Of a stretch of DNA of 64,000 nt, positions 1 through 64,000 are shown in pieces. The notes under the pieces are model-generated. The model was not told the DNA's origin. It searched no databases and was given only the letters and a program-made list of their open reading frames with translations. How positions within the stretch are numbered: position 1 is the stretch's first letter; every line of letters starts with the position of its first letter. Origin of the DNA: Petasospora fabianii (Eukaryota > Ascomycota > Saccharomycetes > Phaffomycetales > Wickerhamomycetaceae); the NCBI GenBank assembly GCA_022641835.1, contig CP048716.1, positions 1,612,001 through 1,676,000 on the forward strand, given 5' to 3'. The position numbers and the translations under genes were made by a program.

Positions 1-436
1 GGTTTGAATCCAAAGCATTGTTAACTCTTGGAAGTTCTGGTAATTGAATCCGGTTCTGATTTGAATCTTGAGCTGGGTCGTGCGTGTGTTGGTTGTACGA
101 TTCCATCTGATTGTACTGTGCGTTGGCAGCGGCTGCCTGAAGTAACAGAGCCTCTGTAGATCCCTCCTGGATGTGAGTCATCATGTCTGCTTTGGAAGCA
201 ATGTTTGGATACACATTTGATGATGACATTCCGCTTTCGGACTGATCTGATGGAAGGGAAATTTTCGTAGAACCCTTCTTTCTTCCTGAACCAACCTTGC
301 GTCCATCAGCTAGGGTTTTACTGACTGAACCTTTCTTTCTTCCTGATCCCGGCTTACGGCCCTCGGAAAGGGTCTTGCCCTTACCAGGTTTCCTTCCACT
401 TCCAGGTTTACGACCTTGAGCCAGTGTCTTTGCCAT
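1..436 (-). CDS. DAT1: DAT1, oligo(dA).oligo(dT)-binding protein datin, N-terminal part
   Basis: Open frame from the ATG at 436 down to the window edge (145 codons), so the C-terminal end is missing. The start, MAKTLAQGRKPGSGRKPGKG, matches what I recall of S. cerevisiae datin almost residue for residue. Datin is a nuclear protein that binds the minor groove of runs of 10 or more A:T pairs through GRKPG pentads. Here the first 60 residues form three tandem units, each starting T-L-x-x-G-R-K and holding two pentads: GRKPG/GRKPG, GRKPG/GRKKG and GRKVG/GRKKG. The remaining visible part is polar and rich in Q, N and S with no recognised domain. Residue 5, a conserved Leu, is encoded by CTG. The gene is divergent from DSK2, and the shared upstream region carries long T runs of the kind datin binds. 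Confidence 0.93.
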   Translation of the reverse strand, partial: MAKTLAQGRKPGSGRKPGKGKTLSEGRKPGSGRKKGSVSKTLADGRKVGSGRKKGSTKISLPSDQSESGMSSSNVYPNIASKADMMTHIQEGSTEALLLQAAAANAQYNQMESYNQHTHDPAQDSNQNRIQLPELPRVNNALDSN

Positions 437-925
437 GTTGTAAGCTCTTCAAAAGTGGGGTTTGTTGTGTTGTGTTGTGTTGTTTTGTTTGACGCGTGTA
501 TGCAGCGTGTGCGATAACAAGATATCTTTATGTCGTGTAAAGACTGAAGCGCTGTGTCCCAAGCGCGATAACAGATAATAGAATGTCGTCAGTTGATTTC
601 ACTATGATAGTCAACCTTCTGATGGCAACTATAATGGGAAAAGCACTGACACTCAGGTATTGCTTTGACTTGAAAGACCCTCATGCGGGTTTTTTTTTTT
701 TTCCTCGCAAGTTTTTTTTTTTTTCCTCGCGATTTTTTTTTTTCTTTGCGTCACTTAAAAAGAAAAAAAACCAACGCCCGCGGCCCTCCGACATCCGAAC
801 ACCACATTAACTAGTACGATATCAACAATCTCGATCACGAAAGGTTCCACGCTGTTCTGGAGAGAAAGTCAGCTAGCTCTTGACCACGACGTATTCGCTA
901 GGACTCCGCTCAATCAAGATCCACA
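437..925. promoter_or_regulatory. DAT1-DSK2 divergent intergenic region
   Basis: This 489-base region separates the two divergent starts. Next to DAT1 it holds a run of TTGTG-type pentamers (about 464-485). It also carries three long T runs at 690-743, listed separately. A small open frame starting at 583 is mostly low-complexity sequence made by the T runs and is not called as a gene. Confidence 0.6.
690..743. repeat. three spaced oligo(dT) runs, about 22-base period
   Basis: Two runs of exactly 13 T (690-702 and 712-724) and one of 11 T (733-743) are separated by CCTCGCAAG and CCTCGCGA. This makes a short tandem array with a period of 22 and then 21 bases. Runs of this length exclude nucleosomes and are the known target of datin, whose gene starts about 250 bases away. 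Confidence 0.85.
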
Positions 926-2247
926 ATGTCTGAAGAGAACGTCATTAAAGTGACAATTAAGTGAGTTTACCCCTTCAGGCCTAATTTAATCGCTGTTCCG
1001 AGCGGTTGTGATTATTTTATTCCATCAGGGGCCTGGCACCCCGCGTCCACTCGCCACCGGCGCTTAAACGCTCTTTTCCACGATAATGCTAACATGGTCA
1101 CATCAGATCCTCCTCTGACGGAAAGTACGACATCTCCGTTGCCACATCAGCAACAGTTGCTGAGCTTAAGGAGCTTGTTGCCGCTGAGTCTGGTGTTCCG
1201 GCCGCCTCACAACGTTTGATCTACTCAGGTCGTGTCCTTAAAGACGCCGAGACGGTGGAATCATACAAGGTCAAGGATGGAAACACAATTCATATGGTGA
1301 AGAGTGCTGCTGCTAGACAAACATCGGCAGCTCCAGCCGCATCATCGGAATCAGCATCTACATCCACCCCAACATCCGCTGCAGCATCTACCCCAAGCAC
1401 TGCTTCTCAAGTCCCATCAAACATTGCCACAGGCCAGGGTGCCTTCAACCCACTCGCGGACCTTACAGGTGCTCGTTATGCCGGATATGCTAATCTTCCA
1501 TCTGCATCCATGTTTGGTCCAGACGGTGGTATGCAATTACCAAACCCAGAAGATATGGAGCGCATGATGGAAAACCCAATGGTGCAACAGAGCCTAAACG
1601 AGATGTTGCGTAACCCACAAATGCTCGATTTCATGATCCAGCAATCCCCACAATTGAGAGCTATGGGTCCAAGAGCCCGCGAGCTGCTCCAAAGTGATAT
1701 GTTCAGAAACATGATGACAAACCCTCAGATGCTCAGACAGATGAGGCAAATGCAGTCAATGATGGGTGGTGTAGACCCAATGGGTGGATCTGGTGCATCT
1801 GCTTTCCCTGCTCCAGGTGATGCCACTGCCACCAACGAGTCTTCTACCACTGATAACACATCCACTAACGAATCCGCTTCTGGAGCAAATGCATTCGATG
1901 CTAATCCATTCGCCGCCATGTTCCCTGGTGGTAACCCAATGGCTGGCTTCGGTGCTCAAGCAGGCGCTAACCAAGGATCTGACTCCGCTCGTGGAACTCC
2001 ACAGCTCCCAGGATTTGATCCAGCTATGATGCAAGCTATGATGAACTCAATGGGTGGCGGTGGCTTCGGGGGCTTTGGAGGCGCTCCTGCCGCTGAGGAC
2101 AACAGACCTCCAGAAGAGAGATACGAGAGCCAATTGAGACAGTTGAACGACATGGGCTTCAACGACTTTGACAGCAACGTCCGTGCTTTGAGAAGAAGTG
2201 GTGGTAGTGTCCAGGGTGCTGTTGAAAGCTTGTTGAATGGTATTTAG
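926..2247 (+). CDS. DSK2: DSK2, ubiquilin-type ubiquitin shuttle (two exons)
   Basis: Exons 926-960 and 1107-2247 give 391 residues. DSK2 carries ubiquitinated clients to the proteasome and works in ER-associated degradation and spindle pole duplication. The spliced N-terminus is a ubiquitin-like domain (about residues 7-80) with the Dsk2 hallmark QRLIYSGRVLKDAETVESY. A central STI1-like segment rich in Met, Asn and Pro (NPEDMERMMENPMVQQ, then a second NPQML copy) follows, then a low-complexity Ser/Thr/Gly linker. A C-terminal UBA domain (about 345-391) contains the MGF loop (NDMGFNDF). The start was moved upstream of the long second exon because only the spliced product rebuilds the ubiquitin fold. 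The gene is convergent with TAF8, with 114 bases between stops. Confidence 0.95.
961..1106 (+). other. DSK2 intron
   Basis: 146-base phase-2 intron with 5' site GTGAGT, branch point TGCTAAC at 1087-1093 and 3' site CATCAG ending at 1106. Splicing joins AA to A to make Lys in VTIKSSSDG. The 5' site departs from the GTATGT that dominates in S. cerevisiae. Confidence 0.88.
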
Positions 2248-2361
2248 CCGCCTTGTACATGAGAAGATAATGAGATAATTTGGGTAATGTAATAACAAAT
2301 GCGCCACTACAATAATTTTGGAATCTAAGCTGTCATCACATAGCAATATTCGTATCTGTAT

Positions 2362-3999
2362 TCAGAAAACTTCGTCAAACATCACGTCGTCTTCGTCAGA
2401 GACATCACCATTAGCAGTATTTTCATGGACCTCAGGAGGGCCATCGGCGGTACTCTCAGTTGTCTGATCCCATACAGGTGTTGCATCTGTCGATGTCGGC
2501 CGGGTACCTAAGATCTCCGCATTTTCTGTATCCGCCATTTCAGCATCTCCATTGTGGGAATTCTCGGCGGTCTCAACTACCTGAGCATTCTGTTCAAGTG
2601 CCTCAATCCCAATGGCCTCTGACTCTGACTCGCCGTCGGTCGGTTTCGTCACTTCCGTCACTTCAGCTTCAGATTCAGGGGCCCTATCATCTCCGATATC
2701 ACCACCAAACGTCACCACATCATCTTGTACTGAGTTTTCAAAGCTTCCAAAGTTCTCGAAATTCTCAAGGTTCTCAAAGTTCTCAAAGTTTTCAAAACTG
2801 TTGAAGTCGGTCGCCTTCTGCTTAGCAAGCTCCTCTTTCTTCTTTTTAGCCTCCTCTGCAAGAATCTTCCTTTGCTCCTGCCTTTCTAACTTCCTCTGTT
2901 TTAAGGACTTAAATGTGTGCAGTGCCTTTCTAAACTGTCGATCCAAGATCTCTTCTGTAGATGGGCCGGTGTACTCTTCGTCATCCTCGGCATAAGGCGA
3001 CAAGTGGATAATGGCCTTAGTCAACACCGGATCAAACTTCTTACGGTGCTCTTCTTCTTCTTCCAGTTTACGCTTCTTCCTTCTTTCAAGCATTTGAAGT
3101 CTAGCTTTGGCATACAGCTGCATATCAAACTTCTCAGAACGGAAATCAAAAATGTCGTAGTCCACCCTTGGCTCCGATCCCTCGATGGTCGATCCGTTAC
3201 TCAGACCAAGTTCGGTTTCCTCACGTTGCTCTGGGGTAAGACTATCAGCATCACCAATGGATTCGTCCTCTTCAATGTTATTCAATGCAGCAGTAAGATT
3301 ATCCAATGCCTTTTCACCAAGCTTACTCTCCTCAAAGAGTTTGGAACGAACAACTTTCTGATCCGTGATTCTCGGCGTGAAGTTAGGTGTCTGGCGATAT
3401 GTGTGGTCTGGAGGAAGCTGTGGAAGCCAAGGTAGTATAGCAGCATTACCTTTATTTGTAGGTGGTATGAGTTGGACAATACTTTCGTCGTGAGTAAAGA
3501 AGACAAATGCTGGGTTATGAGAATCGGGTTCAATAGCAGCCTCATTATCTTCATTTTTGGCTTCTTCTGCCAGCTTCTCCAATCCAATCTTCTGTTCAAT
3601 TATTTCTGGTGGCATCTTCCTGGTCTTTTCAAATTCCTCTTCGAGTGTACCTGTCCTCATGTCGTAATCCTTTAGTAGAAGTCGCAAATCTTTCGGTGAT
3701 GCCTTCGCTCTTCTCTGGGTCTGTGTAACTTTCTGCAAGTCGGAGAGCATTGTATCAAGATGAAGCTCCATCAAGTCGAAAAGCTGTTCCAATGCACTCG
3801 GTGTGAACTTGATTCCCAAGCTGTGTAAATGAAGAGCAATTGATCGTTGTGCAATGATTTCCATGGGGTTGAGGCCTTCAGTTCTCTTTCTTGTCTCCAA
3901 CTCAATCAGGCCCTCTGCCGACCGTGGCACCGGCGAGCCACTGGGTACTTTAGGTGGAGCTTTGGTGCTCTTTGAATCTGGTACTTCTTCCACGGACAT
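2362..3999 (-). CDS. TAF8: TAF8, TFIID subunit
   Basis: 545 residues from the ATG at 3999. TAF8 is a TFIID subunit that pairs with TAF10 through a histone fold. An N-terminal histone-fold (bromo-TP) segment lies at about residues 38-115 (IIAQRSIALHLHSLGIKFTP, then the RLLLKDYDM helix end). The TAF8-type Pro-rich segment follows at about 190 (LPQLPPDHTYRQTPNF). The second half has a Lys/Glu coiled-coil region, an imperfect F-E-N repeat at about 2725-2800, and an acidic tail. The gene is divergent from FCP1 across 244 bases. Its orientation relative to DAT1 and VAN1 differs from the S. cerevisiae arrangement. Identification rests on the histone fold, the Pro-rich motif and gene order. Confidence 0.85.
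   Translation of the reverse strand: MSVEEVPDSKSTKAPPKVPSGSPVPRSAEGLIELETRKRTEGLNPMEIIAQRSIALHLHSLGIKFTPSALEQLFDLMELHLDTMLSDLQKVTQTQRRAKASPKDLRLLLKDYDMRTGTLEEEFEKTRKMPPEIIEQKIGLEKLAEEAKNEDNEAAIEPDSHNPAFVFFTHDESIVQLIPPTNKGNAAILPWLPQLPPDHTYRQTPNFTPRITDQKVVRSKLFEESKLGEKALDNLTAALNNIEEDESIGDADSLTPEQREETELGLSNGSTIEGSEPRVDYDIFDFRSEKFDMQLYAKARLQMLERRKKRKLEEEEEHRKKFDPVLTKAIIHLSPYAEDDEEYTGPSTEEILDRQFRKALHTFKSLKQRKLERQEQRKILAEEAKKKKEELAKQKATDFNSFENFENFENLENFENFGSFENSVQDDVVTFGGDIGDDRAPESEAEVTEVTKPTDGESESEAIGIEALEQNAQVVETAENSHNGDAEMADTENAEILGTRPTSTDATPVWDQTTESTADGPPEVHENTANGDVSDEDDVMFDEVF
2725..2802 (-). repeat. 9-base coding repeat in TAF8 (F-E-N units)
   Basis: Imperfect tandem 9-base units (forward-strand core TTCTCAAAG) encode repeated FEN/LEN/FGS triplets within TAF8, a small coding minisatellite likely to vary in copy number. 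Confidence 0.75.
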
Positions 4000-4243
4000 A
4001 ATCACCTCTCAGCCTCTTCACTTGTTGATGTGATAACATGACCCGTGTCTGTTTACACTTACTTGGACCATCCACGCTCTTTTGACCGTCGCGATTCTCG
4101 ATAACATCCGTACACCATTACACACAGCAAAGTCCGATCAACATTTCGCGGCCCCGCCAAAAGACCAAAACAACCAGCGACAAAAGCACCTGAGCCAGCC
4201 CGAATAGTTATTGAGACCGGCACACTCAATTCCAAACCAAATA

Positions 4244-6385
4244 ATGTCTTCGTTAACGCCATTGACTCTGCCCAAGTCGGCGCCATACCCGGTCAAGATC
4301 TCGGCCATCCACGTCCAAAGGGGCCAGCAAGTGGCCAAGCACGAGCCCTTAGTGACATACACATACTGGGAGTTCCAAGACTCGCCTGACTCCCCCAAGA
4401 ACGGTGATTATGATGATGATCGTGACGAAAAATCATTCAAGCCAAAGAAAGTTCGTGTAGATCTAATCGGCACGTTCGAGTCGCCAATCAATGGAGTTAT
4501 CGAGGAGATCTGCGTGCAAAAGGGCGATGAGATCCTTGGTCCTGATACTGAGATCGCGAAGGTGCTTGAACCATGTACGCATTCTATCCAGTATGGTGGT
4601 TTGTGTGCTCTGTGTGGTAAGTCTGTTGAGGATGACAAGGATTACTCCGGTTATCAGTATGAAGATAGAGCGCCAATCTCAATGTCACACGGGACGAGTA
4701 ATCTCAAAGTTTCTAAGGATGAGGCTGAGAAAGTCGAAGAAAAATGGCAGAAAGGGCTTATTTCCGAGAAAAAGCTCATTCTGGTTGTCGATTTGGATCA
4801 AACAGTCATACATGCCACCGTGGACCCGACAATTGGTGAGTGGATGAAGGACGAATCAAATCCGAACTACCCATCCCTCAAGGACGTCAAGAGCTTTGAA
4901 CTCGAAGAAGACGTTGTAATCTCCCCAAGCTACAAGGGACCAAGACCACCCCCATTCTCCAGAACTTACTATGTTAAATTGAGGCCTGGCTTGCAACAGT
5001 TCCTGGAACGCATCGCTGAAAAGTATGAGCTGCATATCTACACCATGGGAACCCGTTCATATGCCAAGTCTATTGCACACTGCATTGACCCAGAGGGAAA
5101 ATACTTTGCTGATCGTATCCTGTCGAGGGACGAATCTGGATCAATGACGACAAAGTCTCTCGAGAGACTATTCCCAACAGACAGATCCATGGTGGTGATT
5201 ATTGATGATAGAGGAGATGTCTGGAACTGGAGTGACCATCTCGTTAAGGTTGTGCCATTTGACTTCTTTGTTGGTATCGGTGATATCAACTCAAAGTTCC
5301 TACCAAAGCAGAAGTCTCTTTTGGGTCCCACCAAGAGGCGTGAGTCAATTGCGAAGCTTGAGGAGACTTTAATTGAGGACGAAGCAGAGCGTTCCGATGA
5401 GCTCGCGGCAAATGCAAAGACTGCAACATCCAGTGATGGTGATAAATTGCCTGAGACTCAAGATCAAGGACAACTTGCTGCAGAACCAACTGAACGAGAG
5501 GCTACCCTTGAAGCTCAAACAGAACAGCGACCAATGGAGAAATTGCAGAAGGATCTTGATGCGTTGGCTGCACACAGAGAGCGCCTGTTGTACGATGATG
5601 ACGATGAACTCCAGGGCTTGGAAAAGGCGCTTTTGGACATACATGCCAAATTTTATGCCACTCTTGAGGAGAATCCAAAAGACCCACCACACATCGAGAA
5701 TATTCTTCCGTCCATGAAGAAGAGGATCTTTGAGGGGCTTCAATTTGTTTTCTCTGGCCTCCTTCCGCTCGGTGGTAATATGAACAACGAGAGCATCGTG
5801 ATTTGGGTCAGGACATTTGGAGCAGATGTCAGCAGTGAGGTTACCATGGAGACTACGCATATTATTGCTAAGAACCCTTACACTTTTAAGGCCAAGCTTG
5901 GTAAGACGATGGTTCCTGGTTGTAAGATCATGCATCCAGATTGGCTTTTTGACTCCATGACCAATTGGAGAATTGCAGATGACGCAAAGTATGAGGTTGA
6001 GTTTGCTGCAGATAAGTACTTGTCTGAAGAGGAGGTTAAACAGTATAAGCTTTCTCGTGAGAGAGCTAAGTCTAGGACAACAACACCTGGTCCACAGGCG
6101 GTGGCTACACCTGGTGATAGCCAAGGTGGTGACTTGCTCGGTGGCGATATGGAATGGCTAAATGAGGAGGATGAGGAGGATGAAAGCTTCGATTCAAGTG
6201 ACTCCGATGATGACGAAGAAGCTGAAAATGGTCTGAAACGTGGTGCTGACGACGATAACAATAGTGTGGATGATGGTGAAGAGTCTACAAAGAGAAGAAA
6301 GCTCGGAGATAGTTCTGTTGAAGAGGAAGACGAAGATGATGACGACTTTGCCGCCGAGCTTATGCAAGATTTGGATGACGACTGA
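4244..6385 (+). CDS. FCP1: FCP1, RNA polymerase II CTD phosphatase
   Basis: 713 residues from the ATG at 4244; the frame is open a little further upstream but has no ATG there. FCP1 removes phosphate from Ser2 and Ser5 of the RNA polymerase II C-terminal domain, recycling the enzyme. The catalytic FCPH domain starts near residue 175 and carries the DxDxT nucleophile motif DLDQT (about 183-187), followed by LRPGL and the IIDDRGDVW motif. A BRCT domain lies at about 495-595 (LGGNMNNES, HPDWLFDS). Before the phosphatase there is a barrel-sandwich-like region (residues 15-110, VKISAIHVQRGQQVAKHEP and SPINGVIEEICVQKGDEI) that resembles biotinyl/lipoyl folds, as in other Fcp1 proteins. The last 100 residues are strongly acidic, the usual TFIIF-binding tail. 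PRM15 follows on the same strand, as in S. cerevisiae. Confidence 0.96.
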   Translation: MSSLTPLTLPKSAPYPVKISAIHVQRGQQVAKHEPLVTYTYWEFQDSPDSPKNGDYDDDRDEKSFKPKKVRVDLIGTFESPINGVIEEICVQKGDEILGPDTEIAKVLEPCTHSIQYGGLCALCGKSVEDDKDYSGYQYEDRAPISMSHGTSNLKVSKDEAEKVEEKWQKGLISEKKLILVVDLDQTVIHATVDPTIGEWMKDESNPNYPSLKDVKSFELEEDVVISPSYKGPRPPPFSRTYYVKLRPGLQQFLERIAEKYELHIYTMGTRSYAKSIAHCIDPEGKYFADRILSRDESGSMTTKSLERLFPTDRSMVVIIDDRGDVWNWSDHLVKVVPFDFFVGIGDINSKFLPKQKSLLGPTKRRESIAKLEETLIEDEAERSDELAANAKTATSSDGDKLPETQDQGQLAAEPTEREATLEAQTEQRPMEKLQKDLDALAAHRERLLYDDDDELQGLEKALLDIHAKFYATLEENPKDPPHIENILPSMKKRIFEGLQFVFSGLLPLGGNMNNESIVIWVRTFGADVSSEVTMETTHIIAKNPYTFKAKLGKTMVPGCKIMHPDWLFDSMTNWRIADDAKYEVEFAADKYLSEEEVKQYKLSRERAKSRTTTPGPQAVATPGDSQGGDLLGGDMEWLNEEDEEDESFDSSDSDDDEEAENGLKRGADDDNNSVDDGEESTKRRKLGDSSVEEEDEDDDDFAAELMQDLDDD

Positions 6386-6569
6386 TATGATATTGCTTTG
6401 AATTTACCCTGCATGTATGTATAACAATAGTTGAAGACTTTCTTAGAAGCAAGCCATATAAGCGGCGGACCTGGGCCGCGACCGTAGATCTCGCAACGTT
6501 TAATTGTTTTGACCAAACACTTGACAGGTGCCCATTTGTGCACACCAGAAGGGCCGTCAAGTAAACACC

Positions 6570-8411
6570 ATGGTGGCTCCTTCTATTGATGTACTCGTGA
6601 ATCAGTGGCTTTCCATTGATGTGGTATGTTCTACTTGACTGTCTGGCTGCAGACTGATTGATACTGACAAACGGCAGAATCACTCCACTATTCAAGAGAT
6701 CAAAGACCTCCATGCCTCTAACAATGTATCTGAACTCGAATTGAGACTCCGCAACCGCATTGCATTCGGTACTGCTGGTCTTCGAGCCAGAATGGAAGCC
6801 GGCTTCTCTCGTATGAATGATGCGACAGTTCTACAGGCCTCCCAGGGCCTTGCCTCCTATGTTCGCAAGCAAAACTCCACTGCAGATGAGCTCTCGATCG
6901 TCATTGGCCATGATCACCGTCACCACTCAAAGGAGTTCGCTCAGATCACAGCAACTGCATTCCTGTTAAAGGGGTTTAAAGTTTACCTTCTGGAATCAGA
7001 ATCTGGGGACCTTGTTCCTACGCCAATGGTACCATTTGCCGTGGATACATACAAGGCCTCGTGTGGTGTTATGATCACCGCATCACACAATCCGGCCCAG
7101 GATAATGGATACAAGGTATACTGGTCTAACGGCTGTCAGATCATTCCGCCTCATGACCACGGTATTGCCTCTGAGATTGAGAAGAATCTTGTTCCAGTGG
7201 ATCGTGCTCACGATGTTGATGCTGTTTTGGAGGAGAGTCTGAAGTCGGGAGACCTCATCTTGGCGAAGCAGAAGACTATGGAGGCATATCTTGAACATTT
7301 GCAAAAGACTGTTGTCAAAAGCAGTGTTGAGGGACTGAGGTTTGTATACACGCCAATGCATGGTGTTGGGCAGGAGATTTTTGAGAAGGTTGTCAAGATG
7401 ATTGGTGTCAGGGATGGTGACTTAGTGCGTGTGAAGGAACAGATGATCCCTGATCCAGATTTCCCCTCTGTTAAATTCCCGAATCCGGAGGAGAAAGGTG
7501 CTCTTGATCTTGCAATCGAAACAGCCGACTCTGAAGGGATTGACATTGTTGTTGCCAATGATCCTGACGCTGACAGATTCTCGGCTGCTGTCAAAACAAA
7601 CGGTAACTGGAGACAGCTAACAGGTAACGAGATCGGTTTTCTGTTTGCCGATTATACTATCAAGACAACGGATATTCCACGTGAAAAGATGTATTTGCTG
7701 AACTCTACAGTTTCGTCTCAGATGATTGCATCAATGGCCAACAAAGAAGGTTTTTCGTACGCTGATACACTTACCGGCTTCAAGTGGATTGGTAACAAGG
7801 CTATTGACCTCGAAAAAGAGGGCAAGATTGTTCCATTTGCCTACGAGGAAGCCATTGGGTTCATGTTTGAAGGTATCCATGATAAAGATGGTATTTCTGC
7901 TGCTACAGTTTTCTTACAGATGGCCCAGAAATGGAAGGAAGCGGGCAAGAATGCCATTGAGGTGCTTGAGGATGGCTTCAAGCGTTATGGCTACTTCAAG
8001 GAGTACAACTCGTACTATATTGTGCCTTACCAAGAGGCCACCAAGGAAATATTTGACTCCGTTATTAGAGCCTCCAGTGGCTCCAAGGGGTACCCTGAAA
8101 CCATTGGCTCCTACTCGGTAATCTACTGGAGAGACCTCACCACTGGATTCGAGAGCGCTACGGCTGACGGTAAGCCGTTGTTGCCGGTGGACTCCTCTGC
8201 GCAAATGATCACCGCAAAACTGGACACCGGCGTCCCAGACGAAGAGATCAGATTCACAGCGCGTGGATCCGGTACAGAACCGAAGTTGAAGGTGTACATT
8301 GAAGCCAAAGCGGCAACTGAGGAGCGTTCTGCAGAGCTCGCGGCGGACGTGTGGGGCACACTGCGGGATGCGTGGTTCCAGCCATCCGTAACGGGACTCA
8401 AGGAGGCCTGA
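6570..8411 (+). CDS. PRM15: PRM15 (PGM3), phosphoribomutase/phosphoglucomutase (two exons)
   Basis: Exons 6570-6623 and 6678-8411 give 595 residues. The enzyme interconverts ribose-1-phosphate and ribose-5-phosphate and has weaker phosphoglucomutase activity, so it salvages nucleoside sugars. Visible family motifs are the N-terminal FGTAGLR, the phosphoserine loop TASHNP (about residue 151), the metal site DPDADR (about 312), the sugar loop EEAIGF and the phosphate-binding RGSGTEPKLKVY near the C-terminus. The first ATG in the long exon lies too far inside the domain; the short upstream exon restores a normal N-terminus (MVAPSIDVLVNQWLSIDV). It lies between FCP1 and VAN1. Confidence 0.93.
6624..6677 (+). 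other. PRM15 intron
   Basis: A very short (54-base) phase-0 intron with 5' site GTATGT, branch-like TACTGAC at 6662-6668 and CAG ending at 6677. The branch point is only 9 bases before the 3' site. It is the shortest intron in the window. Confidence 0.8.
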
Positions 8412-8687
8412 TGCGCCCAATCTTTGACACAAATACACACAGCGACAATAACTACTGTAGACCGTTGAGAGAATCCCTATCGCCAAAGAGACCAAGTTCT
8501 GGGGAAGGGAAATCATCATTACCTGCAGTTGCTGCTACTGCTGCCGCCGAGCCAGGGAAGCGAGCCTCGTCGCGAAGACGGGCAACGTGCAAAAAGACGC
8601 GTGCGGGATCAACACTGAGACACCAGCCGACTGGGCCATCGCCTGGCCACATCCAGTCACTATCCACGCTACTCGGAGCCGTCGACG

Positions 8688-10254
8688 ATGTTCTCTGCTC
8701 TGCGTGGTCGCAGCTATGGCGACAACAAGAAGAGCGACCTGCCAATGTGCGTTTTTTCCCCCTGCCGCCAGGCACCCTCTGGGCCCAAGTCAAAGTACTA
8801 ACAGCACCGACAGGACAGTGGATTTCAAGCCCCGTCGAGCACCGTCCAGCAAACGAGTACAATACATGAGGTGGGCTGCGTATGCTGCTGGGTCTATGTT
8901 CGCTATATGGCTTCTCTCACGATTGAATGCTGTTAATGTACAATCGCCGTCATACACAGAGGAGGAGTATAACCATTACACCAACACCAAGAGCATAGAC
9001 TATGAGAAGCTGAAGAAGTTTGACGAAGGTGTCGAGAAGTATTTGATTGACCACCAGGGTATCGTCAGAGAGTCACCGGAGTTCAAAGAGCTCCAACAAG
9101 ACATTGATAATCTCTACCACTCGACGGTGGACTACTACGACCTCAACGACTATCAGGGCTCCGCCGATGGTGCTACGGACGGTGACCACATGCTTCTGTG
9201 TGTCCCACTTAGAAATGCCGAGCCTGTATTACCATTGATGTTTAAGCACATGATGAACTTAACATACCCACACGAGCTCATCGACATTGCATTCCTCGTC
9301 TCGGACTGTTCAGAAGATGACCGCACACTCGAAGCTGTCTTCGATTACTCGAGAGCATTGCAAAACGGAAACTTGTCCAAACTCCTCGAAGAGCAAGAGT
9401 CATACAAGAAGGATGTGAGTGGTACTAGCGAACTTCATTTGAACTATATGGATCCAGATTACATCGAGAGACGCAACAATGCATTCTCACCACCATTCCA
9501 CAAAGATTACGATAAGCCTTTCAGGTCTGTTCAGATCTTCAGGAAAGACTTTGGACAGGTCATTGGCCAGGGATTCTCTGACAGACACGACGTCAAGGTA
9601 CAGGGTATCAGACGTAAGTTGATGGGAAGAGCGAGAAACTGGTTGACTGCGAACGCTCTCAAGCCATACCACTCTTGGGTGTACTGGCGAGACGTTGATA
9701 TTGAACTCATGCCAGGCGATATAGTGCAGTTTATGATGAAGTTTGACTATGATGTTATGGTTCCAAACGTCTGGAGACCACTACCAGAGTTCTTGGGTAA
9801 CGAACAGGCCTACGATTTGAACTCCTGGATTGAGTCAGAAGCAGGTCTTGATTTGGCCAAGAAGCTCGCTGAGGATGATGTTATCGTTGAAGGATATCAA
9901 GAGTATCCAACCTGGAGACCGCACTTAGGTTACATCAGAAATCCAAATGGTGATCCTAAGGAAGTTGTCGATTTGGACGGTGTTGGCGGTGTTTCCATTC
10001 TCGCTAAGGCAAAGATCTTTAGGCAAGGTGTTCATTTCCCAGCATTCACATTCCTCAACCACGCCGAGACAGAGGCTTTCGGTAAATTGGCCAAGAAGAT
10101 GGGTTTCAGAGTTGGTGGCCTTCCGCATTACACCATTTGGCACATCTACGAGCCAAGTGAAGATGATCTCAAAGAAATCTCGAGAAAGGAAAGAAAGAAA
10201 AGGCGTCAGAAAAACGCCGCCGCCAAGATGAAGAAGAAAGCCGGTCGTGACTAA
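8688..10254 (+). CDS. VAN1: VAN1, M-Pol I mannosyltransferase subunit (two exons)
   Basis: Exons 8688-8746 and 8814-10254 give 499 residues. VAN1 is the partner of MNN9 in the cis-Golgi M-Pol I complex, which starts the mannan backbone on N-glycans. It belongs to the MNN9/ANP1/VAN1 family (GT62). It is a type II membrane protein: a basic cytosolic start is followed by one membrane segment at about residues 40-58. The luminal domain carries LCVPLRNAEPVLPLMF, RKLMGRARNWLTANALKPYHSWVYWRD and the DVD metal-binding motif, then VDLDGVGGVSILAKA and HYTIWHIYEPS. The short first exon gives the soluble N-terminus MFSALRGRSYGDNKKSDLP, which the unspliced frame would lack. It is convergent with the protease gene. 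Confidence 0.93.
8747..8813 (+). other. VAN1 intron
   Basis: 67-base phase-2 intron with an unusual 5' site GTGCGT, perfect branch point TACTAAC at 8796-8802, and CAG ending at 8813. Splicing joins AT to G to give Met in DLPMTVDF. Without splicing the frame stays open, so the intron is inferred from signals and start context and not from a frame break. Confidence 0.72.
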
Positions 10255-10644
10255 TATGATTAATAATTTGTATGAATGCACCATTTGAACGTATCCTATT
10301 TCATAGTTGCTAACCAGTACAATGATATCTACATCGACGCTTTCACATTGTGAAATGACAAAGCGATTGTCTCCCATTTCGGATCACTCATACGAACAAC
10401 ACGTCTATATTATAAGAGGGAAACCAAACTCAAACGAAACCGTGTCCTTTGTATGATGTATCGTGATACAACACGAAAATATTTAACAGTTTCAGAACAA
10501 AAATAAACCAAAATCTCAACATGGAAGCAGCGGAATAAAACAACGAATTAAAGACAACAATGAGATAAATAAAAAGGCAGAGGGCGACGATCAGTCGCCT
10601 CTGATGAAGTGCAAAAGAACGAATGATGGCTAATAGATGGGTCA
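10255..10644. other. VAN1-protease 3' intergenic region
   Basis: A 390-base convergent 3' region, AT-rich, that presumably holds the two terminators. I see no gene or RNA in it. Confidence 0.6.
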
Positions 10645-12117
10645 TCAGAGCAAGACAGCAACGAGAGCTGGGATGAGGAAAGAGCAGATGGATAATCCAG
10701 CAGCAGTACCAACAGCAGCGTCCTTGTAAGATGAGGTAGAGTTGGAAGATGAGTTCTTGGCTGATGTACTTGTGGACAATGTGGTGGCAGCAGCAGTTCC
10801 AGATGCTGAGGACACAGATGTAGCTGTACTAGTCAGTTCGACATTCTCATTTCTGGATGCAAACCCGATCTGTTGGTTTTCAACATCAAAGTCAGCGTAA
10901 ACCGTTTTCAGGAACACAGCACCAAGAATCCAGCTGTCAACAGTATCGGAGGAAACACCCTGTATGTTTGAAACACAGTAGCCCGCATAGGAGGAGTCAT
11001 TATCATATGCCTGTCCAAGGTATTGCTCTGGGCCGATGGTGTAGTTGTGATTATTGAGCGTCAAGGTGATGTCCAAACTTGAATTACAGAAAATGGCAAA
11101 GTTGGTACCATCAGTGATGGACTCTGGGAAGTAGGTATGGATATCGAGGGCATCCTGTGCTGGAAGAGCAAGGACAGTAGTTCCAGAGTCGACAATGGCA
11201 GTTCTTTTTGAGGTGGATTTGGTGCCGTTGATTTCGATAGACTCATTAAATGTGACGCCATATGAGTCGACGGAGACACCAGAGATGACAACCTGCCAGT
11301 AGAGCGATTCTGTTTCAAGAAGTGGGGTATAGTGGATTTCACCAGTGTAAAGCTCTTCAATTGGCTTACCAATGGCGAAAATACCAGCATTAGAGTACTC
11401 ACTCTTGTTTGAACCAACCTGGCCCAGTGAGATAGAGAATCTCTTGGTGTCAATGGCATGCGAGTCATAGAGCGCGGAGATGATACTTTCGATGGAGGAT
11501 GAGTCGTTAGAAGGAAGACCAAAGATACCAGAGACCGGATAGTTAGAGAAGAAGTCTGGGACTGTAGCAGCCATACCAAATCTGAACTTCTGGGTAGTGG
11601 CGAGCTTGTTGACGATGATGTTGTCTTCTACGACATCACCACTAGCAGTACCCGTGACGTATGCAAGGGCAAATGTTGAAGTGGCAGTAGTGGATTCGGA
11701 GGACGGAGTGTAAACAGCCTCGTCTTCACAAGCTTTTTCTGTGCATTCAGAACCGTAGACCCAAAGATATGCTGATCCAGTATCAATGATGAGTGGGAAC
11801 TCCTTAGTTCCAATGGTGGTATTGACGTAGTAGCACTCATTATTTTCATCAGTTTCAAGGAGAGAGATTCCAGGAACGATGTTAAGGACGGTAGATGATT
11901 TAGTAGAGTTGACTTCGTATGGCTTCATGACAACACTCGCGGTCTTGCCTGTTGTGGATCCCAAAGTGGCCAAGTGCTTCCGGTAACCAGCCGGAACATC
12001 CTGAACACTGGAGACTTTGACGTAGTCATCAGTGGTGATGAATCTATCAGCCTGAAATGGCATCAGTGCCGTGACAGTGGATGCAAATGCCACTATGAGC
12101 GAGGTTTTGAGAAGCAT
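10645..12117 (-). CDS. secreted, probably GPI-anchored aspartyl protease
   Basis: 490 residues from the ATG at 12117. A pepsin-fold (A1) protease with an N-terminal signal peptide (hydrophobic to about residue 18) and a pro-segment. The two catalytic motifs are DTG at 112-114 (IIDTGSAYLWV) and DSG at 310-312 (AIVDSGTTVLALP), with the flap Tyr at about 153 (YVTGTASG). There are many N-x-S/T sites. The C-terminus is a Ser/Thr-rich stalk followed by a hydrophobic tail without a charged end, as in GPI-anchored yapsin-type proteases. That would place it at the plasma membrane or wall. It lacks an obvious two-subunit loop, so I do not assign it to a named yapsin. It interrupts an otherwise conserved VAN1-ATR1 neighbourhood. 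Confidence 0.85.
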   Translation of the reverse strand: MLLKTSLIVAFASTVTALMPFQADRFITTDDYVKVSSVQDVPAGYRKHLATLGSTTGKTASVVMKPYEVNSTKSSTVLNIVPGISLLETDENNECYYVNTTIGTKEFPLIIDTGSAYLWVYGSECTEKACEDEAVYTPSSESTTATSTFALAYVTGTASGDVVEDNIIVNKLATTQKFRFGMAATVPDFFSNYPVSGIFGLPSNDSSSIESIISALYDSHAIDTKRFSISLGQVGSNKSEYSNAGIFAIGKPIEELYTGEIHYTPLLETESLYWQVVISGVSVDSYGVTFNESIEINGTKSTSKRTAIVDSGTTVLALPAQDALDIHTYFPESITDGTNFAIFCNSSLDITLTLNNHNYTIGPEQYLGQAYDNDSSYAGYCVSNIQGVSSDTVDSWILGAVFLKTVYADFDVENQQIGFASRNENVELTSTATSVSSASGTAAATTLSTSTSAKNSSSNSTSSYKDAAVGTAAGLSICSFLIPALVAVLL

Positions 12118-13178
12118 GTCAACGTGTTGTGGGTGTGAACGTTGAAGAAGAAGTTAATCGGAATGATGCAAACAAACGAGGGTAAAATGTGGGATGAATG
12201 TGTTGGGGTATTAGCGATTAAACAAGCTTTCGGTCTGTATGATATATAACTGTGTCAAGGAGGTGCTTTGAATCGATTCAGGCGGTTTTTGGGGTTGTGT
12301 GACGGTCTCAACAGGAAGCTGGGTGGGATTGGTGAGAACTAGGGGAATGCGAATGATGGGAATGCAATGAGCCTGTGTCGTGGAGACTTTGGCTATGAGT
12401 GAGCAGGTGTTTCTGCACTACCTGAATGGGGATTGGAACTTTCCGTGCTTGGTCGCTGCTCACAAACAACGAAGCAAATGGTATGGTCTTCAAATTTTGT
12501 CAATGTTGGAAGGACCTTGTCGGCAGCCGCTGTCAGCTTTTTTTGGTGCGCGATCAGCCGCCGAGCGAAGATGTCTGAGCCCCAATTTGAAGGGGGACCA
12601 GATCTTGTAAACAATGGCCGGTAATTTTGCTGGAAAATTTTTATATTACGTATCTTATAGTTTTGTTAGATAGGCTGTTATGATAAAATCAGTGTATCTC
12701 CTCCTGTGGTGCTGCTAGAAGCCATGAATCAGGTATCACAACAAAACGATGCTGCGACCGTCTCCACAGCAACAAACAAAATGTAAACAAAGCTTTCGTG
12801 TCGCGTTCTATTATACTTCCCAATTGGGGAATTCGGAGATAGCAAGTCTCCGCAGATCCCGGCCCAGAACAACAAAAGCACCCCAGATATGTCAGATCCT
12901 CATAAAGGTAGTCAGGGGTAATGACAGGTTGTATACGACTCACCGCCCTCTAAGGCTTGAGCCAGTTACACGTTGTACGGGCGTGGTCTAAGCTTTTAGT
13001 CTGGTACGAGTTGTCGTAACAGCGCCGATCGAGATCGATCAACAAGGGTTCCTGCTCAAAGCAGGGATAACACACAACTGATAAATACAAGCATTGCTAT
13101 GCACTTAAATGTTACAGCATGTGAGATAGCAATCTACATAGCCACTTACCCAAATGCGCCTTTGTATTGTTCAAAAGT
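12118..13178. other. intergenic region between protease and ATR1
   Basis: 1.06 kb that holds the protease promoter on one side and the ATR1 3' end on the other. It has a TATA element (listed separately). Short overlapping open frames lack family features and are not called. Confidence 0.5.
12243..12248 (-). promoter_or_regulatory. TATA element of the protease gene
   Basis: TATATA lies about 126 bases upstream of the protease ATG, a usual yeast spacing. Confidence 0.5.
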
Positions 13179-14801
13179 TTACACATCTGTGTCTAGCTTT
13201 TCCTTCTCGCTTGGCACTTGTACTCGGCACTCTGTGACTGCAAACTGACTTCTCTCATCACAATCATCTACCTGCTCCGCCGAATCGGTGTGTGATGGGT
13301 GTGACCAAAAGTAGGATGTCACAAGAAGAGCAAAAGATAGCAGAACACCCAAAGATGCAAATCCAACACCGACGTACAGGCCAGCTCTGTAACTCTTCAG
13401 TAAGTCGCCCGTATTTTTTTGAACCTTGGCCCCTGCTGTTCCGGCGAAGCCATTGGCGATTGACATAGCATAATTGATGGTGGTACTTACCAATGACGAG
13501 GCCATACCTTGATGCTTCTTTGGTAAATTATCTGAGAGAATGAGTGATGCTGCAGGGAATGATAGATCCATTCCAAATGAAAGAATGACCATGAGTGGGA
13601 AGAGCATCTGCCAGTACGTCTGATGAACTGGTGCTTGAGACAGCATCGTAACACCAATAAGGAAGGCAGAAGCAGAAGCAAACAACAATTTTGATGGTCT
13701 GACTCTTCTGATAAGTAAACCAACACAGGCAGCAGCGATAATCCCAAATGTGAAAAGTGTGGCGTAGGTTGCAGCTCCGGTGAGGGGGGACCAACCCTTC
13801 AAGTTTAGCAGTATAGACCAGTAGTAGAACATCCATATAGAAAACGATGCCCACCCCATCCCAATAGAGCTGAGAATGAGACCAACATGTAGGTTCATGA
13901 CTTCCTTAGGAACAAGGGGATACTTTACCTTTCTCTCGACCCAGAAGAACACTGCCATCAGAAGTACGCCCGCAATAAGAAGAACGATTATATATGGCTG
14001 CTCCCAGCCAACCTGTGGAGCTTGGTTTGTTGCAAGATTGAATAGAACGAGACCAGTGACGCCTAAGACTGACCCAGCCCAGTCCATTGTGGTTCCTTCT
14101 TCAGCGTGTACAGGTGTCTCTGGGACCATGAACCACGCTAGTACACCCAGGGTTACAAATGCAATCGTAGTGGAATAATAAGCCCACTGCCACTGGTTAT
14201 ACTGAGCTGTCAATCCAGCAATCAAAGTACCGATAGTGGCACCTACAGGTGCCATAGATCCAACAGCAGCGAACACCAGGGCCTTCCTTTGACCGTTTGG
14301 ATATATCGTGCCCACCACACCAATGGCACTCGGCAGAATGTACGCCAGTCCTACGCCTTGAAATGCACGGAACAAACAGAAGAAGATTACTGAGGTAGTG
14401 TACCCTGTTAGACCGAGAATAAGTGTAGATATCGTAGAGAAAACGACACCGAACATCAGTGTCCTCTTCAGTCCGTATAGATCTCCAAACTTACCAGAGA
14501 TGAGGATAAATGCACCAGATGTTAACGGGAAGGCTGTTTGAAACCACACTTTGTCAGTCTCTGTGACGTTGGTGAATGATTTCTCCAGCACGTTCATCAT
14601 AGGAAGAGCTTCGGATGCGCCCATCTGGTTGAGGACTTGTGCGAGACATACCACGAGTATGACGGACCACTCCTGTATAGCGGACTTGAAGGCGGGAGGT
14701 CGTTCTCCAATATTGAGAAACCCCATGATCTTGTCACCTAATGTGTCTGTTGTATCTTGTGAAGGGAAGTAGCGTGTGCCAGCTTTACGAGCCCTGTGCA
14801 T
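13179..14801 (-). CDS. ATR1: ATR1/ATR2-type MFS multidrug and boron exporter
   Basis: 540 residues with about 14 membrane segments: the DHA2 family of H+-driven drug exporters. Family signs are the motif A loop GKFGDLYGLKRTL after the second segment, and the segment-5-type motif SMAPVGATIGTLIAG. S. cerevisiae ATR1 exports boron and gives aminotriazole resistance; its duplicate ATR2 is YMR279C. Gene order here (PRM15, VAN1, ATR) matches both copies, so this is likely the single pre-duplication ortholog. The N-terminal 40 residues are soluble and basic, and the C-terminus is polar. It is divergent from the serine dehydratase across 1 kb. Specific substrate is inferred from the family. Confidence 0.88.
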   Translation of the reverse strand: MHRARKAGTRYFPSQDTTDTLGDKIMGFLNIGERPPAFKSAIQEWSVILVVCLAQVLNQMGASEALPMMNVLEKSFTNVTETDKVWFQTAFPLTSGAFILISGKFGDLYGLKRTLMFGVVFSTISTLILGLTGYTTSVIFFCLFRAFQGVGLAYILPSAIGVVGTIYPNGQRKALVFAAVGSMAPVGATIGTLIAGLTAQYNQWQWAYYSTTIAFVTLGVLAWFMVPETPVHAEEGTTMDWAGSVLGVTGLVLFNLATNQAPQVGWEQPYIIVLLIAGVLLMAVFFWVERKVKYPLVPKEVMNLHVGLILSSIGMGWASFSIWMFYYWSILLNLKGWSPLTGAATYATLFTFGIIAAACVGLLIRRVRPSKLLFASASAFLIGVTMLSQAPVHQTYWQMLFPLMVILSFGMDLSFPAASLILSDNLPKKHQGMASSLVSTTINYAMSIANGFAGTAGAKVQKNTGDLLKSYRAGLYVGVGFASLGVLLSFALLVTSYFWSHPSHTDSAEQVDDCDERSQFAVTECRVQVPSEKEKLDTDV

Positions 14802-15817
14802 ATATACTTGAAAGTAGTGGTAGTTAGACCTGCATGATAACTTTTTCTGTGCGCGACGCCAAGCTGCTGAGTCGGCCTATATCAAAGGCTGATCTTAAAA
14901 ATGTTGCAGGGAGCAGAAGTCCGGGGGCTCTAAAAATGGTGATGAACGGCAAAAGCAGCCCGAGCACCATTCTATATGATGTTTACGCCTGATGAACTTT
15001 AGATGGCTAACACGTTTTTACTGTATGTTACAGCTTGGACGAAGATGTGAATCTACATGAGCCTTACCGAGAACTAAGACTCCTTCAGCCGCAGTAGTGT
15101 ACTCGGAGAAGATCGGAGAATTGACTCCACACCCGCACACCTTTGCCTTGATACATACGTACACCAAGTCGACTCTTCCACGATTTCAACAGCTCTTGAA
15201 GATAACGAAGTTGGTTTTATCACATTATAGATATAAAAGTGAAGTCTTAAAATTCACACAATACAGATAGTATAAGATTTAAGTTGTTTAATTAGATTGA
15301 GTTGAATTTCTCTTAAAATTGATCAGTTTGGCGATAAGAACTTTAATAATTCTATTTTCAAATGCAGTCAAGTTTCCGACAATTTAATAACTATTTAAAA
15401 TCCTATCAAAACACTCAGGTCTTGAGGCAAAAATACAATGATAAACCTCAGCTTTTAAAGCTTCATATATACTACCTGTATTACCGGTTAATGATGATTG
15501 TTATAGTACGCTGTCCCTAACGTCTGTAGTTGATCCCGCGTGATACTTCCGCTGATTCGTGAGCATACCAGGCGTGTCAATTGCAGAATTCCAGCTGTGC
15601 TTGAATATTCTACAATTATGGGAGCTATGATATTTAGCTACAATCAATAAGGGGCCATACTCCTTTCTTGCCTTAGATATATCACATGCTGAGTGGCCCC
15701 CGAGGTGCGCCATGCATCATGTCGGGGATCGCGGCTAAAATCACAGTCCAGATATCTGTAATTGTCAGCAGACAACTTGGAACCCTACCCCATTCAATTG
15801 AGGTTTTAAACGCCAGT
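14802..15817. promoter_or_regulatory. ATR1-serine dehydratase divergent intergenic region
   Basis: 1 kb shared upstream region. Its middle (about 15225-15500) is markedly AT-rich compared with the flanks, with many short A and T runs and no coding capacity. The frame of the dehydratase stays open back to an ATG at 15686, so part of this region could be coding. Confidence 0.5.
14868..15127. promoter_or_regulatory. possible Gcn4-type sites upstream of ATR1
   Basis: TGAGTC at 14868-14873 and TGACTC at 15122-15127 match the core of the Gcn4 site TGASTCA, lacking the last A. S. cerevisiae ATR1 is a known Gcn4 target, which makes these six-base matches worth recording, but both could be chance. 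Confidence 0.3.
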
Positions 15818-16849
15818 ATGAGTACTAGACTATCGCGTTCAGGTCTCCATATCCACTCGCCGCTAGTGCATTCTTCGCCACTATCGGCTATTGCTCCATG
15901 CAAGATTTACCTCAAAGAGGACTTCTGCCAACCTTCTGGTTCTTTCAAACTTCGTGGTATTTCCCACTTTATTAAGGCCAGTGCTGATAGAATTGGATCT
16001 GATCCAACTACAAAGGGCAAGAAAGTTGTCTTTTGCGCTGCATCGGGTGGCAATGCTGGTAATGCCTTATCGTATGCTGCTACGCAGTATGGATTTGAAA
16101 GTATCGTTGTGATCCCGCTAAGCACATCTGAGCATATGGCAAAAAAGCTGAGGGAAAACGGTTCGAAGGTCATCGTTCACGGTATCAATTTTGGTGAGGC
16201 TGATGCGTACTTAAAGGAGGTTGTCATCCCTGGGCTAGGAGATGATTGTGTCGCTGTGTACTGTCATCCATATGATCATGAGGATGTGTGGAAAGGTAAT
16301 TCTTCATTGATCGATGAGGTTGTTAAGGATTTGCAGGAGGTTGGTGAGTTAGACAAACTCAAAGGGATTGTGTGCTCTGTCGGTGGCGGTGGATTGTACA
16401 ATGGTGTCGTAATGGGTCTACAGAGACATGGGCTCTTTGATGTCGGTGTGTTGAGTGTTGAAACTGAAACTTGTCCTACTTTCCAGGCTGCCATTGATGC
16501 TGGAGAGCCTGTTGCGTTGAAGAGTACAAGTACCATCGCCGGATCACTTGCAGCCACTACGATCTCAAGCAAGTCTCTGGAGAATTATCATACTCACAAG
16601 TGTAAAAACATTCTCATCTCTGACGCGGATACCGCATCTGCATGCTTAGAGTTTGTCAGGGATCATAGTGTGGTTGTGGAACCAGCTTGTGGTGCATCTC
16701 TTGCTACCGTTTACAAAGGGTTACTAAAGGAGCATGAAAATTTCTTTGGTGGGTTGAAGGAAGACGATATTGTGATTGTTGTTGCATGTGGAGGGTACAC
16801 TGTTACATTGGAGGCTTTGTTAAAGTACAAGGAAACGTACCATCTTTGA
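15818..16849 (+). CDS. CHA1: CHA1-type catabolic L-serine/threonine dehydratase
   Basis: 343 residues from the ATG at 15818. This pyridoxal-phosphate enzyme deaminates L-serine and L-threonine to pyruvate and 2-oxobutyrate. The PLP lysine is in PSGSFKLRG, the cofactor-binding loops are ASGGNAGNALSYAA and SVGGGGLYNG, and the ends EPACGASL and VACGG are as in S. cerevisiae CHA1. No regulatory ACT domain is present, which fits a catabolic enzyme. The start was chosen because HIHSPLVHSSPLS follows it at the usual distance. An in-frame ATG at 15686 would add 44 residues with no matching family segment. Orthology to CHA1 itself against a paralog is not settled. Confidence 0.82.
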   Translation: MSTRLSRSGLHIHSPLVHSSPLSAIAPCKIYLKEDFCQPSGSFKLRGISHFIKASADRIGSDPTTKGKKVVFCAASGGNAGNALSYAATQYGFESIVVIPLSTSEHMAKKLRENGSKVIVHGINFGEADAYLKEVVIPGLGDDCVAVYCHPYDHEDVWKGNSSLIDEVVKDLQEVGELDKLKGIVCSVGGGGLYNGVVMGLQRHGLFDVGVLSVETETCPTFQAAIDAGEPVALKSTSTIAGSLAATTISSKSLENYHTHKCKNILISDADTASACLEFVRDHSVVVEPACGASLATVYKGLLKEHENFFGGLKEDDIVIVVACGGYTVTLEALLKYKETYHL

Positions 16850-18993
16850 TGTTGTAAAACATGGAAAATAGCACATACTACATGAAGATGACGATGATGG
16901 TCATAGATTTGAGTTACTATGAATAATCATGTTGTTCCACCGGGGTCCTCCGTCATGTAAATGACGTACTTCATGTATAATGGCCCCACAACTACGACGC
17001 AACGTCTCACTAGACCTGGAAACTGAAATCAGTAGTGGGCTGATGTGTCAATTTTTTCTCCGTGCTGTTACTACAGACGCTTATTCTTTACAATGCCCAT
17101 TAAATAGATAATGAGATAGGGAAGAACACCTGGAACTAGTGGGGCCGGGATTAGAATATGTAGTTTCATCATGTTATAATCGGCCGCAGGCGCTGCCCAA
17201 TGTGGGTATCGAGAGCACAGCGGGTAAACGTGCATTTATGGGAGGCGCGCCTGGATGGGTATCTTGAGGACGAGGTGCTGTGGGGACAGCCGCTCTTTGT
17301 TCTGCTGCCATCGGAGAAAATGTACGTCAGGAGAGCGGAAATTGATCGTATCGGGCCTGAAAACTCTGGATATATGTGGGCATAGGTGAGGGAAGTGGTG
17401 AATAAATTAGGTGGGCAGTGGTGCAAAGCTAGGGCCGGGGGAAGGGCGCAGGCAGCTGAGAGCGAGCTCGCACAAAGGCGGCATTGATCGATTGAGGCAG
17501 GTTGGTGAAGGTGCTGGTTGGGTGCAACCCCCCACTGGTGGCTACTAGGGACAGGGATGGAATTGCAGCAGCTTGGTGCAGTGACAGCGGTGGATGGCGG
17601 ATGGATAGACGCTGCTCGAGGGGCTAAATTTGGTGGGTGATGTCCGCGCTGTTGTTGGGGCGAATGTGCGCCCGAGTGCTTCACTGGCAGCTGTCAAGGT
17701 AGATGCGGGCGAAGCCGAGAGACCAGAGACGAATGGGGAGGCCGGATCTGGGAAAGGCTGCAAAGGAAGGGACCGCGAGGTTGCCAGGGTGGACGTGGAA
17801 CGCTGTGGAAGGACCAGACAGTCATACGGTAATCTTGTTCTTATTTTGTACCATTTCCATCGTATCGTCCCATGGATCCATCTTCTTCATTTCGCATTGG
17901 ACAGTAGATGGGCCAATGAGGAGGGCCAAGCAGTAGAGCCATTCTGGGCCCACCTCCAACAAAAGACCTCTACGGGCGTCAGGGGCCCCCCAAGGTATAC
18001 ATACAATTAGCTCATAAGTTCCAATTTAGTCACTCGGTTTCAGCTTCCCCAGATATCATAAGTCCGCTGGTAATCCATAAACAAAACTCTTGGCCACCCC
18101 ACTTTTTTCTTTTTTAGCTCTGCGCTGTGCACCGTTTGCGAAGGTTGCCAACTTCCGAGCGTGAACTGCGGCAGGTGGTGCATCCCGTACTGTCTGTGCC
18201 GTAAGACGATGCTTCTCGGCGAGTGAGACTCAACAGACCTTCCCCTGTCGACATATAGAATCAGTTTAGGTGAGCATAGCTGAGACGAATGATAGAATGG
18301 TTTAAACAACACTGCACATTAGATTCACCATGATGATTGTTTCTCCGCGTTTTAGCAGTCCACAGCCTCCCACAGTCTCGCAACAGAAATACGCAGTAGT
18401 CGTCGGCGCTGGATCTTGGAAAACTGACTTATCTAGGCGGGAAGTGACGTACTGGTGCGTGGCCCAACCATCCCCTGCCTGAGGCTGCCTAATGCTGCCT
18501 AGCTCTGCCTAGAGCTTACGCAGACCGCGCACCGGCCCGGCTCATCCTGGCCCCGATCCCAGACAGATAGAAACCCGCGACTGCGAGAGAAAAGACAAAA
18601 TCATCAAGTCTGAAAAACCCCAAAGAATCCCCGGTGCCGTCTTCTACTGTTCGCCTCGCTCCTATTTCCTCCTTTCTACAGTTCGCTGCCATCCCGTCAC
18701 ACTAAAGGGAAACATCACACTAAACTACACTACACTACACTACACTACACTACACTACACTAGAGGTACATATTCGGCTGTCTTTGCTCCACTTCCAACC
18801 GTCGTTAAGCGCCTTCGTCCGCCAGTTCCGCACTGCCCATTGCTGGAACAACCTCTACGGGAAACACACTACCCGCTACGTGACACCAGCAAAGAGATTT
18901 GATACGCTCGTCTAGAACAAATCCAAACGTCCAGAACACTTAGTACCAGACAGGGTGTTCCTCTTGCCGCCGCCTCCCATCCTCACAGTTCAC
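16850..18993. other. 2.1 kb upstream of the cyclic-nucleotide/F-box gene
   Basis: No supported gene. It holds a 61-codon ATG frame at 17200-17385 without recognisable features, a GC-rich stretch at about 17220-17800, an inverted repeat GTCAT-n4-ATGAC at 16952-16965 next to a CRE-like TGACGTAC, and a pentamer repeat at 18725. Such length suggests a complex promoter or a long leader for the downstream gene. Confidence 0.5.
18725..18762. repeat. pentanucleotide repeat (CTACA)
   Basis: About 7.6 perfect copies of CTACA, ending some 230 bases before the downstream start codon and probably in its leader or promoter. Confidence 0.9.
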
Positions 18994-21900
18994 ATGAGAT
19001 CAGCGAACCGCCGTCCCAGACCTCAGCGTCCCTCACCGCTGGCAGCTCACGCCTCGTCACCAGGCGGCACACGCAACGCCTACGGTTCTGCACTTGCACA
19101 TCAGTCACGAGAATCGTCACCGCTCGCCTCTGGAGCCACCGTACGGAAGATCTCAGACGCTCAGACACCAGCACAACAAATAACCGAGGATACAACTTCA
19201 GCTACCCATATGAGCAACGATCACGACTCAGATAAGCCGACCACCACCATCACCTCCACCGAACAGAAGGACCAACCCTCACTGCGACAGAGTTCCATAA
19301 AGTCCGGCAATGGCGAATATGAACACGGTTTATCGACACGGCGGAGTTCCGACCAAAAGCAATACGAGGGCCTGAGCATCAGTATCGAGGGCGAGAACAA
19401 GAAGCAAGAGAAGGAAGAAGATGATGGTGACGAGGAAGAAGAAGAAGAAGAAGAAGAAGAAAGTGAAGAAGGCGAATACCCAAAGTCCTATCAGATGCCA
19501 CCGCAGCTCCTCGAGAAACTGAGTCGATTCCCACTGTTCAAGAATGCACCACCGTCGTTTCACAAGGCTATCGCATCCAGATTGCAACTCATGACGGTTC
19601 ATGCTCAAGAGTACATCGTCAAATTTGGAGAGCCCGCCAAAGCTATGTATTGGATTCTCAGAGGTTCTGTCGCTGTCACTTCCCCAGATGGTGAAGCTGT
19701 CCACGCCGAATTAGTTGCTGGTCAATTCTTTGGCGAGATTGGTATCCTCTTCAACAGACCAAGAACAGCCACGGTTATTGCCAGAACAAAAGTATTGCTC
19801 GGTGTGTTGACTGCTGACTCTTTCAATGCTGTACTGCCTGATTTCCCAGCAGTTGAGAGAATGATACGTGATGAAGCACAGGAGAGACTATCGATGCAAG
19901 ATAAGAGAAAGAGAAACGGTGTCACTAACATCTTGTCAAACGCAGCTAATAATACCCCAACAATCATGGATAAGACCGATCTCGATATGAGGGCATCAGA
20001 AGTTGCCACTGCTGCTTCAAATTTACCGGGGCCTTCTGTCCCACCAAAAGTCAGATCTCCATCACCGGCACTCCTACCAGACGTGCTTGGTTCTTTTGCA
20101 TCAGGATTACACAAAGATGTTCAGTTCACCACTAGGGAGAGTCTCCCACAGATCCATGATAATGTCGATCACTCCATCCCTACCAGAGACTTCCTCAGAT
20201 CCATGCCAATGTTTACACTGCTCCCATCTGCTATCATTCATGAACTTGTCCTTGGTGTCGAACCTAGACGTTTTGAACCGTTTGAATACATCGTTAAGAA
20301 AGGGGAACTAGGAAGAGACATTTTCTTTGTTGTTAATGGTGAGGTTGAAGTCTTGGATCCAAAGAGGATCTCGCTGGCCACATCTGAAGGTGATAAGGAT
20401 AAGAAAGTGGATAGAGTGCTTGGAAGATTGGGTCCTGGACAGTACTTTGGTGAAATGGCCTTCTTGGAGTCGTTATCTGATGGAAAGGAGAAGATTGAGA
20501 GAAGTGCCGATATAAGATCTGTCTCTACTGTTGATGTGCTGATCGTTACTGGTGATCAGTTGGAAAACCTGTATTCGAGATACCCAAGAATCTGTGATGA
20601 GATGAGAGAAACTGCCACCAAGAGAATCAACAAGAACAAAGACCACACTGAGGCTCCTGATCAGCACGAACATCAGGAAACTCCTTTCGGTAAGTGGAAG
20701 GGCTTCCAGACTTCTGTTGCGCAGCTTAATGATCCTGTGTTCAGTCCGACTGCCACCACCAACAATGCATCTCGAAATGATATCTCCATCCGTCCACCGA
20801 GAGAAGGATCTCCAACATCTACTATCTCAGAGTCCACGCTGATGACCGGTAACGGACCGTCTACATTCAACTCTTTCTCCACCGTCAATTCCTTTCACTT
20901 CGATGACCAAAAGCATCCACAGCTCAAGCGCAGACGCTCCACAGTGTCAGCGAACCGTTCACAGTTGGCCCCACCGGACCCACTCGATACCACTCAACCT
21001 CCGCTGACTATGCATCTCCCACCAATGAACCCAGTTGTCCCTTCGGTCTCATCCTTTCCATCTGCTCAACGTCAACCACCCCCATTTCAGTACATGCCGC
21101 ACGCTAAGCGTCTCCGTCTCGCCTCTATCTCGGGCCGGCGTCGTTCTTCTGTCCTTAGTACCGGTGTTCTCCCAGACCGTATCTTGCTCCGCGTGTTCTC
21201 ATTCCTCTCCCTCCCCGAACTGATGAAACTGCGAATTATCTGCCGCAGATGGAGGCAGCTTCTTTATGTTGCACCAGGATTCTTTGAGCACTTGGACTTG
21301 AGACCATATAACACATCAATTGATGACAAGGCTCTCATTCAGATCACTGACTTTGTTGGAAGCAGACCAAAGACCATCAACATGTCTAACTGCTTTCACG
21401 TCACCGATGTTGGCTTCTGTTATATGGTTAATGAGATTGGCATCAGTGGCTCCATCACAGTTATTAAGATGAGTTCTGTCTGGGAAGTGAGTGCCATGGC
21501 TATTATGGATCTTGCTGTGCCAAGTGTTGGTAGGTTCATTGAGGAGTTAGATTTGTCCAACTGTGGCAAGACGAGAGATGATGTCATTGAGAGAATCATT
21601 GGTTGGAAGAAGAGGCATAACAGTGGTGGTTCCAGTATGCTTAACGCCGCGAACAACGGCCAGGCATACTTGGACAGTCCTGTTCCTGGTATGGAGGAGT
21701 TTGATGGTATTGTGTCCAATGAGTCTGCTGTTGGCTGTCCAAACTTGAAGAGATTGAACTTGGGCTACTGCAAGCATCTTACTGACCGTTCGATGTATCA
21801 TATTGCCCTTCATGCAAATGACCGTTTGGAATCACTCGATATCACAAGATGCACCACTATCACCGATGCTGGATTTGCTTATTGGGCTTATCAACCCTTC

Positions 21901-22365
21901 CCAAATCTAAAGAAGCTTAAGATGAGTGACTGTACATTCCTTACTGACAAGTCTTTGATTGCCATTGCCAGTTCTGCCCAGTTCCTGGAAGACTTGGACC
22001 TCTCATTCTGTTGCGCTTTGACTGATGTCTCCATTGAAGTGATCTGTCTTGGCTGCCCAAACTTGACCCATCTGGATCTTTCCTTCTGTGGTTCGGCAAT
22101 CTCTGACTCCACACTTTTGGCCATCTCCATCCATTTACGAAACTTGAAGTCTCTTGTTGTGAAGGGCTGTGTGAGAGTTACAAGAGCAGGTGCTGACGCT
22201 TTGCTTTCCAACTCTGTATCCCTGAGATACTTGGACATCTCGCAGTGTCGTAATGCTCACTTCTACAGGGATAACAGCCCGGCCATGGCTATTGCTCCAA
22301 CGCCAAATTCGAGGTCAGCATTTGTTACAACTGCTCACGGCAACGTTGTCGAGATTGTTATTTAA
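18994..22365 (+). CDS. double cyclic-nucleotide-binding, F-box and LRR protein
   Basis: 1123 residues from the ATG at 18994. After a polar N-terminus and an acidic run (about 137-162) come two cyclic-nucleotide-binding (CNB) domains. CNB1 (about 165-300) has the phosphate-binding cassette FGEIGILFNRPRTATV. CNB2 (about 398-535) has FGEMAFLESLSDGKEK then ERSADIRS. Both keep the Glu and an Arg used to bind cyclic nucleotides. A Ser/Thr-rich linker leads to an F-box (about 725-770, LPDRILLRVFSFLSLPELM) and Grr1/AMN1-type leucine-rich repeats (about 790-1090, units such as LDLSFCCALTDVS). The layout suggests an SCF ubiquitin-ligase substrate receptor gated by a cyclic nucleotide. S. cerevisiae has no protein of this layout that I know of; I recall similar ones in other fungi. 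The real ligand and targets are unknown. Confidence 0.88.
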   Translation: MRSANRRPRPQRPSPLAAHASSPGGTRNAYGSALAHQSRESSPLASGATVRKISDAQTPAQQITEDTTSATHMSNDHDSDKPTTTITSTEQKDQPSLRQSSIKSGNGEYEHGLSTRRSSDQKQYEGLSISIEGENKKQEKEEDDGDEEEEEEEEEESEEGEYPKSYQMPPQLLEKLSRFPLFKNAPPSFHKAIASRLQLMTVHAQEYIVKFGEPAKAMYWILRGSVAVTSPDGEAVHAELVAGQFFGEIGILFNRPRTATVIARTKVLLGVLTADSFNAVLPDFPAVERMIRDEAQERLSMQDKRKRNGVTNILSNAANNTPTIMDKTDLDMRASEVATAASNLPGPSVPPKVRSPSPALLPDVLGSFASGLHKDVQFTTRESLPQIHDNVDHSIPTRDFLRSMPMFTLLPSAIIHELVLGVEPRRFEPFEYIVKKGELGRDIFFVVNGEVEVLDPKRISLATSEGDKDKKVDRVLGRLGPGQYFGEMAFLESLSDGKEKIERSADIRSVSTVDVLIVTGDQLENLYSRYPRICDEMRETATKRINKNKDHTEAPDQHEHQETPFGKWKGFQTSVAQLNDPVFSPTATTNNASRNDISIRPPREGSPTSTISESTLMTGNGPSTFNSFSTVNSFHFDDQKHPQLKRRRSTVSANRSQLAPPDPLDTTQPPLTMHLPPMNPVVPSVSSFPSAQRQPPPFQYMPHAKRLRLASISGRRRSSVLSTGVLPDRILLRVFSFLSLPELMKLRIICRRWRQLLYVAPGFFEHLDLRPYNTSIDDKALIQITDFVGSRPKTINMSNCFHVTDVGFCYMVNEIGISGSITVIKMSSVWEVSAMAIMDLAVPSVGRFIEELDLSNCGKTRDDVIERIIGWKKRHNSGGSSMLNAANNGQAYLDSPVPGMEEFDGIVSNESAVGCPNLKRLNLGYCKHLTDRSMYHIALHANDRLESLDITRCTTITDAGFAYWAYQPFPNLKKLKMSDCTFLTDKSLIAIASSAQFLEDLDLSFCCALTDVSIEVICLGCPNLTHLDLSFCGSAISDSTLLAISIHLRNLKSLVVKGCVRVTRAGADALLSNSVSLRYLDISQCRNAHFYRDNSPAMAIAPTPNSRSAFVTTAHGNVVEIVI
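19435..19461 (+). repeat. GAA trinucleotide repeat
   Basis: About nine GAA units encode the poly-Glu part of the acidic run in the cyclic-nucleotide/F-box protein. Confidence 0.85.
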
Positions 22366-22594
22366 TTGACTACTGTGATGTGTGGTTTAGGTTCTTTCTG
22401 TTCCATGATTAATTTTACGAAGTTACGCTATGATATTAAAGCTCATACCAGGCTTTGTAGTTATGACACAGCTAGCTGTAACTAACGTCTGCAACTACAC
22501 TCACTAGTCCGGTCGTGTTTAATTTACGCATATTCGAGGCAATTTGCAGTATATATTTTCATCACTTCACGCTTCTCAGGATCACATATAAAAA

Positions 22595-23696
22595 TTAATA
22601 GACAGAAATGTAGTTGTTGATACGCTCCTTCTGGTTCTGTGCGATACACTCAGCAATCCAAGTGATGTTTCTCACTTCCTGCTCCTTAGACTTAATCCAA
22701 GCCCAGATAGTTGAAACAGTAAACTGTTGGGTGAATGCGTCCCTACACAGCTCCATTTCAAGCTTGTAGAAGTGGTCTTCAAGGGTCTTACCACCAACGT
22801 TGTCAAAGAAGGACTTGTACTCGTAAACGTTCTCAACGACACCTCTAATCTGCTCAATGTCATCAGCCTTGGCCAAGGAGTCAGTGAAAGCGTAAAGCTT
22901 TCCAAAGTTTGGAATCAGCGTCTTTCTCTCCTCTGGAGACAAATCAGAACCGAAAGAGTTCAAAGAAATGTTGATAGCACGTCTGTCAGCTTCAAATTCA
23001 AGGAGAGTTTTCATAATTGTGGATGCTGGCTCTGGCTGCTTGAGGCAGAACTGGTAGAAGTCCTCGAGGTATGCCTTGTAAAGCTTGTTTCTGATAATCT
23101 CAATGTTCAAGTCGTCCAAATCTTCAGCTGTCAGGCAGTCCTTGAAGTATGGGGCCAACGGAGTATCAACCAAGACAGTCTGATACAAGGAGTCAATGTC
23201 TGTAGCAACTGACAAGGTAGGAAGTGTCTCGAACCATCCCAATGGGTGACATCTATCCAAGATCTCAGCCTTATCCCTATCGTGGACCGTACCTGTGATC
23301 ATCAAGGCGACGTTGTCAATCATGTAGCCATAGGTGATATAGTCCATGAACTGGGCCATTGGCTGAACAGCCTGGTCACGTATGTACTGAAACTCAGCAT
23401 AAAGTTTTTCTGAGGCTTTGGCCTGGATAATAGACGTGGCCAACGGGGATGGGACATTGGAGAGGAAGTTGCCGTAGTCAGTGGAAGAGAGCTGGAGCTT
23501 GAGGTCCTCCAATGTCTCACACTGTGTGAGGTTGATGTACTGGTTAGATGTGAGAAGGCCGTTTCTGTATCCACGGACAACACCTTCAATGTACCCGCTG
23601 AAAAAGGTTCAGTTAGTTATCGTGAAGATTAGCGGCAATAGAGAACGGTAGGGATTGTTGAACTTACTTATCGATGTTGAAGAAGACGCCCTCCAT
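22595..23696 (-). CDS. VMA6: VMA6, V-ATPase Vo subunit d (two exons)
   Basis: Exons 23668-23696 and 22595-23597 give 343 residues, against 345 in S. cerevisiae. Subunit d sits on the proteolipid ring and couples the V1 stalk to it, acidifying the vacuole. The sequence is near-identical to the yeast protein over long stretches: MEGVFFNIDNGYIEGVV, YITYGYMIDNVALMITG, CHPLGWFETLPTLSVATD, NKLYKAYLEDFY, and the end NITWIAECIAQNQ. The Leu of LCRDAF is encoded by CTG, which supports a standard code. The first ten residues come from the short first exon. It is divergent from COG8, and convergent with the F-box gene 229 bases away. Confidence 0.98.
23598..23667 (-). other. VMA6 intron
   Basis: 70-base phase-2 intron on the minus strand with 5' site GTAAGT, branch AACTAAC (23612-23618) and CAG at the 3' end. 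Splicing joins AA to C to give Asn in NIDNGYIEG, matching the conserved protein exactly. Confidence 0.95.
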
Positions 23697-24051
23697 CTTG
23701 TTGAAATTATGCTGCTTTCGAGAGGCTGTGTTGGTCAATGGAGTGGAGAAATAAGCCAAGCTGAAGATTCTGTGAGTAGCAGTTGGCAAAGAGTGGTTTG
23801 TCTCTCAAGGATTCAGCGACAATCCAGTTGCCGTTTCGTCTTGAAAATGGAGGTGTGATATACAAGAATCGGCCCTTTGGTTATCGTGCTGCCTCCTCGT
23901 GTTCATGGAATTATCTCCTCGACAAGTGGTGGTGTGCAGGTGTTGGTTCGGAAATGCCCGATCTATTTTGGCAGTTGCCAACTTGTCGACATCACGATCT
24001 CTCTCTTTAGGATGGAGCACGATAAAACCACTATACCAGCGAGATTGATTG
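23697..24051. promoter_or_regulatory. VMA6-COG8 divergent intergenic region
   Basis: A 355-base bidirectional upstream region. I see no further gene and no motif that I trust. Confidence 0.5.
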
Positions 24052-25812
24052 ATGACGGAAGTACAAGATAGTGCTAGCACTACGCTGGACATATCAGCTC
24101 TCAATGTCTTGCTCCAAGAACTCGTTGGGGACCTGCCCACACAGGTTTCCCAGTTACTCGACAACGAACTCCTCCACAATGAAATCCTCCATTACCTTCA
24201 TGATCTCAGCTCAATTGGATCGAAAGACTACCTTTCATCTGTTCCCCCAACACCTGGTATGGATATTCAAGAAGAGAGAACACTTGTTCAGGACATTGCC
24301 GAACTCGAAGCAGCACAACGATCCATAGACACACAACTCAAGTCCGTTATCGTCCAATCGCAGCAGGTGATTATCGACAATAAGAAGGAGTTGGCCCATG
24401 CGGAATCACTTTTCAAGTCTGACTTTAACTCAAACCTGAGGGCGCTCTTGAAAACTTTCACCGAAGATGACCTCGAGGAGATGAGTGATGCACTGGATCC
24501 TGACTTGCAGGAACTGGAAGCCGACCTTGAACCTAGTGACAAGGACAGAACATTCAAGGCCATTGTCGCACGAGTCAAAGATATGATAGCACAAGACTCT
24601 GGTGAGAAGGAGAACAATCATCTGTCTGTTGTTCTTGAAAACATGGAACAGATTCTCAGCATTCTTGAGCTTCCATCACTCACAGGCGCATGCATCAAGG
24701 CAGGGTACTATTCTGAAGCACTTGAGATCAGTTCTTACACTCGAAGACTTGCCATTCGTTTCCCAAAAAGCGACCTCGTCAAGGAAGTGGAGATGGGTAT
24801 CAAGTCCGAAATGTCTCACATGTTAATAGGTCTTATAAGACTATTGAGAACAAATTTGAAGCAGTCCTCGGTCATCAAGATTGTGTCTTACCTCAGAAGA
24901 ATCCAGCCATTCAGCCAAGCCAAAGATGCAGATGAGCAGCTGAAGAGAATATTACTACATGCTCGTTTCCAGTTCATCAAATACGAGTTGGAGTCTTTGA
25001 CACCGTTGAAGGATAGTGAGTTACACGAAAAATTCTTGAAGAGAAGCATTGAAGTCATAAGAGAACACTGTTTCGGATCAATCATGGCTTTCAAAAACGT
25101 TTTTCCAGATGTAAATGAGAGTGAAATGGGCCCTGTTGTAATTGAGATTGAGGAAGAGAAGTATCAGAGGAAAGTAGGGACTACACCTGAGGAACCCGCT
25201 ACAGCCACACCTGACAAGAAACCGTCAGTGGGTGAGACAATCAGCTTTGAAGAGAGCAAAAACTTGACAAATAACGAAGATTCTGAGGATACACACCCCT
25301 CGGACAAGGAAGAGGGTGAAAACCATGTTACAGCGGATGGTATCACTACGAAAGCAGAAACAGAAGAGGCTTCAGAGGCTCCTGAAAAAGAAGAGAGCCC
25401 TCAAACAGCTGCCTCCACAACAGAGCCAAAAACCAGTTCAAACAACTCTGATGAACCACCAACAGAGCATAAGCAACCGACAATTCAGCTTATTAGACCT
25501 GCTGAGGAGAGAGGCTTGTCAAACGTTGTACTGTTTGAATTTGTGAGACACATCTTGTTGGAGTTTACAGAGTCTATCACCGCTTCTCTCCCACTCATTG
25601 CCGAAACCTCCGTACGGGACGGCCTCTATCTTCAACTCATCTACTGTTCTCAATCCCTTGCAAGAATTGACCAGAACTTCAGCGATCTGATGACTTCCGT
25701 GTTGCTCAACGCGAAGCATCAGGGTGACAAGTTGCTCATTGCGCGCGACGCTTGGTGTGTTGCTGTGGAGAGGCAGAAGGCATTGGCGAAGAACTTGCTG
25801 AACAGAAATTGA
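24052..25812 (+). CDS. COG8: COG8 (DOR1), conserved oligomeric Golgi complex subunit
   Basis: 586 residues from the ATG at 24052. COG8 is a lobe B subunit of the COG tether, which captures retrograde vesicles at the Golgi. The Dor1-family core spans about residues 65-350 with coiled-coil helices (ELEAAQRSIDTQLKSVIVQS) and the family hallmark ILELPSLTGACIKAGYYSEALE near residue 203. A low-complexity acidic insert (about 370-470, rich in E, T and S) precedes a conserved C-terminal helical part (FEFVRHILLEFTESI). Its position between VMA6 and TCB3 matches the ancestral order (YML071C next to YML072C). Confidence 0.92.
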   Translation: MTEVQDSASTTLDISALNVLLQELVGDLPTQVSQLLDNELLHNEILHYLHDLSSIGSKDYLSSVPPTPGMDIQEERTLVQDIAELEAAQRSIDTQLKSVIVQSQQVIIDNKKELAHAESLFKSDFNSNLRALLKTFTEDDLEEMSDALDPDLQELEADLEPSDKDRTFKAIVARVKDMIAQDSGEKENNHLSVVLENMEQILSILELPSLTGACIKAGYYSEALEISSYTRRLAIRFPKSDLVKEVEMGIKSEMSHMLIGLIRLLRTNLKQSSVIKIVSYLRRIQPFSQAKDADEQLKRILLHARFQFIKYELESLTPLKDSELHEKFLKRSIEVIREHCFGSIMAFKNVFPDVNESEMGPVVIEIEEEKYQRKVGTTPEEPATATPDKKPSVGETISFEESKNLTNNEDSEDTHPSDKEEGENHVTADGITTKAETEEASEAPEKEESPQTAASTTEPKTSSNNSDEPPTEHKQPTIQLIRPAEERGLSNVVLFEFVRHILLEFTESITASLPLIAETSVRDGLYLQLIYCSQSLARIDQNFSDLMTSVLLNAKHQGDKLLIARDAWCVAVERQKALAKNLLNRN

Positions 25813-26081
25813 TTAGCACCTCTAAAGAGAGTTGAATGATATCCATAAAATGTTGCATTACAAACACTCAAGAGAATTGACTGCAGAAAGTAGAGCAAAG
25901 TAGTTAATGAGCTACAAACACCGGGATGCCCTGATCACTGTGTTGCCCGAACCGTGCGAAATTTCAGTTCGGGCCACACCACTTGCGCTCTCAGCCTTCT
26001 ATTCAAAACATACCAACAAAGCACCTCTACGACCCTACCACACACCTCAAAATTCTAAGAGGCCAAGTACATCACCCTAAA

Positions 26082-29000
26082 ATGAGTACAGTAAGTGAAA
26101 CCCACTTCCCTCACCGGCATTGTCCCACTTAACGTGTCATTGTATCAGTAATCCTTCTGACGGCCCACTAACAAAAAGCAACAGGCCCCGCAGTCAGGCA
26201 CACCCACGCCCAACGGAGCTAACGCAGTGCCTGAGACAGTAGTACCAAAAACATCCAAGGCACCAATTGAGCCACATGTGAATGGTACTGGTGCTGCTGT
26301 TGGCCAAGGCAAGGTGGGAAACAATGGTACTACCGAGACTGTTGGTTCGTCTACCCACGGCAAATCGAAATCCAAGCGTGAACGTTTCCCATGGGAGTCT
26401 ATTGGTGGCTTCAATGAGGGGAAAAAGTTTGACAAATCATTTATTGCAAATTCTCATGCTATTAAGACATTCGTTGCGGAGACCTTCAGTGGAGATTGGT
26501 ACTGGAACACTGGTATCGTTATCGGTGTCTGTTTCTTTTCTTGGCTTGTGGCTAAATGGAGGTTCAGCATCTTCGGTTTGATCTTTGTTCTCTTATCAGC
26601 TTCTTCTGTTTACAGAGCTGAGTACCGTCGTTTCGAGAGAAATGTGAGAGATGACATCCAGAGAATTGCGGCCGCTGAAAGGCTCGAGGACAACTTCGAG
26701 TCCATGGAGTGGTTGAACTCTTTCTTGGCTAAGTTCTGGGTCATCTACATGCCTGCTCTTTCCGAGACCGTTCTTGCAATTGCCCACGAGCAGCTAAAGG
26801 ACATGGCTCCAGGGTACGGTATTGACGCATTGTCCTTGGATGAATTCACTCTCGGTACCAAGGCCCCACGAATTGACTCTGTGAAGTCATTCACCAAGAA
26901 GGGTAAGAACATTGTTGAGTGGAACTGGGAGTTTTCCTTCACCCCAAACGACACTTCTGACATGACCAAGAAGGAGATTGAGAAAAAGATTGATCCAAAG
27001 GTAGCCCTTGGTGTCAGAGTCGGTAAAGCTATGGTTTCCAAGAACCTCCCAATTCTGGTCGAGGACATGTCCGTTTCTGGTAGAATGAAAATCACATTGA
27101 ACCTCTCTTTGAACTTCCCACACATCAAGATTGTCTCTATCTCTTTACTTGAGCCACCAAAGATGGACTTCTCCCTGAAGCCTGTTGGAGGTGACACCTT
27201 CGGCCTTGACGTTATGTCTTTGATCCCTGGTTTGTCTTCCCTTATCACCACCATTGTTAACTCCAACGCTGGTCCAATTCTTTACGCTCCAAATCACCTC
27301 GACATTGATGTTGAAGAGTTGATGGAGGCTCAGAACAATGATGCTATTGGTGTCGTTGCTGTAACTATGAAAAGTGCGGAGGGTCTCAAGGATACTATCA
27401 ACCCATATGTCCAGATTTCCACTGACTCTGATCCATCTAAGTATGTCCGTACTGAGGTTCAGGCCAAGACAAAGAATCCGCGCTGGAACGATACCAAATA
27501 CATTCTTGTTTCCAGCCTTCAGCAGAAAATTCACTTTGATGTTTACAACTTCAGACTGTCCAAGAAAAAGGGTGAGCTTTACGGTTCTGCCGAGTTCGAG
27601 CTCGACCAGTTGTTGCAGAAGGATGCTCATCATGACTTGAGCAGCTCCCTTGAAATAGCTGGTAAGAAAAAGGGCAGCCTCAACTATGATGTTCGCTGGT
27701 TCCCAACTATCCAATCTGAGACAAGCTCTGTAGATGATGACTCCAAGGATGTTGATATCCCAGACTCTGAGGTTGGTATCTTCAAGTTCACTCTCCACCA
27801 AGCCAAGGGTTTGGATAATACTGTCTCCGTGACAGGTATGCTAAACCCAAGTGCCGAACTGTACATTAATGACAAGCTGATTAATACGTACAGAACTCTG
27901 AAGAACGCCAACGAGCCTTCTTGGGAGGAGTCAACTGAGTTCTTGGTTACGGAGAAGGCCAGCACCAAGGTGAAGCTTATCATCAAGGACAACAGCTCTA
28001 AGAAGGGGGCCATAATCGGAACCCTGGAGGAGAGTTTGGATACATTGGTCTTCAATGCATCTGACGGTAACGATGTTTTTGCCCTTTCTCCGGCTGGTGA
28101 GCTTCGTCTCACTTCTGTCTGGAAGCCAGTCTCCCTTTCTGGTGTCTCTGCTGGTGCCAACTACGTTCCACCAATTGGTGTTGTCAGACTGCATCTCAGA
28201 GACGGTGTTGATCTCGTGAACTTGGAGACCATTGGAAAGGTTGATCCTTATGCCAAGATCCTGCTAAACAACAGACTCAAGTACCAGACAGGTTTCCACC
28301 CAGACACATGTGATCCAAATTTCAACGAGGTGATCTATTTGCCAATCATTTCTCCATCCCAGCACCTCTCTATCGAGCTCATGGATGATCAAAATGTTGG
28401 TAAGGACCGCCCACTCGGTGCTTGTAACATAGCCGTATCTGAGTTTGTCAAGAAAGGTGAGAACAACACTTACATGTTTGTGAAGGGAGACGACAAGATC
28501 ATCTCATCTCAATTGCAGAGAAAGGACAAAAAGCCAGAGGGAGTTATTAATTACTCTATCTCCTTCATTCCATCCATTCCTGTCTATTCTATCACTGAGT
28601 TGGAAGAGCTAAAGGACAAGGAGGCCAAGTATGCTGCAAAACAGAAGGAGCGTGCCGTTCAACTTGAAGAGTGGGAAGCACTCTATGAGAAGAATAAGGA
28701 AGAGCTTGAATGGGTAGAGGTTGAGGATACTGATGACTTTGATATCGCCAAGAAGGAGAAGATGTCCCTTGATCAATTGCTGACATACAGATCTGGTACT
28801 CTGGGCATTCAGATTGTCGGTGGTAAGGTCACCAAGGCTGATACTTACATTCAAGTAGTTGTTGATGATCGTGGCTCTCCATCGTTTGTTTCTGCCAGAA
28901 CCAATGGCCGTCAGGTCAACCCAGAGGTTGGTGATGCCTTCATTCGTGACTTGCCGAACTCCAAGCTCATCTTCAGATCCACTAAGAAGCAGCAGGTCAA

Positions 29001-30348
29001 GAGCTCCGACCAGATTCTTGCTGAGCACTCTTTCCAGACAATTGATCTTCTTCAGAAGTGCTTCGATAAGGCGCAAGTGATCTCTGTTGGTGATGCTCGA
29101 CTTGAAGTGAGATTCGAGTACATCCCATCGGCCATCAAGCTTCCACCATCTGAGACCATTTTGGATACCGGAAGAGCTAAGGTTGAGTTCATTGGCGCTG
29201 AGAACCTTGCATCTGCTGATCGTAACGGTAAGTCTGATCCATATCTTACTGTTGAGCTCGAGAAGATTGAGTTATTCAGAACCAAGACTGTCAAGAAGAA
29301 CCTCAACCCTGTGTGGAACGAGACTACCACATTGCCAGTGCCTTCCAGATCCAGATGTGACTTGAAGGTCAACGTTTATGACTGGGACAGAGCTGGTAAG
29401 AACGAATTGATTGGTTCTGGTAGATTTGACATCTCCCAGATCAGAGTGGAAGCTCGGGAGAGTGTCACATTCCAGCTTGAGCCACAGGGTGTTGTCAATG
29501 CTAGAGTCACCTTCATTCCAGAGTACATGCATCGAAAGGTTGGTGAGAAGGAGTTTGGTATTGGATTAGCCTCTCTTGCAGGTGCCCCATTGAAAGGTGT
29601 TGAGGGTGTTGCTAACCTTGCAACCGGTGGTGTTGGCGCTGCTGTATCTGGTGCTGGAATGGTTGGATCTGGTGTTGGTCACGTTGGAAAGGGCGGCGCC
29701 TCTTTGTTCAAGTCTGTCTTGGGTGGTAAGAAGAGTAAGAAGTCCATGGATACCTCTAGATCTTCCATGGACAGAGGCTCTTCTACTAGACCATCTATCG
29801 ACAACACGAACGGCGATGTTCGCTCCCAGAAGTCTGGCCTGTCCAAGTCCAAGTCTACTGGAACTGGAGCTGGAGCCGCTGGTACTGCTGGAGCCGGTGA
29901 TATTGGCCACGAGAGAACTTCCTCAGAGGAGTCAACCTTCTCTACCGCTGCCAAGGGCAAGAAAACTACAGAAGGAACATTGATTATCCACTCAGGTACC
30001 AACCTTGGTAAAGAAGCTCAGTTGAAAGCTTCTATTGCAATCAATGGCAAACTTAAGGAGTTCTACCACACCAAGAATGTGAAGGCTAGCAATGGTGCTA
30101 TTAGATGGGACGAGGAGACCAAATTTGATGCTCCAAAGGACGCAGAGATTGTATTCGGCGGAGTCGTCCATCACACATTCTCTAAGGATCAGGAGTTGGG
30201 CAATGCCAAAATCAAACTGAGCGAGGTCATTGATAGTCCTCGTGACATCACATTAGACCTTGGTACTGGTCAGATTATTGTTAGCTTCAGATACAGCCCT
30301 GAGCCAGAGGATTCAGGTAGTGAGTCTCCAGTACCGGAAGGATGGTAA
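26082..30348 (+). CDS. TCB3: TCB3, tricalbin ER-plasma membrane tether (two exons)
   Basis: Exons 26082-26090 and 26185-30348 give 1390 residues. Tricalbins anchor the cortical ER to the plasma membrane and transfer lipids. After a polar N-terminus there is a membrane hairpin (about 105-148). An SMP lipid-transfer domain follows (about 170-380, EWLNSFLAKFWVIYMPALSE to PNHLDIDVEELM). Several C2 domains come next, near 390, 530, 650 and 985, with a degenerate one at the C-terminus. The domain near 985 (RNGKSDPYLTVELEK, LNPVWNE, VYDWD) keeps the Ca-binding Asp residues. A Gly-rich segment and a Ser-rich basic linker precede the last domain. The first exon encodes only Met-Ser-Thr; without it the frame has no ATG at the proper end. 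The protein is shorter than S. cerevisiae Tcb3 (about 1545). Confidence 0.93.
26091..26184 (+). other. TCB3 intron
   Basis: 94-base phase-0 intron after only three codons: 5' site GTAAGT, branch CACTAAC (26166-26172), 3' site AACAG ending at 26184. An earlier CAG lies upstream of the branch point and is not expected to be used. Confidence 0.85.
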
Positions 30349-30848
30349 CTGCCTAAGACTTTAGCCTCACGAGACATTGTCGTTGTTTTGTTTTATATTA
30401 TTGTGTCATTAACTGATTTGATTGAAGAACATGTGCGTCGTAATTTGCTGTGGTGAACAGTAGGAACTGGGCGTCAGACGCCGTAGACAGTAAGAATGAC
30501 CTCAACTTAGCTATGTGTCAAGACTTTCACTCCGATAAGATCGAGCAGCGTGTGGAGAGCAGTAAATACGACAAAGTTACATCCGTGCACCAGCGTGACT
30601 GTGGTTTTCAGAGCACGCGAAAAACTTGTGAATGCGTTGTGGCCCTTACCATTGCCTTCAGGCTCATATTTACGCGCGTATCTCCTATTGGGAGGCACAC
30701 GCGAGTAATTTTCAGTACTGGAGACCTCACCTGCACCCGGACACCACCGACTCTGCGAGCATGCGCGACGATTCACTACAACTCGAGAGTTCGGACAGCA
30801 CCATGGTATATACCAGCACCTGTTTAAAGGCCACCAAATCACATCAAA
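30349..30848. promoter_or_regulatory. RPL6 upstream region
   Basis: 500 bases between TCB3 and RPL6. A TATATA lies at 30807-30812, only about 37 bases before the RPL6 ATG; a TATA box this close would allow only a very short leader, so it may not be functional. I found no clear Rap1 or Tbf1 site. Confidence 0.45.
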
Positions 30849-31746
30849 ATGAGCGCTCAATTGGTACGTCAGAACCTATGAGAGCGTGGAGTGTACAACG
30901 AGACAAATACCATTTTCATACGATCAGATTCGCCCAAGACAAGACATGCCCAAAACCATAGTGAAAAGTTTCGATACGCCAACACCAGATCGACATTTGA
31001 GGGTGCCAGGGAGCATACACAAACAGACGCACACGTTCCCAGAAGAAATCATTTACCAGAAAGTCAAGCCCGGCCAAAATCACACAAGTACGACGTTATG
31101 AATGGTCACGTCTACATTTGCACTCCACACTCATGAAGTGTTAGCATACTTCACCCCGAAAAGCATCACCCCGTTTAGGAGTGAGCGTTCGTTTGAACAA
31201 AAACAGATTACTAACAATATAACACAGGCTCCAAAGTGGTACCCAGCTGAGGACCTCCCAGTTCCTAAGAAGACCAGAAAGACTCAGCGTCCACAGAAGT
31301 TGAGAGCTTCCTTGGTTCCAGGTACTGTCTTGATCTTGTTGGCTGGTCGTTTCAGAGGTAAGAGAGTTGTCTACCTTAAGTCTCTTGAGGACAACACTCT
31401 TTTGGTCTCCGGTCCATTCAAGGTCAACGGTGTTCCATTGAGAAGAGTTAACGCCAGATACGTCATTGCTACCTCCACCAAGGTTGACATCACCTCTGTC
31501 GACGTTTCCAAGTTCGATGTTGCTTACTTCGCTCGCGAGAAGTCCTCTAAGAAGTCCAAGTCCGAGGCTGAGTTCTTCGGTGAGGAGCAGCCAAAGAAGG
31601 AGGTTAAGGCTGAGCGTGTTGCTGACCAGAAGACCGTCGACGCTGCTTTGCTTACACAGATCAAGGAGACCCCACTCCTCAAGCAGTACTTGGCCTCTAC
31701 CTTCTCCCTCAAGTCTGGTGACAGACCACACCTCTTGAAGTTCTAA
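30849..31746 (+). CDS. RPL6: RPL6, 60S ribosomal protein eL6 (two exons)
   Basis: Exons 30849-30863 and 31228-31746 give 177 residues, against 176 in S. cerevisiae Rpl6a. eL6 is a component of the large ribosomal subunit. The sequence runs MSAQ-L-APKWYP, then [51 protein letters not shown] and the end [11 protein letters not shown], collinear with the yeast protein. Codon use is strongly biased, as expected for very high expression. S. cerevisiae keeps two copies (RPL6A and RPL6B) next to FPR3 and FPR4; here a single copy precedes a single FPR3. Confidence 0.98.
30864..31227 (+). other. RPL6 intron
   Basis: 364-base phase-0 intron after five codons: 5' site GTACGT, perfect branch TACTAAC at 31209-31215, 3' site CACAG ending at 31227. 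It is several times longer than the other introns here, a known habit of yeast ribosomal-protein introns. I looked for box C/D snoRNA motifs inside and found none. Confidence 0.93.
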
Positions 31747-32177
31747 GCTTTGAATGATTCATGTTACTATCCATTTGTCGTTCAAGGTTACCTTCATCAC
31801 ATGTATAATTCTCGGGTAATGAAGTATGAATTTCCTCGTTTGTTATATGAACAAAGTTAATCGAAACCCGGCTGTTGGCCATGTAGACATAAAGGCGGCG
31901 ACATTATTGAAGGATCTGGCACCTATCAATGTTGAATAGATGATACTGGTGGCAAATGATGTGCATGAAAGGTGGCAACGTGCAGGAAGAACAAGATCAT
32001 CAATTTTTGTCCGCAGGGGTTAGGGCAAGAGTTTGTACTCTATCCTGACATTTTAGTATCTAGTGAGGACACAAAAGCTCTCTTCTGACTAACTTTATAT
32101 CGGAAATCCACTCTATAACCCAAGATTTTTGGTTCCTTGTAACTTTATTACGCTAGCACGTTGCCCCAGCTTCGCAG

Positions 32178-32185
32178 CTCATCGC
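32178..32185 (-). promoter_or_regulatory. PAC element upstream of FPR3
   Basis: CTCATCGC, the reverse of the PAC core GCGATGAG, about 140 bases before the FPR3 ATG and 48 bases before an RRPE. The pair marks ribosome-biogenesis genes controlled through Dot6/Tod6 and Stb3 in S. cerevisiae. Confidence 0.65.
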
Positions 32186-32232
32186 TCATCCCAAAGCGGA
32201 AAAATCAAAAGAAACGTCTTCGCATGAGCTCC

Positions 32233-32241
32233 GAAAATTTT
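32233..32241 (+). promoter_or_regulatory. RRPE-like element upstream of FPR3
   Basis: GAAAATTTT, one base short of the core of the rRNA-processing element, about 85 bases before the start codon and downstream of the PAC site. Confidence 0.55.
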
Positions 32242-32324
32242 ATGCGTAAGTTAAAAGGGCTGATGTGCGCACTTCTCTCTCTCCACTGTGAGTGATATAC
32301 CTAGATACAACATCTACCATAATT

Positions 32325-33560
32325 ATGTCTTCCCTTTTGCCATTAGCTGCCTACAACTTGGCCATTGAGCCATACATCCCAGTCCAGGCTATTGAGTCTG
32401 AGATGCCAGTCACAGTGCGCATCACTCTCGCTGCTATTGATCCAGAGAACATTCACGATGACGATGAGCAGCCATCTACTTTGAGAATCCTTAAGGCTTC
32501 TCCATTGAGCAGATTGGCTTACGACTCTGAAGAGGAGGACTCTGATCTTGAGGGTGAATCTGACTCCGAGGCTGACTCCGAAGAGGAGCAGGAGGCTTCT
32601 GACGATGAGGAGATGGAGGGTGATGACGTTGAGGAGAATGAAGAGGGTGACTCCGAGGATGACTCCGAGGATGGCCTCTCTGACGACGAGGATGACGTTG
32701 AGGAGTACGTTGTCTGTACTCTTTCTCCAAAGTCTCAGTACCAGCAGACTTTGGACATTACCATCTCCCCAGAGGAGGAGGTCTTCTTCGTTGTCACTGG
32801 TTCTTACCCAGTCCACATCTCTGGTAACTACATCCAGCACCCATTCGATGACTCCGATGACATGTACGACTCCGACTCCGACGAGGAGGATTATGACGTT
32901 GACTCTGAGGATGGTTCCGACTACGACTTGACCCCAGATGAGGATGAGCTCGCTGAGGCTGACTTCGACATCAACGACCTCGAGGATGAGGAAGATGTCG
33001 AGGGTAAGATTGAGGAGCTTGTTGAGGAGGATGAGAACAAGGAGTCCAAGAAGGTGTCTAAGAAGGAGAACAAGAAGAGACAGGCTGAGGAGGAGTCTAA
33101 GCCAGAGGTCAAGGAGACCAAGAAGCAGAAGAAGGTTAGAGAGCAGGAGGAGAAGAAGAAGTCTGTTCAGTTCAACAAGGAGCTCGAGCAGGGTCCAACC
33201 AAGACCGAGGAGAAGAAGAAGCCAGCTGTCCAGACTTTGGCTGGTGGTGTCGTTGTTGAGGACCGTACTGTCGGTAAGGGTCCACAGGCCAAGGCCGGTA
33301 ACAAGGTTGGTGTCAGATACATTGGTAAGCTCAAGAACGGTTCCGTTTTCGACAAGAACACCTCTGGTAAGCCATTCCAGTTCTCCCTCGGTAAGGGTGA
33401 GGTCATCAAGGGCTGGGACATCGGTGTTGCCGGTATGGCTGTTGGTGGTGAGAGACGTATTGTCATCCCAGCTCCATTTGCTTACGGTAAGAAGAAGCTT
33501 CCAGGTATCCCAGCCAACTCTGAGTTGACCTTCGATGTCAAGTTGGTCTCTTTGAAGTAA
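32325..33560 (+). CDS. FPR3: FPR3/FPR4, nucleolar FKBP-type prolyl isomerase
   Basis: 411 residues from the ATG at 32325, the same length as S. cerevisiae Fpr3. It is a nucleolar peptidyl-prolyl isomerase and histone chaperone. The N-terminal nucleoplasmin-like domain begins [16 protein letters not shown] and is broken up by acidic runs (about 68-125 and 180-245). A Lys/Glu-rich basic stretch follows, then a C-terminal FKBP domain (about 300-411): [31 protein letters not shown] and [13 protein letters not shown]. Codon bias is very strong and leaves a 451-codon stop-free frame on the opposite strand. The S. cerevisiae duplicates FPR3 and FPR4 both lie between RPL6 and HMG genes, as here. Confidence 0.96.
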
Positions 33561-34137
33561 ATTATCTTCAATGTTCAACATCCCATCTCTAATGACCCCC
33601 TCGCCCCCAAAAATTTTTGAAAGATCATTGTTCTGTGCTTTTATATAGACGGCTCTTAGGGCAGTGCGCCCAAGAGCGAACTCTAGTCTAATTTCCAACT
33701 GATTTTATGCTTTAAATGCACTGTAGTACTTCCATGAAACACACCTGTCCATAAGTTATGCGAGATTGCTCGTTTTTATCTTGAGTGCCACAGTGGGCAA
33801 AATTGGAAGATCTCGTGTTCTCAGCATCGCGTGTTACGTATGGTACATGAGAAAGTATCGCGGTCCTGCGCGTAGTTCAAAATTTCGTTGATGATGGATT
33901 TTTTTGGACGCGCGATCTCTCCTGAGCGCGTTAGGGAACGACGTTGGTCTCCATCTCCACCGCCTCCAGAAGATACGCCTGTTCGAGAGCCTTGCTCTTT
34001 TCTTCTCCAGTGCACACACAAAAGCACTCACCCTCTACGAAACTTCGTCTCGTTCCGCCCGCCGCCGACGCTGCAATTAGCGCGTTCTAGCCACCGTCCT
34101 CCGAGACCCCTCGTTCCCTACTCCCCCTCAACACGCC
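33561..34137. promoter_or_regulatory. HMG1 upstream region
   Basis: 577 bases between FPR3 and HMG1. I see no further gene and no sterol-response motif that I trust. Confidence 0.4.
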
Positions 34138-37100
34138 ATGTCGTTGCTTGAGGCGCCACTCAGAGGCATCACGACGGTACTTGCCCTCATCAGCAAGCTT
34201 TCCGCTCGCCATCCAATTCATGCCATTGTTTTCACCTCTCTAGCCGCTGCCATCTGCTATCTTAATGTGGTACAGCTCTACTACCTATCTGAAGGATTCA
34301 CCTATGATGAGGACACGAACGTCGAATATTACTACCACACCGCCGGATCCTGGTTCGCCATTGACGACCTGTCCAAGGTATCCCCTGATGCTGCCCACTT
34401 TGATGTGATCCCATTTGAGTTCTCCAGAGCTGGTGAGCACGAACTCCCACAGATCCAGGATGCATTCACTAGGGCCGATGATGACTTGCTCAAATTTGTC
34501 ATCATCCCAGAAGGTCCGGAGTCCCACAAGCTCACTGAGCTCAAGCAACTCACCGCCGAGGATGGTACAGTCTGGAACTACAGAAACTACCATGCAAAGC
34601 TTGGGAAGTACTCCGATTTGGCTGTCAGAGCCTACGATAAGGTTATGAAATTGATCCAGGGTGCTGAGACATTCGACATTGCATTGGTTACATTAGCGTA
34701 CATCGCTATGTACTATACATTTATTTCCTTGTTCATCAAAATGAGATCAATTGGATCCAAGTTCTGGCTGGCTTTCTGTGCTTTAATTTCCTCCGTCTTT
34801 GCTTTCCTTTTTGCATTGTACATTACCACTAAGTGCTTGTGCCTAAACCTCACACTTTTGAGTCTTTCTGAGGGTCTCCCATTCTTTGTCGCCACCATCG
34901 GTTTCAATAACAAAGTTGCCTTGGCCCAGAGGGTTTTCAACAAGTACACCAGTAAGAAGTACTCCAAAGAGGACACTTCCGTCATTCTCTATGATTCAGT
35001 GAAAGAGCAAGGTGCTACACTTCTTCGTGATCACATTCTTATGATCGTCGCCTTCATTGGCTGTTCAATCTATGCTTCGCACTTGGAGAGTCTCAAGAAC
35101 TTCTGTGTCTTTGCTGCCTTGATTCTGTCGTTTGACATTTTCACCACTGTCACATTCTATGCCGGTATTTTATCCTTGAAGTTAGAGATCAATCTGATCC
35201 ACAACACTTCTGTCTTGAAGCAGGCTTTGGAGGAAGATGGTTTGACAGAGACTGCTGTTGATGACATCCTGAAATCCAACTCTGTTAGCGGTGCTCACTA
35301 TAAGTCTGATAATGCCTTGTTGACAGTCGCCAAGACTGCCTCAATTCTTGTCTTTGCAGGTTTGCACTTCTATGGCTTCAACAACGCTTGGTTCTCTGAC
35401 TTTGCTCGTGACTTTGACGAATCTGTACTCTTTTACGATACTGTTGTCTCTCATATTCCAACAGACTCCAACGACGTTCTTGTTTCTGTGCACGCCACTA
35501 GGTTCTTCCTCCCAGAAAAGTTGAGTATCAAGGTTGAGAATGTTATTCTCGCCACCATCTCTCACATCAGTGTTGCTGTTCGTGACAAGTATATTTCCAA
35601 GGTTGCTCTCTTTGGCCTTATCTGTTCCCTCACCATCAACATCTACCTCTTGAATGCTGCTCGTATCCACTCATCATCAATTCAACAGGACATCGAGTTG
35701 AAGAAGCCATCTTTGAAGAAGAAGTCCACCAAAACGGCTGTCACAGTTCCATCTCCAGCTTCCACTGAGACCAAGGATGAGGAGACCACCAAGTCCTCCG
35801 AGATCTTGCACTCCTCCTCTGACTCTGAGTCTGAACAGCCAATTCGCCCACTTGATGTCTGCGTCCAAATCATGAAGGATGGTAAGACCAAGACTCTTCA
35901 AAACGAAGAGGTCATCAACCTTGCCACTAACGGAAAGTTGCCATTGTACGCCTTGGAGAAGCAGTTAGGTGACAACACTCGTGCTGTTGCCGTTCGTCGT
36001 AAAGCCATTGCTAAGCTCGCTGATGCGCCTGTCCTTGCTACCAACAAATTGCCATATCTTCACTACGATTACGACCGTGTCTTTGGTGCTTGCTGTGAAA
36101 ATGTTATTGGTTACATGCCTGTTCCAGTTGGTATTGCTGGTCCATTGATCATTGACAGTAAGCCATACCACATTCCAATGGCCACTACTGAGGGCTGCTT
36201 GGTTGCTTCTGCTATGCGTGGTTGTAAGGCCATTAATCTTGGTGGTGGTGTCACTACTGTCTTGACTAAAGATGGTATGACCCGTGGTCCATGTGTGAGA
36301 TTCCCATCGTTGGCTAGAGCTGGTGCTTGTAAGATTTGGTTGGACTCCGAAGAGGGTCAGAACGCTGTCAAGAAGGCTTTCAACTCGACCTCCAGATTTG
36401 CTCGTCTTCAACATATTCAGACTGCCATGGCTGGTGACTTGCTCTTTATCCGTTTCAGAACCACTACTGGTGATGCCATGGGTATGAACATGATTTCCAA
36501 GGGTGTTGAGTACTCTTTGAAGCAAATGGTCGAAGAACTTGGTTGGGATGACATGGATGTTGTCTCTGTTTCTGGTAACTACTGTATCGACAAGAAGCCA
36601 GCTGCAATCAACTGGATTGAGGGCCGTGGTAAGTCTGTTGTTGCAGAGGCCATCATTCCACAGGATGCTGTCGTCAAGGTGTTGAAGTCGGATGTCAAGG
36701 CTTTGGTTGACCTAAACATCAACAAAAACTTGGTTGGTTCAGCCATGGCTGGTTCAGTCGGTGGTTTCAACGCACAGGCTTCTAACTTTGTCACTGCTCT
36801 CTATCTGGCCTTGGGTCAGGATCCTGCACAGAATGTTGAATCTTCAAACTGTATCACATTGATGAATGAGACCGCTGATGGTGACTTGAAAATCTCCGTC
36901 TCCATGCCTTCCATTGAAGTTGGTACAATTGGTGGTGGTACGATCTTGGACCCACAGGGTTCCATGCTTGAACTCTTGGGTGTCCGTGGCCCTGCAGATG
37001 TTCCAGGTGACAATGCTCGTCAGCTTGCCAAGATTATTGCTTCTATTGTCCTTGCAGGTGAGCTCTCTTTGTGTTCTGCGTTAGCCGCCGGTCACTTGGT

Positions 37101-37146
37101 GCAGAGTCACATGCAACACAACAGAGCTGCTCCTGCCAAAAAGTGA
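34138..37146 (+). CDS. HMG1: HMG1, HMG-CoA reductase
   Basis: 1002 residues from the ATG at 34138. This ER membrane enzyme makes mevalonate from HMG-CoA with NADPH, the rate-limiting step of sterol synthesis. The N-terminal half has several membrane segments, including a sterol-sensing-like region (about 185-410), and a long luminal loop. After a Lys/Ser/Glu linker (about 520-570) comes the catalytic domain. Active-site residues are all present: Glu in TTEGCLVAS (about 683), Asp in GDAMGMNM (about 778), Lys in DKKPAAINW (about 817) and His in AAGHLVQSH (about 984). ENVIGYMPVPVGIAGPL and GTIGGGTILDP are canonical. It is a single gene at the ancestral position of the HMG1/HMG2 duplicates. Confidence 0.98.
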   Translation: MSLLEAPLRGITTVLALISKLSARHPIHAIVFTSLAAAICYLNVVQLYYLSEGFTYDEDTNVEYYYHTAGSWFAIDDLSKVSPDAAHFDVIPFEFSRAGEHELPQIQDAFTRADDDLLKFVIIPEGPESHKLTELKQLTAEDGTVWNYRNYHAKLGKYSDLAVRAYDKVMKLIQGAETFDIALVTLAYIAMYYTFISLFIKMRSIGSKFWLAFCALISSVFAFLFALYITTKCLCLNLTLLSLSEGLPFFVATIGFNNKVALAQRVFNKYTSKKYSKEDTSVILYDSVKEQGATLLRDHILMIVAFIGCSIYASHLESLKNFCVFAALILSFDIFTTVTFYAGILSLKLEINLIHNTSVLKQALEEDGLTETAVDDILKSNSVSGAHYKSDNALLTVAKTASILVFAGLHFYGFNNAWFSDFARDFDESVLFYDTVVSHIPTDSNDVLVSVHATRFFLPEKLSIKVENVILATISHISVAVRDKYISKVALFGLICSLTINIYLLNAARIHSSSIQQDIELKKPSLKKKSTKTAVTVPSPASTETKDEETTKSSEILHSSSDSESEQPIRPLDVCVQIMKDGKTKTLQNEEVINLATNGKLPLYALEKQLGDNTRAVAVRRKAIAKLADAPVLATNKLPYLHYDYDRVFGACCENVIGYMPVPVGIAGPLIIDSKPYHIPMATTEGCLVASAMRGCKAINLGGGVTTVLTKDGMTRGPCVRFPSLARAGACKIWLDSEEGQNAVKKAFNSTSRFARLQHIQTAMAGDLLFIRFRTTTGDAMGMNMISKGVEYSLKQMVEELGWDDMDVVSVSGNYCIDKKPAAINWIEGRGKSVVAEAIIPQDAVVKVLKSDVKALVDLNINKNLVGSAMAGSVGGFNAQASNFVTALYLALGQDPAQNVESSNCITLMNETADGDLKISVSMPSIEVGTIGGGTILDPQGSMLELLGVRGPADVPGDNARQLAKIIASIVLAGELSLCSALAAGHLVQSHMQHNRAAPAKK

Positions 37147-37721
37147 TCTAAACCACTTTAACAGACACAATAATCCCCATCACAAAAGTTGCACAAGATC
37201 TGCTCTCGTCAGAAAAAAAAAACGGACGCTGTGCTATTAAAACTCATCTGCTATTTAAAATTCCATTGTATTCATAGCTCACTCAATCATTGAAGTAACC
37301 GATAAACGGACGCACTAAAATTGTAGGCGAATTGACAAGACGCACTATTGGCCACTGGCCCGCTCAAGGTGCATAAGCCGAACGGAAATCCCCGTCCCTT
37401 CCGGGATTTGTTTCGCGAACTCGGTAGCAAGGTGGAAAAGAATAGTCATTTTGACATGACAAAGCAGAGCGCCTGAGGGAGAAAAAAAAACACACACACG
37501 CCTGCACGCCACAAGTGACCTCTTTTACGTTCTCTATTTGTTAAATAACCAGTACGAGGTCAACTGATCCATCCCAGCACCTCCCTCATACTCTTTAATC
37601 ACTCCATCATATCTTTGATTCGAAGCCATCTCTTTGCCGCTGTCAAATCTCATCAGGTTTGACATAATTCTTGGCCCCACCTGTTTCCCTATAGCCAAGA
37701 TCTACTTCTGCAGCCCCACCA
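37147..37721. promoter_or_regulatory. WAR1 upstream region
   Basis: 575 bases with A runs at about 37217 and 37481 and no gene. Confidence 0.4.
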
Positions 37722-40061
37722 ATGAGTACACAGGAAGCAGATACCCCACCGAAGGGTGTCAAAAGACCAGCCCCAGATGGAAAGGGCAAACTTAAGAGAA
37801 GAGCTGTTGCATGCAAGGCATGCCACTCTCTAAAAGTCAAGTGTATCCCATCGGATCCTGAGAACCCTTCATCTCCATGCGTACGATGCCTAAAATCGAA
37901 GAAGCATTGTGATATAGACGTTCCTCAGGGTAAAAAGAAGAAGAAACCAGAAGACCGTGTTGCTGAGTTGGAGCTCAAGCTAGAACAGCTGACATCTCAG
38001 CTTCAAGGGGCGTCGCCGGTTTCCCAGTCTAGCGATGGCTCATTTGGTCAAGCGTCTCCAAGCGTTGGTTCAGGATCACTTACAAACGCATTTCAGGGAT
38101 TCTCTCCACATATCAGAGCGAATGGGTCAACTCAGAGGTCCTCATTGACTGCGCAGAGACAACAACAAACAAGAATGCCGACGGAGTACGTCAGCGAGAC
38201 AGAATCTGCAGAGCAGCATAGAAAGGCGCGCATTAAAAAGGCCCAGTTGATCGAGGAGAAGTTTGGACCAAAAGAGCTACAAGCTTTGTCTGCTGATGTC
38301 ACATCTGCTAACCAGATTCGTGTGGCCGAGCTTTTGAGTGATCCTGTTGATATCATTGACTCTGGCCTGATCACACTCGAAGAGGCACAGGCACGATTCA
38401 AGCTATACCATGATATCTTTGTCAAGTATCCATTTGTGGAGATCCCATCAGATCTTAATGAGCTCAGAAACGAACATAAGGTTCTCTTCACGATAACGAT
38501 GGCTGTTATGGGACTACTTCGGCCAACATCTGAGTGTCCTGAGATTGAGACCAACTTGCATATTCTCAACCTGGCCCAGAAGGAGATGTTGAATGAAGTT
38601 ATGTTCATCGGTAACAAGAGTCTTGACTTGGTGAAGTGTCTAGTTCTCTGGAGTGTGTGGTATAACGCGCCTGAGATGTTCCATCACCGTCGTTATCACA
38701 TGTTCAGTAACCTTTGCATTTCTCTCGTACATGATCTCGGGTTGACTGGTCGTCCTTTCTACGTTGTTCATAGACAGGATGGAGCATTCCGTCGTTCTAC
38801 TGCATTTGAAGATTCTCAAAAAGATGAGTGCAGATGTTTGGTGCTGAGTACCTATTGTCTCAGTACAGGGTATATGTTGTTCCTAAGAAGAAAGTTGCCA
38901 GTGATATGGACGCCATACTTGGAGGAGTGTTCGCATTTACTGAGGATCAGCAAAGATCCAAAACGCAGAACCATTGGTTGTTTGGCCAAGCTTACGTCGA
39001 TCATGGAGAGAATTGATACGTTATTCGGTGTTGATGAGCAGGAAAACCACCCATTGATTAAGTTGTTTGCTCATGAGGTTCAACTCATCAGAGAAGAATC
39101 TATCACTATGGATGACGTTGTGGTAAAGGCGTTTGCCACTTCCATTGAGGCATTCCTGTATTCCAAGTTTACAGCTAAGGAGCTTGCCATGAAATGTCTT
39201 CAGGCTTCTATTGACTGTATTGAGTGCTTCTCCAACATGTCTCCCGAACAGATGAATCAAGTGCCACTACTTATCTTTGGAAGACTTATGTACTGCTTTG
39301 CACTTTTCCTCAAGACATGCAACAATCTACAGTATGACTTTGACCTGGAATTCGTCGAAAGACTTTTGAACAAGATGAAGTTGACCACTCAAACATACAG
39401 AAACAACCATATTGTGATAAAGACGCTTTTGCTGCTTCACTTCTATCTCACAACTTTTGCCAAGAATGCCGATGTTTTCAATAGCATCAACGAGGTATCA
39501 TCTACCCACACCATTCTCAAGTCTGTTAGTGAGGAACAATTAGGCGATGAACGTCCCGATTTGCACACTTCTAATTCTGTTCCAAACATGTCAAACTTCA
39601 AGTCGGCACCTAACTCTCAATTCCCGGCACTCGGTGGTCATCCTACCAGTGAATCTACGATTCCTGGAATGAGCGGCAATGTGGAACTTCCACCGATCCG
39701 TAACACTTCTAACGGACAGCTCATTGGTGGTAGCAATCATCCATTCGACCCATTCTCTGCAAGTGCCGTACAGAACCTGGTGTATGGTAATCAGAACAAC
39801 AACCAAACCAATAATAATAGTAATAATAATAATAGTAATAATCAGAGCAACGCTTCCAACGCTTTGAACAACAACAACGGTGTCAATGGAGGATATCCAA
39901 CTGCTGATCAGCTGTTTGGTGATACACAAATCCCAAGATTGGACATGTTGAGTGATGCTACAATGAAGGGATTCGTGGATGTTCCTAATGACTTGCTGGG
40001 ATCGCAGGAGGAATTCTGGAAGCTGTTTGATTATAAGCAGGATGATCAATTCTACCTGTGA
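37722..40061 (+). CDS. WAR1: WAR1-type Zn2Cys6 transcription factor
   Basis: 779 residues. The zinc cluster has Cys at 31, 34, 41, 53, 56 and 63 (C-x2-C-x6-C-x11-C-x2-C-x6-C), followed by a basic linker GKKKKKPE and a coiled-coil heptad segment for dimerisation (VAELELKLEQLTSQL). The middle region (about 170-620) is the fungal factor domain, with the WAR1/LEU3-like block GNKSLDLVKCLVLWSVWYNA and RRYHMFSNLCISLVHDLGL. An Asn-rich run near 700 precedes an acidic C-terminus with aromatic residues, likely the activation domain. S. cerevisiae War1 induces the exporter PDR12 under weak-acid stress. Position after HMG1 matches both WAR1 (YML076C) and LEU3 (YLR451W). I favour WAR1 from memory of its zinc cluster, but LEU3-type function is not excluded. 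Confidence 0.78.
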   Translation: MSTQEADTPPKGVKRPAPDGKGKLKRRAVACKACHSLKVKCIPSDPENPSSPCVRCLKSKKHCDIDVPQGKKKKKPEDRVAELELKLEQLTSQLQGASPVSQSSDGSFGQASPSVGSGSLTNAFQGFSPHIRANGSTQRSSLTAQRQQQTRMPTEYVSETESAEQHRKARIKKAQLIEEKFGPKELQALSADVTSANQIRVAELLSDPVDIIDSGLITLEEAQARFKLYHDIFVKYPFVEIPSDLNELRNEHKVLFTITMAVMGLLRPTSECPEIETNLHILNLAQKEMLNEVMFIGNKSLDLVKCLVLWSVWYNAPEMFHHRRYHMFSNLCISLVHDLGLTGRPFYVVHRQDGAFRRSTAFEDSQKDECRCLVLSTYCLSTGYMLFLRRKLPVIWTPYLEECSHLLRISKDPKRRTIGCLAKLTSIMERIDTLFGVDEQENHPLIKLFAHEVQLIREESITMDDVVVKAFATSIEAFLYSKFTAKELAMKCLQASIDCIECFSNMSPEQMNQVPLLIFGRLMYCFALFLKTCNNLQYDFDLEFVERLLNKMKLTTQTYRNNHIVIKTLLLLHFYLTTFAKNADVFNSINEVSSTHTILKSVSEEQLGDERPDLHTSNSVPNMSNFKSAPNSQFPALGGHPTSESTIPGMSGNVELPPIRNTSNGQLIGGSNHPFDPFSASAVQNLVYGNQNNNQTNNNSNNNNSNNQSNASNALNNNNGVNGGYPTADQLFGDTQIPRLDMLSDATMKGFVDVPNDLLGSQEEFWKLFDYKQDDQFYL
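39810..39842 (+). repeat. AAT trinucleotide repeat in WAR1
   Basis: Repeated AAT with interspersed AGT codons encodes the Asn-rich run of WAR1. Likely length-variable. Confidence 0.8.
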
Positions 40062-43000
40062 CTCTGTGGTCGATGTAAGAGTGTGGGGTTGATTCGGGTT
40101 CCCACTTGTCGTGATGGGTATTTCTCGTCGTTTTATAACTGTGCATATCAAACTAGAGTGTGACATAAAATGGACGTTATTAAAATATTTTGATAGCAGG
40201 GTTTTGGATACTGACCCGACTGGCGTGAGAAGGCTCAGTTGGTGATATGCCATGAAAGCTCTAGTAATGTCATGATGGCCGATACTTGATATCCTTGGGC
40301 TACGTGCTAGCTCCCTGTGATATGTAATAGGGACTGGTGTACTGACTACCGCTAGGTACTAGACTAAACAGAGATGCCTGCTTGTTTCGAAGATGTCGAT
40401 GGTGAATGAAATAGTTATACCTATGATAATGATCACGTCAACTTTTTTGGAGGAGATGGCGTCCAATGTTCTCTTAACAGAGATATAGTATTGGTACACA
40501 CACAACACATCTGGGAATTTGAGACATGCGAGACATAGTGCTAAATCTGCCGTGCTTCAAACGCGAGTGAGAGATCTGAGGCTATCCTTCCGCGCAGGTG
40601 GAATGTGGCGGTGTGTACGATGGGCCGGGAGAAGAGCAGCTACATGGACCAAAGGAACGGGGGATACTATAAAAAGGTTCAACATTCCACTTACCGATGC
40701 TGAGCGAACTGCAGGCCACCTCCACACCCTCTCACGGGAACCTACAAGTGGTCGCTGGCTCGGGCGTTCCTGGTTCCTGTGGATCTGCAGAGTGCATGAA
40801 TCGCCGTATGGATGCTATGACATTTTTTATGCCAGGGGCACGCGTTACAGCAGCATCGTAGCCAGCAGCCGGTACTGTAACTGGCGGGCTAGGGCGATAG
40901 GGGGCTGATTGATGGTGTGGTGATATGGACGATTTGACTAATTAGACATATATAGTTGTTATTGCTGTTATTTGATGGAACTGTGGTGCTGGGTGGTTGT
41001 ATATGCCTCTCTGCAAACTCTTGTCCAGCGGCGCTTGGTGAGAAGGTGGCTGGAGCGGCGACTCAATGACATTGTGTCGGCCGCAACAAAAAATATATGT
41101 ATCATCAGCTGCTGCAGACGCTCAAAAAGCACCAGTTCTGCCCACAACCAACCACCATAACGATGGGTCGCCTGCTCAGGACGAATGCTTAGCCAGATTT
41201 CCAAAAGCAGGGCCTAACAAGAGGCGTACTTACGCAGGCAAGATACCCGCGGTGTCGAGAAGGTTCCCCGCATGGTTGTTGAACACCTGTTTGAAGAAAA
41301 AAAAAAACAGTTGCGATGAAATTACCCAACGACTCGCAAGAGCAGAAAGGTAATATCTAGAAAGAACAAATGCCATGTATTGTACTGGTTGCCAATGCAC
41401 AGATTCAAAAGGTGATTAGTGAGAAAAAGGTCAACTGAAGTACAGATTTATCAGACGTCAGCTTTGATCAAGCTACAGCAGCAGACTACCTGCATATTTT
41501 CATTCTTCGGCATGGTCTTTTTGAAGAAGTGATGACGAGGCGGGCATCTTATTACTTGTCCTTGATATGACGTAGAACAGGGTTCGGCAATCTGACTGTA
41601 TGCGGGTCTTTGGAACTGGAACCTGCTCATCTGAAGTCACACCAAAACAAGCAAATATATAGCACAGTGTAGTCATTGGTCGCTGTGAAAGGCTACCGAT
41701 GCCCGTTGTAGATACCAGAGCGAGTAAATAGTCTAAGTAAGCCTTGCTACGTTCCTGCTCGAAGAGTGACAACTGTGCGCTTTCGTTGCTCCAGTGGGGT
41801 TATTACATCGCCTCTACATGTACTATAACCTCATAGCGTAGTAGATCAGACAATAGGGACTAGAGTTGAACAACATTCACCCTCCTTGATAAATTTTTTG
41901 ACTGAAAGGCACCCAGCAATCTAAAATTTCATCGTATCACACCCTTTTGCTTCCCACCAGAAACCCCACAGCCTCAACCTCTCCCAAAGTCCAGGCTGCT
42001 TGCGTTCCTGTGCAATCCAGGAACAGGCGTAGACTGCAGCCAGATGCGCAGCGCAACTCCCGGGACACAACTTTCCAGTACAGTATAGAACTGTTGCGAA
42101 AAAGATGGTAGTTGGCAGGGATATATTTAGGAATGCTGTTGATGCAACTGATAGATCCACCTATTATGGGCCCGGTAGTGGCACCCATTGACAATGTCGA
42201 ACTGTTTAGGTGTTGTAAGACCGGAGATGCCCTGGCATCCCGCATTGTCGGCAGCTGCTTCACCCACCATAGATTCCAAACAATGCCGGCTTCTTTCAGC
42301 TGCAAAATATCATGCCGCACTCGGGGCATCCTTTATTATCACATCTGATGTACGTAAGTTGATATCGACAGGGCCGCTTTTCTAGCCTTGTAATAGCGGT
42401 CCCGTGCATTGTGCACCGTGCGGTTGGTTGCCGCCTCCAAACTAGAGTCTAAATTAAGCGCGCCGCTATATCCTGTTGGCCCGTTGAAGACGTCGAATCT
42501 CTTGAGACGCATGCTTGCAAAGCAAGCCAAAGCAAACCAGACCGACTATATCACTTCCAGATCGTCTCACAGCACAAGGGAGCCTCGTGTCACAAAAGGC
42601 TTACTGAATGACTCGCAATCTCCGGGCCGTTTTAGGCGCATGGTAGCTACACTGGCTGTAGCCTCCTGCGACGAGCTGCGGAAATATGCGGAATCTAGTC
42701 GCGGATTCTTGCTGTCTTTGAGTGCGCGTACCGGTTTAAGGCACCGCCTCGTAGGAGCCTCCTGTCTTTCATCATCTGTTATCCATGTTCTGATCGTGTT
42801 TTAAAGATGTTCTTTTAGCATGTGTGTAGCTACCAGTATCCTCCCTCAAATGCTCAAAGTTCGAATCTGGAGGTCACTGCAAACCACAGCAAACCGGTAT
42901 CGACAGCTAAAAATGATGTCGTGCCCCGTGCGCCTATTCTGATTTCATCATGCAACTTGTTACGTCAGACGCGTTTGGGTCCTTTGCTCACCGGCCGTTA

Positions 43001-43094
43001 TAAATATCCATGATGGTCCGCCTTCTCTGAACAAAAGCCAACGCCCGCCTAGTCCACGACGTTCTAGTAAGTCTCAACATATCAACAACCCGCA
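40062..43094. other. 3 kb region with no supported gene
   Basis: The longest stretch without a gene. Frames of up to about 130 codons exist but lack ATG starts or family features. It holds an A11 run at 41297-41307, a perfect inverted repeat GTGCA-TTG-TGCAC at 42404-42416, a CRE/ATF-like TTACGTCA at 42960-42967, and a TATA box for the next gene. No tRNA B box with matching stems was found. It likely contains the extended promoter of the Con7-like gene. Confidence 0.5.
42999..43006 (+). promoter_or_regulatory. TATA box of the Con7-like gene
   Basis: TATAAATA, a full consensus TATA element, 89 bases before the start codon at 43095. Confidence 0.65.
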
Positions 43095-44141
43095 ATGGCT
43101 GACGTTATGAACCCGCAGCACCACGACTCGAAGGTGAAACTACCGTCTATCAAGGAGCTGTCCATCGGCCTCCAGCAGCCACAGCAGTCCGCCTCCGCCT
43201 CGCCTCCATTACAGCCAAAGCCACAAACAAGTGCCTTCTCACATGATGCTCCGGGGATGGCAGACCCCCGCACCCATGGCCCTCTCCCTCCTGTAGATGG
43301 TCCTCCACTACTTGTCCCACCACACAGAACCTCAGCCTCGGGACCTTCTTCTTTTTCCTCAGAGTCTTCTGTGTCTCGCAACTCGTCTGTCTCGGCGGTG
43401 CCACCATACCAGGCCGTTGTTGTCCCGGTGCAAACCTCGCCAGGTCAACCATACCCAACCACGATACCAGCTCCGCTCCCACACCAGCAGCAACAGCAGC
43501 AACAACCACAACAGCCACAATATGTTCACTTCCCTCCCGAGATGGTTTATGCCGTAACGCCAGGTATGCCACAACAGACTATGGTTCCGCAGGCGCTCCC
43601 TCCTCAACAGCAAATGGTGTATCCTGTTCAGGCCCCACATTCTCACCAACTGCCACCTCAGCCTCTCCATCACCCACATGCCCCACCCCCTCACTCCATC
43701 CTTGAAGTGCACGACTTGCCACTACAGCCTCGCAAGAAGCGCCCTCGTCGCAAAGCCAACGAGATGGTTCGTCTCTATGCATGCAACTATAAGGGCTGTC
43801 GCAACTCCTATGGAACGCTGAATCACCTCAACGCACACATCACTTTCAAGCGTCATGGTCCAAAGCGTAAGCCGGAGGAGTTCAAGGAGATTAGGGAGCT
43901 TTACAAGTTGCAGAAGAACCTTAGTGAGAAGAAGAAAATCGCTGCAGAGTCTGGAAGCTTGAAGACTGAAGAGAGTATCAAGCTCTTAGCAGATTTGAGT
44001 GAAAAACTGATTGATAGTGACAAGGCCGAACTACCAATTTTCCATCAACAGAGAGGATATAATGGATACGGAAGATTTGATCACACAGTGAAGAAGGATG
44101 AGTTGGCTGAAAAGTTGCCAACGATGGCTAAGAAGTCATGA
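43095..44141 (+). CDS. Con7-like C2H2 zinc-finger transcription factor
   Basis: 348 residues. A long Pro/Gln/Ser-rich N-terminal part (with a poly-Gln run near residue 132) leads to a single zinc finger at about 228-256: C-x4-C-x12-H-x5-H within YACNYKGCRNSYGTLNHLNA. It is followed by RHGPKRKPEEFKEIRELYKLQK and a helical tail. This finger plus the KR-PEEFKEIR extension is the signature of Con7, a regulator of conidiation and morphogenesis in filamentous fungi. Yeast relatives have little described function. A basic run RKKRPRRK just before the finger is a likely nuclear signal. It is convergent with BUL1. The biological role here is not known. Confidence 0.8.
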   Translation: MADVMNPQHHDSKVKLPSIKELSIGLQQPQQSASASPPLQPKPQTSAFSHDAPGMADPRTHGPLPPVDGPPLLVPPHRTSASGPSSFSSESSVSRNSSVSAVPPYQAVVVPVQTSPGQPYPTTIPAPLPHQQQQQQQPQQPQYVHFPPEMVYAVTPGMPQQTMVPQALPPQQQMVYPVQAPHSHQLPPQPLHHPHAPPPHSILEVHDLPLQPRKKRPRRKANEMVRLYACNYKGCRNSYGTLNHLNAHITFKRHGPKRKPEEFKEIRELYKLQKNLSEKKKIAAESGSLKTEESIKLLADLSEKLIDSDKAELPIFHQQRGYNGYGRFDHTVKKDELAEKLPTMAKKS

Positions 44142-44816
44142 CGGACATCATGACCACGGATTTGTTTGTCATTCGTTCCAGGGATGATTTTATTTGGTTT
44201 AAAGGACTTTGAGATCTTGGTTTACCCATGCACTGGCTGCGCTATACCCTCGCTTTTGCAGGCGTCTTTGTTTTAAGTACTGTATGATTCAGGAGTCATT
44301 GTGCTCTATGTTTTTTTATTTCTTTGCTCTGCATACTTGGCCTGTTATTTACTCGTGATATTGCATATTAGGTTGTCATACGGGATGTTTGAAGAATGGT
44401 TCATGAGCTGGTAATGATTGAAACAGTCCATGAAGCTTCTCGCACAATGACCCAGCTAGATAATAAAAATACTCTTGCTACTTAGTACGATCTGCTCCCG
44501 TGGTGATGGTGGCGTTATGACGTAATTGTTCCCCGAAATGATAGACATTGACATTTATCCTCTAAACTCTAATTTGAGGGTGAGCAACAAGAACATTCAA
44601 GGCGGTTTGGTGTTCAGAAAACCAGCAATAAGCAGGTGAGCAACAAACTGAGTAATGACCGCCTTATACTCCAACGAACTGTAAAGCCTGGGACCTGTTA
44701 ACTGACTCGAAACTCGTGTAGTGCAAGGCACTTGGTATACCCCATTCAATGCAAAAATAGACGTAAGCTACAAATGGTCTCATCATTAAACACATACATT
44801 AAAGCACTGTTGCGAT
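44142..44816. other. 3' region between Con7-like gene and BUL1
   Basis: 675 bases, convergent. AT-rich with T runs; no gene or RNA recognised. Confidence 0.5.
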
Positions 44817-47189
44817 TTAATCAAACCATCTAAGACGGATAGGAACCCTCACCATAGCGATTTTCTGACTGTTTCTAAACTTGAACTCAGTCTGGATACA
44901 GTAGATTCTTGAAAGCAAACAGGACTGGAAATTTGGTACCAGTGTCTCTCGGATGAGATCATGGAACTCCAAATGAACCTTAACATGTCTGCTCCATGAC
45001 CCATCCTCACCCCTGCTCCAAGTTTGCGAGTTCTTTTCGCTTAGAGTAGTCTTAAAGACAGGATGAACAGAGACATCAGACTTGAGTTCCTTCATGGCTT
45101 TCACATCTTCAAAAATTGACCTGTCAATGTATCTCTCAATGTGCAACTCTCTTGCATCAAACTCAGCCTTGATCTTTGCTAACTCGGCATCGAAATCAGC
45201 AAACTCACGTCTCATCTTCTCAAATTTCTCATTATCACAGATGAAGAAGTCACTCCACATCTTGACTGGGATTGAAGAAGTGGATGAAACGTTACCGACA
45301 ACGAGCTTGCAGACGATCTGACTGATCTCAGGTGGGCTGGTCATTTTCATTGAAGCCATGTCTGATGGCAAGAAGGACAAGTCAAAGTCCAAACTGGTAA
45401 GTTTCTTCTTTTCGTCTGGCGAAAGGGAGTTGTTCATCATTTCGTAGTTGGCCAATCCAAGAGCATTGAGTTCAGAAACATCGTTTGTCTTTCTAAGAAG
45501 TGAAGGGGACACATATGGCAAACCATCCTTCGGAACATGTGTTGTGATGGTGATCCACCCGGCCTCATTGGATGTCAGTGATTTCTTCTTACCAAACAAT
45601 GACTTCGACGCCTGTGGAACGTAGAGATGCTTGATATCGACTCTGGAGATATCGGAATGGCTCTGGTTTCTAAGCGGGAAGGCAAGATCATGTCTTGTAA
45701 CATTCTCACCATGTGCCAATGTCAACTGCTGAAGCTTGATCTCGTTATCCAGCTGGGCAACAGCATCCTCGTTTCCTTCAATACTGAGCATAAGCTTTCT
45801 CTGGGCATTCTTAATACTTCCTTGCACTTGTTGTTTCAAGCGACTGATAGCCTTGTTAGAAGAGAACAACGAAACACCGAAACCGAAGGGAATGAATCTA
45901 ACAGCGTAGTCCTCATCACACATCACAGCAGGCATGGGCTGTCCTGATCTGTCTTTCAGCGTTGGGTGAAACGCGATCAAGCTGGCATTGATTGAGTAGT
46001 TGATCGTCTTGTCATTGGACATGTCCCTCGTTAATATCGGAGATCCACGACGACCCGAGTGACCATACCCAAGGGCATCATTGATCTGTATCTGTGAGTA
46101 TTTACCATTCTTAAAGTAGCGGTTGACTCCAAGCGATGGTGGGAGGAGTGTGTGAAGTTCCTGTCCGTGACGACAGGTGTTATCGAGCAGTTTGTATGGG
46201 ACTTTGAACGTGAAGAACTTCTTGTACTTTGTCTGTGGAGCTAGCGCTCTGTTAGGAGGTAGTCCAAGGTAGCAATCGTCCCAGTCTTTGTCGCCGTATT
46301 TGTACTGGACGTTGCAGGAAGGGGAGATACATCCGAATGACCATGAAGCGTTGAGATCAATCATATGAAGGAAGCGACGGTTGTATAGTTTCTTGGATTC
46401 AGAATCGACAATAGAGACATGTCCTTGTAGTGTAACGTAAAACATGTGGAATGGAATCTCTCGATCTGTAGCATTTTCAATGACGACGTAACCATGGATG
46501 AGATCTCCAGATGTGTATTCTTTCAACATTGATTCCATCTCTTGTTTCTGGCCAATTCGAGGAGCTGACTTTGTCACATTCACTTGGACTGTGAGCTTCG
46601 GAGATACGGCCATTCGTGGAAGCTTATGAACGTTTGTTGGGTCATCTAGACCAATTGATTCACTTGGAATATCTTGGTCACTGATGCTTGAGTAATCAGT
46701 AGAAGCTGTTGCAATTGATGATCGGTGTGAGCTCAGGGTAGCTGCAAGGGACGCTGGCTCTGAGGCATCGGCATCCGTAGAAGAAGTTTGGTCATTGCTT
46801 GTAGAAGAAGTAGCGAGCCTGGCGATGGAAGGAGTGGCCTCCTGAGAGTATTCTGGCGGCTCCTCTGTGGATTGACCTCTGAAATAGCTCGAATCATGGA
46901 CTGCTCTGTGCATCTCGAAGGAAGGCAGCACGTCAAAGTAGACCTCATCGTTCCCATCACCAAAGTCTCTATATTCAGCGTCATCAACAAATCCCGTGTG
47001 CCAGTCTAAAGAGTCCTTGGGCACATTGGCCCTGCGGAGGATCTCTTGTGATACTTGTCGACGTCGGTCCTCTCGAAGGAAAGCAGCAGTGTAGTCAATG
47101 TGGTCGTAGTCTTCAGGATGGGTGTTCTCTTCTGCATTTTCCTGGGGTGTTAACCCGGCTTGCATAGGCACCCTCTTCTCTTCAGTCAT
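44817..47189 (-). CDS. BUL1: BUL1/BUL2-type Rsp5 ubiquitin-ligase adaptor
   Basis: 790 residues. Bul proteins are arrestin-like adaptors that bring the ligase Rsp5 to permeases such as Gap1, driving their ubiquitination and endocytosis. A PPxY motif (PPEY, residues 111-114), the Rsp5 WW-domain ligand, lies in the N-terminal region. The Bul N-terminal arrestin-like domain follows at about 195-480 (SGDLIHGYVVIENATDREIPF, HMIDLNASWSFGC, FTFKVPYKLLDNTCRHG), then the Bul C-terminal domain up to the final RIYCIQTEFKFRNSQ. It is shorter than S. cerevisiae Bul1 (about 976). In S. cerevisiae BUL1 is the neighbour of DSK2; here it is some 42 kb away, so a rearrangement separates them. Confidence 0.9.
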   Translation of the reverse strand: MTEEKRVPMQAGLTPQENAEENTHPEDYDHIDYTAAFLREDRRRQVSQEILRRANVPKDSLDWHTGFVDDAEYRDFGDGNDEVYFDVLPSFEMHRAVHDSSYFRGQSTEEPPEYSQEATPSIARLATSSTSNDQTSSTDADASEPASLAATLSSHRSSIATASTDYSSISDQDIPSESIGLDDPTNVHKLPRMAVSPKLTVQVNVTKSAPRIGQKQEMESMLKEYTSGDLIHGYVVIENATDREIPFHMFYVTLQGHVSIVDSESKKLYNRRFLHMIDLNASWSFGCISPSCNVQYKYGDKDWDDCYLGLPPNRALAPQTKYKKFFTFKVPYKLLDNTCRHGQELHTLLPPSLGVNRYFKNGKYSQIQINDALGYGHSGRRGSPILTRDMSNDKTINYSINASLIAFHPTLKDRSGQPMPAVMCDEDYAVRFIPFGFGVSLFSSNKAISRLKQQVQGSIKNAQRKLMLSIEGNEDAVAQLDNEIKLQQLTLAHGENVTRHDLAFPLRNQSHSDISRVDIKHLYVPQASKSLFGKKKSLTSNEAGWITITTHVPKDGLPYVSPSLLRKTNDVSELNALGLANYEMMNNSLSPDEKKKLTSLDFDLSFLPSDMASMKMTSPPEISQIVCKLVVGNVSSTSSIPVKMWSDFFICDNEKFEKMRREFADFDAELAKIKAEFDARELHIERYIDRSIFEDVKAMKELKSDVSVHPVFKTTLSEKNSQTWSRGEDGSWSRHVKVHLEFHDLIRETLVPNFQSCLLSRIYCIQTEFKFRNSQKIAMVRVPIRLRWFD

Positions 47190-48182
47190 TAAGATATGGG
47201 GAAGTGCAAGATCTAAAGGGCGAGGAATTGAATTAAGACCAGGTTAGAGGGTCAATGGCGTCTTAACGTGGCAGAAATGCCAAAACAAACCAGTGTTTGG
47301 CAATTAAGGACACCCTTTTCTATTTATGTTAGGGTTTTAGCAAAGTGCACGCTAATATATTTTTTGGGGGCGAAATCGGAGCTGATTCGATGACTATTTC
47401 TCCCCGCCGCGTTTAGCCGCTATCCACTGTATAATCAATTTCTACAATTGATCGTACTAATATCTGCACGGGTAGAGTATCCTGTCACCAGACCTTATCG
47501 CTCGATATTTTCAGTTTGTTGAATAACTAAAACAAGGTATCCAGGCAAATACTATCCCTCGTCAAAACAACCAGGCTCACCTAGCCAGGAGTCCCCTGGC
47601 TGGGGCCCCTCATGGCCCCGCGTGTATCCGTGTTGATAATACAACGCTTCTGTGCATGAAAGCGGAGACGTGACTCACACGGCTGACAAATTTGAAGAGC
47701 CACCTGGCAACAGAAGCTCTGGGAAAGCTTAAGAATATTTTTTTTTTTTTTATTACTATTGTTTTTTAGTTATTTTTCGCACTTTTGAGGGCCTGTCAAG
47801 GGCCACTCATAGCTGTACGTTTAGCTTTTATGCCACTGCACTTGCCAAGGGGAAGCGTATGGATCATGGGGCAGGTCTAAGCGTACTTTGTCCATGGCGC
47901 AAATAGATAAGGACCTCAATTGAAGAGTCACCATAAGTTTAATGGAATTGTGAATCATAATCCTTTCTGTACTATCTATGGGAGTAAGGGCTCAATTTGA
48001 GTTACCAATGGACGTTGGTTCAGCATCTTAAATCATCAGCTTCCCGCACTTGTTCTGTCCACACCCGAATCAAGATCAGTTGCCCTTTTCGAGAATAACC
48101 GCTTCATGTTCCATCCACATAATGGCGATGCATCAACCATAGACACGGTCAAATATTGGCACTATCTCTATATAACGACACC
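47190..48182. promoter_or_regulatory. BUL1-DMT divergent intergenic region
   Basis: 993 bases. It contains two perfect 7-base inverted repeats with 5-base loops (47434-47452 and 47583-47601) and a run of 14 T (47738-47751). No gene seen. Confidence 0.5.
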
Positions 48183-49310
48183 ATGTCTTTCTATCATGAC
48201 CATATCGTACCCAATATTGGACTCGTTTTCCTCGTCCTTGCTCAATTCTTCAACTCCATAATGGCAATAACGACCAAACTGTTGGAGACGGATCCATCAT
48301 TCGGAGATGATCCCATACACCCATTCCAAATCCTCTTTGTACGCATGGGTATAACATCAATCGGTTGTTATCTCTACATGAAGTACTATCAGAAGGAAAC
48401 AGACTTTTGGGGGCCTCCAAACATGCGGCTCTGGTGTATTGCTAGAGGATTCGTCGGTTTCACAGGGATCTTTTCGATGTATTACTCCCTCAAGTATCTT
48501 AGTGTTAGTGATAGCACAGTGATTTCATTTCTAGTACCCTCCATGACTGGATTCCTCGCATGGATCCTTTTAAGTGAGGCATGGACCAGTGTTGAGGCAA
48601 GTGGGGCTCTTATATCACTCCTTGGTGTCGTCATGATTGCCAGACCTGCTTTCCTATTCGGTGTTCCAGACTCATCACCAGCAAATGACGGCGCTGAGAC
48701 ATCAGATCCTAAAAAGAGACTCATTGCCACAGTGATTGCCCTCGTGGGTGTCCTCGGGACGAGTGGTGTTTACATTGTGATCCGGTTCATCGGTAAAAGG
48801 GTACATTCACTTATCTTGGTGCAATATTACTCCATTGTGGCTTGCACTATATCTTTTCTTGGACTTATACTCATCCCTGGACTCGGATTCAAGATTCCCC
48901 AAACTTTCAAACAATGGTTTTTCTTTCTATCCATTGGTGTCAGTGGGTTTTGTATGCAGTTTATGATGACAGAAGGTATCCAGCGTGAAAAAGCCTCGAG
49001 GGCATCAATGATGCTCTATACGCAGATGATATATGCTTTGATATGGGAAGTTACTATCTGGCACCACATTCCCGGTGTATGGAGCTGGCTAGGAATGCTC
49101 ACTATCCTTGGTTCAGCCTTTTGGGTAATCAAGAATAAGCCTGTGGAGGAAACCACGTTACAACCTGTGGTGGATGAAGAGAGAGATACAAGGGTTCAAG
49201 ATGAGCTCGATAACTCGAATGAGTTGGATTTGTTGGATGATGTCGAAGCTATTGATATGATTACACTAAACACACAGGGGGGAAATCCAATGACTCAAGG
49301 ACATCATTAG
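48183..49310 (+). CDS. EamA/DMT-family membrane transporter, copy 1
   Basis: 375 residues from the ATG at 48183, with about ten membrane segments in two EamA repeats: drug/metabolite transporter superfamily. It resembles the uncharacterised S. cerevisiae proteins YMR253C and YPL264C (NSIMAITTKLLETDP near the start, GFTGIFSMYYSLKYLSVSDSTVISFLVPSMTGFLAW, GLGFKIPQT). The substrate is unknown. The start is tight: no in-frame ATG lies usefully upstream. A second, very similar gene follows 568 bases downstream on the same strand, so this is a tandem duplicate. The C-terminal tail is acidic and diverges from copy 2. Confidence 0.86.
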   Translation: MSFYHDHIVPNIGLVFLVLAQFFNSIMAITTKLLETDPSFGDDPIHPFQILFVRMGITSIGCYLYMKYYQKETDFWGPPNMRLWCIARGFVGFTGIFSMYYSLKYLSVSDSTVISFLVPSMTGFLAWILLSEAWTSVEASGALISLLGVVMIARPAFLFGVPDSSPANDGAETSDPKKRLIATVIALVGVLGTSGVYIVIRFIGKRVHSLILVQYYSIVACTISFLGLILIPGLGFKIPQTFKQWFFFLSIGVSGFCMQFMMTEGIQREKASRASMMLYTQMIYALIWEVTIWHHIPGVWSWLGMLTILGSAFWVIKNKPVEETTLQPVVDEERDTRVQDELDNSNELDLLDDVEAIDMITLNTQGGNPMTQGHH

Positions 49311-49878
49311 ACTTTAATCAATTAGTTGTGATAGATCTCCCAGTATTTGTCAATGCGCCATTTGATGATACCATCCGGTATAACCTACCTACCAAAAATC
49401 AAAGTAAAGTGGCTCCGAAATCAAAATGTAAGAAAACACAGAAGACTTCATGTTGTATACTGTCAATTCTTGAAAATGCGAAGGATCATATTCTGAAGAA
49501 CCGAGTAATCTTTCGCAGCTTGGCGCGATAACGTCTTCGCAGCAATCCCGATTAGGTATCATCTCTTCGCCACATGGCGAGCATTCTGCGATGCGTGCCT
49601 TGAATGGGCACATCTTCAGACGGCCAACTTTGGAAATTGTAGGGCAGAACAGGCCAAAAATCGATTAATAATAGATCAGTAGCCTTCAGAGCTCAGGAAC
49701 TCCATTCAACAAGGACAGGGGCAATGATACCCCTCGTACTTCAACTTTTCGCGGATGCATCATCGGTCCGCGCCATCTACGTAGCCGGTAGGAAATACCA
49801 CCTTTCTTGAACTTCTGTCCAGCTTTCTTCAAACAGTCCTGCTCATCGCCAGCTCCATCTCCGGATACGCTCAGCCTT
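49311..49878. promoter_or_regulatory. spacer between the two DMT genes
   Basis: 568 bases between tandem copies; the promoter of copy 2 should lie here. No gene and no clear copy of the first gene's upstream sequence was seen. Confidence 0.45.
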
Positions 49879-51096
49879 ATGTCTGCCTTCAGAGATGACC
49901 CCACTCTCTCACCACTGCCCCAAGGCACTCGAGATCTCCATTCATCGTTCAGCTCCGCCTCCCGCATTGATGGCGTCTACCTCCGTATAAAGACCATCTA
50001 TCATGATAAGGTCCTACCCAACATCGGACTTGTGTTCATCGTACTTTCTCAACTTTTGAACTCTATCATGATCATGTCTACTAAATTGCTTGAAACAGAC
50101 CCGGATTTTGACAAGCCTATCCACCCATTGCAGATCTTGTTTGTTCGAATGAGCATCACATTCGGTGGCTGTTATGCATATTTGAAGTACATCAAGCGTG
50201 AAGAAAACATCGCTGGTCCTAAAGAGCTAAGGTGGTTGCTGCTTCTGAGAGGATTGACAGGATTTGTTGGAGTTTTTTGCATGTATTATTCACTTTTGTA
50301 CCTCAGCGTCAGCGATGCTACTGTTATCACCTTCTTAGTCCCATCTGTCACGGGATTCCTGGCCTGGACAATCTTGAGAGAACGTTGGTCACTGATTGAA
50401 GCCGGTGGTGCTGTTATATCCCTTCTTGGTGTTGTTCTTATAGCCAGACCTGCTTTCCTCTTTGGTACACCCTTGTCCAGTGGCAATGGTGCTGAAAGTT
50501 CTGATCCGAAGGAGAGATTGACCGCAACATTCGTGGCGCTCTGTGGAGTCGTTGGTGCCAGCTTGGTGTATATTGTGATCAGGTTCATTGGTAAACGTGT
50601 CCACTCTTTGATCATGGTTGAGTACTTTGCCGCCTTCACTTGCATTGTGTCATTCCTCGGCCTCCTTGTCATTCCTGGCCTAGGCTTTAGAATCCCACAT
50701 ACTGGAAGGCAGTGGTTTTTGTTCCTAACCCTTGGGTTCAGTGGATTCTTTATGCAGTTCCTATTGACAGAAGGTATCCAGCGTGAGAAGGCAGCTCGTG
50801 CCTCCATGATGTTGTACTCGCAGATGGTGTATGCACTCTTCTGGGAGATTACTATTTGGCACCACCTTCCAAGCTTCTGGAGCTGGCTCGGGATCACCAT
50901 CATTTTAGGCTCTGCCTACTATGTCTTGATACACAAACCAAAGGAACCGGTTGCCATTGAACCTCTTGCTGACGTTGAGAGAGCCCCAACTGCAATCTCT
51001 CAGCCATACGGCGATCGCGATTTTGACTATCCAGAGCACAGGTCAGATGATGTAGAGATTGAAGATATGTCAAGCCCATCAAGAACAGTGATTTAG
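49879..51096 (+). CDS. EamA/DMT-family membrane transporter, copy 2
   Basis: 405 residues from the ATG at 49879. Same family and layout as the gene before it, with shared blocks NSIMIMSTKLLETDP, YYSLLYLSVSDATVITFLVPSVTGFLAW, SLVYIVIRFIGKRVHSL and EGIQREKAARASMMLYSQMVYAL. It has a 35-residue polar N-terminal extension (Ser/Pro-rich, MSAFRDDPTLSPLP) that copy 1 lacks, and an acidic C-terminal tail of different sequence. Substitutions are spread over the length, so the duplication is not recent. Function unknown; the family suggests export or uptake of a small metabolite. Confidence 0.86.
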   Translation: MSAFRDDPTLSPLPQGTRDLHSSFSSASRIDGVYLRIKTIYHDKVLPNIGLVFIVLSQLLNSIMIMSTKLLETDPDFDKPIHPLQILFVRMSITFGGCYAYLKYIKREENIAGPKELRWLLLLRGLTGFVGVFCMYYSLLYLSVSDATVITFLVPSVTGFLAWTILRERWSLIEAGGAVISLLGVVLIARPAFLFGTPLSSGNGAESSDPKERLTATFVALCGVVGASLVYIVIRFIGKRVHSLIMVEYFAAFTCIVSFLGLLVIPGLGFRIPHTGRQWFLFLTLGFSGFFMQFLLTEGIQREKAARASMMLYSQMVYALFWEITIWHHLPSFWSWLGITIILGSAYYVLIHKPKEPVAIEPLADVERAPTAISQPYGDRDFDYPEHRSDDVEIEDMSSPSRTVI

Positions 51097-51671
51097 ACCA
51101 ATAGAATACAGGTGAATCTTATAGACCGATGACCTAAACGTAAATGTCTAGGAGTCACGTGCAACTTGCATTGTTACTCGGTGATTACGCAGCTGCCCTG
51201 TCACGTGCCTACAATGTGGAGGCTCGCGAATTCGCGATCTGCGTCAATGGGACTCCACAGGGCACCATCACCACCAGGGTGGTTTCTGCATATTGGACGC
51301 TGTGAGGAGGCTGCCAATTAGTTGAAGAAAAGATCTGCTCGAAAGAATCTGCTCCAGCATCTGACTAACTCCGTCACTGTTAACAACGACACAAACAAGC
51401 GCACTGGACCTTACCTATCCAAGTTACAGTGGAACTATAAAGTACTCATCGCAGGAAGTCCCGCACGTCTCTCATATTTCCTCACACATCCTCCAACTGA
51501 GTGGCTCTTATTAATCCGTTCTGACTCTTGCACCTGTTTTTTTCCGTTGCCTGATTCCTCTCAAAGCACAGACAAACCACACCAAACAAACACTCGAAGC
51601 TTTGAACACTTGACACAAAAGAGCATTAGTACTCACAGATAAGCTCATCCCCTTTACTTCTTAGCTTCACT
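51097..51671. promoter_or_regulatory. ZAP1 upstream region
   Basis: 575 bases. I searched for a full zinc-responsive element (ACCTTnAAGGT), which autoregulates ZAP1 in S. cerevisiae, and found only a half match (ACCTTACCT near 51409). No gene. Confidence 0.4.
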
Positions 51672-53765
51672 ATGCCCACAACCGGAGACAGAATGTCTCT
51701 CGGACAACACCACAATGAAGACAGCTATCAGATGCTAAAAGATTTGGAGGCTGATATATCGAAGTATTCTCTTGACGAACGAAGTATGTCTCTTCCAGTG
51801 CCTATATCTGAGGCTACGGTAACATCGCCGTCCTCAACATCTGCAACAGGATCTGTTTCACCTGCTGCTGGATCCAGTTCGACCGCACGCCAGCCCAACT
51901 TTTTCGATGCTATGGCTATGAACAATGGTCTGATCCATGGTCACGTTCATAACTTCAACAACTTCACTTACATCCATGGTCACATCCACACCAATGACAC
52001 TATGCTCCTCGAAGGTATGGACTTCACACAACAAGCACAGCAGCAGCAAGCACTACCCAAACTGCGAAGACAAAGCTCACATCATCAGCATCTCAACGAT
52101 AGACACTCCTCACAGTTTACTGACTGCCAGCATTTTGAATTTCTGAACTGTCACGATCAACAGTCCAAACCTGTTATTGTTGAAAATCCTAATCTTACTT
52201 GTGAGGAAGACGTCAATTGTAAGCCCAAGCTCCTCGAGATCTGCTGTGATAATTCCCATCCTGATGGCTCAAGTACCGCTCCACTCTTCCCTGATCTCGT
52301 GAACTTGCCTATGGGTCAACAACTACATGATGATTCTTTCTCACATTCGAATGATGACAAGACGTTTGAGCACTGCAACTTTGAGGACTGCATTGACGTC
52401 AAATGTGACTTGGACACTTGTGATATCGACGAGCTGTATTGCAAGTTCTGTGAAGATCCGGACAGCATGCCAGATCTGAAGTGCGACTTCGAGAACAAGG
52501 ATTCTCAGACGGTACATAACCATGCACATGCTCACTCCCACTCCCACTCCCATATCCATACACATGATCATGACAATAACCACACCCATATTGACCAGCA
52601 TTTGCTTCAGCTAATTACACCCGCCGCTACTCAGCACAAACAGAAGCGATCCAGAGAAGACGAGGATAAGCCTGCTATTCATCATCACTTGCATCACCAT
52701 CAACAGCACTCTCACCCGGAGAACCACCATCACCATCATATTCAGCTTCATGACCATCAACATGCTGCAAAGAAGGTGAAGAACGAGTCTGGTGCCAATT
52801 CTCTGATCAATTTCGAATGGAACTTCAAGAATCAACAAGCCAAGTGCGAATGGGACACATGCTCTTCTCAGTTTGACAATACACTGCTTCTTCAGAACCA
52901 CATTGTTGAGAACCATCTTGTCCCAGAGTTCAACATCAACACATCGCTCGGTGACATTAATGACTCACTGGCCTACGAGTGTGAGTGGAAGAACTGTGAC
53001 TTCTCGGGTGATGGCATGACCTCACTGATCACACACATCAACTCCCAACACAGTGGCTACCCATCCAATCCAATAGATGAGCTCATCTCCCAGTCTCAGA
53101 AGAAGCCTCTGCTTACACCATCGCCTGACAATGATCACATCAGTCCACAGAAGGACGTTTCATCAAATTTGGCAGACACATCGGCGGATGATGAGGCAAC
53201 GACATGCAGATGGATGGTTCAAGACAGCACAGACAGTGAGCCACATCCATGTGGTGCACAATTCTCAAGCGCTGAAGAGCTCACTAATCACCTTGTCGAA
53301 GACCACGTTGGATCTGGCCAAAGTGTTTATGTCTGCTCATGGGAGGGCTGTGATCGTAATGGTCAGGAATTTCGTCAGCGTCAGAAGGCACTCAGACACC
53401 TCCACACTCATACGCACTACAAACCTTTGCAGTGTAAGGTTTGTGGCCGCCGCTTTGCCGTTGATACGATGTTGACTCAACACATGAGAACACATTCTGG
53501 TGAGAAGCCATACAAATGTCCAACTTGTGACAAGAGGTTTGCCACCAGCAGCTCATTGTCGGTGCACTTGAGAACTCATACGGGTGAGAAACCTCTGATG
53601 TGTAAGTATCCTGGTTGCGGCAAGAGATTCAGTGAGAGCTCTAATCTCACAAAGCACATGAAGATTCATGAGAAGGAATTCAAGTGCTCTTGTTGTCTGA
53701 GAAGCTTTGCTACGTTGAAACAGCTTAAGTCACACAACTCCAAGTATCATGCAGACTTGCAGTGA
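51672..53765 (+). CDS. ZAP1: ZAP1, zinc-responsive transcription activator
   Basis: 697 residues. Zap1 senses zinc and activates zinc-uptake genes when zinc is low. The C-terminal DNA-binding fingers match S. cerevisiae Zap1 in order and spacing: CSWEGC...RQRQKALRHLHTH, CKVCGRRFAVDTMLTQHMRTH, CPTCDKRFATSSSLSVHLRTH, CKYPGCGKRFSESSNLTKH and a last CSCC finger. Two Trp-type fingers upstream (CEWDTC near 391, CEWKNC near 436) match the zinc-sensing pair of activation domain 2. A third upstream finger near 513 has a long insert between its cysteines. The N-terminal half has a Cys-rich block (near 235-270) and two His-rich clusters (near 283-312 and 336-368), likely zinc-binding. The gene is convergent with PRP43 across 120 bases. 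Confidence 0.9.
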   Translation: MPTTGDRMSLGQHHNEDSYQMLKDLEADISKYSLDERSMSLPVPISEATVTSPSSTSATGSVSPAAGSSSTARQPNFFDAMAMNNGLIHGHVHNFNNFTYIHGHIHTNDTMLLEGMDFTQQAQQQQALPKLRRQSSHHQHLNDRHSSQFTDCQHFEFLNCHDQQSKPVIVENPNLTCEEDVNCKPKLLEICCDNSHPDGSSTAPLFPDLVNLPMGQQLHDDSFSHSNDDKTFEHCNFEDCIDVKCDLDTCDIDELYCKFCEDPDSMPDLKCDFENKDSQTVHNHAHAHSHSHSHIHTHDHDNNHTHIDQHLLQLITPAATQHKQKRSREDEDKPAIHHHLHHHQQHSHPENHHHHHIQLHDHQHAAKKVKNESGANSLINFEWNFKNQQAKCEWDTCSSQFDNTLLLQNHIVENHLVPEFNINTSLGDINDSLAYECEWKNCDFSGDGMTSLITHINSQHSGYPSNPIDELISQSQKKPLLTPSPDNDHISPQKDVSSNLADTSADDEATTCRWMVQDSTDSEPHPCGAQFSSAEELTNHLVEDHVGSGQSVYVCSWEGCDRNGQEFRQRQKALRHLHTHTHYKPLQCKVCGRRFAVDTMLTQHMRTHSGEKPYKCPTCDKRFATSSSLSVHLRTHTGEKPLMCKYPGCGKRFSESSNLTKHMKIHEKEFKCSCCLRSFATLKQLKSHNSKYHADLQ

Positions 53766-53885
53766 TATCTTAATATGACGTTATGAAATCTTATCTGATG
53801 TTATCAAGATAGTTCGTAGGTTTACAACGACTTCATTTGGGTCTATGCAATCAATTAATCATAAATTATACAAAAGGGTCGTCAA

Positions 53886-56276
<2,391 letters not shown>

Positions 56277-56379
56277 TTACTCTCAATAGGTGGAGAAGTT
56301 GCTTTATACCTCGCTTAGAGACTTCTTCTTCTGCGATATCGGAAGACACACAGCAGAAAGCTCGAGCAGCTAGGGAAGG

Positions 56380-57952
56380 ATGACCTCGGCACACCTGTTC
56401 GTCCTGGTACATGGGTAAGCATCATCACCAACGATCCTTGCTATCCCCGCAAATGCCGTCACTTAATCTGATACTAACCTGCCGCTTGCGCAGTCTTTGG
56501 GGAGGAGCGAACCATCTTAAGGCCATTGAGGATCTGATCAAACTCAATGTGGTAGATTCGGCTGAAGTAATACATACCTTACGTCCTCGTACTTCTGCAT
56601 TGTTCAAGACATATGATGGAATCGAGATCATTGGGCATCGTATGCTCTTGGAGGTTTTGGAGGAGATCAACAGATTACTTGAAGAAGAAGACGCAAAGGT
56701 CACAAAGATTAGCTTTGTTGGATATTCTCTTGGTGGCTTGGTTTCAAGATACATCATTGGTGAATTGGAAAAACTGCAGTTGTTTGATATGATTGAACCG
56801 GTCTACTACGCCACATTTGCCAGTCCTCATCTGGGAGTCAAGTTCTACAAGTCCCACCTCAAGCCAATAAACTTCCTTTTAGCCAATGTCCTTGGTCGTG
56901 TTGGCTCTGAGCTTGCTATTCGTGACAATGATCAAATGCTTGTGAAGCTTACAGAAGACGAATACATCACTGGCCTCGCCCGTTTTAAGCATCGTTTCCT
57001 CTTTGCCAACATCCGCCATGATCGTACAGTGAACTTCCATACATCTTACATCACGGACCGCAACCCATTTAATGACCATTGGGACACACTTGATCTCAAC
57101 TTTAACTTCACACCGTCAATTGTCTCTACTTATCGCATCCGTGGTATGACCATCGCTCCCAAGCTCGTCAATTTCACCAACTCAACCTTCCAATCTTCGC
57201 AATACGTGAAGCGTCCAGTCTCCATTTACAAGCGTCTTCGTTATGCCGGTATTGTCATCCTTCTAGCATGTATTGTTCCCCTATGGATTCCAATCGTCTT
57301 CACTGCAAGTACGATCGGATCCATTGTGAGTTCATTCATTGTGAAGACTTACAAGAAGCAGACATATGAAGAGCTACGCAAACTGATCACTTATGACCAG
57401 CTTCCAGGTAATGCCATCACCGCTACTGAGTCAGGAAGCAGTGCTATAAGTAAGAGAAGGGATAGTAGTGGGAGCTCTATTAGAGAAAGACTTGACGAGG
57501 CAACGTCAGAGGCGTTTGAGAATGTGATCAATGTGACACAGTATGATGCTCATACTGACTCTGCAAAGGATCATGGTGCCGGGAGATATACCAACCAATT
57601 CAGCGTTGTTGATGATTGTACTCCCAATCTCGTGGATCATGTTCATGAGATCTTTTTAAATCCGAAGGATGATGATTTTGAAATCTTTCAGAAGACAGAA
57701 AGGTTACCGTTAGACGAAACGAGACAGTTAGTTATGCAGAGACTGAATGCGCTCGATTGGAAGAAGTTCGCAGTTTATGTAAATGTGTTGAATGCTCACG
57801 ATGGTATTGTGGCTAGAAAAGGGTTGAAGAGAAGCACAGTTAAGGGTATTGCTCTGATTGGGTTCTGGACTGGTATGATCAATGAGTATGAAAAGAGAGA
57901 GAAGCGGGAGGCCCTAAGTTTTACAAGACCGGGCCTAGCCGTTTCAAGCTAA
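56380..57952 (+). CDS. LPL1: LPL1/ROG1-type lipase (two exons)
   Basis: Exons 56380-56414 and 56494-57952 give 497 residues. It belongs to the DUF676 family of alpha/beta-hydrolase lipases; S. cerevisiae Lpl1 is a phospholipase on lipid droplets. The spliced N-terminus MTSAHLFVLVHGLWGG creates the oxyanion-hole motif HGLWGG that the long exon alone would lack. The nucleophile Ser is in GYSLGG (about 105), and a candidate catalytic His is in NAHDGIVARK near the end. A hydrophobic segment near 265-300 could dip into or cross a membrane. The linker near 330-360 is Ser-rich. LPL1 and ROG1 paralogs are hard to separate by eye; I favour LPL1 from the N-terminus. Divergent from PRP43. Confidence 0.85.
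56415..56493 (+). other. LPL1 intron
   Basis: 79-base phase-2 intron: 5' site GTAAGC, perfect branch TACTAAC at 56472-56478, 3' site GCGCAG ending at 56493. Splicing joins GG to T to complete the catalytic HGLWGG motif, strong support for the model. Confidence 0.93.
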
Positions 57953-58281
57953 TGGTAATATATAGATTCTTTTCGATCGTCGATTCTACACTATAAATAA
58001 AGGGACATGTCGTGAACATGAAAAGCTGGCATTGAATACACTATAGTGAGTCGAAGAAAGGCAGTATGACACAAGCAGGGAGAACTGCATAGCTTGGTGC
58101 AACTCGGCAGCATAGGTGTATACATGAGTGAGATGAGCGGCGTGAAGCGGAAATGACAGATCAACAGTCTATGGGATGAGTACTTCTTGTTTCCAAGAAA
58201 GTTAGACAAAAAAGTGGGGGAAAAAGAGGAAAAAACCAAACAAAACATGAAAACAAAAGTCAAGTGAAGCCTGATCAACGA
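57953..58281. other. 3' region between LPL1 and the GSK-3 gene
   Basis: 329 bases, convergent, with A runs near 58207-58250. No gene recognised. Confidence 0.5.
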
Positions 58282-59256
58282 TCAACGATCAGCCCTAATC
58301 TCATCAAACCAGCCATTCTGCAAGGCTTGACCAGCACTAATTCTTTTGTTTGGATTGAATAGCAAGAACTGTTCCAAGAAATTCAAGATGTGAATGTCGT
58401 TGGAATTGTTAAGCTGCTTGAAGATACGAGCCAATGGAATCTTCTTAATGATTGGGAATTTATGATCAATGTAGTTGTTGTTCATGGCCATGATATCTTC
58501 AGTGGTTGGTGTACCCAAGATCTTGATGATTTCAACCAGTTGATCAATACCACTTTCACCAGGGAACAGAGGTTGTCCTATAAGCAATTCTGCAAAGACA
58601 CAACCTGTTGACCATACGTCAATCTTTGTTGTGTAGTTTGTTGCACCAAAGATCAACTCTGGGGCTCTGTAGTAACGAGAACAGATGTATGACACGTTCT
58701 GTTCTGATGGAGATAAGATTTTTGCTGAACCGAAATCACAAATCTTGGCAATACCCCGTTGGTGATCCACGAGGATATTCTGAGGCTTAATATCTCTATG
58801 GCATATCGATAGCGAATGGAGATAGTCAAGACCCGCTAGGATATCAAAGAGATATGTTCTGACTTCTGAGAGTGGCATATTCAGCTTCTTGATGGTGTAA
58901 AATTGATTACGCTTGTATAATGTTGTTGGGAGGAACTCCATGATCAAGTTAAGATACAGATTGTTGTTGGAATTGGTGGCTGGATCGTTCTCGTAGGAGT
59001 AGTAAAACAACTTGGTGATGTGTGCATTGTCTAGAGTCTTCATGATTTGCAACTCACGATTCTTGAATCTCTTGTCTTGCAAAACTTTCTTGATTGCGAT
59101 GGTTGTTTCCGTAGGCGAGAGAAGTTGACACTTGGTGACTGTACCAAACGAGCCATGACCCACGTTTTGTGGATTCTGGTAAGAGATCTCCACCTTATTG
59201 TCGTGTTCATCATTGACCCATGACACTACTGTGTCGTTTGTCGTGCCTGAGCTCAT
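58282..59256 (-). CDS. RIM11: GSK-3 family protein kinase (RIM11/MRK1 type)
   Basis: 324 residues, almost only a kinase domain. GSK-3 kinases in yeast act in meiotic entry, stress responses and phosphodegron marking. Motifs: glycine loop VGHGSFGTV (32-40), ATP Lys 56 (AIKK), HRD at 153-155, DFG at 174-176, and the GSK-3 activation-loop motif SYICSRYYRAPELIFGATNY with the autophosphorylated Tyr at about 190. The RAPELIFGATNYT and GQPLFPGESGIDQLVEIIKILGTP blocks are closer to RIM11/MRK1 than to MCK1. It is shorter than Rim11 (about 370) and lacks N- and C-terminal tails. The frame starts cleanly at an ATG. Which yeast paralog it matches best cannot be settled by eye. Confidence 0.85.
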   Translation of the reverse strand: MSSGTTNDTVVSWVNDEHDNKVEISYQNPQNVGHGSFGTVTKCQLLSPTETTIAIKKVLQDKRFKNRELQIMKTLDNAHITKLFYYSYENDPATNSNNNLYLNLIMEFLPTTLYKRNQFYTIKKLNMPLSEVRTYLFDILAGLDYLHSLSICHRDIKPQNILVDHQRGIAKICDFGSAKILSPSEQNVSYICSRYYRAPELIFGATNYTTKIDVWSTGCVFAELLIGQPLFPGESGIDQLVEIIKILGTPTTEDIMAMNNNYIDHKFPIIKKIPLARIFKQLNNSNDIHILNFLEQFLLFNPNKRISAGQALQNGWFDEIRADR

Positions 59257-60202
59257 TAGTTGCGGATTTTTCTGTGATGTGTTAATGCTTGGTAGTGGAT
59301 GAAGAGGTCTATTCTATTGTAGCACCTTGCAGTGGGACGGATCGAAGGCAAACAAAGATGAAATGTTAGGGAGTAGTGTCACCAGGGCATTCAATGGGCG
59401 TAGATGTATAGAGATCACGTCGCCTGAAGGGATGTAAGCGTACCTGGTTGAGTGTAAGACGGTGAGGCCGGTGAGAGGGGTGACGAAGTCTTGAGAGGGT
59501 AGCTGGCGGTAAGCAGTAAGCAGGAGGAGCTCTAAGAAGCACGGAGTTGTTTGAGACAGTGACGGATGTATTTAAGAGCGGTGGGAAAAAGCAATCGGAC
59601 CGGTGTTCTGTGCAGTATGTGTAAGAGGACTGTGGAAAGGAGACTGTGCGTATACTGGCTGTCAACTTGTAGGTGTGCGCCTGTCTTCTGTTTGGTGTTG
59701 TTGCGGTGTTCTCCTCCTTTTTTTGTGCGGCGGCGTGAAGCCAAAGAGCGTGACGGGTCGTCGGCCCACCAATCCCATGCGCGAAGGCGGGGGAGGCAGC
59801 GGTGGCAGCGGTGGGAGTGGTGGTGGCGATTTTAAAACTTGTAAGGGTCTGCATCTCTCGGGTGGATGACTTGTCTTAATAATGTGCGGCATTGTTTGTT
59901 ATGTGTCCGCTACGCAGGCTACAATTGCTACTCGGGGTGCTGAATAAAGGGCTCTCCAGACGAGCCTGGGTGCCCAATAGTCTGTTTCTGGCACATGCTC
60001 GACACTATGAGTTATGGGCGCTGGAAGCAGCCTTACACAGCCGATCGACCGAATCGCAGTCGCAGTCACGGCAGCACCTAGTCGCTTCTGTAGGCTTTAA
60101 ACGCCGTGTTTAAACAATCTAGCCTAAATTTCACTTAACAACTACAGCTCTAGATCATAGACAAATGCATAGTTTCCTTTAGACGCTCAACGTTAAGTAA
60201 AC
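59257..60202. promoter_or_regulatory. GSK-3 upstream and MDH3 3' region
   Basis: 946 bases. A 162-codon ATG frame on the minus strand (59854 to 59366) is Pro/Thr/Ser-rich low complexity with no family features and is not called. A G-rich run (GGTGG-type, about 59790-59830) is notable. No RNA gene found. Confidence 0.45.
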
Positions 60203-61234
60203 TCACAACTTGGCCTTCACCTTGTTGACAAAGGCAACACCCTTGGCAATGTTCTTCTCAAGCGTGTTGACAGCGATCTCGAAGAGCTTGACCTCATTGC
60301 TGTCAAGCTGGTCCAAAATCTGGTACTCAATGGCCTCAGCTCCCTGTGGTCCCAATCTGATAGGGAGCGAAATATACTCAACCTTGTTACCCGTCTTCTG
60401 CTTCACCTGCTTGGATCCTGGGATGGAGGCATCTAAGTACACGAATGAGTCTTCAATCACATTGCGCTCGCCCTTGATGGCTTTGATAAGAGCTTCGGCA
60501 AACTTGTAACCTGAGTATGCCATACTCAAGGTAGCGGAACCAGCACCGTTCTTGGCCTTGACAACTTCATCACCACCGAATTGAACTCTGTTCACAAGCG
60601 CATCCTTTTGCTGCTTAGAAAGGCGGTTAAAGATATGTTTACCTTCTGATGTTGAGAAAACTGGAACAATGGTCTCACCAGAGTGTCCACCGATAACTTC
60701 AACTCTAACATTCTCAATTCCAGAGAGAGAGGAATCGTACTCCTTGAGGAAAGTGTTGGCTCTAACAATGTCCAATGTTGTCACACCAAACAATCTCTTT
60801 GGATCAAAGACACCAAAGCTCTTAAAAGTCTCAGCGACAATTGGCACCGTAGAGTTCACCGGGTTAGAGATCACAAGAACAAACGCCTTTGGTGCAGTTT
60901 GAGCAATTGCTGTGGCAAGAGACTTGATGATTCCGGCATTGATGTTGAACAAGTCATCTCTGGTCATGCCTGGCTTTCTTGGAACACCAGCTGGGATAAT
61001 CACAACATCAGTGCCCTGAAGCGCCTTCTGGATGGAAGTTTGATCCTCCTTGGAGCTTGGCTCGAAACCAGAAACCTTCACCTTGGAATTGATGTGGGAG
61101 AGATCTGTGGCAACACCGTGGGCAAGACGGATATCATACAGGGAGAGCTCATCGATGTATGGGGAAAGCTTGAGCAAAAGGGAAAGCGGCTGGCCAATAC
61201 CACCGGCAGCACCGAGAACTGTGACTTTGGTCAT
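60203..61234 (-). CDS. MDH3: malate dehydrogenase with C-terminal AKL (MDH3 type)
   Basis: 343 residues, the same length as peroxisomal S. cerevisiae Mdh3. It interconverts malate and oxaloacetate with NAD. The NAD loop [10 protein letters not shown] (8-17), substrate Arg pair in [12 protein letters not shown] (86 and 92), [10 protein letters not shown] and the catalytic His 184 ([10 protein letters not shown]) are all present. There is no N-terminal mitochondrial presequence. The final tripeptide AKL is a known functional variant of the peroxisomal PTS1 signal SKL, preceded by a basic KVK context, so peroxisomal location for beta-oxidation NADH shuttling is likely. A cytosolic MDH2 role is the alternative. 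A strong TATA box lies upstream. Confidence 0.88.
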
Positions 61235-61930
61235 TGTGAAATATAAGCAACTTGGGTCTTGGGGAGAGAGGGAGTTATACGCAGTATATGTAAGTGGGTG
61301 CTATCAAAAAACTAGGACCTGGAGAAAAAAATGCGGAGAAGCTCACCTTTTTTATATAGCAACGCTTGACTCAGCCAGCTCGCAAATTTCGCGCGTCCGG
61401 GCGAACGCGGGCAGAGTGATGCCTTCCTTCCGGGATTGGCCCCGGTCTTTGGCACACGCCCGGAGGATCTGGGGTTATCAATGCCATGTTTGGTGTTCAT
61501 TCTTAGATAATCACTTCATATAAACCTCCTTAGCTCCTAGTTTTGTGGAATCAACACCCACCAATACCGCAATTGAATGTGACGCTCGTCGCTTCGCCTT
61601 TCCCACTTTTTGCGACATCCCTCACACTTGACTCCACACTGTTCGAGTCATTTCTTGGTTCTGCCCTCCCCGGAGCCACAACCCAAGAGAGTCTTGCATG
61701 CAAAATCCCGATTCTCGCATCTCTCTCGTGCCCAAAGGTGCTTGATCAGGACTCCGTCAATAAGCATTCTCCTATCCCATTGGCTAATTTGCCTGTGGAG
61801 TTCCAATACGTCCCCGCATTAACCCGGCCAGACCGGAGAACTACAGCGTTTTGTAGGTGCACAACACAATGTACACTGCGTACGGAGAATTCTCATAACT
61901 TCATGATATGTAGCCGTTGCACATCAGATC
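61235..61930. promoter_or_regulatory. MDH3 promoter and OCA1 3' region
   Basis: 696 bases. It has the MDH3 TATA box and, further upstream, a GC-rich patch (about 61390-61460) with several CGG/CCG triplets, including CCGGGATTGGCCCCGG at 61430-61445, of the kind bound by zinc-cluster regulators. A frame at 61543-62043 starts without ATG and is not called. Confidence 0.5.
61351..61358 (-). promoter_or_regulatory. TATA box of the malate dehydrogenase gene
   Basis: Minus-strand TATATAAA, a full consensus TATA box, 117-124 bases upstream of the ATG at 61234. Fits a strongly regulated gene. Confidence 0.7.
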
Positions 61931-62590
61931 TCATCGCTTCAACAACCATTCAGGTGCAAGTTCAGGATCAACACTTATCGTCTTTTTATCAAACGCCTCA
62001 ATCAACAACTCCACCAAGATTCTTCCTCCTCTCGAGCCAGTAAACCGTCTATACTCTTCTGAAACACTAGCAGTATTCCACCCTTGTAACTTTCTCAAAC
62101 ACCCAATGACTGTACCTGTTCTATGTCTCCCCATACCACAACACACCAACAATGGATAGTTATTCTTATTCACAATCAAGTTCAAAGCCTGCACAATACT
62201 GTTCTCCGTCAGACCATCCCACGGGTTATTATCACCACCATCCGGATTAATTCCTGCGAAATACAAGCTGATCTGCTCCTCATCAACAAACTCAATGAAC
62301 TCATCGATAGGGTCCTCACTAGCCAACCATACAATCGTTTTGAGCTTCAACTCCTTCAAAAACTCAAAGTTGATCTTGGATGGCTGACCACATCGATAGA
62401 GCTGTCTCTCAACGGGACAGAAATTCAAAGGCGGTACAATACGCATCTTTGGGGCAGAGTGGATGCGTACTATTGACGTTTGCCCAGAGCTTGATTGGTT
62501 AGTGTGTTCTTGTTGCAGTTGGTCAACGACATGGCCTTGTGCCACATCTCGAAGTTCTTGCTCTCCAGATGTCTCCTGATTTTGTGACAT
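61931..62590 (-). CDS. OCA1: OCA1, atypical dual-specificity phosphatase
   Basis: 219 residues from the ATG at 62590; the frame is open further upstream without an ATG. OCA1 belongs to the Siw14/Oca family, which includes inositol pyrophosphate phosphatases, and is needed for cell-cycle arrest after oxidative stress. The sequence follows S. cerevisiae Oca1 closely: [34 protein letters not shown], the Cys-x5-Arg catalytic loop [10 protein letters not shown] (Cys 151, Arg 157), [16 protein letters not shown] and the end APEWLL. In S. cerevisiae Oca1 works in a complex with other Oca proteins. It is divergent from COQ8 across 276 bases. Confidence 0.95.
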
Positions 62591-62866
62591 AGTATATTGA
62601 TGAATGCCTATGAATTTTGTAGGTGGGTTGACTGCACGGGTCTCGAAGTCTCGACAAAAGATGATTGGGCTGGTAGTTGTCAGTTGTGGGATCCTTAAGT
62701 GCACGTTGCACTCACTCTCTCCGCGACAAATGCTGATGTCAAAAACATCCGTACACCACGGTCCCATTTCCGGCTCGCTTTTTGCTGGATACGCGCACGT
62801 CGCCAGCTCACCCTGGTGTAAGCCATGCTTTGTGATATCCTTCAAAGTACCTTGTGACCATCAACA

Positions 62867-64000
62867 ATGGTCTTGATATCAAGAGAAGTGTTATTTGAGA
62901 TCATCACTGTGGCGAGATCTGCCACTCGTGTCGCTACAGGGTCCGCATCGCTTCTCCAGGAACAGACATGCGACTTTTATAAGACTTCTGGTCTTACCAA
63001 GCCATTGCGCGTTCACGATGAGATGTATGATGAGCTTCATCAGAAGGCTGCTGAGATTAGAGATGCTGAGATACACGCCAACGTTGCTACGTCCACATCC
63101 TCGACATCAAGCAGTGCGAGTCCTACTGTAACGAGTACATCGGGTAAGAGACCAACCATCACACCATCGACACCACCTCAGCCAACGTCCAAGCGTGAAT
63201 ACTCTACAGACACCAAAAGGAAATCAGCAATCCCAATTGATTCTAAGAATGAAGAATCCCGCTATTCTGAGATGCCAACATCCAAACTACAACGTCTCTT
63301 CCACTATGGTCATCTTGCCACATCCATTGGTGTGAACACCGCTTCGGATTCTCTTAGGGCCGTTGCTACTGGCCAACGTCCGTCTTTTCGTAACGCGGCT
63401 CTCTCACAAAAGAATATCTCCATTCTTGGTGACAAGCTTCGCAAAATGAGGGGTGCCGCATTGAAAGTTGGACAGATGATGTCCATTCAGGATGAATCTT
63501 TCCTTCCTCGTGAGCTGTCCGATATTTTGAAATCTGTTCAAAACCAGGGATACTTCATGCCACCACGTCAATTACATCGTATAATGAGAGATAACATTGG
63601 TTCTGACTGGAGGGATAAGTTCGAAGCGTTCGAAGATGTTCCTATTGCCTCTGCATCCATCTCTCAGGTTCATAGAGCCATAACGAAGGACGGTAAGCCT
63701 GTTGCTGTTAAGGTGCAGTATCCTGGTGTCAAGGACTCTATCGATTCCGATATGGATAGTTTGCTCATGATAATGACTGCCTCCAGGCTTTTGCCAAAGG
63801 GTATGTTTGCTGAAAGCTCTATCGGTAATGCTAGGACGGAGTTAAAGTGGGAGTGCGACTTCTTAAGAGAGGCTGAAAGTATCAAGAAGTTTGGTGAGCT
63901 TTTGAAAGACGACCCAGTATTTGAAGTTCCTAAGGTGTATGATGAGTTAACCACTGAAAACATCATCACAATGGACTGGCTAGATGGTACAGACATTGTT
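62867..64000 (+). CDS. COQ8: COQ8 (ABC1), atypical kinase for coenzyme Q synthesis, 5' part
   Basis: 378 codons from the ATG at 62867, running off the window edge. COQ8 is a mitochondrial UbiB-family ATPase/kinase-like protein that organises the coenzyme Q synthesis complex. The first 130 residues are a Ser/Thr/Arg-rich probable mitochondrial targeting and linker region. The UbiB hallmark KxGQ helix follows (LKVGQMMSIQDE, about 199), then the Ala-rich loop in place of the glycine loop (IASASISQVHRA), the ATP lysine in VAVKVQYPG, and ARTELKWECDFLREAES. The C-terminal lobe lies past the window. All visible blocks match S. cerevisiae Coq8. Confidence 0.96.
   Translation, partial: MVLISREVLFEIITVARSATRVATGSASLLQEQTCDFYKTSGLTKPLRVHDEMYDELHQKAAEIRDAEIHANVATSTSSTSSSASPTVTSTSGKRPTITPSTPPQPTSKREYSTDTKRKSAIPIDSKNEESRYSEMPTSKLQRLFHYGHLATSIGVNTASDSLRAVATGQRPSFRNAALSQKNISILGDKLRKMRGAALKVGQMMSIQDESFLPRELSDILKSVQNQGYFMPPRQLHRIMRDNIGSDWRDKFEAFEDVPIASASISQVHRAITKDGKPVAVKVQYPGVKDSIDSDMDSLLMIMTASRLLPKGMFAESSIGNARTELKWECDFLREAESIKKFGELLKDDPVFEVPKVYDELTTENIITMDWLDGTDIV

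What the first reader, a model, noticed from the sequence alone, without database searches (positions are those of the whole stretch)
18994..22365. Two cyclic-nucleotide-binding domains fused to an F-box and leucine-rich repeats
One 1123-residue protein places two CNB domains before an F-box/LRR body like that of SCF substrate receptors. Both phosphate-binding cassettes keep the Glu (FGEIG and FGEMA) and an Arg (PRTATV; ERSAD), so ligand binding looks intact. The layout suggests ubiquitin ligase activity gated directly by cAMP, cGMP or another nucleotide, bypassing PKA. S. cerevisiae has no such protein to my knowledge; similar fusions occur in other fungi but I know of no described mechanism. 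The 2.1 kb upstream region hints at complex control.
Basis: partly seen in the sequence, partly recalled or inferred. Interest (0 to 1): 0.78.

Follow-up and report, generated by a model that had tools for sequence, protein, structure and literature searches.

The report
Fungal F-box protein with nucleotide sensors
This yeast-like fungal gene encodes a protein that joins two cyclic-nucleotide sensor domains to a ubiquitin-ligase targeting module; the combination was catalogued in fungi and animals in 2007, but what it binds and what it targets appear to be still undescribed.

Summary
One intronless 1123-residue ORF (18994-22365 +) carries two cyclic-nucleotide-binding (CNB) domains, an F-box most like Skp2's (17 of 31 identical), and about 11 leucine-rich repeats like FBXL2 and FBXL17. 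The architecture is not new: Kannan et al. 2007 (PMC2246266, Table 1) list it as CNB family 8, 'LR_CC', of metazoans and fungi: usually tandem CNBs with a C-terminal F-box and leucine-rich domain, cassette GEIGVLLDPPRTATVRA. This protein's first cassette is GEIGILFNRPRTATVIA. It is a new member of a known kind. My searches found no paper giving the family a ligand, substrate or mechanism. Best reading: an SCF substrate receptor whose activity or location responds to cyclic nucleotide, probably cAMP. 'Both pockets intact' is too strong: CNB1 has a near-canonical cassette but lacks the coupling glycine (Gly169 to Ala); CNB2 keeps that glycine but its cassette is seven residues longer. Three RRx[S/T] sites, two between CNB2 and the F-box, suggest PKA may act on it rather than be bypassed. 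The upstream region gave no firm sign of complex control. Pocket modelling failed, and no fungal collection was available, so pockets, orthology and conservation remain untested.

The parts
18994..22365 (+). whole ORF, 1123 aa: tandem CNB + F-box + LRR protein (LR_CC kind)
18994..19512 (+). low-complexity N-terminus, residues 1-173, with an acidic run (residues 141-161); no Pfam domain found
19513..19899 (+). CNB1, about residues 174-302; residues 176-298 align without gaps to the SthK CNBD, 47 of 123 identical
19609..19650 (+). CNB1 beta2-beta3 stretch (residues 206-219): Gly169 equivalent is Ala215, Asp170 equivalent is Lys216
   Evidence: meaning from PMC2246266
19729..19776 (+). CNB1 phosphate-binding cassette FGEIGILFNRPRTATV (residues 246-261; Glu248, Arg257, Thr258)
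19900..20181 (+). about 94-residue linker between the CNB domains, no Pfam domain found
20182..20643 (+). CNB2, about residues 397-550
20284..20328 (+). CNB2 beta2-beta3 stretch (residues 431-445): coupling glycine kept (Gly440), Arg441 at the Asp170 position
20446..20514 (+). CNB2 cassette FGEMAFLESLSDGKEKIERSADI (residues 485-507; Glu487, Arg503), 7 residues longer than SthK's
20644..21135 (+). linker between CNB2 and F-box, residues 551-714
19333..19353 (+). RRx[S/T] site STRRSSD (residues 114-120)
20926..20946 (+). RRx[S/T] site KRRRSTV (residues 645-651)
21106..21153 (+). KRLRLASISGRRRSSV (residues 705-720), just before the F-box: PKA-type site and/or bipartite-NLS-like
   Evidence: the NLS likeness is recalled, not tested
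21166..21264 (+). F-box, residues 725-757; 17 of 31 identical to Skp2
21265..22263 (+). LRR solenoid, residues 758-1090; 11 strand-helix units in the model
21589..21732 (+). low-confidence insert inside the LRR solenoid (residues 866-913)
16850..18993 (.). upstream intergenic gap; no Rfam family at gathering score; 499-nt ATG-free stretch before the start codon

Best explanation
The protein is an F-box substrate receptor of an SCF ubiquitin ligase with a built-in tandem cyclic-nucleotide sensor, a fungal member of the LR_CC kind. The F-box binds Skp1 and so Cul1 (inferred from homology). The LRR solenoid holds the substrate (inferred from FBXL2, FBXL17 and Skp2). The N-terminal CNB pair binds a cyclic nucleotide, most likely cAMP, with CNB1 as the main binding site and CNB2 a modified or modulatory one. 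Binding rearranges the CNB pair and, through the long linker, changes access to substrate or Skp1, or the protein's location. The RRx[S/T] sites before the F-box would let PKA act on the same protein, so that one cAMP rise gives both a direct and a kinase-borne input. Shown here: domains, cassette residues, F-box and LRR homology, LRR fold. Inferred: every binding and gating step.
For: Domains above curated cut-offs. CNB1 aligns without gaps to the SthK CNBD, whose entries 4d7s/4d7t are named as cGMP and cAMP forms. Glu and Arg are kept in both cassettes; the changes that go with nucleoside binding in trypanosome PKA-R (Ala to Glu, Arg to neutral; PMC6440977, passages) are absent: Gly250/Arg257 and Ala489/Arg503. 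F-box 17 of 31 identical to Skp2. A single-sequence AlphaFold2 model of residues 715-1123 (pTM 0.62) has Skp1-bound FBXL2 as best match (6o60_C, E 2.9e-12), then FBXL17 entries. Cassette 1 has 12 of 17 letters of the LR_CC consensus, including GEIG and PRTATV. RRx[S/T] clusters: 3 in 1123 aa against 4 in 11,476 aa. That ascomycetes make cAMP but generally not cGMP is recalled knowledge.
Against: CNB1 has Ala for Gly169 and Lys for Asp170; Kannan et al. tie Gly169 to allosteric coupling of cAMP binding. CNB2's cassette is extended by 7 residues, and even scored without the extension its best family score is 37, against 64 for CNB1. By BLOSUM score LR_CC ranks third for cassette 1 (58), behind PKG (64) and Other_eukaryotic (59). 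The trypanosome PKA-R authors state that sequence alone did not predict the altered ligand, so reading residues is a weak guide. The pockets could not be modelled (pLDDT 34.9). In the F-box/LRR model the F-box itself has pLDDT under 50, so the fold match speaks for the LRRs, and many LRR proteins without an F-box (ribonuclease inhibitor, NLR proteins) also match. No relative was found in the collections available. The M. phaseolina F-box survey, 31 proteins by adding up its section 14, names no CNB fusion (PMC7991009).
Confidence: 0.5

Rival explanations
1. The CNB pair no longer senses a ligand; it is a folded protein-protein or dimerisation module, and the protein is an ordinary F-box/LRR substrate receptor regulated by phosphorylation and abundance.
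For: CNB1 lacks the coupling glycine and CNB2's cassette is remodelled. CNBs that have lost the cassette Arg exist, e.g. PDZ-GEF, solved without a ligand (PMC2246266).
Against: Glu and Arg are kept in both cassettes, and CNB1's cassette is near-canonical; without selection for binding these would be expected to drift.
Confidence: 0.2
2. The CNB domains bind another ligand (a nucleoside, nucleotide or metabolite), making this a metabolite-gated SCF comparable to TIR1 with auxin.
For: Trypanosome PKA-R, which also pairs LRRs with two CNBs, binds nucleosides, and its authors expect unexpected ligands for orphan CNBs (PMC6440977, passages). CNB2's cassette is unusual.
Against: The specific changes that mark that switch (Ala to Glu, Arg to neutral) are absent here.
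Confidence: 0.15
3. The F-box/LRR part works outside an SCF, for instance with Skp1 only or as a scaffold, so nucleotide binding does not control ubiquitination.
For: F-box proteins with non-ligase roles are reported; a fungal one, Fbx23, is titled a transcriptional coactivator (PMC11750091; title and abstract start in the listing, one passage).
Against: The F-box is close to Skp2's (17 of 31) and the best sequence matches of the F-box/LRR part are SCF receptors; the fold matches agree but rest on the LRRs.
Confidence: 0.1
4. It is a PKA regulatory subunit derivative that still inhibits the PKA catalytic subunit.
For: Tandem CNBs and an RRSS site N-terminal to CNB1.
Against: The cassettes are 239 residues apart with a linker of about 94 residues, the site is followed by Asp, and Pfam found no docking family at E up to 0.001.
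Confidence: 0.03

Closest known systems
LR_CC family (CNB family 8 of Kannan et al. 2007, Genome Biol 8:R264, PMC2246266)
   Same: Tandem CNBs, C-terminal F-box, C-terminal leucine-rich domain, found in fungi, cassette with GEIG...PRTATV (12 of 17 letters in cassette 1).
   Different: Second cassette extended by 7 residues; CNB1 lacks Gly169. Whether these are family-wide cannot be said: the paper's table prints one consensus and I could not fetch its sequences.
FBXL2 / FBXL17 / Skp2 F-box-LRR substrate receptors
   Same: F-box followed by an LRR solenoid; best sequence matches and best fold matches.
   Different: Those receptors have no CNB domains (recalled); here about 700 residues with two CNBs precede the F-box, and there is an insert in the LRRs.
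PKA regulatory subunit
   Same: Two CNB domains in tandem with Glu and Arg in each cassette.
   Different: Long linker between the CNBs, no docking domain found, no well-formed inhibitor site; F-box/LRR instead of a kinase partner.
Trypanosoma PKA-R (PMC6440977, passages read)
   Same: LRRs and two CNBs in one protein.
   Different: LRRs are N-terminal there, no F-box is mentioned in the passages read, and its cassettes carry the nucleoside-binding changes, absent here.
SthK and HCN channel CNB domains
   Same: The SthK CNBD is CNB1's best single-domain match among solved structures (47 of 123); the top row by E-value is a Toxoplasma protein with several CNBs, 9ya0_MA.
   Different: No membrane channel here.
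TIR1/COI1 small-molecule-gated F-box-LRR receptors
   Same: F-box-LRR receptor controlled by a small molecule, as proposed here; TIR1/AFB is also reported to make cAMP (PMC11394779, passages).
   Different: There the hormone sits in the LRR with the substrate (recalled); here the sensor would be a separate N-terminal domain pair.

Membership tests
LR_CC (CNB family 8, PMC2246266) | CNB domains, usually in tandem | tested here: met
   Two cNMP_binding stretches; each recovered alone
LR_CC (CNB family 8, PMC2246266) | F-box and leucine-rich domain C-terminal to the CNBs | tested here: met
   F-box 725-757, LRRs 758-1090
LR_CC (CNB family 8, PMC2246266) | Cassette consensus GEIGVLLDPPRTATVRA | tested here: inconclusive
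   CNB1 12 of 17 identical, tied with PKG for most identities among the best eight printed, third by BLOSUM score of 29 consensus motifs scored (FixK left out, gapped); for CNB2 LR_CC is not among the best eight
LR_CC (CNB family 8, PMC2246266) | Groups with the family in a CNB-domain tree | not testable with these tools
   No family sequences or fungal collection available; scans found no relative
F-box substrate receptor of SCF (FBXL class) | F-box that matches Skp1-binding F-boxes in sequence | tested here: met
   Pfam; 17 of 31 identical to Skp2; the F-box was not modelled reliably
F-box substrate receptor of SCF (FBXL class) | LRR solenoid following the F-box | tested here: met
F-box substrate receptor of SCF (FBXL class) | Binds Skp1-Cul1 and ubiquitinates a substrate | not testable with these tools
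   needs biochemistry
Cyclic-nucleotide-binding CNB domain | Cassette Glu and Arg retained | tested here: met
   Glu248/Arg257 and Glu487/Arg503
Cyclic-nucleotide-binding CNB domain | Coupling glycine Gly169 in the beta2-beta3 loop | tested here: inconclusive
   CNB1 not met (Ala215), CNB2 met (Gly440)
Cyclic-nucleotide-binding CNB domain | Open pocket in a structural model | tested here: inconclusive
   Single-sequence model failed, pLDDT 34.9
PKA regulatory subunit | Docking domain and inhibitor site before closely spaced CNBs | tested here: not met
   No docking family in Pfam at E up to 0.001; cassettes 239 residues apart; the only RRx[S/T] site before CNB1 is followed by Asp

The most novel reading that the evidence does not exclude
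A ubiquitin ligase directly gated by cAMP, with split duties in its sensor: CNB1 binds the nucleotide through a near-canonical cassette but without the usual coupling glycine, while CNB2 keeps the coupling glycine with a remodelled cassette; PKA sites beside the F-box make the same receptor a coincidence detector of cAMP and PKA activity. This would be a fungal cAMP effector besides PKA.
Probability: 0.25. Interest if true: 0.75.

Novelty: new member of a known kind. Interest (0 to 1): 0.38.

Why it matters
In fungi cAMP is taught as acting mainly through PKA (recalled). A family catalogued in fungi and animals in 2007 that couples tandem cAMP-type sensors to an F-box/LRR receptor, and for which I found no biochemical follow-up in ten full-text searches of an open-access library, is a concrete and cheaply testable candidate for a second, direct cAMP output: protein destruction. 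If binding were shown it would also give a naturally switchable E3 ligase.

Tried and rejected
Relatives: scans of viral contigs with the whole protein, the CNB pair and a five-row CNB alignment and of genome contigs with the whole protein and the F-box/LRR part found no relative; these are viral and prokaryotic collections, so this says nothing on distribution in fungi. Pattern scans of viral contigs for cassettes fetched 25 loci; BLASTP of their ORFs of 80 aa or more with both CNBs gave no hit at E up to 0.1, and the matched frames of the 23 loci, judged by eye, showed no CNB domain around the match. The pattern had one codon too few; one search corrected it.

Structure: the CNB1-CNB2 prediction without relatives failed and was discarded. 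The F-box/LRR model is of middling confidence (mean pLDDT 59.7; residues 715-763, which hold the F-box, and 866-913 under 50) and was used only for the overall LRR fold.

Upstream control: no Rfam family at gathering score in 16850-18993; ARAGORN, run with the bacterial code, found 0 tRNA genes in the window. In 16850-18494 STRE and CCAAT motifs are not enriched, TGACGT/ACGTCA 3 against 0.6 in shuffles (11 of 500 reach it), fuller TGACGTMA none. One of four motif types tested after the fact is a weak hint only. The 499-nt ATG-free leader is second longest of 20 window ORFs compared, but 90 of 2000 shuffles also have none.

CDK-type S/T-P sites are not enriched (14 against 12.4). Cassette comparison does not single out LR_CC by score. 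NCBIfam's four matches (CRP and three other bacterial models) are all far below their cut-offs and were not used. Thr after the cassette Arg is often read as a cGMP sign (recalled), but SthK has the same residue and its entries are named for both nucleotides, so I did not use it. A fungal relative that came to mind from memory was not typed or used as evidence. Papers: A. nidulans and M. phaseolina F-box surveys and a Neurospora phosphoproteome were opened for CNB fusions; none mentioned one in the text I saw. Their supplements and figures were not read. Two papers and an EPAC review proved irrelevant in the passages seen.
Full report
Observation. The window holds an uninterrupted ATG-started ORF at 18994-22365 on the + strand, 1123 residues. 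Pfam finds two cNMP_binding stretches (whole-protein E 5.6e-33), an F-box-like domain at residues 725-757 (1.5e-8; F-box model 2.4e-6) and LRRs (LRR_6 5.4e-15), these above the curated cut-offs; two of the seven families listed, both LRR models, are below theirs. These are not chance: each part, searched alone against the sequences of solved structures, finds its class. CNB1 matches 158 distinct sequences at E up to 0.001 (60 shown); the top row is a Toxoplasma protein with several CNBs (9ya0_MA, 3.5e-26), the next the SthK CNBD (1.3e-18), which is the best single-domain match. CNB2 matches 93 at E up to 0.01 (60 shown), SthK best (5.5e-13). The F-box/LRR part matches 16 at E up to 0.001, FBXL2 best (1.4e-31), FBXL17 next. 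The F-box alone matches 12 at E up to 0.1, led by the Skp2 F-box (1fs1_A 3.6e-7, labelled p19; 1fqv_A 1.4e-6).

Anatomy. Residues 1-173 have no Pfam domain and an acidic run at 141-161. CNB1 spans about 174-302, a linker of about 94 residues follows, CNB2 spans about 397-550, a second linker runs to 714, then F-box and LRRs (the boundaries are mine). CNB1 aligns to the SthK CNBD over 123 residues without a gap, 47 identical. Its cassette FGEIGILFNRPRTATV keeps Glu248 and Arg257. In CNB2 the cassette FGEMAFLESLSDGKEKIERSADI keeps Glu487 and Arg503 but is 7 residues longer than those of SthK, Euglena PKA-R and CNB1.

In my five-row alignment the Gly169 position is Ala215 in CNB1 (and Asp170 is Lys216), but Gly440 in CNB2. 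So the two domains have complementary departures: CNB1 has the better cassette without the coupling glycine, CNB2 the glycine with a remodelled cassette. Whether this is peculiar to this protein or general in the family is unknown. The substitutions that accompany nucleoside binding in trypanosome PKA-R (Ala202/Ala326 to Glu; Arg209/Arg333 to neutral; PMC6440977, passages) are absent in both domains; the same paper warns that sequence alone had not predicted its ligand.

F-box and LRRs. The F-box has 17 of 31 residues identical to the Skp2 F-box as printed by the search. A single-sequence AlphaFold2 model of residues 715-1123 reached mean pLDDT 59.7 and pTM 0.62, with 11 strand-helix units; ten-residue blocks of model residues 201-370 lie at 66-89, but the stretch that holds the F-box (residues 715-763) and an insert (866-913) are under 50. 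Foldseek against the PDB gave 143 matches with E up to 0.001; the best is FBXL2 of the GGTase3-FBXL2-SKP1 complex (E 2.9e-12, TM 0.62 by query, rmsd 7.1), followed by three FBXL17 entries, TIR1, COI1 and Skp2; ribonuclease inhibitor, NLR and bacterial LRR proteins also appear among the 50 rows shown. The fold match therefore supports the LRR solenoid; the F-box rests on sequence.

Phosphorylation sites. The protein has 5 overlapping RRx[S/T] matches in 3 clusters (starting at residues 116, 646/647 and 715/716), against 0.81 matches on average in 2000 shuffles, 0.25% of which reach 5. As a control from the same genome, 20 other ORFs that I picked as likely genes from the listing (11,476 aa; other listed ORFs were left out) hold 4 clusters in all. 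Two of the three lie between CNB2 and the F-box. They could be PKA sites, which would make PKA a partner rather than something bypassed, or parts of basic nuclear-localisation-like stretches; nothing here decides between these.

Upstream region. The 2.1 kb gap holds no Rfam family at gathering score. There is a 499-nt ATG-free stretch before the start codon, second longest of 20 ORFs compared (this gene included), with 90 of 2000 shuffles also ATG-free. Of four motif types tested in 16850-18494, only TGACGT/ACGTCA exceeded most shuffles (3 against 0.6; 11 of 500 reach it) and the fuller CRE was absent. I do not regard complex control as shown.

Comparison with the known. Table 1 of Kannan et al. 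2007 lists, as family 8, 'LR_CC', NR/GOS count 148/4: 'CNB domains found in metazoans and fungi, usually occur in tandem like the PKA regulatory subunit and contain a carboxy-terminal F-box domain and leucine rich domain', cassette GEIGVLLDPPRTATVRA. That is this protein's architecture. Cassette 1 shares 12 of 17 letters with that consensus, including GEIG and PRTATV, though it shares 12 with PKG too, and PKG (64) and 'Other_eukaryotic' (59) score above LR_CC (58) by BLOSUM62 among the 29 motifs scored; FixK was left out because its motif is gapped. Cassette 2, scored without its extension, has a best score of only 37 and LR_CC is not among its best eight. I therefore file the protein as LR_CC by architecture, with the tree-based test not done.

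Function. Ten full-text searches of the open-access library listed no paper that I could recognise as dealing with the ligand, partner or substrate of such a protein. One search (F-box with 'CNB domain') returned 2 papers: Kannan et al., which I had already fetched by its DOI, and a vascular review seen in the listing only. Fungal F-box studies do not mention the fusion in the text I saw: A. nidulans (74 proteins; passages and a figure legend), M. phaseolina (31 proteins by adding up its section 14, five with LRRs; passages and section 14), Neurospora (42 predicted; passages and section 21). Their supplements and figures were not read, and most subscription papers are outside the library, so silence is weak evidence.

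Mechanism. I commit to a cyclic-nucleotide-responsive SCF substrate receptor, with CNB1 as the likely binding site, cAMP the likely ligand (ascomycetes make cAMP, generally not cGMP: recalled), CNB2 as a modified partner domain, and PKA phosphorylation before the F-box as a probable second input. I hold membership in the LR_CC kind near 0.9, an SCF role near 0.75, binding of a cyclic nucleotide by at least one domain near 0.65, and the whole gated mechanism at 0.5. These are judgements, not computed values.

Context. Neighbours are ordinary fungal genes: a PLP-dependent enzyme (15686-16849), a V-ATPase AC39-type ORF (22595-23359, -), a Dor1-like (Cog8) gene (24052-25812), and further off HMG-CoA reductase, a Bul1-like gene, a tricalbin-like gene and others. 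Window GC is 46.6% and many genes are long single ORFs. The organism is unknown; a Lipomyces-like yeast is a guess from recalled genome features only, not a result (one search is a bare taxonomy look-up).

Verdict. Real, correctly read, and worth a bench test, but a new member of a kind described in 2007 rather than a new architecture. What is added here is the residue-level qualification of both sensors, fold support for the LRR body, and the basic sites beside the F-box.

Noticed in passing
22595-23359 (-): V-ATPase AC39-type ORF begins at profile position 82 of 339, so its N-terminal part must lie in an upstream exon or be missing.
   Followed up: no
48183-49310 and 49879-51096 (+): Two adjacent EamA transporter genes, perhaps a tandem duplication; they were not compared with each other.
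   Followed up: no
1-436 (-): ORF at the window edge with tandem GRKPGSGRK-type basic repeats.
   Followed up: no
44817-47189 (-): Bul1-like gene (Bul1_N E 7.2e-105); its role as a ubiquitin-ligase adaptor is recalled. A second ubiquitin-pathway gene in the window.
   Followed up: no
40062-43094: A gap of about 3.0 kb between two likely genes, in which the listing of ORFs of 120 aa or more shows only a 130-aa ORF (41937-42329, -) and the end of another minus-strand ORF.
   Followed up: no
18720-18762: Short ACACT-type tandem repeat in the leader upstream of the gene (read).
   Followed up: no
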